From the NCBI GenBank assembly GCA_027858995.1, contig JAQIBP010000141.1:1-35003 (forward strand): DNA of 35,003 nt. Direction: 5' to 3'. This DNA comes from Deltaproteobacteria bacterium. GTDB lineage: Bacteria > Desulfobacterota > Desulfobacteria > Desulfobacterales > Desulfobacteraceae. This document shows, piece after piece, positions 1 to 35,003 of the stretch (position 1 is the first letter of the stretch; each line of letters opens with the position of its first letter). A model generated the notes under the pieces. That model was given only the letters and a program-made list of their open reading frames with translations. It did no database searches and was not told where the DNA came from. The position numbers were made by a program, and so were the translations under genes.

Positions 1-492
1 AGGATAACTCACGGGTTGAAAAAAGTGTTGAGTGTATATCACAAGATTCCCATCTGGCTCAATACCCAGTGTAATCATCCCAATGAAATAACTGAAAAAA
101 CCGCAGAGGCTGTATTCAACCTGCTTACCTGCGGTGTCAACGTCGGCAACCAGGCGGTTTTGCTTAAAGGAATAAATGATGACGTTGAAACGTTCAAAAA
201 ATTGCACCAGAAGCTTCTGACCGTCCGCATACGGCCTTATTATCTCTTCTACTGTGAACCAGCCCCTGGAATCGATCATTTCAGAACTCCGGTTGAAAAG
301 GGTGCGGAACTCATACGGGATGCCATACGCGGCCATACCACCGGACTTGCCCAGCCTATGTATGTCATTGCTACCAATATCGGCAAAATTCCGCTAATGC
401 CCGATTACTATATAATGGGAAAAGATAAGAAGGAATATACGCTCAAAAACCACAAAGGCATTACCACCAAATGGCCCAATATTCCTGAGTAG
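1..492 (+). CDS. KamA-family radical SAM amino acid 2,3-aminomutase, C-terminal part (5' end outside window)
   Basis: The reading frame is open from base 1, so the gene begins outside the window and the radical SAM CxxxCxxC motif is not visible. What remains matches the C-terminal third of lysine 2,3-aminomutase (KamA): WLNTQCNHPNEIT, then RIRPYYLFYC, then HFRTPVEKG, RGHTTG and GKIPLMPDYY. Family members use SAM, a 4Fe-4S cluster and PLP to move an alpha-amino group to the beta carbon. The PLP lysine is present in NIGK. The glycine-rich loop before it (PGGGGK in clostridial KamA) is two residues shorter and reads ATNIGK. The two aspartates that bind the lysine side chain (Asp293 and Asp330, clostridial numbering) are Glu (in YCEPAPG) and missing. 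The substrate is therefore probably not lysine. The glutaminase gene starts 8 bases downstream and is probably co-transcribed. Confidence 0.82.
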   Translation, partial: RITHGLKKVLSVYHKIPIWLNTQCNHPNEITEKTAEAVFNLLTCGVNVGNQAVLLKGINDDVETFKKLHQKLLTVRIRPYYLFYCEPAPGIDHFRTPVEKGAELIRDAIRGHTTGLAQPMYVIATNIGKIPLMPDYYIMGKDKKEYTLKNHKGITTKWPNIPE

Positions 493-500
493 ATATAAAT

Positions 501-1418
501 ATGGACTATCAACAAATACTTGAAGAAATTCATACAGAAGTTAAGCTGGTCATCACCCAGGGAAAGGTTGCAGATTACATTCCCAAACTGGCGGCTGTGC
601 CTTTGAATAAATTCGGGATGGCAGTCCAGACTTTGAATGGAAAATTATTTTCTGTGGGTGATGCAGATGAGTATTTTTCCATTCAATCCATTTCAAAGGC
701 CTACACTTTGATTCTTGCCCTGCAATTTGTGGGAGAAAATAATTTATTGAAACGAGTCGGCAGAGAACCCTCTGGAAATCCGTTTAATTCACTGGTTCAG
801 CTTGAGTATGAAAACGGGATACCCCGAAACCCTTTTATCAATGCCGGCGCTATGGTACTGGTGGATATTATCCTTTCCCAGTCAAAGGACGCAGTGCAAA
901 CCATTCTCAAATTTGTTCGGGATCGGTCTGATAATCAGGATATCGATTTTGATAGGGAAGTGGCTGCATCGGAAAAGAGTACAGGATTTCGGAATGCAGC
1001 CCTGGCCAATTTTCTCAAGAGTTATGGAAACCTTGAAAATGATGTGGAAGATGTTCTTGATATTTATTTTTCCCAATGCTCGTTACGTATGAATTGTATT
1101 GACCTGGCCAGAAGTTTTATGCTTCTAGCAAATCATGGACTCTCCCCTTGGTACGGGAAGCAAATAATAAGCAAAAGCCAAGCCAAACGGATCAATTCAC
1201 TCATGCTCACCTGCGGGACCTATGATGCAGTGGGTGATTTTGCTTATCGCGTAGGCTTGCCGGGGAAAAGCGGCGTTGGTGGCGGGATTGTCGCGTTTGT
1301 TCCGGGCCGGCTCTGTGTGGCTGTCTGGTCGCCCGGCCTCAATTCCAGTGGAAATTCTCTGGCTGGAACACAGGCTCTTGAATTGTTTACAACCAAAACC
1401 GGTAAGTCTATCTTTTAA
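501..1418 (+). CDS. glsA: Glutaminase (serine-dependent beta-lactamase fold)
   Basis: This 305-residue protein has the normal length of bacterial GlsA/YbaS-type glutaminase, which hydrolyses glutamine to glutamate and ammonia in the cytoplasm. The nucleophile motif SxxK is at residues 63-66 (QSISK). Further family blocks are NPFINAGAM near residue 110 and GKSGVGGGI near residue 258. The start is the ATG 8 bases after the aminomutase stop. No clear Shine-Dalgarno precedes it, so translational coupling is likely. Pairing a glutamate-producing enzyme with an amino-acid aminomutase suggests that glutamate, or an amino acid made from it, is processed by the pair; this is inference. Confidence 0.9.
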   Translation: MDYQQILEEIHTEVKLVITQGKVADYIPKLAAVPLNKFGMAVQTLNGKLFSVGDADEYFSIQSISKAYTLILALQFVGENNLLKRVGREPSGNPFNSLVQLEYENGIPRNPFINAGAMVLVDIILSQSKDAVQTILKFVRDRSDNQDIDFDREVAASEKSTGFRNAALANFLKSYGNLENDVEDVLDIYFSQCSLRMNCIDLARSFMLLANHGLSPWYGKQIISKSQAKRINSLMLTCGTYDAVGDFAYRVGLPGKSGVGGGIVAFVPGRLCVAVWSPGLNSSGNSLAGTQALELFTTKTGKSIF

Positions 1419-1663
1419 TCAAGAGTCACTGCAGAAGTGAAAAGATATTCACTATTTTCTTGATGCAGTGTCTTTGTTGTTATGGCCTTTTACGTTCTGA
1501 TTTTTTAGGAAACAAAAATAGTTCTTAATTTTTACAATAGCTTCATTAAAAAGTAGGATACCTCAAAAGGCCTGCCAATGCAAAAGACTAATCAGACTGG
1601 AATCAATTTGCTATGTTTATGGTGCATATCATGACGACCTGATCAACACCAGTTTATACAGAA

Positions 1664-1939
1664 TTGGATCAGCTTTCAAATAGTGTTATGGATCTTATCA
1701 AACAGAATAAACTGGATGAAGCAGAAGCTGTATTAAAACAGCTATTAAATGAATACCCAGACCAAATCGATGGTTTTGAGCGGCTGGGCCAGATCTATGA
1801 GGCCCGGGGAAAAAGGCAAACAGCTGCTGATTATTACCAAAAAGCTGCTGATTTTGCCAAAACCATGCCGGGATTTGATCAACAAAGCATTGATTACTAT
1901 TTGTCAAAAGCGAAAAGCATGACCGAAGAAAAAAAGTAA
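1664..1939 (+). CDS. Short tetratricopeptide-repeat protein
   Basis: This is a 91-residue soluble protein containing about two TPR helical hairpins. Residues 9-35 hold a first unit (MDLIKQNKLDEAEAVLKQLL) and residues 37-65 a second (DGFERLGQIYEARGKRQTAA), with the expected small and aromatic spacing. TPRs bind partner proteins, but no partner is evident here. The start is uncertain. A TTG at 1664 is the earliest candidate after an in-frame TGA at 1640-1642, and an ATG lies at 1688. Neither has a good ribosome binding site, so the gene may be a 5'-decayed remnant of a longer TPR protein. It has no obvious link to either neighbour. Confidence 0.6.
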   Translation: MDQLSNSVMDLIKQNKLDEAEAVLKQLLNEYPDQIDGFERLGQIYEARGKRQTAADYYQKAADFAKTMPGFDQQSIDYYLSKAKSMTEEKK

Positions 1940-2257
1940 AAGAACTAAATCCAAAGAAAATAAATCCTTTTAAAAATTCATTCGAAGAAAAAACTGGCTA
2001 CAAAAAAAAGTCGCAACATAAGTATTCATAGGGCACAGTCCTGACAAAATTTGGAGCCACTATATCTGGTATCTTATGTTTTCCAGAATAGAGTTTTCCA
2101 TTCAAATATATAAACCGGGATATTAATAAGGGCAATTTTTAGGCATTCCAGTAATATAGATAATTGAGAGTTTAATTGAAGAGATGACTAATTATTCTTG
2201 CACGAAGTATTCCAAAATTTAAAAGATTAAGTATCCCAAGAGTACTAATCAATTAAA
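1940..2257. other. AT-rich gap without a recognised gene
   Basis: This stretch of roughly 320 bases lies between the TPR gene and the convergent GNAT gene. It is AT-rich with stops in all frames. I see no RNA gene, strong hairpin or repeat in it. Confidence 0.5.
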
Positions 2258-2686
2258 TCAAAATAGCCTTTTTTTCATATAAAGCTTGGAGTGGTTTTGA
2301 TAATAGTTTTCTAAAATACCAAAAATTTTGTATCCTTTTTTTTCATAAAATGCTGGGGCTTGAAAACTATAAGAGTAAAGATATGAGCTATGGCAACCTT
2401 TTTCTTTTGCAGTTCTTTCGGCTTCAAACAGTAAGCTTTCACCAATTTTTTTTTTCCTGTTATGTTCGGAAACCCACAAACTAATTATTTCAAGCCAGCC
2501 ACCCCCCCCCACTATACAATCTATCCCTGCAATCATTAAATCTGAATCATCTGTCATTTTATAAAGGAAGTTTTTGAAAACATAACCTTTTATTCTATTA
2601 CCATTGAACCCCATTAACTTGTCATCAAGATATTGTTGATCTTTTTGATCAGGCTTGTAGTTATAAATTAATTTCATTTTTTTCAC
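2258..2686 (-). CDS. GNAT-family N-acetyltransferase
   Basis: This 142-residue single-domain protein is of the GCN5-related acetyltransferase fold, which transfers acetyl from acetyl-CoA to an amine. The central strand and acetyl-CoA loop read IISLWVSEHNRKKKIGESLL (residues 67-86), equivalent to the family's LWVxxxxRgkGIGxxLL. The C-terminal FYEKKGYKIFGILENY block (residues 113-128) is also typical. The substrate cannot be inferred. A run of nine C on the plus strand (2502-2510) encodes the glycine run just before residue 63. That run is a possible slippage site, although the frame is intact here. The gene is convergent with the TPR gene and lies 40 bases downstream of the permease gene on the same strand. 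Confidence 0.85.
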   Translation of the reverse strand: MKKMKLIYNYKPDQKDQQYLDDKLMGFNGNRIKGYVFKNFLYKMTDDSDLMIAGIDCIVGGGGWLEIISLWVSEHNRKKKIGESLLFEAERTAKEKGCHSSYLYSYSFQAPAFYEKKGYKIFGILENYYQNHSKLYMKKRLF

Positions 2687-2726
2687 TTTTAAACATTTTA
2701 TTTACTGATATGATTTTATACCAATT

Positions 2727-3683
2727 CTAAGAGTAAAAGAGTAGGTCAATCTGTTTTTTAAATTTTTTGAGCAATCTACCATCTAATGTAATTAGCCCTG
2801 TAAAAATCATTCCCATACCTATAAAAACTTCCCATCCAAGCTGTTCTCCAAGAACCGTAACACCAAGAATTATTGCGCTGACAGGGATTAAAAAAGTTAC
2901 CAATAAAAGATTGGTAGGCCCTGCAGTTGCCAGCACATGAAAATAGATGATGTAAGCTAAAGATGTGCTGATTGCAGCAAGTCCAAAAAGGGACATTATT
3001 GTCATAGTGTTTGGAGTCAAATTCCATGGCTGATCAAAATATAAGGCTAATGGGGTCATCATTATTGTTGATCCGCACAACATTCCAGTTGCAACTATCA
3101 TTGGATTCATATCTTTAAAGCGATGACCGTAAATAGCAGCAAATGCATATGAGATTGCAGCTCCAAGAACTGCAATTTGTCCAATAATTTCGATACCGAA
3201 TCCTTTTAATGATTCTATTCCTATCAGGACTGATACACCAATCCAACCCATCATTATTCCCAATATTCTGTTAAATGTAAGCTTTTCTTGCCTTGTAAAA
3301 AAGTGTGCGAGTACAACACTAAAAATGGGCGTTGTTGCATTTAGTATACTTGCAAGACCGCTTTCAATATGGGTTTGCCCCCAGACAATTAAGCAAAATG
3401 GAATCAGATTGTTTAATACACCCAATACAAAGAAAGAACCCCATATACTAAGGGAGGTTGGCATTCTTTCTCCCTTTAGATATACAATAGCCAAGAGTAT
3501 GATAGAAGCAAGAGCAACCCTGCACAGCACGATTGTGAGTGGAGGTAATTCTTTTACCGCCACACCTATAAAGAAAAACGACCCGCCCCACATTATAGAC
3601 AAAATAATGATTAGCACCCATTCTTTAACACCCATAACCTTATTAACCATTTCTAATTTTTCTTTCATCTGTGTGGTTCCCAT
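2727..3683 (-). CDS. EamA/DMT-superfamily transporter
   Basis: This 318-residue inner-membrane protein has about ten hydrophobic segments arranged as two EamA repeats (roughly residues 22-155 and 165-300). The first repeat has SIMWGGSFFFIGVAVKELPP and the second has GLAAISTSLAYIIYF, both typical of drug/metabolite transporters. Members export or import small metabolites, and the substrate cannot be predicted. The start is supported by GGGAG a few bases upstream of the ATG. The gene is divergent from the Ada-like regulator, with a perfect inverted repeat in the shared upstream region, so the two may be co-regulated. Confidence 0.88.
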   Translation of the reverse strand: MGTTQMKEKLEMVNKVMGVKEWVLIIILSIMWGGSFFFIGVAVKELPPLTIVLCRVALASIILLAIVYLKGERMPTSLSIWGSFFVLGVLNNLIPFCLIVWGQTHIESGLASILNATTPIFSVVLAHFFTRQEKLTFNRILGIMMGWIGVSVLIGIESLKGFGIEIIGQIAVLGAAISYAFAAIYGHRFKDMNPMIVATGMLCGSTIMMTPLALYFDQPWNLTPNTMTIMSLFGLAAISTSLAYIIYFHVLATAGPTNLLLVTFLIPVSAIILGVTVLGEQLGWEVFIGMGMIFTGLITLDGRLLKKFKKQIDLLFYS

Positions 3684-3772
3684 ATTTCTCCCAACTATTT
3701 TGTAATATATACTTTTTTTAATTGTTTACCCTTTTATGAATGAAACAATAACCTATGATCTAATATTTAGCG

Positions 3773-3809
3773 ACCCGAATATTGCTGAATTTGAGAGCAA
3801 TATTCGGGT
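3773..3809. promoter_or_regulatory. Perfect 14-bp inverted repeat between divergent genes (candidate operator)
   Basis: Arm ACCCGAATATTGCT (3773-3786) and its exact complement (3796-3809) flank a 9-base spacer. It lies 52 bases before the preferred Ada-like start and about 90 bases before the permease start. A terminator is unlikely between two divergent genes, and no T-run follows on either strand. A regulator-binding site or RNA hairpin is more likely. Confidence 0.5.
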
Positions 3810-3860
3810 GGTCAACAGACATTAATTGGATTAGAATACAATATGGAGGATAAAATTACT

Positions 3861-4712
3861 ATGTATGATTATTCACAACAGTCTGATGACTATAAAAGGA
3901 TCGAAAAAGCCATTCGATTTATCGAAGACAATTTCAAATCCCAGCCAACACTTGATGAAATTGCCAAAAGTGTTCACTTAAGTAAATACCACTTTAATCG
4001 CGTGTTTAAACGCTGGGCCGGAATCGGACCTATCCAGTTCCTACAGTTTATCACTCTTGACTACACTAAAAAAATCTTGAGAAAATCAAAAAGTCTTCTT
4101 GAAACGTCATTAGAAGCGGGCCTGTCAGGACCAAGCCGATTACACGATTTATTTGTTACATTCGATGCAATGACTCCTGGCGATTTCAAAAAACAGGGTG
4201 CTGGCTTGAAAATAGAATATAGCCTTTGTGATTCCCCTTTTGGTGAGTGCTTGATTGCAAAAACTGAAAGAGGAATTTGTCATTTTGGTTTCATACGAGA
4301 AAACAGTCAATTATATGCCCTTAATCAACTATTTAAAAAATGGCCTGGTGCCATATTCAGTAAAAATTCACAACCCCTTGATCCTACAGTTAATCAAATA
4401 TTCAATCTTGATCAAAAAAAAGAATCACGCCCATTTAATATTTTACTCAAAGGTACAAATTTTCAAATTAATGTATGGAAAGCGTTGCTATTGATCCCCA
4501 GTGGCAGTGTAGTATGCTACCAGGATATAGCCGCACATATCGGTCGCCCAAAAGCATTTAGAGCTGTTGCAAGTGCAATTGCAATTAATCCGGTTGCATA
4601 CTTAATACCTTGCCATAGGGTAATTGCCAAGTCAGGTAAAATTCATCAATATCGCTGGGGTTCTTCAAGAAAGAAAGCTATTGTAGGGTGGGAGGCTGCA
4701 AAAATGGCATAA
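3861..4712 (+). CDS. Ada-like AraC-type regulator fused to methylated-DNA-protein cysteine methyltransferase
   Basis: This bifunctional protein is 283 residues from the preferred ATG. Residues about 14-105 are an AraC-type double helix-turn-helix (LDEIAKSVHLSKYHFNRVFK). Residues about 115-283 are an O6-alkylguanine-DNA methyltransferase with the active-site PCHRV (Cys251), which irreversibly takes the alkyl group from DNA. The N-terminal zinc domain of E. coli Ada that senses methylphosphotriesters is absent, so how alkylation would switch transcription is unclear. An upstream in-frame ATG at 3843 would add six residues. GGAGG at 3845-3849, within that extension, is placed to serve the ATG at 3861, so I prefer the latter. 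It is divergent from the permease gene. Confidence 0.9.
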   Translation: MYDYSQQSDDYKRIEKAIRFIEDNFKSQPTLDEIAKSVHLSKYHFNRVFKRWAGIGPIQFLQFITLDYTKKILRKSKSLLETSLEAGLSGPSRLHDLFVTFDAMTPGDFKKQGAGLKIEYSLCDSPFGECLIAKTERGICHFGFIRENSQLYALNQLFKKWPGAIFSKNSQPLDPTVNQIFNLDQKKESRPFNILLKGTNFQINVWKALLLIPSGSVVCYQDIAAHIGRPKAFRAVASAIAINPVAYLIPCHRVIAKSGKIHQYRWGSSRKKAIVGWEAAKMA

Positions 4713-4775
4713 CAAGAATTGCCAAATTGCTTTTTCAATAATTTTCCTTACCTATAAGTTTGCTTTGTGATGCTT

Positions 4776-5234
4776 TTAATTTTCAATACCTTCTCGATCA
4801 TAAACAGACATCATGGTTCCGACCATAGTCGTTACCAATTTTTGCCCTCCATCAACATGGACAAATAGTTCACCCTCGGTTACTGTTATGTTTCTACCAG
4901 GCTTTTTAACTGTACCGACTGCTTGAAATCGTTTCCCTTTTGCAGGAGACAAAAAATTAATTTTAAACTCGATAGAAAGGACAGCAGCACCTTTTGGCAT
5001 TAATGAAAATGCCGCATACCCACATGCACTATCAAGTACAGTTGCCACAATACCGGCATGAATGAAGCCATGTTGCTGTGTTAAATTGGTTTGATATGGA
5101 AATTCCAGTTTTACTTCACCTGGCTGAATGGATAATATCGAAGCATTGACTGTTTTCATGATTTCCTGCCGGTTAAAACTATCCCTTACTTTTGCCTCAT
5201 AGCCATCATCACTTGGTTTAAATTGTGATTCCAT
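4776..5234 (-). CDS. PaaI-family hotdog thioesterase
   Basis: This 152-residue hotdog-fold protein resembles PaaI/YdiI acyl-CoA thioesterases, which release acids from acyl- or aryl-CoA and so recycle CoA. The helix motif HGFIHAGIVATVLDSACGY and the following strand block EFKINFLSPAKGK are diagnostic. GAGGAG lies about 12 bases before the ATG. It converges with the Ada-like gene and is not part of the beta-oxidation cluster, although a thioesterase would fit as an overflow valve for CoA esters. The real substrate is unknown. Confidence 0.87.
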   Translation of the reverse strand: MESQFKPSDDGYEAKVRDSFNRQEIMKTVNASILSIQPGEVKLEFPYQTNLTQQHGFIHAGIVATVLDSACGYAAFSLMPKGAAVLSIEFKINFLSPAKGKRFQAVGTVKKPGRNITVTEGELFVHVDGGQKLVTTMVGTMMSVYDREGIEN

Positions 5235-5310
5235 TTTGCAACATGTCTCCTCGATGTTAGTTTATCAAATAAGTGGTTTCTTTTTTATATATAAAACTTT
5301 TTCACATTCA

Positions 5311-5448
5311 CTACCAAATCACCCTGGGTGTCAGTTTGCCTTCACTAACGGATCGAAGGTAATTGAGCTTTAAGTCTACATTTACAAGGCCGGTATCCTC
5401 AGGCAGCCTGAGAAATGCTTCAAAGCAATCAGGCAACCTGTTCGGCAT
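5311..5448 (-). pseudogene. Remnant of a second PaaI-like thioesterase
   Basis: An open stretch of 45 codons (ATG at 5446-5448, TAG at 5311-5313) contains GLVNVDLKLNYLRSVSEGKL. That is the late beta-strand signature of PaaI-family thioesterases, at the position of EFKINFLSPAKGK in the intact gene next door. The hotdog helix and N-terminus are missing. Upstream on the same strand (about 5425-5575) another frame reads protein-like text broken by stops (KSFTEALNLAEGK, then ITSVNIEDAEQVA). I read this as decayed coding sequence; a very short real gene is less likely. Confidence 0.45.
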
Positions 5449-5602
5449 CTTCAATATTTACTGAAGTAATTTGCATTGTCGCATTAATTAAGCATCATGC
5501 TTTTCCCTCAGCCAGATTCAGTGCTTCAGTAAATGATTTAACCAAAAGAGGAACACCCTTCTCAGTAGTTGTCCATGAACATATACTTAATCGGATAGCA
5601 TC

Positions 5603-5797
5603 TTATCTTGAATCTCTTTGGAAAAGTTCATCCTCATCAGCAGTTATTAATTTTTGACAATGATGGCATACCATATTCAATCGTTGAACATTGCCTTTAA
5701 AAAGGAATTTATCACAATGAGGGCAATGATAATCTTTTAAATCGGGATTACTCTCCATTGGTGGAATCATTGGTTCTGTAACATTTGAATTATTCAT
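5603..5797 (-). CDS. Small Com-like zinc-ribbon protein
   Basis: This 64-residue protein has one four-cysteine zinc knuckle: Cys25 and Cys28 in YHCPHC, Cys44 and Cys47 in MVCHHC. The layout resembles the Com translational activator of phage Mu and its bacterial relatives (CxxCxKxLFK, then RCPRCK). Com binds mRNA or DNA near the mom gene. Here no phage or mom-like gene is nearby, so the role is unknown. The N-terminal 20 residues look disordered. Ribosome binding signals are weak. A generic zinc-ribbon protein is the alternative. Confidence 0.6.
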   Translation of the reverse strand: MNNSNVTEPMIPPMESNPDLKDYHCPHCDKFLFKGNVQRLNMVCHHCQKLITADEDELFQRDSR

Positions 5798-5992
5798 TAT
5801 TGCTCGCTAAATCTATTTAAATGGGATATATTAATATATCATAACTACAGAAAAACCAAGCAGTTTTTTTAATCAAATTGATCTTGACTTTTAATTAAAT
5901 ACCCATTAATTTTAATTCCATCAAATGTTGGAAACATATCTTTGTCAATGAAACTTTATTATTAGTAATTCTTTATTTTCAGGAGGGGTAGC

Positions 5993-7744
5993 ATGGCTTT
6001 GAATCTCAAATCCATAGGAGAAAAGGTCGGCCCTTTTACCAAGGAGTATAAGCAGAAAGATGCAATATTGTATGCTCTTGGTGTTGGTGCAGGTTTTCGT
6101 GATCTGGAATACTGCTATGAAAAAAATCTCAAGGTTCTTCCAAGTTTTTCCATAGCATCAATCTTTGATACAATGGCAAAATTTGCAATTAAAGCCCGGG
6201 TTAATTTGGCAGGTATTTTACACGGTGAGCAGGATCTTATCTTTCACAATCCAATTCCCCCCGAGGGCACACTCACAACAAACGGGCAGATTGACAATAT
6301 TTATGATAAGGGCAAAGACAAAGGTGCTCTTGTGATAGGCAAGAGTGACACTTTTCACTCCAATGGAAAAAAACTGTTTACAAGCATATTCTCTCTTTTC
6401 TGCCGTCTTGATGGTGGATTCAGTGGTGAGAAATCTTTGAAAACTGAATTTGAATTTCCTAAAAGAAAACCTGATTTTATTGTGGAAGATAAACCGTTGA
6501 CAGGTCAGCCACTTCTTTACAGACTTTCTGGAGATATATTCCCCCTTCATGCCGATCCGAAATTTGCAAAAGCATCTGGATTTGAAAAACCCATTATGCA
6601 TGGTCTCTGCACCCATGGATTTGCATGCAGAGCGCTTTTAAGCCAGCTGATTCCCAGTGAACCGGAAAAGGCAATACGTATGAAATGCCGTTTTTCAAAC
6701 ACATTATACCCGGGTGTACCCATAAAAACACTTATCTGGAAAATAGAAAAGGGTAAAGCTGTGTGGAAAACCATAAACCAGGAGACCGGTGAAGAAATTA
6801 TTACCAATGGTCTTTTTGAATATGGTGATATACCAAAGGATGAAATACTTTTTGACGACCGTGTAGCTGTTATAACAGGTGCAGGAACCGGTCTTGGTCG
6901 AACCTATGCACTTGAGCTTGCAAAACGGGGGGCAAAAATTGTTGTAAATGATTATGGAGGAGCATTTGATGGCTCAGGAAAAGGCTCTTCATCCCCTGCC
7001 CAGATGGTTGTGGATGAAATAAAAAAAACAGGGGGTCAGGCTGTTGCCAATTATGACAATGTTGCAAGCCCGGAGGGCGGCAAAAATATCATAAAAACAG
7101 CTCTGGATGCATTTGGTACAATTGATATTCTTATAAATAATGCCGGAATTTTAAGGGATAAAAGTATAGTTAAAATGGAGCCGGAACAGTGGCAGTCAGT
7201 TCTAAATGTCCATCTTTCAGGTTCCTATAATGTAACCAGACCAGCCTTTAAAATAATGAAGGAAAAAGGCTATGGAAGAATAATCATGACCACATCTGCA
7301 GCAGGTCTTTATGGCAATTTTGGCCAGACAAATTATTCTGCAGCCAAACTTGCCCTTGTGGGATTGATGAACAGCCTGAAACTTGAAGGCTTGAAATATG
7401 ATATCAAGGTTAACACTGTAGCCCCCCTTGCAGCTTCCCGGATGACTGAAGGAGTGATGCCGACCGAGATATTTGAAAAAAGTAAACCTGAATATGTCAT
7501 GCCCATGGTACTCTATTTATGTTCTGAACTATGCCCTGTTACAGGCAATATTTATAATGCGGGCATGGGTTTTTTCAACCGGGCTGCTGTCTGCACAGGA
7601 TCAGGTGCCCTTGTAAAAGGAAAAGACGGCATTGCCAATGCTGAGGATATTGCCCATAGAATAAAGCAGATATCGAGTCTTAAAAAAGCCAAAGAGTATT
7701 TTCAGCTCAATGATCAGGTAATGGATCTTATTAAGAACGTCTGA
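5993..7744 (+). CDS. Bifunctional 2-enoyl-CoA hydratase 2 / 3-hydroxyacyl-CoA dehydrogenase (MFE-2-like)
   Basis: This 583-residue fusion is the first gene of the cluster, with AGGAGGGG just upstream of its ATG. Residues 1-280 form a double-hotdog MaoC/hydratase-2 unit with YALGVGAG near residue 28 and the active-site block GDIFPLHAD around residues 180-188. Catalytic Asp181 and His186 are present, but the conserved Asn of DxNPLH is Phe183. Residues 290-583 are an SDR close to the peroxisomal MFE-2 dehydrogenase: TGAGTGLG (295-302), NNAGI (382-386), and Ser435, Tyr448, Lys452. The unit should hydrate trans-2-enoyl-CoA and oxidise the 3-hydroxyacyl-CoA with NAD. The domain order (hydratase then SDR) is reversed from animal MFE-2. 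The SDR half is very like the SDR in the next gene. It is cytoplasmic. The natural substrate is inferred only. Confidence 0.87.
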   Translation: MALNLKSIGEKVGPFTKEYKQKDAILYALGVGAGFRDLEYCYEKNLKVLPSFSIASIFDTMAKFAIKARVNLAGILHGEQDLIFHNPIPPEGTLTTNGQIDNIYDKGKDKGALVIGKSDTFHSNGKKLFTSIFSLFCRLDGGFSGEKSLKTEFEFPKRKPDFIVEDKPLTGQPLLYRLSGDIFPLHADPKFAKASGFEKPIMHGLCTHGFACRALLSQLIPSEPEKAIRMKCRFSNTLYPGVPIKTLIWKIEKGKAVWKTINQETGEEIITNGLFEYGDIPKDEILFDDRVAVITGAGTGLGRTYALELAKRGAKIVVNDYGGAFDGSGKGSSSPAQMVVDEIKKTGGQAVANYDNVASPEGGKNIIKTALDAFGTIDILINNAGILRDKSIVKMEPEQWQSVLNVHLSGSYNVTRPAFKIMKEKGYGRIIMTTSAAGLYGNFGQTNYSAAKLALVGLMNSLKLEGLKYDIKVNTVAPLAASRMTEGVMPTEIFEKSKPEYVMPMVLYLCSELCPVTGNIYNAGMGFFNRAAVCTGSGALVKGKDGIANAEDIAHRIKQISSLKKAKEYFQLNDQVMDLIKNV

Positions 7745-7806
7745 ACAAATTGGTTGTTTTCGGTTGGGCACTAACTAAATTATAATTAAAGGGAGAATAT
7801 ATTAAA

Positions 7807-10557
7807 ATGATTGGTATTACCTCTTATGGCGCATATATTCCACGGTTGAGACTCAATCGCTCTGCCATTTACCAGAGCATGGGCTGGTTTGCTCCTGCCA
7901 CAATTGCGATTGCACAAGGCGAGCGATCCATGTGCAACTGGGATGAAGACTCCATTACCATGGCTGTGGCTGCTGCCCGTGATTGTATTCAAGGCAGGGA
8001 TAAAAACACAATTGAAGGTGTTTACATGGCATCCACTACAATGCCCTTTGCAGACAGGCAGAATTCAGGCATTGTTTCAACTGCTCTTAATCTTAGAGAA
8101 GATATCCTTACTGCAGATTTTACAGCTTCACAAAAGATTGGCAGCACTGCACTTATTTCTGCACTTGAGTCTGTAAAAAGCAAAGAGAGAAACAACATTC
8201 TTGTAACAGCAGCTGACAAAAGAGAGACCAGGAGTGCAGACTTTTATGAGATGTGGTTTGGCGATGGTGCTGCATCCCTTATGGCAGGAGACACTGATGT
8301 TATAGCTGAATACAAAGGTTCATATTCTGTTTCATGTGATTTTGTTGATCACTATCGGGGAAGCGGTCAAAAATTTGATTATGTATGGGAAGAACGCTGG
8401 CAAAGGGATGAAGGATATGGAAAGATTATTCCAAAGACCATAAAAGGTCTTATGGAAAAACTTGATATTACAATGGATGATGTTGACAAGCTGGTTTACC
8501 CATGTTTTTTCAAGCGTGATCACAAAGCAATAGCCAAACAACTTGGGGCTGCCCCTGAAAAACTTGTGGACAATATGCATGAAAAGTGTGGTGAAACCGG
8601 CGCAGCCCATTGTATCCTAATGCTTGTGGCAGCTCTTGAGCAGGCCAAGCCTGGGGATGGTATTATAATGGCAGGATTTGGCCAGGGGTGTAATGCACTC
8701 TATTTTAAGGTCACAGAAAATATAAAAAATCTTGCTCCACGCCAGGGGTTCCAGGGCTCCATTGAAAACAAACTGACTACAGACAATTATCTTAAATTTT
8801 TAAAATTCAGAGATCTTATCAAAACTGAAATGGGAATCAGAGCAGAAGCATCCACACAGACAGCAATGACAACTTTATGGCGGAAACGAAAAATGATTCT
8901 TGGACTTGTGGGAGGCAGATGTGATTCATGCGGTACAGCCCAGTTTCCAAAAACCAAAGTTTGTGTCAACCCGGATTGTGGTGCTGTCAACAGCCAGAAA
9001 GATTATGAATTTGCAGATATTAATGCCAAAATAAAAACCTTTACTTCCGATTTTCTTGCTGTATCCATAGATCCTCCCCATAAATACGGCATGGTTCAGT
9101 TTGAACATGGCGGGCGAATGATGGCGGATTTTACAGATTGTGAAGCAGATGATCTGAAAGTCGGACTGCCAATGCAGATGGTATTCAGATTGAGAGGAAA
9201 GGATAAACAGAGAGGTTTTGTTAATTATTTCTGGAAAGCAATGCCGGTTCCAGGTGCTGCAAAAGAGATGGAGAGGATATCTTATATGAACAGGGTCGCC
9301 ATTGTCACGGGAGCTGGTGGAGGGCTTGGAAGGGTTTATGCTCTTGATCTTGCCAAAAGTGGTGTCAGTGTTGTTGTTAACGATTTTGGCTCAGCGGCTG
9401 ATGGTTCAGTGCCCAATAATTCAGAAAGGGGTTCTTCAACTCCTGCCCAGACTGTTGTGGATGAAATTACAAATGCCGGCGGCAGTGCCATTGCCAATTA
9501 TGATAATGTAGCAAGTGTTAAAGGCGGTGAAAATATTGTTAAGATGGCAGTTGAAAGATTTGGCAGGCTGGATATCCTGGTTAACAATGCCGGGATACTC
9601 AGAGATAAAAGCTTTCTAAAACAGGATGCCCAGACCTGGAATCCTGTTCTTGATGTTCATCTTAATGGCTCTTTTAATGTAACCAGACCAGCCTTCAAAA
9701 TTATGAAAGATCAAAAATTCGGCAGAATTGTAATGACCACATCTGCGGCCGGGCTTTATGGCAATTTTGGCCAGACAAATTATTCTGCTGCCAAACTTGG
9801 TATTGTCGGCATGATGAATACTCTTAAACTTGAAGGGGCAAAATATGATATCATGGTGAACACTATTGCTCCCATTGCTGCATCAAGACTTACCAGGGAT
9901 ATAATGCCCCCGGAGCTTTTTGAGAAGAGCAAACCTGAATTTGTATCGCCAATGGTATTATATCTATGCAGTGATGACTGCAAAGAGACAGGACAGATTT
10001 TCAATGCAGGTTTGGGATTTTTTAACCGTGCTGCCATACTTACCGGCAATGGTTTACAGATTGGAGATCCGCAAAATCCTCCAACTCCTGAAATGATACA
10101 TGCAAATTTTGATAAGATTAACAATATGGACAATGCACAGGAAATAACAGATGCCACAAGTGCTGTACTCTCCCTTTTAGAACCTCCTTCTGAAAAAAAA
10201 GAAGCAGACACTAAAAATTCAAGCGCCAGTGCTCTTAATCCGGCTGCAATTTTTAACAATATGCTTGCAGCGTTTAATAAAGAAGCTGCTAAAGATGTTG
10301 ATGTTATTTTTCAATTTAATGTTAAAGGCCCTAAGGGTGGTAACTGGATAGTTGAAGTCAAAAAAAGAGAATGTGATATCAAGGAGGGGGATTCTTCAAA
10401 GCCTGACTGCACCTTGACCATCAGTGATGATAATTTTGTAAAACTTTTTACAGGAGCCATGACTTCAATGCAGGCATTTACATCAGGGAAGCTTTCTCTT
10501 GATGGTGACATTATGAAGTCTCAGCTTATTGAAAAATTATTCAATCTCAACAGTTAG
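7807..10557 (+). CDS. Four-domain fusion: HMG-CoA-synthase-like, DUF35 Zn-ribbon/OB, SDR, SCP2
   Basis: In this 916-residue protein, residues 1-300 align with archaeal HMG-CoA synthase from the first residue (MIGITSYGAYIP). The catalytic Glu, Cys and His positions hold Thr77, Gln109 and Pro232. Residues 360-485 are a DUF35-type zinc ribbon (Cys372, Cys375, Cys386, Cys391) plus OB fold. Residues 494-790 are an SDR with TGAGGGLG (501-508), Ser646, Tyr659 and Lys663. Residues 815-916 are an SCP2 sterol-carrier-type lipid-binding domain. The SDR probably oxidises 3-hydroxyacyl-CoA. The DUF35 part probably docks the thiolase encoded next, as DUF35 proteins do in BbsAB and in the archaeal thiolase/HMGCS complex. 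SCP2 may hold a hydrophobic acyl chain. A ribosome binding site and ATG sit at the DUF35/SDR junction. The HMGCS-like part may be a scaffold. Confidence 0.85.
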   Translation: MIGITSYGAYIPRLRLNRSAIYQSMGWFAPATIAIAQGERSMCNWDEDSITMAVAAARDCIQGRDKNTIEGVYMASTTMPFADRQNSGIVSTALNLREDILTADFTASQKIGSTALISALESVKSKERNNILVTAADKRETRSADFYEMWFGDGAASLMAGDTDVIAEYKGSYSVSCDFVDHYRGSGQKFDYVWEERWQRDEGYGKIIPKTIKGLMEKLDITMDDVDKLVYPCFFKRDHKAIAKQLGAAPEKLVDNMHEKCGETGAAHCILMLVAALEQAKPGDGIIMAGFGQGCNALYFKVTENIKNLAPRQGFQGSIENKLTTDNYLKFLKFRDLIKTEMGIRAEASTQTAMTTLWRKRKMILGLVGGRCDSCGTAQFPKTKVCVNPDCGAVNSQKDYEFADINAKIKTFTSDFLAVSIDPPHKYGMVQFEHGGRMMADFTDCEADDLKVGLPMQMVFRLRGKDKQRGFVNYFWKAMPVPGAAKEMERISYMNRVAIVTGAGGGLGRVYALDLAKSGVSVVVNDFGSAADGSVPNNSERGSSTPAQTVVDEITNAGGSAIANYDNVASVKGGENIVKMAVERFGRLDILVNNAGILRDKSFLKQDAQTWNPVLDVHLNGSFNVTRPAFKIMKDQKFGRIVMTTSAAGLYGNFGQTNYSAAKLGIVGMMNTLKLEGAKYDIMVNTIAPIAASRLTRDIMPPELFEKSKPEFVSPMVLYLCSDDCKETGQIFNAGLGFFNRAAILTGNGLQIGDPQNPPTPEMIHANFDKINNMDNAQEITDATSAVLSLLEPPSEKKEADTKNSSASALNPAAIFNNMLAAFNKEAAKDVDVIFQFNVKGPKGGNWIVEVKKRECDIKEGDSSKPDCTLTISDDNFVKLFTGAMTSMQAFTSGKLSLDGDIMKSQLIEKLFNLNS
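9270..9288 (+). promoter_or_regulatory. Internal ribosome binding site and start codon at a domain junction
   Basis: GGAGAGG (9270-9276) stands 9 bases before an in-frame ATG (9286-9288) that encodes Met494, exactly where the SDR domain begins (MNRVAIVTGAG). Initiation here would give a separate 423-residue SDR-SCP2 protein. It may instead be a fossil of two formerly separate genes. Confidence 0.5.
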
Positions 10558-10578
10558 CCAATACTTAGGAGGAGACCC

Positions 10579-11787
10579 ATGGCGACAGGAATTAAAGACA
10601 AAATTGCAATAATTGGTATGGGGTGTACCAAATTTGGTGAACGCTGGGATGCAGGAGCAGAAGAGCTCATGGTGGAGGCTTTTCAAGAGTGTCTTAAAGA
10701 TTCCGGCCTTGAAAAAAATGATATAGAAGCTGCCTGGCTTGGTACCTGTTTTGATGAAGTTAGTGTGGGAAAAACTGCAATGCCGCTTTCTACAAGTTTA
10801 AGGCTTCCCATGATTCCAGTTACAAGGGTTGAAAACTATTGTGCCACAGGAACCGAAGCCTTTAGAGGGGCTTGTTATGCTGTTGCTTCAGGTGCATATG
10901 ATATATGTCTTGCCCTTGGTGTTGAAAAGCTGAAGGATGCAGGATATGGAGGCTTGCCAAATCCCGGTTCCGGCGCCGGGACTCTAATTTGGCAATGGTG
11001 GCCAAACCTTTCTGCCCCCGGTGCCTTTGCCCAGCTTGCAAGTGCTTATACTTCAAAATACAATATATCTGATCAGGATCTTAAAAGAGCAATGGCTCAT
11101 GTTTCAGTGAAAAGCCATGATAACGGCCTGCTCAACCCCAAAGCTCATCTTCAAAAAAAAATCACTGAAGAGCAGGTAATGTCATCTCCCATTATTGCCC
11201 ACCCCTTAGGCCTTTATGACTGCTGCGGCGTAAGTGATGGAGCAGCATGTGCAATTGTCACAACACCTGAAATTGCAAAAAAAATGGGTAAAAAAGATTT
11301 TATAAGTGTAAAAGCTTTGCAGATTGCACTTTCAAGCGGTCAGGAGATAGGGTTTAATGAGTGGGACGGAGATCACTTCATGACAACTTCAAAATGCAGT
11401 ATAAAAGCCTATGAAGAGGCCGGCATAAAAAACCCGAGAGAAGAGATCAGCATGATGGAGGTGCATGACTGTTTTTCCATAACTGAACTTGTGACCATGG
11501 AAGATCTTCATATATCTGAAAGAGGCGAGGCTGTAAAAGATATAATGGATGGTGTTTATGATCTTGATGGTAAAATTCCCTGCCAGGTTGACGGTGGATT
11601 AAAATGTTTTGGTCACCCCATTGGTGCATCAGGTATAAGGATGTTGTATGAGATGTATCTCCAGCTCCATGGCAGAGCTGAAAAGCGTCAGCTTGAAAAT
11701 CCAAGATATGGTCTTACCCACAATCTTGGAGGTTTCCCGTTTCAAAATATTTGCAGCATCTCCATTATAGGCAAACATAATGCATAG
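10579..11787 (+). CDS. SCPx-type 3-oxoacyl-CoA thiolase
   Basis: This 402-residue thiolase of the SCP-x/SCP2-thiolase subfamily cleaves 3-oxoacyl-CoA with free CoA. The nucleophile is Cys88 in ENYCATG. HDCF in MEVHDCFSITE replaces the NEAF block of classical thiolases, and GHPIGASG carries the active-site His. The final CxG motif is replaced by HNLGG, as is usual in SCPx and BbsB-like thiolases that work with a DUF35 partner. AGGAGGAG lies just before the ATG, and the preceding stop is only 21 bases away. A DUF35 partner is available inside the preceding fusion protein. The subfamily accepts 2-methyl-branched or bulky 3-oxoacyl-CoAs in peroxisomes and aryl-substituted ones in toluene degraders. 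Confidence 0.88.
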   Translation: MATGIKDKIAIIGMGCTKFGERWDAGAEELMVEAFQECLKDSGLEKNDIEAAWLGTCFDEVSVGKTAMPLSTSLRLPMIPVTRVENYCATGTEAFRGACYAVASGAYDICLALGVEKLKDAGYGGLPNPGSGAGTLIWQWWPNLSAPGAFAQLASAYTSKYNISDQDLKRAMAHVSVKSHDNGLLNPKAHLQKKITEEQVMSSPIIAHPLGLYDCCGVSDGAACAIVTTPEIAKKMGKKDFISVKALQIALSSGQEIGFNEWDGDHFMTTSKCSIKAYEEAGIKNPREEISMMEVHDCFSITELVTMEDLHISERGEAVKDIMDGVYDLDGKIPCQVDGGLKCFGHPIGASGIRMLYEMYLQLHGRAEKRQLENPRYGLTHNLGGFPFQNICSISIIGKHNA

Positions 11788-11828
11788 GTCTCAAAAGTAG
11801 GGAACCCGCAATATAAATTTGAGTTTTC

Positions 11829-11870
11829 AGTTATCAGTTTTCAGTATGCTGTTGCTGACAACTGACAACT
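11829..11870. repeat. Imperfect hairpin with internal direct repeats in the intergenic gap
   Basis: The left arm (11829-11844) and right arm (11855-11870) pair at 14 of 16 positions around a 10-base loop. Each arm is itself a near-tandem copy of a short CAGTT(A/T)T- or TGACAAC-type unit. ATTTTT follows on the plus strand, so it could attenuate transcription between the thiolase and dehydrogenase genes. It also looks like a dispersed intergenic repeat. Confidence 0.5.
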
Positions 11871-11921
11871 ATTTTTAACTACAGAAATTCTGGAATAAAG
11901 CACTATATCAGGAGAAATATA

Positions 11922-13085
11922 ATGTTTGAGTTTAACAAATCTCATAAAGAGATTCAAAAAGCTGCCAGGGATTTTGCAAAGGGAGAATTTGATAAAACTT
12001 ATACACTTGAACTTGAAGAGAAACGCAAATTTCCAGATAAAATATGGGGAAAAGCTGCTGATCTCGGGTTTATTGGGATACAATTTGATGAAAAATATTC
12101 AGGTGGAAGCTTAGGGATTTTTGAAGCAGCTCTTATTGCAGAAGAATTCTGCAGGATCGATTCCACAATGGGAATGGCTTTAACTCTTTGTGCTTCAGGC
12201 TCTGAAGCAGTTTATCGTTTTGCCGAGAATGACTTAAAAGAAAAATTTCTTTCAAAAATTTGTGAAGGTGAGATGCGCTGTGCAATTGCATTTTCAGAAT
12301 CAGATCATGGTTTAGATCTTTCATCTATTAACACATCTGCTGTTATAAAGGGTGATAAACTTGTAATCAACGGGGAAAAAGCCCATGTTACAGATATTGG
12401 TGCAAAGGGGTTTTATCTTGTGCTTTGCAAAACTGACCCGACAAATGATTCTCCTGAAAAATATCTTAGCATGGTTCTTGTTGAAGCAGACAACAAAAAC
12501 ATTTTCCTTGAAGATTCAGGCGAAAAATTCAGCCTGAATATGATGAAAAGTGCAGGGCTTACATTTAAAGATGTAAAAATGCCAATATCAAATATTGTGG
12601 GCAAAGAGGGGAAAGGATTCCATCAGCTTGAAAATTTTCTCAATGAAATGAGAATTATAACTGCTGCCCAGGCTCTTGGTACTGCCCAGGGAGCATTAGA
12701 CCGTGCTGTGGAGTATATAAAGCAGAGAGAACAGTTTAACCGAAAAATTGCAAAATTTCAGATTATCCAGCATAAAATTGCAGATATGGCGACAAAGGTT
12801 GAACTTGCAAGATTGATTACCTATAAGGCAGCATATCTGTTTGATGAGGGCAGGATTGAGACAGCTTTAATTTCAATGGCAAAGATGACAGCAGCAAGGG
12901 CAGCTGTTGAAGTTGCAGACGAGGCTATTCAGCTTTTTGGCGGATACGGGTATATGAAAGAATCGGAAGTTGAACGATTTTTCCGGGATGCAAAAATGGC
13001 TGAACTGAAGTTTGGAAACAGAGCAGCACAGCAGGATATCATAGGAAGAGCTGTAATCGGTAAAATAAAGCGTAAAAGGAAATAA
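11922..13085 (+). CDS. Acyl-CoA dehydrogenase homologue lacking both usual catalytic glutamates
   Basis: This 387-residue full-length ACAD-fold flavoprotein has AGGAG before its ATG. The acyl/FAD block reads CAIAFSESDHGLDLSS (residues 120-135), a divergent form of AMTEPxAGSDLS. The C-terminal FGGYGYMKESEVERFFRDAK (339-358) is typical. The catalytic base is Glu in IYEGT in medium-chain enzymes, or Glu before Arg in helix G in isovaleryl/long-chain enzymes. Here these positions hold Phe364 (LKFGN) and Met243 (NEMR). The protein may use a different base, act on an unusual acyl-CoA, or be the partner subunit of the dehydrogenase encoded 4 bases downstream. Alpha2beta2 pairs such as ChsE1/ChsE2 are the precedent. 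Confidence 0.82.
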   Translation: MFEFNKSHKEIQKAARDFAKGEFDKTYTLELEEKRKFPDKIWGKAADLGFIGIQFDEKYSGGSLGIFEAALIAEEFCRIDSTMGMALTLCASGSEAVYRFAENDLKEKFLSKICEGEMRCAIAFSESDHGLDLSSINTSAVIKGDKLVINGEKAHVTDIGAKGFYLVLCKTDPTNDSPEKYLSMVLVEADNKNIFLEDSGEKFSLNMMKSAGLTFKDVKMPISNIVGKEGKGFHQLENFLNEMRIITAAQALGTAQGALDRAVEYIKQREQFNRKIAKFQIIQHKIADMATKVELARLITYKAAYLFDEGRIETALISMAKMTAARAAVEVADEAIQLFGGYGYMKESEVERFFRDAKMAELKFGNRAAQQDIIGRAVIGKIKRKRK

Positions 13086-13089
13086 ACAG

Positions 13090-14232
13090 ATGGATATCTT
13101 GAAATTTACCCAGGAACACGATGCATTCCGTAAACGCTTAAAAACCTTTCTTGCAAAAGAGGTAACTCCAAATGTTGACCAGTGGGAAAAAGATCATATT
13201 GTCCCCAGAAAAATATGGCAGGAATTTGGAAAAGCAGGATTTTTGTGTACATCCATCTCTGGTGAATATGGCGGGATAGGAGGGAATTTCCTATACTCTG
13301 TTATTGTTAGTGAAGAAATTTCATACACTGTTCACAGTGGCCTTGCTGTAGGCCTTCACAGTGATGTTGTGGTTCCATATATTGATTCTTTTGGTTCACA
13401 GGATCAAAAGGCAAAATACCTGCCAGGATGTGTTTCAGGAGATATTATCACAGCCATTGCTATGACTGAGCCTGATGCAGGCAGTGATCTTTCAGCCATG
13501 ACAACAACAGCTGTTGAGGATGGAGAGAGTATAATTATCAATGGTTCCAAAACATTTATATCAAATGGAATAAACTGTGATCTTGTGGTTCTTGCTGCTG
13601 CCGACCCTGCTGTTGGAAACAGACATGAAGCAATCTCTTTATATCTTCTTGAAGCTGATACTCCTGGATTTAAAAGGGGTAAACAGCTTGATAAAATGGG
13701 GTGGAACAGCCAGGACACTGCTGAATTATTCTTTTCTGACTGCTGCATACCAAAAACCAACAGGCTTGGAGATCCTGGGGCAGGATTTATACAGCTCATG
13801 ATAAAACTCCAGCAGGAACGGCTTGTGTGTGCAATGGGAGCCGTGTTTGCAGCTGAACGTATCATGGAGTTTGTAATTGATTATTGTAAAAAAACCATGA
13901 TAAGCGGCAAGCCTCTCACAAGATCCCAGGCTGTCCAGTTTGCAATTGTTGAAATGACAACACAAGTAAAACTTGGAAAAACATTTATGGAGAAACTGTG
14001 TGTTGACCACATGGAAGGAAAAAATATTGTCATTGACACTTCCATGGCAAAATATTGGACAACAGATATGGTAAATGAAATTGCTGAACGCAGCATGGAT
14101 CTTTGTGGAGAGTCTGCCCTGCTTGAATCAAACCCCATTGCAAGAGCAAAAAGAGATGTCCGTGTCATGTCCATATTTGCAGGCACAAATGAGATCATGA
14201 AGGGAATATCTGCAAAATTCATGGGTTTATAA
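13090..14232 (+). CDS. Acyl-CoA dehydrogenase, isovaleryl/long-chain type
   Basis: This 380-residue flavoprotein starts 4 bases after the previous stop, with AAGGAAA close before the ATG. It has the canonical block AIAMTEPDAGSDLSAM (residues 122-137) and SKTFISNG (153-160). Catalytic Glu243 is in LQQER, the helix-G position used by isovaleryl- and long-chain enzymes, while the medium-chain position is Ala364 (IFAGTNEIM). It should introduce a 2,3-double bond into an acyl-CoA and pass electrons to ETF. No etfAB genes lie in the window. Immediate adjacency to a base-less homologue suggests a heteromeric enzyme, which is inference. Confidence 0.9.
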   Translation: MDILKFTQEHDAFRKRLKTFLAKEVTPNVDQWEKDHIVPRKIWQEFGKAGFLCTSISGEYGGIGGNFLYSVIVSEEISYTVHSGLAVGLHSDVVVPYIDSFGSQDQKAKYLPGCVSGDIITAIAMTEPDAGSDLSAMTTTAVEDGESIIINGSKTFISNGINCDLVVLAAADPAVGNRHEAISLYLLEADTPGFKRGKQLDKMGWNSQDTAELFFSDCCIPKTNRLGDPGAGFIQLMIKLQQERLVCAMGAVFAAERIMEFVIDYCKKTMISGKPLTRSQAVQFAIVEMTTQVKLGKTFMEKLCVDHMEGKNIVIDTSMAKYWTTDMVNEIAERSMDLCGESALLESNPIARAKRDVRVMSIFAGTNEIMKGISAKFMGL

Positions 14233-14340
14233 CCGATAAACTGAATAGGTGACCAGACTTGCCCACAATAAAATTCCCCAGTTTAAAATAATGACAAGGA
14301 TATTGATAGAAGAACACAATAAAAATTAAAAGGATAAAAA

Positions 14341-15489
14341 ATGGACAACAATGGTGCATTATCAGGAATAACAGTGCTTGATCTAAGCAGGCTTCTGCCA
14401 GGTCCTTACTGCACCATGATACTTGCTGACCATGGTGCACGTGTAATAGCACTTGAAAACAAGCGCTTTAAAAACGATGCCCATTTCCTTACTCCTTTAT
14501 ACAGGAATAAGGAGCATATATCCCTTGATCTTAAAACAGAAAAAGGCCAAAAAATATTTCACAAACTTGTTAAAAAAGCAGATATCCTTGTTGAGGGATT
14601 CAGACCAGGTACAAGTGTCAGATTAAACGCTGATTATAAAAGTGTAAAAAAAATAAACCCGAAAATTATATACTGCTCCATCACTGGATATGGTCAGACA
14701 GGACCCTATCACAATCGTGTAGGACATGATGTAAACTACCTTGGTATTGCAGGAGTTCTTGATCAGATCGGAGAACCTGACAAACCTCCTTCCATACCAG
14801 GTATTCAGATGGCAGATATTGCCGGTGGATCCATGAACGCAGTGATTGGTATTCTTCTTGCCCTCCATGCAAGGGATAAGAATGGCAAAGGGCAGTATAT
14901 TGATATCTCCATGACAGATTCCATGGCATGTTTTCTGCAGATCCCTCTTTTTTTTCAGCAGTTAACTGGCAAACTCCCTGTACGGTCAGACACTATTCTG
15001 TCCCACCATTATGCCTTTTACAATACATATGAAACCCTGGACAATAAATTTCTGACCATTGGCGCTGTTGAACAGAGGTTCTGGAAAAACCTTTGTGAAA
15101 AACTTAACCTTGCAGAATATGCTTCCCTGCAATTTGATGAAGAGTGCAGAGAGGAAATCACACAATCCTTGCGCCAAAAATTTAAAGAAAAAACCCTTGC
15201 ACAGTGGGAAAATCAGTTTGGAGAGCTTGATCTTTGCTGGGGACCTGTTAAGAATCTTGAAGAGTCTCTGCAGGACATACATTTACGCCACAGAGAAACC
15301 ATTGTTGATTTCCAGGATCAAAACGGTATCAAGACTCCCACCATGGGAGTATCTATAAAACTTGGCAAAACACCAGGATCTCTTCGTACTCCACCGGTTA
15401 ATTTTGGTCAGAATACCAGAGATATCCTCAAAGAACTCGGATATTCAAAAAATGGAATTGATGATTTATTTAAAACAGAGATTGTATAG
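14341..15489 (+). CDS. Alpha-methylacyl-CoA racemase-like class III CoA-transferase family protein
   Basis: This 382-residue protein of the CaiB/BaiF superfamily has AAAGGA before its ATG. The family contains both CoA transferases and alpha-methylacyl-CoA racemase. The racemase signature GHDVNY is present, and the three active-site residues of Mycobacterium tuberculosis MCR (His126, Asp156, Glu241) appear at His129, Asp159 and Glu244, a constant offset of three. Racemase activity, converting (2R)- to (2S)-methylacyl-CoA for dehydrogenation, is therefore the better call. The Asp of transferases also exists next to the His (HD), so transferase activity cannot be excluded. A 108-base gap separates it from the dehydrogenases; the TetR gene follows after 6 bases. 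Confidence 0.83.
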   Translation: MDNNGALSGITVLDLSRLLPGPYCTMILADHGARVIALENKRFKNDAHFLTPLYRNKEHISLDLKTEKGQKIFHKLVKKADILVEGFRPGTSVRLNADYKSVKKINPKIIYCSITGYGQTGPYHNRVGHDVNYLGIAGVLDQIGEPDKPPSIPGIQMADIAGGSMNAVIGILLALHARDKNGKGQYIDISMTDSMACFLQIPLFFQQLTGKLPVRSDTILSHHYAFYNTYETLDNKFLTIGAVEQRFWKNLCEKLNLAEYASLQFDEECREEITQSLRQKFKEKTLAQWENQFGELDLCWGPVKNLEESLQDIHLRHRETIVDFQDQNGIKTPTMGVSIKLGKTPGSLRTPPVNFGQNTRDILKELGYSKNGIDDLFKTEIV

Positions 15490-15495
15490 GAACAG

Positions 15496-16158
15496 ATGAA
15501 AACACCACTTGAACATGCCCGGCAAAATCCTGAATCCATGAAAGGCAAAATTCTTAACTCTGCCAGAAAGCTTTTCGGACAATACGGATTTCACGGAACT
15601 ACCACAAGAATGATAGCATCTGATGTTGGCATTGACATATCAACACTCTATTATCACTGGGGTGAAAAAGGCAATCTTTATGAGAGTGTTGTCATTGATA
15701 TGAACCATGGAATCAGAGCCAAGCTCATGGAAGTTGAAAATATCATAAAGGGACTTCCTCTGGGACAACGTCTTGAAATTGCCATAGATGAATTGGTTGA
15801 TTATCTTTTTGAACATCCTGAATTGTCAAACCTTACAATTTTCAGATATTTCACCAAAAATCGTTATGACAGCAATTTTGATAAGGCTATTCCTGAATTT
15901 TTATCTGATATCGCCTATTCCATGGGGCTTTCCAACACAAGAGACAATACTCCCCCCCATGCAATAATGAAGGTTCTCAATATTATGAATTCAATACATA
16001 ATTATGTGTCAGGAGAAGCATTTTTTCTGCCCATGCTGGGAATAAAACACAAAGAGTATATGGATCTCACCAAAAAGACTATTAAATTATACAGCCTGTC
16101 CAACTTTGTACAGATTGAGAAAAAAATCAATAGTGACTCATCTTTTTATACTTACTGA
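15496..16158 (+). CDS. TetR-family transcriptional regulator
   Basis: This 220-residue protein has an N-terminal TetR helix-turn-helix at about residues 16-62 (KILNSARKLFGQYGFHGTTT, then DISTLYYHWGEKGNLYESV). A helical ligand-binding domain follows, with no close match I can name. AGGAA precedes the ATG, 6 bases after the racemase-like gene. As the last gene of the run it is likely the local repressor of the cluster, with an acyl-CoA or a related acid as the effector. The promoter region at 5798-5992 would be its target. This is inference from position. Confidence 0.9.
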   Translation: MKTPLEHARQNPESMKGKILNSARKLFGQYGFHGTTTRMIASDVGIDISTLYYHWGEKGNLYESVVIDMNHGIRAKLMEVENIIKGLPLGQRLEIAIDELVDYLFEHPELSNLTIFRYFTKNRYDSNFDKAIPEFLSDIAYSMGLSNTRDNTPPHAIMKVLNIMNSIHNYVSGEAFFLPMLGIKHKEYMDLTKKTIKLYSLSNFVQIEKKINSDSSFYTY

Positions 16159-16213
16159 CATCCCTGTCATGTCAGACACAACAAAGTATGATCTGAGTTA
16201 TGAGGAAGGTAGA

Positions 16214-17182
16214 TCACTCACTACTTTCCAATTTTTTCACTGTTTTTTGAACATCCTTCATGATCTTGTCAAAAAGCTCTTTGATCGTTGGAATATCATG
16301 AATAAGCCCGACGGTCTGTCCCAGGGCAAGAATTCCTGCATCAATATCACCATGATTAAACATTTTTCTTGCTTTTTTCCCTGCCACAGCATCAAGGATA
16401 GCTTCAAAACCTTCATTTGCATCTTCGATTTCCTGGCATTTTTGTGCAGCTGCATTATTCCATACACGGTGAGTTGCACCAATGGAGCGCATTACCAGCA
16501 TGGTATCAAGCTCACTGGCATCACACAAAGCCTGTTTAAGATTATCATGTATGGGGCACTCTTTTGTGAGTAAAAGCCTTGTGCCAATAATTACAGCTTC
16601 TGCGCCCAGGGCAAGAAGTGCAGTCACTCCCCTGCCGTCAGAAACTCCTCCTCCTCCAATCACAGGCAAATCAACGGCGTCTTTAACAGCAGGAACAAGG
16701 ACCAGGGTTCCGATATCCAATGTGCCGGTGGCACCACCGTTTTCATATCCTACAACCGTAACAATATCTGCTCCCATTTTTTCTACTTTTCTGGCATATC
16801 GGATTCCCACACATTTATGAATCCAGGTCATACCTGCCTCTTTAAACCTTGCGCAAAGCTCTTCCGGTGCAGAATGACCTGATGTTTCAACTATTTTAAC
16901 TTCTTTGTCCACAAGAATATCAACATAGTCATTATTATCAATGGGCCTCATTGAGGGAAAAAGATTGATATTAACGGCAAAGGGTTTGTCAGTTAACTCA
17001 TGTATACGATCAATGGCATCTGAAAACTCCTCTTTTGTCTGATAAATAGCAGAAGCCAATATACCAAGACCACCGGCATTTGAGATTGCCGCAACAAAAT
17101 CAGCCTTGGAAATGGACATCATGGTTCCACCGATAATTGGATATTTTATTCCCAGCATTCTGGTTATTTTAGTTTGCAACAT
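16214..17182 (-). CDS. Nitronate monooxygenase / FabK-like flavoprotein lacking the active-site His
   Basis: This FMN-dependent TIM-barrel protein of about 322 residues belongs to the 2-nitropropane dioxygenase/enoyl-reductase FabK superfamily. The N-terminus reads LGIKYPIIGGTMMSIS, and the phosphate-binding strands include PVIGGGGVSDGRG and GAEAVIIGTRLL. The family signature GxExGGHxG reads GYENGGATG, so the catalytic His is Ala. The reaction therefore may differ from nitronate oxidation; reduction of an enoyl-type or other alkene is one possibility. The start is set at the second Met, because AAAGG is correctly spaced from it and touches the first ATG (17186-17188). The gene converges with the beta-oxidation cluster and may be functionally linked. 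Confidence 0.78.
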   Translation of the reverse strand: MLQTKITRMLGIKYPIIGGTMMSISKADFVAAISNAGGLGILASAIYQTKEEFSDAIDRIHELTDKPFAVNINLFPSMRPIDNNDYVDILVDKEVKIVETSGHSAPEELCARFKEAGMTWIHKCVGIRYARKVEKMGADIVTVVGYENGGATGTLDIGTLVLVPAVKDAVDLPVIGGGGVSDGRGVTALLALGAEAVIIGTRLLLTKECPIHDNLKQALCDASELDTMLVMRSIGATHRVWNNAAAQKCQEIEDANEGFEAILDAVAGKKARKMFNHGDIDAGILALGQTVGLIHDIPTIKELFDKIMKDVQKTVKKLESSE

Positions 17183-17223
17183 ATTCATCCTTTATAAAAT
17201 TATTTTGTAAATCATTTGATATT

Positions 17224-17676
17224 TCATGGCCTGGTATCATATTTAGAGTCATTGGGATTATATGGATTTAAAACATCAATGATATTATTATCCTGGTTGA
17301 CCTTGACTACAGTATAATAATAGTAGGAAAACCAGACACCAATTTTATCACCTGTGGTATCCAAAATATCTGCAACTGTCATTTTATAGTAGTTTTCAGG
17401 TGTATCTGCTAAATTATCTATTTTTAAAAAAAGATCATCCAGGGTATTGATTTTATGCCAGACTCTATCATTGAATTTATATTTTTTATCAATGCCGATT
17501 ACTGCATAGGGCAAACCGGAACGCCCGCAATAATAATAATTAAACTCCTCAATTTGCAGAGTATCTTTATATGAACTTGATAAATATTGATTTAATTGGA
17601 TTTTACCAAAGGAACCTGTACACCCTGATAAAAACAACAGCATCACGAGATATAATGATATTTTTTGAATCTTCAT
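17224..17676 (-). CDS. Putative lipoprotein of unknown function
   Basis: This is a 150-residue protein with a lipoprotein signal peptide: a charged start (MKIQK), a hydrophobic core and the lipobox LSGC with Cys19 as the lipidation site. The mature part is rich in Tyr, Asp and Asn and has no motif I recognise. It has segments such as YYYCGRSGLPYAVIGIDKK and a Tyr-rich strand near residues 118-122. It should be anchored to a membrane facing the periplasm. It sits between the flavoprotein and purQ on the same strand, and an operon link is uncertain. Confidence 0.72.
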   Translation of the reverse strand: MKIQKISLYLVMLLFLSGCTGSFGKIQLNQYLSSSYKDTLQIEEFNYYYCGRSGLPYAVIGIDKKYKFNDRVWHKINTLDDLFLKIDNLADTPENYYKMTVADILDTTGDKIGVWFSYYYYTVVKVNQDNNIIDVLNPYNPNDSKYDTRP

Positions 17677-17772
17677 TTTTTTCCCTATATGTATTCACAT
17701 CACATTGCAATCTTTGCTTTGATTAGTCAATAGCATTAAAGTGCAAAATATTAACAGCAGATCAGATTCTAA

Positions 17773-18591
17773 TCAAATATGTTTTTTAATATAATCAACA
17801 CCATTTTTAAATAACTTTACTCCAATTGTTTCCTGATCAAGGGGTTTGCCCTCTCGTTTAAGCAGTTGAATTTTGCGTGTCCAGTCAGGGTGATTTGTAA
17901 AATGGTTATAGGCTTCAGGATGTGGCATAAGGCCAAAGATTCTTCCTGTTGGATTACAGATTCCCGCTATATCGTCAATGGAACCATTTGGATTTAAGGG
18001 GAATCTGCCATTGGCAGGTGAGCCAGATTTATCTGCATATTGAAGTACCACCTGATTATTATCCACAAGAGTGTCAATAATTTTCTTGTCTGCAATAAAT
18101 TTGCCCTCTCCATGGCGGATGGGAAAATCTGCAATATCAATATCTTTTGTAAATACACAAGGACTTTTCTTATTTACTGCAAGGTGTACCCATTGATCCC
18201 GAAAGTTACCGCAGTCATTATAAGTTATGGCAACAGATCTTTTGGTATAATCACTATCAAGCCCTGGCAGAAGTCCAAGATTGACAAGAGCCTGGAATCC
18301 ATTGCAGATACCAATGACAAGGTTGCCATGATCCACAAAAGATAAGAGCTCATTCCCTATATGATCTTTAAGCTTTAAGGCTTGAATAACGCCTGCACCA
18401 TGGTCATCACCCCAGGAAAAACCTCCGCCAAAGACAAAAATTTGAAAATCCTTAAGTTTGATTTTTCCTGAAATTAAACTGTTTATGTGAATTTTGTGAG
18501 CCTTTGCTCCTGCAAGTTCAAATACATGGGCAGTTTCATTGTCACAATTCAGGCCAAACCCTGTTAATATAAGTGCGTTAACCTTTTTCAT
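17773..18591 (-). CDS. purQ: Phosphoribosylformylglycinamidine synthase, glutaminase subunit
   Basis: This 272-residue class I glutamine amidotransferase supplies ammonia to PurL in the fourth step of purine synthesis. The nucleophile is Cys96 in GICNGFQ, and the catalytic His lies in MPHPEAY near residue 220. Its ATG overlaps the purL stop by four bases (ATGA), so the subunits are translationally coupled. The protein is somewhat longer than the 225-230 residues of Bacillus-type PurQ, in keeping with the larger PurL partner. Confidence 0.93.
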   Translation of the reverse strand: MKKVNALILTGFGLNCDNETAHVFELAGAKAHKIHINSLISGKIKLKDFQIFVFGGGFSWGDDHGAGVIQALKLKDHIGNELLSFVDHGNLVIGICNGFQALVNLGLLPGLDSDYTKRSVAITYNDCGNFRDQWVHLAVNKKSPCVFTKDIDIADFPIRHGEGKFIADKKIIDTLVDNNQVVLQYADKSGSPANGRFPLNPNGSIDDIAGICNPTGRIFGLMPHPEAYNHFTNHPDWTRKIQLLKREGKPLDQETIGVKLFKNGVDYIKKHI

Positions 18592-21500
18592 ATCATCTCT
18601 CCAAAGGTTTTATTAAATGCTTTTTCCATATTTTTTATTGAAAGATCAATGAGCGCATCTTTGTAATGACCAGCAATTTTTAAATGGTCATGTTTGTCTG
18701 TTACCATGCCTATGCAGGCTGCAGGCATATCTTTTATTAATGTTTCAAACTTAATTTTGTTTTCAGGTGCTATTGTAACTATAAACCTGCCGGCAGATTC
18801 TGAATACAACAAAATTTCATCAAAAAGATTACCACGGTTTGTATCCATTGGAAGATCTGACAAGCTGATTTCAATTCCCAGACCACCAGCCATTGCCATA
18901 TAGGACAGATGCACACCAAGACCTCCTCTTGCAACAGCATGACAGGAGGCTACAAGTTCATTTGTTATGGCTCGTTCAATTATCTTATACATATCTTTAA
19001 ATTTATCAAAATCAACACGGGGAACATTTATACCGGTTTTTTCAAAAAGCTCATAATATTCCGATGCCCCAAGTTCATTTGCAGTAGCACCCAGTATATA
19101 TACAAGATCTCCTGAAACTTTTGGCTCCATGGTCAGGCATTTTGATACATCATCAATTACAGATGTTGCTGAAAACTGAATGGTTTCCATGGCAGACATT
19201 TTAACTCTTTCACCAAATTCACCTTGAATATGCCCGTCCACATACATGCTGTCCTTACCTGACAGAAGAGGAATCTCATATTTTTCACATGCCTCTTTTA
19301 AAGCTCTGCAAGCCCTTACAAGCTGTGCTGCCTTAAATTTGCCATCAGGATTATTTTTGGGATCAAATTGTATAGTTGGCCAGCAAAAATTATCAAGCCC
19401 GCCAATATGATCAAAATTACCACCCACGGCCATTAGTCTTCTAACAGCTTCATCAATGGTGCAGGTCATCATGTGGTATGCATCTATTTTTGAATACCAT
19501 GGCAAAAGGCTCTGTGAAAATGCAAGTCCCTTTTGTGATGTTATTACTGGTCTTGTAACTGAAGCATCAGAAGGGATATTGTGCTTGACTCCAACCAGAG
19601 GTTTGATGACGGAACCGCCTTGGACCTCATGATCATATTGACGGATAATCCACTCTTTAGAAGCAATATTGGGTCTTTCAAGCATTTTAAGCAGTAATTT
19701 ATTAAAATCAGATGGAGAACCTATAACCGGTTCTGTCAATCCTCGAGTTTCTGGAGATAACCATACGGCATCAAATTCCCAGGAAGGAAATCCCTTTTCA
19801 AGAAGATCCATATCCACATAGGCACATGTTTCTTCTTTGTATTTAATGTGCAGTTTACCGCTGTTGGTATACTCTCCTATGACCGTGCTTTCAACTTCAT
19901 GCAGTGCAGAAAGCTCCATAAATCTGTCGAGATTTTCAGGTTTTACAGCAATGGTCATGCGCTCCTGGGATTCTGAAATCCAGATTTCCCACATATCAAG
20001 GCCTTCATATTTCAGAGGTACTTTATCCAGCCAGACCACGCATCCATTGGATATCATGGCAGATTCACCGATTGATGAAGATAAACCCCCTCCTCCATTA
20101 TCGGTTATAAATGGCATTAAATCTTCATCCCTGCAGATTAAAAGGAAGTCATGCATTTTTTTCTGGGTATAGGGATCACCAATCTGAACATGACCGGCAG
20201 GTGTGTTTTCAGAATAGCTTTCTGAAGATGCTGTAACGCCATGAATCCCATCTTTCCCCACCCGGCCCCCGCTCATGATAATAAGATCGCCGGGAGAAGT
20301 TTTCTTTTTATGACTTGGCTTTCCCTTGACCTGGTTTGGCATAATTCCAAGGGCAGTTACAAAAACCAAGCTTTTGCCCATATAATCCTTGTTAAACAGA
20401 GTCTGGCCAAAGGTTGTGGGAACACCGCTTTTATTTCCCCCATCTTTTACACCTTCTATTACGCCATCAAGAAGTCGTCTTGGATGAAGCGGTGGTTTTA
20501 ATGGGCCATCATAGTTTATATCACCCACACAATATCCAAAACTTCCCATGAACAGTTTGGAACCAAGTCCTGTTCCCATGGGATCGCGGTAAACTCCTAC
20601 TATACCTGTTATTGCACCACCATAAGCTTCCATGTTAGAAGGGGAATTATGAGTCTCGCCTGTAACTACATAATTGTTTTCATCATCAAACCTGCCAACT
20701 CCTGCATTGTCCCATAATACAGAGACAACCCACTCTTTTTGATCTTTTAATTTCAGAGTAGGCTCCTTGATATAGGTTTTAAACAGGTTTTTCTCAAGGG
20801 CCTCCTCGTTACTTGCTGCATCTTTATACCTGAAAGTTCCCTGAAAAGTATTATGATTGCAGTGATCACTCCGTGCCTGGGAAATGTATTCAAGTTCCAG
20901 GTCTGTGGGCTCTTTAAGGCCTACCTGTTTTCTTGATTCCAAAACCTTTGAATCCAGAAAATACTCTCTGATCACAGGTATATCAAGAATATTTAACGCA
21001 AGATTTCTCTGATCTGAAATATCTGCAAGGCCCGCATTTGAACCAATGTTGATAACTTCACAACAGGGAGTATGATCAAGTATAACCCTGGCAGTCTTCA
21101 CATTGGCGCCTCTATCCCTGTCCCATTCATCGATATGAAAAACTTTAAACTGCTGAATAATGCTGTTGGACAAAAGCTCCGAGGCCAGTTTTTCCACATC
21201 TTCACGATTTAACCCCTTGGCTGTAATACAATACCGTTTTGAGGTATATATGTCTTCATCAGGTTCAAATATCTTACCAAGATGATCCTGAATTGCCTCT
21301 TTTGCAGTTGCACCCGCATTATCTTTAACTCCAGGTCTAAAACCAATCCAGATACACCAGTCAAACTTTATATCAAGGGGTTTTAAACTTGAAACCTGGG
21401 TCACCGGATTGGTAAAAATCTCATCTTTAATCTTTTCAAGCTGCTGTTCACTGAAATCTGATTCAATTGTCACAATATCTATGCATCGTGCATCTTGAAT

Positions 21501-21596
21501 CAAAATTGAAAAATAAGAAGCTGCCTTTTTTTTAAGGGAAATGCCCTGGGCATCCTTGAACTCTTTTTTAAGAGCAATCTCAATACCACAAATCAT
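18588..21596 (-). CDS. purL: Phosphoribosylformylglycinamidine synthase, large PurL (PurS-like region fused)
   Basis: This protein is about 1002 residues, longer than the 740-residue Bacillus type because PurS-like sequence precedes the synthase core. It lacks the C-terminal glutaminase of the E. coli enzyme, which is encoded by the adjacent purQ. It converts FGAR, ATP and glutamine-derived ammonia to FGAM. Motifs include GETHNSPSNMEAYGG and GGRVGKDGIHG in the ATP-binding core. I chose ATG 21594-21596 (MICGIEIAL). GGTGG precedes it and homologues begin with similar sequence. A TTG at 21614 and an ATG at 21608 are alternatives. One base separates it from the rseP stop. Confidence 0.93.
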   Translation of the reverse strand: MICGIEIALKKEFKDAQGISLKKKAASYFSILIQDARCIDIVTIESDFSEQQLEKIKDEIFTNPVTQVSSLKPLDIKFDWCIWIGFRPGVKDNAGATAKEAIQDHLGKIFEPDEDIYTSKRYCITAKGLNREDVEKLASELLSNSIIQQFKVFHIDEWDRDRGANVKTARVILDHTPCCEVINIGSNAGLADISDQRNLALNILDIPVIREYFLDSKVLESRKQVGLKEPTDLELEYISQARSDHCNHNTFQGTFRYKDAASNEEALEKNLFKTYIKEPTLKLKDQKEWVVSVLWDNAGVGRFDDENNYVVTGETHNSPSNMEAYGGAITGIVGVYRDPMGTGLGSKLFMGSFGYCVGDINYDGPLKPPLHPRRLLDGVIEGVKDGGNKSGVPTTFGQTLFNKDYMGKSLVFVTALGIMPNQVKGKPSHKKKTSPGDLIIMSGGRVGKDGIHGVTASSESYSENTPAGHVQIGDPYTQKKMHDFLLICRDEDLMPFITDNGGGGLSSSIGESAMISNGCVVWLDKVPLKYEGLDMWEIWISESQERMTIAVKPENLDRFMELSALHEVESTVIGEYTNSGKLHIKYKEETCAYVDMDLLEKGFPSWEFDAVWLSPETRGLTEPVIGSPSDFNKLLLKMLERPNIASKEWIIRQYDHEVQGGSVIKPLVGVKHNIPSDASVTRPVITSQKGLAFSQSLLPWYSKIDAYHMMTCTIDEAVRRLMAVGGNFDHIGGLDNFCWPTIQFDPKNNPDGKFKAAQLVRACRALKEACEKYEIPLLSGKDSMYVDGHIQGEFGERVKMSAMETIQFSATSVIDDVSKCLTMEPKVSGDLVYILGATANELGASEYYELFEKTGINVPRVDFDKFKDMYKIIERAITNELVASCHAVARGGLGVHLSYMAMAGGLGIEISLSDLPMDTNRGNLFDEILLYSESAGRFIVTIAPENKIKFETLIKDMPAACIGMVTDKHDHLKIAGHYKDALIDLSIKNMEKAFNKTFGEMI

Positions 21597-21597
21597 A

Positions 21598-22668
21598 TTA
21601 TCCACCATTAACAATTCTTATAATATCATTATAAAAAACAAAAACCATTAAAGCTACCAGCATTGCAGCACCAAATTGAATCAGTTTCCCACGCAGTTTT
21701 TCACTGACTGATTTACCTGTAATCGCTTCAATACCAAAAAACAACAGATGACCTCCATCCAACACAGGGATTGGAAAAAGATTTATAATGCCAAGATTTA
21801 CAGAAAGCAGTGCAATAAACCAGGCAAAATTCATGATTCCTGCTTTTGCCTGCTCGCCTGCCATCTGGGCAATCATTAAAGGCCCGCCGAGGTTATCCGC
21901 TGATACGGATCCATTGATCATTTTTCCCACAGAAACTATGGTCAGTTTTATCAGCTTGTAAGTCTCTTTAACAGAATACCAGAAAGCAGCTATTGGATTG
22001 AGGCTCTTATGAAAAGACTCTCCTGTACCAACAATACCTATTACATATTTTTGTATCTCTTCACCAAAAACATTTTTACCAGGCCTGACAACAGGGGAGA
22101 GCACAATTCCAACTAATCTTCTATTACGCTCTACAATAATTTGCAGTTCCTCACCCTTGCCAGTACTTATAATCCTTGCGATATCTTCAAAGGATTCTAT
22201 TTTAGTCTGATTGATTTCCTTTATCACATCTCCCGGCTTGATTCCTGCTCTTAAGGCTGGTGTATCATCCAGGACTTTACCCACAACAGGTTCTGCCATA
22301 TAAATACCTGCAAACTGATAGAGAACATAAAAAATCAAAATGGCAAGTAAAAAATTAAAGATGGGACCTGCTGCTACAATGATACTTTTTTTCAATAAAG
22401 ATTTGTGGGTAAAAGAGTATTTTTGATCTTCTGGATCAATTTTAGTTCCAGGCTCTTCTCCCACCATTTTAACGTAACCGCCAAGAGGTATGGAGGAGAC
22501 ACAATACTCAGTTCGTCCATATCTTTTTTTCAGTATTTTAGGTCCAAACCCCAGAGAGAATACATCTACGCCCACACCGCAAACTCTTGCTGCAATAAAG
22601 TGGCCCAATTCATGTATAAAAACAAGAATACCTATAACTATTATAAATGCTAATGCAGAATGTCCCAT
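21598..22668 (-). CDS. rseP: RIP metalloprotease RseP (site-2 protease)
   Basis: This 356-residue inner-membrane zinc protease cleaves transmembrane substrates such as anti-sigma factors. The zinc motif HELGH is at residues 19-23 within the first membrane segment. A single PDZ domain lies at about 120-200 (AGIKPGDVIKEIN), and the C-terminal PVLDGGHLL supplies the third zinc ligand. The one-PDZ, roughly 350-residue form is common outside gammaproteobacteria. It lies downstream of dxr and just upstream of purL. Confidence 0.94.
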   Translation of the reverse strand: MGHSALAFIIVIGILVFIHELGHFIAARVCGVGVDVFSLGFGPKILKKRYGRTEYCVSSIPLGGYVKMVGEEPGTKIDPEDQKYSFTHKSLLKKSIIVAAGPIFNFLLAILIFYVLYQFAGIYMAEPVVGKVLDDTPALRAGIKPGDVIKEINQTKIESFEDIARIISTGKGEELQIIVERNRRLVGIVLSPVVRPGKNVFGEEIQKYVIGIVGTGESFHKSLNPIAAFWYSVKETYKLIKLTIVSVGKMINGSVSADNLGGPLMIAQMAGEQAKAGIMNFAWFIALLSVNLGIINLFPIPVLDGGHLLFFGIEAITGKSVSEKLRGKLIQFGAAMLVALMVFVFYNDIIRIVNGG

Positions 22669-22706
22669 AAAAACCTTAATTATTTATATTTGTGATTGAC
22701 AGGTTG

Positions 22707-23858
22707 TTACATAACAGCCTGTCTTACTTTATCCCGTGCCCATAAATCTGCCTCAATAATACTGGAAAGATCTGGATTGTCAATGCATGTATGATCTTCC
22801 ATGGCCTTTGAAATCAGTTTAAAAATATCCATAAAATTAATGTGTTTTTCTAAAAATGCCTCAACTGCTATCTCATTGGCGGCATTCATTACAGCAGGCA
22901 TGGTGCCTTTTTGTCTGCAAGCTTCAAATGCAAACAAAAGTGAAGGAAACTTTTTTGTGTCAGGTTTTTCAAAAGTGAGGGAATTAATATCTGTGAAGGA
23001 AGGAAAATCCGTTTGAAGATCAAGCCTGTCTGGTTCTGACAATGCATAGGAGATAGCTGCCTTCATATCAGGCTGCCCCATTTGTGCTATAATACTACCG
23101 TCTTTATACCCCACCATGGAGTGCACAATGCTCTGGGGATGAATCAATACTTGAATTTTTTCATAGCTCACATCAAAAAAATGAACTGCTTCAATAATTT
23201 CAAGACCTTTATTCATCATGGTTGCTGAATCTATAGTAATTTTATGTCCCATATTCCAGGTTGGATGTTTTAAAGCATCCTTCAAGCTTATATCCTTAAA
23301 GGATTTAAAAGATTTCTTCCTGAAAGGACCACCCGATGCTGTTAAAAATATTGTTTTTAAATCTTTTTTCAGATTACCTTTAAGGCATTGAAAAATTGCA
23401 CTGTGCTCGCTGTCCACGGGCAGAATTGAAACTTGGTTTTCTTTTGCCTTTGCCATGACAATCTCCCCGGCCATAACCAGAGTTTCCTTATTGGCAAGGG
23501 CAATATGCTTTTTTGCTTCAATGGCAGCAAGGGCCGGCTTAAGACCTGCTGCTCCAACCATGGCAAGAAGAACAATATTGCTTTTGTTATATGAAGCTGT
23601 CTGGATAAACCCATTTTCGCCATAAACAATTTCAGGCTTAAATTCACCTTTTAAAATCCTGGACAATTCCAGAGCTTTGTTTTCATCGATAACACAAACA
23701 AGCTCAGGTTTAAATTCCCTGATCTGTCTTGCAAGCAAAGAAATATTATTTGCACAGGCCAATGCCTTTATTCCAAAAAGATAAGGATGCATCCTTACAA
23801 TATCCAGAGCGCTTGTACCTATTGATCCGGTTGAACCGAGAATTGATAAATATTTCAT
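22707..23858 (-). CDS. dxr: 1-deoxy-D-xylulose 5-phosphate reductoisomerase
   Basis: This 383-residue enzyme of the MEP isoprenoid pathway makes 2-C-methyl-D-erythritol 4-phosphate with NADPH. The NADPH-binding loop is GSTGSIGTSALDIV at residues 8-21. The metal and substrate block is PVDSEHSAIFQCL, and KITIDSATMMNKGLE follows. Its ATG overlaps the cdsA stop by four bases. Together with uppS and cdsA it forms a membrane-lipid and isoprenoid group. Confidence 0.96.
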   Translation of the reverse strand: MKYLSILGSTGSIGTSALDIVRMHPYLFGIKALACANNISLLARQIREFKPELVCVIDENKALELSRILKGEFKPEIVYGENGFIQTASYNKSNIVLLAMVGAAGLKPALAAIEAKKHIALANKETLVMAGEIVMAKAKENQVSILPVDSEHSAIFQCLKGNLKKDLKTIFLTASGGPFRKKSFKSFKDISLKDALKHPTWNMGHKITIDSATMMNKGLEIIEAVHFFDVSYEKIQVLIHPQSIVHSMVGYKDGSIIAQMGQPDMKAAISYALSEPDRLDLQTDFPSFTDINSLTFEKPDTKKFPSLLFAFEACRQKGTMPAVMNAANEIAVEAFLEKHINFMDIFKLISKAMEDHTCIDNPDLSSIIEADLWARDKVRQAVM

Positions 23859-24688
23859 AACCTGGAGTTCACATGTAATATAAACACCAGATAAACATAC
23901 AAAACAGGAATGGCAAAAAGCAATCCATCTATTCTATCCAGCATTCCGCCGTGGCCCGGAAGAATCGAGCCTGAATCTTTTATGTTGGAAGCCCGCTTCA
24001 TGGCAGATTCAAACAGATCGCCTATCTGCCCTGCAACAGCGAGCATGAAAGATGCCGGGATCATAAGAAATGATAAAGAGAAATCTTTAAAAAAGATTAC
24101 ACTGAAAATAAACCCGACAATCAAAGAAGTTATTATACCTCCAATTGATCCTTCAATGGTTTTATTAGGGCTGATATTAGGGGAGAGAGCATTTTTCCCA
24201 AAAAACTTCCCACCATAAAATGCACCGGTATCATTGGAAAAAACAGTAATCAAAAGCCAGATAATCCAAAAATTCCCTTGATCAAACTCTTTTATAAAAA
24301 GCAGTAAAGAGAGGGAAACAGGAATATAAATAATGCCGAGAAATTGCTTTGCAATAATATGAAAAACCTCTTTATTATCGGCAAATTCAAATAATACAAA
24401 AATGGATAAGGCCATAAGATTCAAAGATAGTATTAAAAACTCAATTTCCAATGATCCTAAACATGCACTGACAATCAATATCATTGAAGCAGCATAAGAG
24501 ATGATCTTTATGGTGTTGGAAACGGCTCTGTCATCATTTTGAAGAATTATTCTTAAATATTCACCCATGGCAAATATGGCAACAATAGAGACAACTGCTG
24601 CAAGCAGCAGAGTGCTGCCTTTAACAAGAATCCATAAAAGGATGGGAATAAGTATTAATGCTGTTATCCATCTGTTGATGTGCTGCAT
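23855..24688 (-). CDS. cdsA: Phosphatidate cytidylyltransferase
   Basis: This 277-residue protein with about eight membrane segments makes CDP-diacylglycerol from CTP and phosphatidic acid. The CDS signature is complete: SNDTGAFYGGKFFGK in the middle, then KRASNIKDSGSILPGHGG and LDRIDGLL near the C-terminus. Its start lies 25 bases inside the 3' end of uppS, and its stop overlaps the dxr start, so translation is tightly coupled. Confidence 0.95.
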   Translation of the reverse strand: MQHINRWITALILIPILLWILVKGSTLLLAAVVSIVAIFAMGEYLRIILQNDDRAVSNTIKIISYAASMILIVSACLGSLEIEFLILSLNLMALSIFVLFEFADNKEVFHIIAKQFLGIIYIPVSLSLLLFIKEFDQGNFWIIWLLITVFSNDTGAFYGGKFFGKNALSPNISPNKTIEGSIGGIITSLIVGFIFSVIFFKDFSLSFLMIPASFMLAVAGQIGDLFESAMKRASNIKDSGSILPGHGGMLDRIDGLLFAIPVLYVYLVFILHVNSRL

Positions 24689-25425
24689 GGAACTTTACCG
24701 AATCTTCGGTCTCTTTTCTGGAAATTTTTTAATATTTCAATAAACTCTTCTCTGGAAAAATCAGGCCACAAAGTATCACTTATGAAAATTTCAGAATATG
24801 CTGCCTGCCATAATAAAAAATTACTTAAACGATATTCACCGCTTGTGCGAATAATCAGATCAGGGTCAGGCATGTGCCTGGTATATAAATGATCGCAAAT
24901 AAGATCGTGAGTAATATCTTTGACAGCTATCTCTTTTGATTCTATTTTTTTTGCAATATTTTGAACTGCTGTGGTAATTTCTTCTCTGGCTCCATAACTC
25001 AATGCCAGATTCAGAAGCATTTTATCATATTTTTTTGTCAAATCAATGGTAGTATCAATCTCTTTTTGTACATCAAGGGGAAGTTTATATTTTTGACCAA
25101 TGATATCAAGACGGATATTGTTCCTGGATAATTCAGATCGCTGGGATATGATAAATTTCTTTAAAAGCATCATTAATGCTTTTATTTCATATTTTGGTCT
25201 TGCCCAGTTTTCAGTGGAAAAAGCGTATAAGGTAAGAACTTTAATTCCAACTTCCCTTGCAGCAGTCACAATGGAACGAACCGCATCAGAGCCATGTTCA
25301 TGCCCTTTGATACGGTTCATTAATCTTTTTTTTGCCCATCTGCCATTACCATCCATGATAATGGCCACATGTGATGGAAGTGTGTCAGGATCAAGGATTA
25401 CATCTTGTTGCAAATCAGACTTCAA
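24664..25425 (-). CDS. uppS: Undecaprenyl diphosphate synthase
   Basis: This cis-prenyltransferase extends farnesyl diphosphate to the C55 carrier lipid for cell-wall synthesis. The catalytic Asp is in IIMDGNGRWA, and RTSGEYRLSNFLLWQ and LWPDFSREE are standard family blocks. The start is not secure. No ATG lies ahead of the conserved core. TTG at 25425 has AAGGA five bases before it and is preferred; TTG 25449 and TTG 25413 are alternatives. In every case the start lies close to or inside the 3' end of frr, so the two genes are coupled. Confidence 0.92.
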   Translation of the reverse strand: MKSDLQQDVILDPDTLPSHVAIIMDGNGRWAKKRLMNRIKGHEHGSDAVRSIVTAAREVGIKVLTLYAFSTENWARPKYEIKALMMLLKKFIISQRSELSRNNIRLDIIGQKYKLPLDVQKEIDTTIDLTKKYDKMLLNLALSYGAREEITTAVQNIAKKIESKEIAVKDITHDLICDHLYTRHMPDPDLIIRTSGEYRLSNFLLWQAAYSEIFISDTLWPDFSREEFIEILKNFQKRDRRFGKVPCSTSTDG

Positions 25426-25972
25426 GAATTTCCTTCTCTTTATCAACAAAAATTTTATCTAACTTTTCAATAAAACTGTCAGTAGATTCCTGAACCAGCT
25501 TTTGAGCTTTAAAGCTGTCATCTTCTGAAATATCCCCATCCTTTTGGAGATCTTTTAACATCTCATTGGAATCCCGCCTTATATTGCGAACAGCCACTTT
25601 AAAATCCTCACAGATTTTAGATATACTTTTTGCAATCTCTTTTCGTCTATCTTCTGTCAAAGGTGGTATGGATATTCTAATCAATTTACCATCATTGGAG
25701 GGGGTCAGACCGAGGTTAGCCTTTAAAATAGCTTTTTCAACCTGATTGATTACACTGACATCCCATGGTTTTATTGTGATGAGTCTGCTTTCAGGGATTG
25801 AGATAGTAGCCATCTGGGACAAAGGTGTCAATGTTCCATAATAATCAACTTTAACACTGTCAAGTAAAGCTGTAGATGCCCTGCCGGTACGAACTTTTAC
25901 CATTTCATTCTCAAAAGCTTTTTGGGATTTTCCCATTCTATCTTTTGTTTCCTGTAGCACTTCATTCATCAT
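25415..25972 (-). CDS. frr: Ribosome recycling factor
   Basis: This 185-residue protein has the normal RRF length. With EF-G it splits post-termination ribosomes. The conserved regions KVRTGRAS, PWDVSVINQVEKAI and LTEDRRKEIAK, together with the C-terminal coiled-coil helix, are present. It starts 12 bases after pyrH, in the very common order rpsB-tsf-pyrH-frr-uppS. Confidence 0.96.
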   Translation of the reverse strand: MMNEVLQETKDRMGKSQKAFENEMVKVRTGRASTALLDSVKVDYYGTLTPLSQMATISIPESRLITIKPWDVSVINQVEKAILKANLGLTPSNDGKLIRISIPPLTEDRRKEIAKSISKICEDFKVAVRNIRRDSNEMLKDLQKDGDISEDDSFKAQKLVQESTDSFIEKLDKIFVDKEKEILEV

Positions 25973-25984
25973 AATAATCCATCC

Positions 25985-26710
25985 TTAACGGTTATAAATC
26001 CTGGTTCCTATACCATCCTGCCCTGTTACAGCCTTATAAATATTACCTTTTTTATGAAGATCAAATACCTGTACAGGCAGGTCATGTTCCATTGCAAGGG
26101 AGATAGCAGTCATATCCATCACATGAAGCTGCTTTTCAATAACTCTCATATAAGAGAGCTCATCAAACATCACAGCATCATCATGGACCAAAGGATCTTT
26201 ATCATAAACACCATCAACCTGGGTGGCTTTAAACAGAATCTGGGCTCTTATTTCATTGGCACGCAAGACAGCTGCTGTATCTGTTGTAAAATATGGATTG
26301 CCAGTACCAGCAGCAAAAATAACAACTCTTCCCTTTTCAAGATGGCGTACTGCTTTTCTTCTGATAAAAGGTTCTGCAATCCTTGCCATTGATATGGCAG
26401 ACTGTACCCTTGTTTGTATGTCAAGTTTTTCAAGAGCATCACAAAGAGCCAGACAGTTTATTACAGTTGCCAGCATACCCATATTATCGGCAGAAGTTCT
26501 ATCCATACCGGCAGAACTTCCAGCAATTCCTCGGAATATGTTACCACCTCCAACAACAATTGAAATTTCAACATTTAATTTAACAATACTTAAAATTTCA
26601 TTTGCAACATAATGAATCATTTCAGGGGTAATACCAAAGCCCTGATTTCCCATCAGGGCTTCTCCGCTAAGCTTAATTAAAATCCGTTCAAATTTCGACT
26701 CTGAGCTCAA
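25985..26710 (-). CDS. pyrH: UMP kinase
   Basis: This 241-residue hexameric amino-acid-kinase-fold enzyme phosphorylates UMP to UDP. The motifs KLSGEALMG near the N-terminus, [10 protein letters not shown] at about residue 55, [16 protein letters not shown], and [13 protein letters not shown] are all intact. It starts four bases from the end of tsf. Confidence 0.96.
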
Positions 26711-26714
26711 GATT

Positions 26715-27311
26715 TTATTCTCCTATCTGGAAACGTGTAAATCTTTTTATCTGAATATTCTCACCAATGACACCAATTGTCTCTTTTAAAACATCATCAA
26801 TGGTTTTTTGCGGATCTTTTACATACTGCTGACTCATGAGACAGATTTCTTTGTAAAATTTTTCCACCTTGCCTTCAACAATTTTATCAATAATTTTTTC
26901 AGGTTTACCCTCTTCAAGCATTTGAGCTCTGGATATCTCTTTCTCTTTTTCAATCAATGAGGAATCAATATCCTCAGGAACCAGGCCTGTTGGATCTGCT
27001 GCTGCTATATGCATTGCAATATTTTTTGCAAACTCTATAAAACCATCTGTTTTAGCAACAAAATCAGATTCACAATTTATCTCTACAAGCACACCAAGTT
27101 TTGCCCCGGTATGGATATAAGAGTAAATAATACCTTCAGAAGTTGAACGCCCAGCTCTTTTAGCAGCCTTTGCCAGACCTTTTTTTCTCAAAAAGTCAAT
27201 TGCTTTTTGAATATCACCATCTGCTTCACCAAGAGCATTTTTACAGTCCATTATTCCAGAACCTGTTGCCTCGCGAAGCTCTTTTACCATTGCTGCGGAA
27301 ATTTGCGCCAT
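26715..27311 (-). CDS. tsf: Translation elongation factor Ts, short form
   Basis: This 198-residue EF-Ts regenerates EF-Tu-GTP. The N-terminal UBA-like module reads [19 protein letters not shown], and the core motif [12 protein letters not shown] that contacts EF-Tu is intact. It is shorter than the 283-residue E. coli protein and matches the compact form seen in many bacteria, with a single core subdomain and a C-terminal module. It lies 6 bases after rpsB. Confidence 0.95.
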
Positions 27312-27317
27312 TTTATT

Positions 27318-28205
27318 TTACTCCTTATCTTCTTTCTCATTGCTGTCTAATTTTTCATTGCTATCTGTTATATCAACAGGCGCAGTTTTTCTTTTAATTT
27401 TTTCTACTACAGGACCATCAGTACCGTCTGAAACAATTTCACGGGTCTGTTTTCCTTCTAATTTCTCTTTTATCTCTTCTTTCCCGCCTTTTTTATCAGA
27501 TTCAGCGTGCTGTTTTTCTTCGTAAAGTGATTTTCCTTCAATACATGCATCTGCAATACGGGAGACAAAAAGACGTATGGCTCTTATGGCATCATCATTT
27601 CCTGGAATGACAAAATCAATATCATCTGGGTCACAATTTGTATCGACAATAGCAATAATTGGAATTCCAAGCCGTTTACCCTCTTGTACGGCAATGGATT
27701 CCTTGTTGGAATCAATTACAAAAATTGCACCTGGCAGTCTTTTCATTTCACTTATACCGCCAATGGCAAACTCAAGTTTATCTTTATCCTTGAGCATTTT
27801 TGACTGCTCTTTCTTAGGATAATTTTCAAGGCTTCCATCATCTTCAATGGATTTCAAAAAATGGAATCGAGTTATATTATTTTTTATGGTCTGGAAGTTA
27901 GTCAGCATGCCTCCAAGCCACCTGTTTTGAATATAGAATTGTTCAGCACGGTTTGCCTCATCATAAATAGTCTCGGAAGCCTGTTTTTTTGTCCCTACAA
28001 ACAGGACATCCTGACCGTTTGCAGCCACATCCTTGATAAAATCATGGGCTTCTTTAAAAAGTTTCACAGTCTGCTGCAGGTCAATGATGTAAATTCCGTT
28101 TCTTGCTCCAAAGATATATTTTTTCATCTTCGGGTTCCAGCGTTTGGTCTGATGTCCAAAATGGACACCAGCTTCGAGAAGTTCTCTAATCTTAATGTAA
28201 GCCAT
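27318..28205 (-). CDS. rpsB: Ribosomal protein S2 with a charged C-terminal extension
   Basis: The first 230 residues are a standard S2 core ([32 protein letters not shown], then [12 protein letters not shown]). They are followed by about 60 residues rich in Lys, Glu and Asp that are not part of the S2 fold. The tail ends in a short internal repeat ([13 protein letters not shown]). TTGGAG lies just upstream of the ATG. It leads the run to purQ, after a terminator and a 110-base leader. Confidence 0.95.
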
Positions 28206-28307
28206 CTGTTCTCCAAATTAAATTAATGGTTGTTCCACCATTCAGATCCTGCCTGAAGTTCGACTTTTATCAAAAGCACCTGAATTTCAAGTCCCTGAAT
28301 GTGAGTT

Positions 28308-28341
28308 TTTATAAAATACAACAAACCGCCACAGGCGGATT
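28308..28341 (-). terminator. Rho-independent terminator between prmC and rpsB
   Basis: Read on the minus strand, CCGCC-TGT-GGCGG is extended by A:T pairs and followed by TTTGTTGTATTTTAT. It would end the coaE-to-prmC transcript and isolate the rpsB promoter. Confidence 0.7.
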
Positions 28342-28430
28342 GCAAAGGGATAAACCCCAAAACAAACTATGAAAAAATTTTTAATTAATTCTTTCATATA
28401 AAAATCCTAACTTGTATATCAAAAATAAAA

Positions 28431-29306
28431 TTATTTATCAATTGATTTTTTAATTAATGCCACCCGGTTATGCCCTGCAAAATCCTTAATAAATTTTATG
28501 GATGGGTATTGGGAAAATTTGTTTAAAATATTAATAAGTCCATCTTTCTGGTCAAACCCGATTTCAAGCAAAATTGCCCCCCCGGGAGCAAGGTAACAGT
28601 GTGCTTTTTTTAATATCAATCTGAAACTGTTAAGCCCGTCTTTACCTCCATCAAGGGCAAGCATGGGTTCAAACTCTCTTATCTCGGGTTCAAGTTTGAC
28701 AATATCATTGAAAGGAATATAGGGTGGATTTGAAATTATCAAATCAAATTGCACTCTCTCTTTTACCGATGAAAACCATTCTGCACAAAAAAAAATAATT
28801 TTCTTGTCAATTATTTTCTCTGCATTTTTTTTTGCTATTTCAAGTGCGGCAATTGAAAAGTCACTTGCAAAATAATGATTATGGGGTTTTTCTTTTGCAA
28901 GAGAAATAATAATTGCCCCGGAACCAGTACCAAGTTCCAAAATATTCCAGGGTCTGTTTTTTTTGTCTATATTTAATATCTTTAATGCCTGTTCAACGAT
29001 AGTTTCAGTATCAGGCCTGGGGATTAAGACATCTTTTGTTACTTCAAAATCAGATTCATAAAAACCTTTTTCACCAATTATATATGCAAGCGGTTGGTTT
29101 TCTACTCTTTTTTTAATTAATGCCTTAAAATCGGACAACTCATTTTTATTAAGGGGGCGGTCATGCTGAAGATATAGATCAAGCCGCTTTATATCAAGAC
29201 TGCAGGCAAGCAGCAGTTCCCCTGTTAACCTTGGGCTGTCAATGGAATGGCTTTGAAAGTAGGATTCTGTCCAGGAGAGAAGCTTGATGATGGTCCAGTC
29301 ATTCAT
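28431..29306 (-). CDS. prmC: Release factor glutamine methyltransferase
   Basis: This 291-residue SAM-dependent methyltransferase modifies the GGQ glutamine of RF1 and RF2. The SAM loop ELGTGSGA is at about residues 124-131, and the NPPY active-site motif is at 193-196. It follows prfA, its substrate gene, after a 185-base gap that contains a long inverted repeat. A terminator lies downstream. Confidence 0.94.
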   Translation of the reverse strand: MNDWTIIKLLSWTESYFQSHSIDSPRLTGELLLACSLDIKRLDLYLQHDRPLNKNELSDFKALIKKRVENQPLAYIIGEKGFYESDFEVTKDVLIPRPDTETIVEQALKILNIDKKNRPWNILELGTGSGAIIISLAKEKPHNHYFASDFSIAALEIAKKNAEKIIDKKIIFFCAEWFSSVKERVQFDLIISNPPYIPFNDIVKLEPEIREFEPMLALDGGKDGLNSFRLILKKAHCYLAPGGAILLEIGFDQKDGLINILNKFSQYPSIKFIKDFAGHNRVALIKKSIDK

Positions 29307-29351
29307 TTTTAAGCATTTTGCAACAGATAGTCAACAGGCTTTTACAGAACA

Positions 29352-29457
29352 GATAATTTTTCTAAGTTCAAGGCGGAAAATTAATTTGACCACAGTCATA
29401 CATGCAGTATTCCGAGGATCAAATTTATTTTCCAACGCCGAAATTGGGGAAATTAGC
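29352..29457. repeat. Long imperfect inverted repeat between prfA and prmC
   Basis: The left arm 29352-29389 and right arm 29419-29457 are nearly complementary over about 38 bases with a few mismatches and small gaps, around a 29-base loop. The best inner pairing is left-arm GAAAATTAATTTGA with right-arm TCAAATTTATTTTCC. The element is within the presumed transcript and would form a large RNA stem. It resembles a dispersed intergenic repeat or miniature element. Confidence 0.55.
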
Positions 29458-29491
29458 GTTTTGCGTGTAACCTTCAGGTTATAACAGGCTG

Positions 29492-30556
29492 TCAAGCAAT
29501 CTCCTTTAGTGCCTGTGCTTGATTATATATTTGAAGCTCATCAATAATTTCCTGGATATTTCCTTCCATGATACTGTCAAGCTTATAAAGTGTGAGGCTG
29601 ATTCGATGATCTGTCATTCTACCCTGGGGAAAATTATAGGTTCTTATCCTGCCGCTGCGATCTCCTGTTCCCACCTGCCCCTTTCTTTGGGCGGCTCTTT
29701 TCTCTTCCTCTTCCCTGACTTTGGCACCAAGGACCCGCGCCTTTAGAACACCCATGGCTTTGACCTTGTTTTTATGCTGAGATTTTTCATCCTGACAGGT
29801 GGCCATCACACCGGTTGGAACATGTACAATCCTTACAGCTGAATCTGTTGTATTTACAGACTGCCCTCCGGGACCTGAAGCCCTGAACACATCTATTTTA
29901 AGATCAGCAGGATTTATATCTATATCTATATCTTTGGCCTCGGGAAGTACTGCTACAGTAACTGCAGAAGTATGCACTCTTCCCTGGGTTTCTGTTTCAG
30001 GCACCCGCTGGACACGATGGGTACCGCTTTCATATTTAAAACTGCTGAAAGCACCTTTACCATGCACCTGAGATACGATTTCCTTGAATCCGCCTGAACT
30101 GGAAGTATTCTTCTCAATAATTTCTATTGTCCAATTTTTGGATTCAACATATCTTGAGTACATTCTGAACAAATCACCGGCAAAGATTCCTGCTTCCTCT
30201 CCACCGGTTCCCGCCCGAATCTCAAGGAGAACATTTTTGTCATCCCTGGGATCTTTTGGTACTAAAAGAATATTGAGTTCAGATTTTATTTTTGCGATAT
30301 CGGATTCAAGCACGGGGACTTCCTCTTTTGCCATGGCACGGATTTCAGAATCACCATCCTTTAAAAGCTCCTTTGCTTCCTTGTGCTCTTCTAAAAGTCT
30401 CTCATAAACCCTGAAAACTGGAACAATTTTATTTAACTCGCCATGTTCAATCAAATATTCCTGATATTTTTTTTGATCACTGATAACAGCAGGATCACTC
30501 AAGAGATGCTCAAGCTTGATATATCTTTCTTCAATACCTTTTAATTTTGCTATCAT
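29492..30556 (-). CDS. prfA: Peptide chain release factor 1
   Basis: This 354-residue RF1 reads stop codons UAA and UAG. The GGQ motif is at residues 230-232 (SGPGGQSVNTT), and the stop-recognition tripeptide is P186-E187-T188 (the RF1 PxT type, not the SPF of RF2). The length is normal. It lies between rpmE and prmC, the usual order in many bacteria. Confidence 0.96.
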   Translation of the reverse strand: MIAKLKGIEERYIKLEHLLSDPAVISDQKKYQEYLIEHGELNKIVPVFRVYERLLEEHKEAKELLKDGDSEIRAMAKEEVPVLESDIAKIKSELNILLVPKDPRDDKNVLLEIRAGTGGEEAGIFAGDLFRMYSRYVESKNWTIEIIEKNTSSSGGFKEIVSQVHGKGAFSSFKYESGTHRVQRVPETETQGRVHTSAVTVAVLPEAKDIDIDINPADLKIDVFRASGPGGQSVNTTDSAVRIVHVPTGVMATCQDEKSQHKNKVKAMGVLKARVLGAKVREEEEKRAAQRKGQVGTGDRSGRIRTYNFPQGRMTDHRISLTLYKLDSIMEGNIQEIIDELQIYNQAQALKEIA

Positions 30557-30575
30557 AGTTTTTTAAACTTTAAAA

Positions 30576-30600
30576 GGGGCTTTTTATGAAAACCCCTTTT
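30576..30600 (-). terminator. Weak hairpin between rpmE and prfA
   Basis: Read on the minus strand, AAGGGG and CCCCTT pair around a 13-base loop, followed by only a short T-rich stretch. It could be a partial terminator or an mRNA end-protecting stem. The six-base stem and poor T-run keep confidence low. Confidence 0.3.
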
Positions 30601-30622
30601 AAACAATTAGTTATTAATTGTG

Positions 30623-30841
30623 TTAGACAAGTTTAGTTACATCAAACCCGGCATATTTCTTTTTGAAACGATCGATTCTCCCGGCAGAGTCAACCAGTTT
30701 TTGTTTTCCGGTAAAAAAAGGGTGACACTTGGAACAGATTTCAACTTTAATATTTTCTTTTGTTGAGCCTACTTCAAAATTAGCACCACACGCACAGGAT
30801 GCAGTAGATTGAATGTATTTTGGATGTATTTCTTTTTTCAT
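30623..30841 (-). CDS. rpmE: Ribosomal protein L31, zinc-binding type
   Basis: This 72-residue protein starts at the ATG for MKKEIHPKY, which has AAAGGAG 11 bases upstream; a longer in-frame start at 30874 is unlikely. Four cysteines (Cys16, Cys18, Cys36, Cys39) make it the zinc-carrying form of L31, not the zinc-free paralogue induced under zinc starvation. It lies between rho and prfA. Confidence 0.95.
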
Positions 30842-30883
30842 TTGTCTTAAAACTCCTTTATATATCTTATTCAAAGGTCTTAT

Positions 30884-32131
30884 TTATGAATTCATTAACT
30901 CAATAAACTCTTTATTATTCTTTGTTCCTTCCATTTTTTCAAGTAAAAACTGCATACTGTCAACAGCATTCAAACTTGACAACAGTTTTCTTAAAATCCA
31001 GACACGGTTTAAAACAATTGGATCAAGCAGCAATTCTTCTTTTCTGGTACCTGATTTATTCATATCAATGGCAGGAAAGATTCTTTTATCCGATAGTTTT
31101 CTGTCAAGGACAAGCTCCATGTTACCCGTGCCCTTAAACTCTTCAAAAATGACTTCATCCATACGGCTCCCGGTATCAACAAGAGCTGTTGCAATGATAG
31201 TCAAACTGCCTCCGTCTTCAATGTTTCTTGCTGCACCGAAAAATCTTTTAGGTCTTTCAAGGGCATTGGAATCCACACCACCGGACAAAATCTTACCTGA
31301 AGGAGGCATTACTGAATTATAAGCTCTTGCAAGTCTTGTAATGCTGTCAAGCAGGATAACAACATTATGACCCTGCTCTACAATTCTTTTTGCCTTTGCA
31401 ATCACCATCTCTGCCACCTGGACATGACGTTCTGAAGGCTCATCAAAGGTTGAACTTACAACTTCAGCATTTACAGAACGTGCCATATCAGTTACCTCTT
31501 CAGGGCGCTCATCAATAAGGAGAATTATTGGGACAATATCTTTATGAGCTTTAACCATACTGTTGGCAATATTCTGTAACAGCATTGTTTTTCCAGCTTT
31601 TGGCGGTGAAACAATCAATCCTCGCTGGCCAAAGCCAATGGGCGACATCAAATCTATAACCCGCATTGAATAATTATCAGATTCAGCTTCAAGGTCCATT
31701 TTTTGTTCAGGATAAAGGGGCAACAGGTTATCAAAAAGTATTGTTTCTGCTGCATTTTCTGGATCTTGAAAATTAACAGCTTCAACTTTAAGCAATGCAA
31801 GGTAACGTTCAGAATCTTTAGGCTGCCGAACCTGACCTGAAACCGTATCACCGGTTCGCAGATTAAACCTTCTGATTTGAGAAGGAGAGACATAAATATC
31901 ATCGGGTCCAGGAAGATAATTATACCCGGAAGCCCTTAAAAACCCAAACCCATCCGGAAGAATTTCAAGAGTGCCCTCACCATAAACCTGACCATTCTCT
32001 TTAATGTTTGCCTGGAGTAAAGCAAAAATCAAATCCTGTTTTTTAATTCCTCTGATACCTTCAATTTTGTATTTTTTAGCAAGCTTAGTCAGCTCACTTA
32101 TCTTCATCTTATTTAAATCTACAAGATTCAT
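30884..32131 (-). CDS. rho: Transcription termination factor Rho
   Basis: This protein is 415 residues from the ATG at 32131, which has GGGAG five bases upstream. A longer frame from 32212 would add 27 unconserved residues. The N-terminal RNA-binding part includes [17 protein letters not shown]. The ATPase has Walker [11 protein letters not shown] and [14 protein letters not shown]. The hexamer ends transcripts at unstructured RNA. No insertion domain is present. Confidence 0.95.
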
Positions 32132-32279
32132 CCATTCTCCCGAATTTTGGTTTATATTTTTTTTAGGTAAACTTAAGTTTTGCGGTACGCCTTTTTGAAA
32201 TCTGAAAGCCAAAATGACATGAAAAAAAACAAGTGTCTGAAATTATGTATTTAAGGTTAGGTAAATTAAGATAAAAACC

Positions 32280-32906
32280 TTAAGTTGTCAAGAATTCTTT
32301 TTGAATTTTATCAAAGAGACACTCTACAGATCCAAACAGTTCTGATTTATCTCCTTTATTAATGATGACATGATCAGCCATTGATATTTTATCCTGCTGT
32401 GACATCTGAAGGTCAAGCATTTTCAAGGCATCTTCTTTTTTAACACTGTCCCTTTTACAAATTCTTTCAACAAGATCCCTATCTTCTGATAAAACGGTTA
32501 TGGTTGTATCAAAATACTCTTTTAAACCACATTCAAACAACAGAGGCACTTCAACAGCAACAGCTTTTTTTTCTTTATATTCAGCATTTTCCATCTGAAA
32601 AACCATCTCTCTGTTAATAAGAGGATGTAAGATACTCTCCATTTTTTTTCGTAATCCTGCATTGTTAATAATAATACTTCTAAGCCTTGCCCTGTCAAGA
32701 GAGCCCTGTTTATTGACTATTTTCTGCCCAAACAGTGTAATAACCTCTTCAAACCCTGTTGTTCCAGGTTCAACAACCTGCCTTGCTATTACATCACAAT
32801 CCAGTGTGACCAGCCCGATTGTTTTAAAACAGTGGCATACAAGACTCTTTCCTGAGCCGGCAGAGCCTGTAACAGCAATTTTTAAAATTTTTAAATCATC
32901 CTTCAT
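32280..32906 (-). CDS. coaE: Dephospho-CoA kinase
   Basis: This 208-residue P-loop kinase carries out the last step of CoA synthesis. Walker A is GSAGSGKS near residue 15, followed by LDCDVIARQVVEPG and the LHPLINREM and VEVPLLFECGL blocks. It lies upstream of rho on the same strand and is divergent from ndk. Confidence 0.94.
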   Translation of the reverse strand: MKDDLKILKIAVTGSAGSGKSLVCHCFKTIGLVTLDCDVIARQVVEPGTTGFEEVITLFGQKIVNKQGSLDRARLRSIIINNAGLRKKMESILHPLINREMVFQMENAEYKEKKAVAVEVPLLFECGLKEYFDTTITVLSEDRDLVERICKRDSVKKEDALKMLDLQMSQQDKISMADHVIINKGDKSELFGSVECLFDKIQKEFLTT

Positions 32907-32983
32907 AAAAATTGACTATAATACGGTTTCATGATAATTTTCAAGGTTGTTCAAAAAATTAATAATTGAAAGGATTTTACACA

Positions 32984-33403
32984 GTGGAAAGAACATTATC
33001 AATAATCAAACCCGATGGGGTTGGAAAAAATGTAATTGGTGAAGTAATCAAAAGATTTGAAACCGACGGCATTAAAATTGCCGCCATGAAAATGATCCAT
33101 CTGACAAAAACCCAGACACAAGGATTTTATACTGTTCATAAAGAACGCCCGTTTTTTAACAGTTTAACAGATTTCATGACTTCAGGGCCTATTGTGGTCT
33201 TGGTGCTTGAAGGTGAAGATGTGATTGCAAGAAACAGAAAGCTCATGGGAGCCACAAATTTTGAAGAGGCAGAAACCGGCACAATAAGAAAAGATTATGC
33301 AACCAATATTGAAAAAAATGTTGTCCATGGTTCAGATGCACCTGAAACAGCTGCTTTTGAAATTGGATATTTTTTCAATAATCTTGAGATTCAGACAAGA
33401 TAA
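32984..33403 (+). CDS. ndk: Nucleoside diphosphate kinase
   Basis: This protein is 139 residues from a GTG start ([15 protein letters not shown]). The GTG has AAAGGA nine bases upstream and gives the usual family length. A TTG at 32966 is the less likely alternative. The active-site His is in [12 protein letters not shown]. The enzyme balances NTP pools by phosphate transfer. It stands alone between divergent coaE and convergent larE. Confidence 0.95.
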
Positions 33404-33424
33404 TCAAGTTTAATCTTAAAAACC

Positions 33425-33464
33425 AAAACCGCTGTTTGAATTCTCAAAGCAGTGGTTTTGTTTT
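33425..33464. terminator. Bidirectional terminator between ndk and larE
   Basis: AAAACCGCTGTTTGA pairs imperfectly with TCAAAGCAGTGGTTTT. On the plus strand the stem is followed by TTTTGTTTT, and A-rich sequence on the other side gives a T-run on the minus strand. It overlaps the larE stop codon. Confidence 0.7.
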
Positions 33465-34247
33465 AAAACTCTCATCTATTTTATAGCCATCAAGATCGAT
33501 ACTGGTATTCTCAAAGCCTGATTTTAGAAACTGATGTGATATCTTTTTCCTGATATTGTTATCCAGCAGCCTCTCTATCTGTTCCGGAGCGACCTCAATT
33601 CTTGCTGTTTTCCCATGGCATCTCACCCTTATATGGTCAAACCCCAGATCTCTTAAATAATTTTCTGACTCTTCAACCATTCCAAGTTTTTCCAAAGTTA
33701 TTTTTTCATTATATGCAATTCTTGTTGCAAAACAAGATTGGGAGGGTTTATTCCATGTTTCAAGTCCAATTTGTTTGGAAAATATTCTAACCATCTTTTT
33801 TGAAAAACCTGCATCAACAAGAGGAGAAATAAACCCGAGTTCTTCTGCAGCTTTTAATCCAGGTCGGAAATCATTTAAATCATCAAGATTAGCCCCATGA
33901 ACCAGAGTGTCAATCCCATGTTCTTTTGCAGCATCCCTTATCATGGAAAATATCTGTTGTTTACAAAAATAGCAGCGTTCCAGAGTATTACAAACAATAT
34001 TCTCACTCTTTAAAATATCCACATCAAGACAAATATGTTGGACCCCTATTGAGCAGGCAATTTTCTTAGCAAAATCAATTTCCAGTTCAGATACAAATTG
34101 TGATGCAACTGTAATGGCAATAAATTTTTCCGGCTTTATTTTTTTGGCTAATGCGAGAAGCAGGGTGCTGTCAGTACCACCTGAAAAAGCCAGTGCAAAC
34201 GAGGACAATTCAGTTAATCTTTTTTCAAGGCTTTTAAGCTTTTCCAA
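33444..34247 (-). CDS. larE: LarE-type ATP-dependent sacrificial sulfur transferase
   Basis: This 267-residue PP-loop enzyme has SGGTDS at residues 22-27 and WNKPSQSCFATRI near residue 172. In lactate racemase cofactor synthesis LarE adenylates and thiolates the pincer nucleotide. Lactobacillus LarE gives up the sulfur of the Cys equivalent to Cys172, while some LarEs hold a 4Fe-4S cluster with three Cys. Here Cys92, Cys95 (RCYFCK) and Cys172 are all present, so the cluster type is possible. No larA, larB or larC is in the window, so its role may lie in another cofactor. It is 17 bases downstream of the frameshifted ABM gene. Confidence 0.85.
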   Translation of the reverse strand: MEKLKSLEKRLTELSSFALAFSGGTDSTLLLALAKKIKPEKFIAITVASQFVSELEIDFAKKIACSIGVQHICLDVDILKSENIVCNTLERCYFCKQQIFSMIRDAAKEHGIDTLVHGANLDDLNDFRPGLKAAEELGFISPLVDAGFSKKMVRIFSKQIGLETWNKPSQSCFATRIAYNEKITLEKLGMVEESENYLRDLGFDHIRVRCHGKTARIEVAPEQIERLLDNNIRKKISHQFLKSGFENTSIDLDGYKIDESFKTKPLL

Positions 34248-34264
34248 TATTCTAATCTCCTTGT

Positions 34265-34548
34265 TTAATGGGTATAAATTTCAAATTTGGTTTCATAATT
34301 GGTAAGATTGTCAATCCGCTCTTGAAACACTCTTCTCTCTTTACTCACAAGCCACTTAGACCAATTATCAACATGCTGCCATTTACTGATAATAAGAAAT
34401 TCTCCTTCCACATCTATCCTTTTTAAGGTCTCTGATCCGATATGGCCTTCCTGGGTTAAAGCTGCTTTCCTCATTTCCCTGTACAACTCTTCCATCTGTA
34501 TTTCGCTTCAGGGGAAACCTCTCTTTTAATTAATACTGTTACAGCCAT
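34265..34548 (-). pseudogene. ABM-superfamily (antibiotic biosynthesis monooxygenase-like) gene with a frameshift
   Basis: The open frame from 34495 encodes 76 residues of an ABM domain (EGHIGSETLKRID, then FLIISKWQHVDNWSKWL), but its ATG lacks a ribosome binding site. GGGAGG and a well-spaced ATG at 34546-34548 start MAVTVLIKREVSPEA, the correct N-terminus for the family, in another frame. Adding one base near 34505 would join the two as SPEAEIQMEELYREM without a gap. The gene is thus broken by a one-base deletion, or the base was lost in sequencing. ABM proteins are small heme- or quinone-related oxygenases, and the substrate is unknown. Confidence 0.65.
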
Positions 34549-34693
34549 CAATACCTCCCATGGATTCAATAGTTATAAAAATAATACCTGTTATCCTATG
34601 TAACATATTTTAATGGAATTTAACAAATTTTGAGCATAGATATTTCTTGACTATACAAAAGCCCTGATGTATAAAATCCAATCACTATTTTTC

Positions 34694-34767
34694 TGGGTGA
34701 TCGTCCAACGGCAGGACTACGGACTCTGACTCCGTCAATTAAGGTTCAAATCCTTATCACCCAGCCA
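34694..34767 (+). tRNA. tRNA-Gln (anticodon CTG), CCA encoded
   Basis: This 74-base cloverleaf has the acceptor stem TGGGTGA/TCACCCA, an anticodon stem ACGGA/TCCGT with loop CTCTGAC (anticodon CTG at 34726-34728), and the T-loop GGTTCAAATCC. It closely follows bacterial tRNA-Gln sequence. The 3' CCA is encoded at 34765-34767. Confidence 0.95.
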
Positions 34768-34797
34768 CTCAGAACACAAGACTTTCGAGAGTTTTGA

Positions 34798-34971
34798 TTA
34801 AAAGTCAATCATGGCTTGAAAACTGGTAAAACTTTCATTTCCAAACATTAATAATCCATCAACTAAAGAAATCTTTGATCTTAACCCATCTTTTTGACTC
34901 AAAAAATAAAAACGTGTAATTACAAAGAGTTGGCATATTTTTATTGCTGTTATGGCACTACTTTTGTTCAT
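34798..34971 (-). CDS. Possible small protein, unrecognised
   Basis: A 57-codon open frame starts at ATG 34969-34971 (MNKSSAITAIKICQLF). The ATG overlaps the end of another short open frame that runs in from the window edge (34958-35003, ending KKTLKDEQK). I recognise no domain, and the ribosome binding site is poor. It may be chance, or the edge of a decayed gene. Confidence 0.22.
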   Translation of the reverse strand: MNKSSAITAIKICQLFVITRFYFLSQKDGLRSKISLVDGLLMFGNESFTSFQAMIDF

Positions 34972-35003
34972 CTTTTAGTGTTTTCTTAATTGTTTTTCCA
35001 GGG

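Follow-up and report, generated by a model that had tools for sequence, protein, structure and literature searches.

Gene content and organization of the operon

The window, i.e., the whole stretch of 35,003 nucleotides analyzed here, contains an operon of seven ORFs preceded by a palindrome and followed, on the opposite strand, by a gene for a FabK-like protein (Table 1). That seven genes lie on the same strand had been proposed in the original prediction, and the ORF coordinates and Pfam matches agree with it. The Pfam content, in gene order, is hydratase-2 N-terminal, MaoC, and SDR domains (ORF1); ACP_syn_III_C, zf-ChsH2/OB (DUF35), SDR, and SCP2 domains (ORF2); thiolase (ORF3); two acyl-CoA dehydrogenases (ACAD1 and ACAD2; ORFs 4 and 5); CoA-transferase III (ORF6); and TetR (ORF7). 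A search of other genomes for the same gene order, which had been suggested together with the prediction, found it again in several named Desulfobacterota loci, and because the order in these is identical, the cluster is real, is more than a chance assembly, and is recurrent across Desulfobacterota. The titles and abstract openings of the open-license literature yielded no published account of this cluster or of the ORF2 fusion.

Among the 12 loci with downstream DNA (the window included), the gene for the alpha-methylacyl-CoA racemase (AMACR) is within the cluster in 8, and ACAD2 is found without ACAD1 in 6. In most relatives, the TetR gene precedes ORF1.

Table 1. Features of the operon region in the window
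Feature	Coordinates	Strand	Basis
Predicted operator of the operon's TetR, TTCCATCAAATGTTGGAA, 59 bp before the ORF1 start	5916..5933	.	Conserved palindrome
Operon, seven same-strand ORFs	5993..16158	+	ORF list
ORF1, fusion of enoyl-CoA hydratase 2 (residues 18-271) and MFE-2-type (3R)-hydroxyacyl-CoA dehydrogenase SDR (287-560)	5993..7744	+	PF22622, PF01575, PF00106
ORF2, four-domain fusion (HMGS-like, DUF35, SDR, SCP2)	7807..10557	+	Pfam, NCBIfam, PDB matches
ORF2, HMG-CoA-synthase-like domain without catalytic Cys/Glu	7807..8826	+	PRK04262, PDB matches, alignment
ORF2, DUF35 domain, zinc ribbon and OB fold	8905..9189	+	PF12172 and PF01796 over cutoff; Cys motifs
ORF2, second MFE-2-type SDR, Ser-Tyr-Lys	9292..10176	+	Pfam, alignment, 289 bits to human HSD17B4
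ORF2, SCP2 lipid-carrier domain	10255..10542	+	PF02036, 74.9 bits
ORF3, thiolase, putative partner of the DUF35 domain	10579..11787	+	PRK06157
ORF4 (ACAD1), acyl-CoA dehydrogenase-like protein lacking Glu at both canonical base positions	11922..13085	+	PF00441/02770/02771
ORF5 (ACAD2), LCAD-like acyl-CoA dehydrogenase, catalytic Glu on helix G	13090..14232	+	PDB matches, motifs
ORF6, alpha-methylacyl-CoA racemase	14341..15489	+	MCR as best PDB match; triad
ORF7, TetR regulator	15496..16158	+	PF00440
FabK-like nitronate-monooxygenase-family flavoenzyme, possible accessory member	16214..17188	-	PF03060

Conserved domains and catalytic residues

In a comparison with PDB chains, the SDR of ORF1 matched human HSD17B4 with 305 bits, against 172 bits for the best SDR chain that is not of the MFE-2 type, and the ORF2 SDR matched the same protein with 289 bits; both carry Ser-Tyr-Lys. 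Two 3-hydroxyacyl SDRs had been predicted, and both were confirmed, with peroxisomal MFE-2 as the closest solved relative. The predicted hydratase 2 has the expected Pfam domains and is closest, narrowly, to human MFE-2 (171 bits, versus 164 bits for a MaoC protein), but its motif is altered. In the alignment with ORF1, fly MFE-2 carries GDxNPxH, which we take to be the intact hydratase 2 motif, whereas ORF1 of the window and of 16 other loci has GDxF instead of GDxN, with the Asp and His retained. Because the Asn is replaced by Phe in every row seen, the hydratase activity of ORF1 is uncertain, and because GDxNPxH is not intact, we call ORF1 MFE-2-like rather than a member of MFE-2. The domain order is hydratase-SDR and not the SDR-hydratase-SCP2 order of the single MFE-2 chain; SCP2 is located in ORF2 in the window and additionally on ORF1 in several relatives.

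Pfam identified in ORF2 a DUF35, an SDR, and an SCP2 part, all of which had been predicted for the operon; overlooked was an HMG-CoA-synthase (HMGS)-like domain covering residues 1 to 340. It matched NCBIfam PRK04262 with 197 bits, under the cutoff of 244, and its best PDB matches included PhlA-type chains (122.7 and 112.9 bits) and archaeal HMGS (99.1 bits). The place of the catalytic Cys is taken by Gln in 24 of 28 rows and by Cys in none, and none of the 28 has Glu at the place of the catalytic Glu (the window row counted in both cases); the window domain itself has Gln and Thr at these places, unlike an HMG-CoA synthase. According to the excerpt of PMC6392133, PhlA likewise has neither residue, and acyl transfer involves residues of PhlC only. 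An AlphaFold2 model of the whole ORF2 made with 15 near relatives was poor (pLDDT, 62.6; pTM, 0.38).

ORF3 belongs to NCBIfam PRK06157 (709 bits; cutoff, 403) and has the nucleophilic Cys, HDC, and GHP in all 23 rows, the window's own included. An SCPx-type thiolase had been expected here; the SCP2 domain, however, is on ORF2 and not on the thiolase, and in the PDB comparison ORF3 is nearer to 7yvy and to 6esq, the archaeal thiolase of a thiolase/HMGS/DUF35 complex (192.6 bits), than to SCP2-thiolases (138.5 bits).

Both of the predicted acyl-CoA dehydrogenases were recognized as such by Pfam, but in ACAD1 the two canonical base Glu residues are missing in six of six sequences (window counted; the partial L015 sequence, which has Asp at the J-K place, left out). 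ACAD2 matched 2pg0 (396 bits) and human LCAD (276 bits) and is of the LCAD type, with the Glu on helix G (QQERL, in 14/14 relative rows) and none at the J-K loop (FAGTNEI). In the alignment, the place of LCAD Pro132, a residue linked to bulky substrates (excerpt of PMC11153573), is occupied by Leu in ACAD2.

The racemase with the AMACR triad was borne out by its motifs (GHDVNY, MADIAGG, and GAVEQRF) and by its best solved relative, the alpha-methylacyl-CoA racemase MCR (195.7 bits, versus 165.6 bits for the best CoA-transferase). ORF6 has the CoA-transferase III fold, and the His/Asp/Glu triad, presumably equivalent to His126/Asp156/Glu241 of MCR, is present in the window and in 7/7 relative rows. 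ORF7 contains PF00440, in agreement with the predicted TetR regulator.

The FabK-like protein scored 249 bits against the FabK model, under the cutoff of 453. In L028 and L032, its gene (70 and 69% identity) is part of the operon, and in the sibling genome G017 it is beside TetR/AMACR. The presence of such a reductase might hint at a synthetic direction.

A conserved palindrome and the predicted regulon

The palindrome TTCCATCAnnTGATGGAA is located 20 to 151 bp ahead of the first operon gene (counted from the implied first residue) in all 15 operon loci with upstream DNA, and pairwise identity is 0.80 in the site versus 0.35 in the flanks. The consensus was derived from the same operon loci on which it was scored; the mono-shuffle background at ≤3 mismatches amounts to ~0.7 sites per 347 kb. 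The sole good match in the window genome is at the operon, and one weaker match is inside an ORF.

The strict form of the palindrome (TGGAA-ended) occurs at exactly five distinct places in each of two Desulfatibacillum genomes, for which the backwards control gave counts of 3 and 0. These sites precede (i) the operon; (ii) an AMACR gene; (iii) a methylmalonyl-CoA-epimerase-like gene followed by a carboxyl transferase gene; (iv) a malate-dehydrogenase-like gene; and (v) a FadE-type ACAD gene, the names being assigned from Pfam family and neighbors. The nonoperon sites are 148 to 343 bp ahead of the gene start. Both Desulfatibacillum operons are without the racemase, and the palindrome-linked AMACR, 33% identical to that of the window, has the triad; the ACS and AMACR genes are on one strand, and the palindrome follows the ACS stop and precedes the AMACR start. 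In L025 and L035, two of the four loci without an adjoining AMACR, no regulon link was found.

The nonoperon strict sites are outside ORFs in 8/8 cases in Desulfatibacillum versus 1/33 in eight other genomes (Fisher P value, ~1e-7, where the 8 are not independent because the two genomes are related). The other 32 matches are inside ORFs, and the single intergenic one (L181) is before a weak patatin-like gene. A loose pattern listed 104 rows in 11 genomes, with matches in the backwards control also; the three looser matches inspected (L157, L158, and L166) are all inside ORFs. The gene content of the predicted regulon in the two Desulfatibacillum genomes fits the breakdown of alpha-methyl acyl-CoAs to propionyl-CoA.

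Several points count against a branched-chain reading: AMACR is missing beside the operon in 4 of the 12 loci, the extended regulon is found only in the two related genomes, and the sole good match in the window genome is at the operon; the FabK-like reductase and the Phe in the hydratase motif belong here too.

Proposed function

We consider it likely that the operon specifies a single beta-oxidation spiral, which would act on alpha-methyl (2-methyl) branched acyl-CoAs and release propionyl-CoA. AMACR would convert both 2-methyl epimers to the form accepted by the dehydrogenase, and ACAD2, perhaps partnered by a catalytically silent ACAD1, would produce the 2-methyl-2-enoyl-CoA, which would then be hydrated to the (3R)-hydroxy compound by the hydratase 2 domain of ORF1. 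After oxidation by the MFE-2-type SDRs of ORF1 and ORF2, the thiolase would split the resulting 2-methyl-3-oxoacyl-CoA into propionyl-CoA and an acyl-CoA shortened by three carbons. ORF2 may act as the organizer: the thiolase would dock on its DUF35 and pseudo-HMG-CoA-synthase domains, in the manner of PhlACB or of the archaeal thiolase/HMGS complex, its SDR would hand over the oxo-acyl substrate, and its SCP2 would hold long acyl chains. The TetR protein is predicted to bind the palindrome at 5916 to 5933 and to repress the operon there. Genes of the methylmalonyl-CoA mutase family are present in the window genome.

ORF2 and the thiolase probably form a PhlACB-like complex with a dehydrogenase and a lipid carrier attached. 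We suggest only tentatively, and with some doubt, that the two are a beta-oxidation metabolon in which a dead HMG-CoA-synthase fold (Gln for Cys) would be kept as a shared CoA/acyl cradle between the DUF35-docked thiolase and the MFE-2-type dehydrogenase with its own SCP2, so that 2-methyl-3-oxoacyl-CoA would be handed to the thiolase unreleased; no description of such a metabolon was found in titles and abstract openings of the open-license literature.

The proposal of a bacterial counterpart of peroxisomal branched-chain beta-oxidation draws support from the homology and, independently, from the Desulfatibacillum regulon link to AMACR and propionyl-CoA-type genes, but the hydrocarbon origin and the argument for anaerobiosis attached to it were not supported in this organism, and nothing observed here points to cyclic or aromatic substrates. 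The argument for anaerobiosis was that dehydrogenases replace the oxidase. Acyl-CoA dehydrogenases are no sign of anaerobiosis, because bacteria employ them with or without oxygen respiration, and the window genome has a cbb3-like oxidase gene (below NCBIfam cutoffs). No dsrA over the cutoff was found in this genome, where there are only sub-cutoff matches; because dsrA scores over the cutoff in 18 of the 26 genus members, an assembly gap and a true absence are equally likely.

An operon that serves the beta-oxidation of long- or odd-chain fatty acids in general, with the racemase as an accessory and mostly straight-chain substrates, is unlikely. The loci without an adjoining AMACR, the acyl-CoA synthetase between ACAD2 and TetR in L025, and the LCAD-like character of ACAD2 would suit it, and propionyl-CoA genes are useful for odd-chain acids too. 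However, hydratase 2/MFE-2 chemistry, a racemase, and SCP2 together make up the peroxisomal branched-chain set, a second AMACR, of only 33% identity, lies behind the same palindrome in the two Desulfatibacillum genomes, and the cluster is patchily distributed inside the genus, unlike housekeeping fatty acid oxidation.

Degradation of steroid or bile-acid side chains, in which the thiolase would serve as an aldolase like Sal/Ltp2, is very improbable, although DUF35-thiolase pairing and paired ACADs are known from steroid side-chain degradation (excerpts of PMC12329534 and PMC11153573). Sal/Ltp2 aldolases have a YDC or YDH motif and do not share the thiolase Cys, and according to the excerpt of PMC12329534, SCP-2 thiolases have five Cys residues of which Sals and SLPs share none, whereas ORF3 has HDC and retains its Cys throughout. 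Nor was any steroid-specific family found among the 30 window proteins scanned. We rejected the steroid reading on the thiolase motifs and on the Leu at the LCAD Pro132 place.

Just as improbable is the processing of 4-methyl/2-methyl acyl-CoAs derived from n-alkanes via fumarate addition. A racemase is among the genes listed for that pathway (excerpts of PMC5756336 and PMC6776118, in the latter epimerizing methylalkylsuccinates), but according to the excerpt of PMC6776118 it is missing from the MAGs of that study and from alkane-degrading Smithella and may not be necessary. PFL-type glycyl radical enzymes were found in 10 of the 11 genomes examined, all except the window's, and those of the relatives are known at the level of the PFL-type family, not as alkylsuccinate synthases. 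The window genome (97.1% complete, a gap being possible) had no match to PF02901, which makes the n-alkane route already unlikely there and leaves the predicted alkyl (hydrocarbon/alkylsuccinate) origin unsupported for this organism; an alkylsuccinate or benzylsuccinate origin was rejected on this basis.

Least probable is a biosynthetic (reverse) spiral in which propionyl-CoA would be condensed to build methyl-branched lipids and the FabK-like protein would act as the enoyl reductase: the FabK-like gene accompanies some clusters and the HMGS-like part has its closest solved relatives among biosynthetic proteins, but the operon holds two ACADs and a racemase, the palindrome also precedes FadE and the malate-dehydrogenase-like gene, and of the 12 loci for which downstream DNA is available, 8 gave no FabK-like match.

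Gene-level assignment is poor for the mineralization of methyl-branched chains (branched membrane lipids, isoprenoid acids, and hydrocarbon-derived branched acids) by sediment bacteria; in Desulfococcus multivorans, for instance, the genes for the steps that follow CoA activation of isobutanoate could reportedly not be assigned (excerpt of PMC5109826). The operon and its palindrome offer a defined gene set, a predicted regulon, and a cultivable test species, Desulfatibacillum alkenivorans DSM 16219. 10-Methyl fatty acids may be a candidate substrate; titles and abstract openings of the open-license literature gave no direct report on them in this role.

Comparison with known systems

Like the peroxisomal AMACR/MFE-2/SCPx/SCP2 set, the operon of the proposed branched-chain spiral encodes a racemase with the triad, a hydratase 2, an MFE-2-type SDR, a thiolase, and an SCP2 domain, and its SDR parts clearly, its hydratase part narrowly, are closest in the PDB to eukaryotic MFE-2. 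It differs in having acyl-CoA dehydrogenases in place of the oxidase, the hydratase before the SDR, two SDRs, Phe for Asn in the hydratase motif, and SCP2 fused to the HMGS-like/DUF35/SDR protein rather than to the thiolase.

As in the ChsE4-ChsE5 type of mycobacterial alpha2beta2 ACADs, whose alpha subunit supplies the Glu (excerpt of PMC11153573), two ACAD genes adjoin and only one product has the canonical catalytic Glu. However, the Pro common to LCAD and ChsE4 is missing from ACAD2, which in half of the clusters also occurs without ACAD1.

The pairing of a thiolase-fold enzyme with DUF35 is shared with BbsAB (benzoylsuccinyl-CoA thiolase), ChsH2-Ltp2, and Shy-Sal, but ORF3 retains the Cys that Sal does not share and matches 7pxp with 145 bits, well below its score to 6esq, and the excerpt of PMC12329534 describes these systems without an HMGS-like partner. 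In PhlACB and the archaeal 6esq complex, as here, an HMGS-like protein, DUF35, and a Cys-bearing thiolase are encoded together, and the loss of Cys and Glu from the HMGS-like part is common to PhlA and ORF2. Unlike in both complexes, ORF2 fuses the HMGS-like domain to DUF35 and adds an SDR and SCP2, and the context here would be catabolic; if this is true, the pseudo-HMG-CoA-synthase in a catabolic fusion would represent the archaeal/PhlACB thiolase scaffold reused for beta-oxidation.

Gene content and active-site residues

The seven-gene cluster of the original prediction was confirmed (see the table), and its domains had been listed correctly apart from an HMG-CoA-synthase (HMGS)-like domain in residues 1 to 340 of ORF2, which had gone unrecognised. 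The SCPx-type label given to the ORF3 thiolase did not hold, as ORF3 scored higher against the archaeal DUF35-partnered thiolase (192.6 bits) than against SCP2-thiolase (138.5 bits); the thiolase Cys, HDC, and GHP were present in 23 of 23 rows.

In the HMGS-like domain, Thr and Gln are aligned at the places of the archaeal Glu and Cys. Among 28 rows, which include the window's own and two pairs probably from the same genomes (L011 and one piece of L026 were dropped for lack of coverage), the Cys place was occupied by Gln in 24 and by Cys in none, and Glu was found at its place in 0 of 28. PhlA, the HMGS-like part of the Friedel-Crafts acylase complex PhlACB, is described as being without the same Cys and Glu, and acyl transfer as using residues of the PhlC part only (PMC6392133). 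We infer a complex in the window as well, and ORF2 would be the organiser of the pathway.

The SDR domains scored 305 and 289 bits against human HSD17B4 (MFE-2), compared with 172 and 167 bits for the best non-MFE-2 SDR chain, and the hydratase part of ORF1 matched human MFE-2 (171 bits) narrowly above a MaoC protein (164 bits). Both the window and 16 further loci have Phe in place of the Asn of the hydratase 2 motif GDxNPxH (GDxF), a change possibly linked to a 2-methyl substrate. The QQERL motif of the dehydrogenase ACAD2 (ORF5) was found in 14 of 14 rows and the AMACR triad in the window and 7 of 7 rows. In ACAD1 (ORF4), both canonical Glu residues are absent from all six sequences, although each of the six has a Glu at the position immediately preceding the helix-G place; the partial L015 copy has Asp at the J-K place. 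ACAD1 may be catalytically silent.

Conservation and genomic setting

A GTDB scan with ORF2 as the query gave 24 loci, 19 of which (L024 to L042) matched the HMGS/DUF35 part and 5 the SDR alone. The usual order is TetR, hydratase2-SDR(-SCP2), HMGS-DUF35-SDR(-SCP2), thiolase, (ACAD1), ACAD2, (FabK-like), AMACR; the TetR gene is last in the window, L024, and L025, and in L025 an acyl-CoA synthetase sits between ACAD2 and TetR. Among the 12 operon loci with downstream DNA (the window, L024, L025, L027, L028, L029, L031 to L035, and L039; L041, with an unfused HMGS-DUF35 protein, was excluded), AMACR lies within the cluster in 8 and ACAD1 in 6. The FabK-like flavoenzyme accompanying some clusters and the 2,4-dienoyl-CoA-reductase-like proteins could both reduce unsaturated acyl thioesters.

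Across 297 sampled genomes of the phylum, the window's among them, 89 encode an HMGS-DUF35 protein (E <= 1e-60), and 13 have a frame of >800 residues with a strong match; such a frame in G158 matched weakly. Within the genus, the long fusion occurs in 2 of 26 genomes, including the window's, where the cluster neighbours purQ. In a third member (G017), FabK-like, TetR, and AMACR genes adjoin purQ, and the contig stops just past AMACR. No cluster was found beside purQ in the eight other siblings fetched there (G018 with only ~3 kb beyond purQ), and in G020 the cluster and purQ are on different contigs. These differences among siblings suggest an island gained or moved, and the cluster appears to be an accessory trait of patchy occurrence.

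Coordinates and content of the features (ORF domains from Pfam/NCBIfam; regulon genes named from Pfam family and neighbourhood; L numbers denote relative loci or contig stretches)
Feature	Location	Content
Palindrome	window 5916-5933; L025-L037; L039
Cluster	window 5993-16158	seven ORFs filling the region, all on one strand
ORF1		hydratase 2 + SDR
Hydratase 2 motif (ORF1)	window 6518-6577
ORF2		HMGS-like + DUF35 (zinc ribbon + OB fold) + SDR + SCP2
ORF3		thiolase PRK06157
ORF4, ORF5		acyl-CoA dehydrogenases
ORF6		CoA-transferase III
ORF7		TetR
FabK-like gene	window 16214-17188
purQ neighbourhood	window 16214-18591; G017:C572 (L113)
PurL	window 18588-21614	1008 aa; PurS-like match at N-terminus (PF02700)
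2,4-Dienoyl-CoA-reductase-like protein	L027:17132-19174; L029:20867-22894	Pfam; L029 homologue
AMACR-family gene	L153, L156	33% identical to window's; triad read in L153; preceded by acyl-CoA synthetase, same strand
Methylmalonyl-CoA-epimerase-like gene, then carboxyl transferase	L152, L160	behind palindrome
Malate-dehydrogenase-like gene	L151, L159	behind palindrome; L159 ortholog 90% identical
FadE-type dehydrogenase	L161, L155	behind palindrome; contig ends after it in L155
Membrane Fe-S protein	L161:7149-8681	after FadE, D. alkenivorans
Patatin-like gene	palindrome L181:2560	genome of L039

Upstream palindrome and predicted regulon

Comparison of the DNA upstream of the first operon gene revealed the palindrome TTCCATCAnnTGATGGAA. 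Of 19 sequences scanned, 15 are copies of the operon that include its upstream region, and every one of these carries the palindrome (<=3 mismatches), 20 to 151 bp ahead of the point where TetR or ORF1 is implied to start; L024, L041, L042, and L113, each either a different locus type or missing its upstream region, have no site at that position. The mono-shuffled background was ~0.7 sites per whole 347-kb set, the consensus being derived from these very loci. Mean pairwise identity was 0.80 within the sites versus 0.35 in the 25-base flanks. TetR presumably binds here. An extra TTGG half-site just downstream in some loci (e.g., L027, L031, L034, and L036) suggests a second binding register. 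Own genome has one further, weaker match, within an ORF.

The operons of Desulfatibacillum alkenivorans DSM 16219 (L034) and Desulfatibacillum sp. MAG7 (L031) are without AMACR. The strict palindrome occurs at five distinct places in each genome (backwards-control counts, 3 and 0), and the non-operon sites lie 148 to 343 bp upstream of gene starts. All 8 non-operon sites are intergenic, versus 1 of 33 in eight other genomes (32 within ORFs), the 8 not being independent because the two genomes are related. A distant AMACR stands behind the same palindrome, and the racemase link therefore returns via shared regulation. Propionyl-CoA-type carboxylation under palindrome control fits propionyl-CoA as the product, and the Fe-S membrane protein may serve as an exit for electrons released by acyl-CoA dehydrogenation.

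The one intergenic site elsewhere (L181) lies ~55 bp before a patatin-like gene, itself a weak match (26 bits; cut-off, 27.7). A patatin-like phospholipase might free fatty acids from lipids, and the gene is possibly another regulon member, or the site is there by chance.

Proposed pathway

Racemase, dehydrogenase, hydratase 2, (3R)-dehydrogenase, and thiolase would act in that order, in what we infer to be the degradative direction, taking a putative 2-methylacyl-CoA to propionyl-CoA. Candidate substrates are isoprenoid acids and membrane fatty acids that carry a methyl branch, 10-methylpalmitate for example. Own genome has three methylmalonyl-CoA mutase family matches, and a gene for a cbb3-like oxidase scored under the curated cut-offs. 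The same genome gave no match for a PFL-type glycyl radical enzyme, and fumarate-addition products are not expected there. Sulfate reduction is likely for the genus, judged from the 18 of 26 members that carry dsrA; own genome has no dsrA above the cut-off.

The original prediction, a bacterial mirror of peroxisomal branched-chain beta-oxidation, is partly supported: its core reading stands, strengthened by a predicted regulon invisible to a first reading of the sequence. The operon would be a branched-chain beta-oxidation system assembled around a pseudo-HMG-CoA-synthase scaffold that resembles PhlACB.
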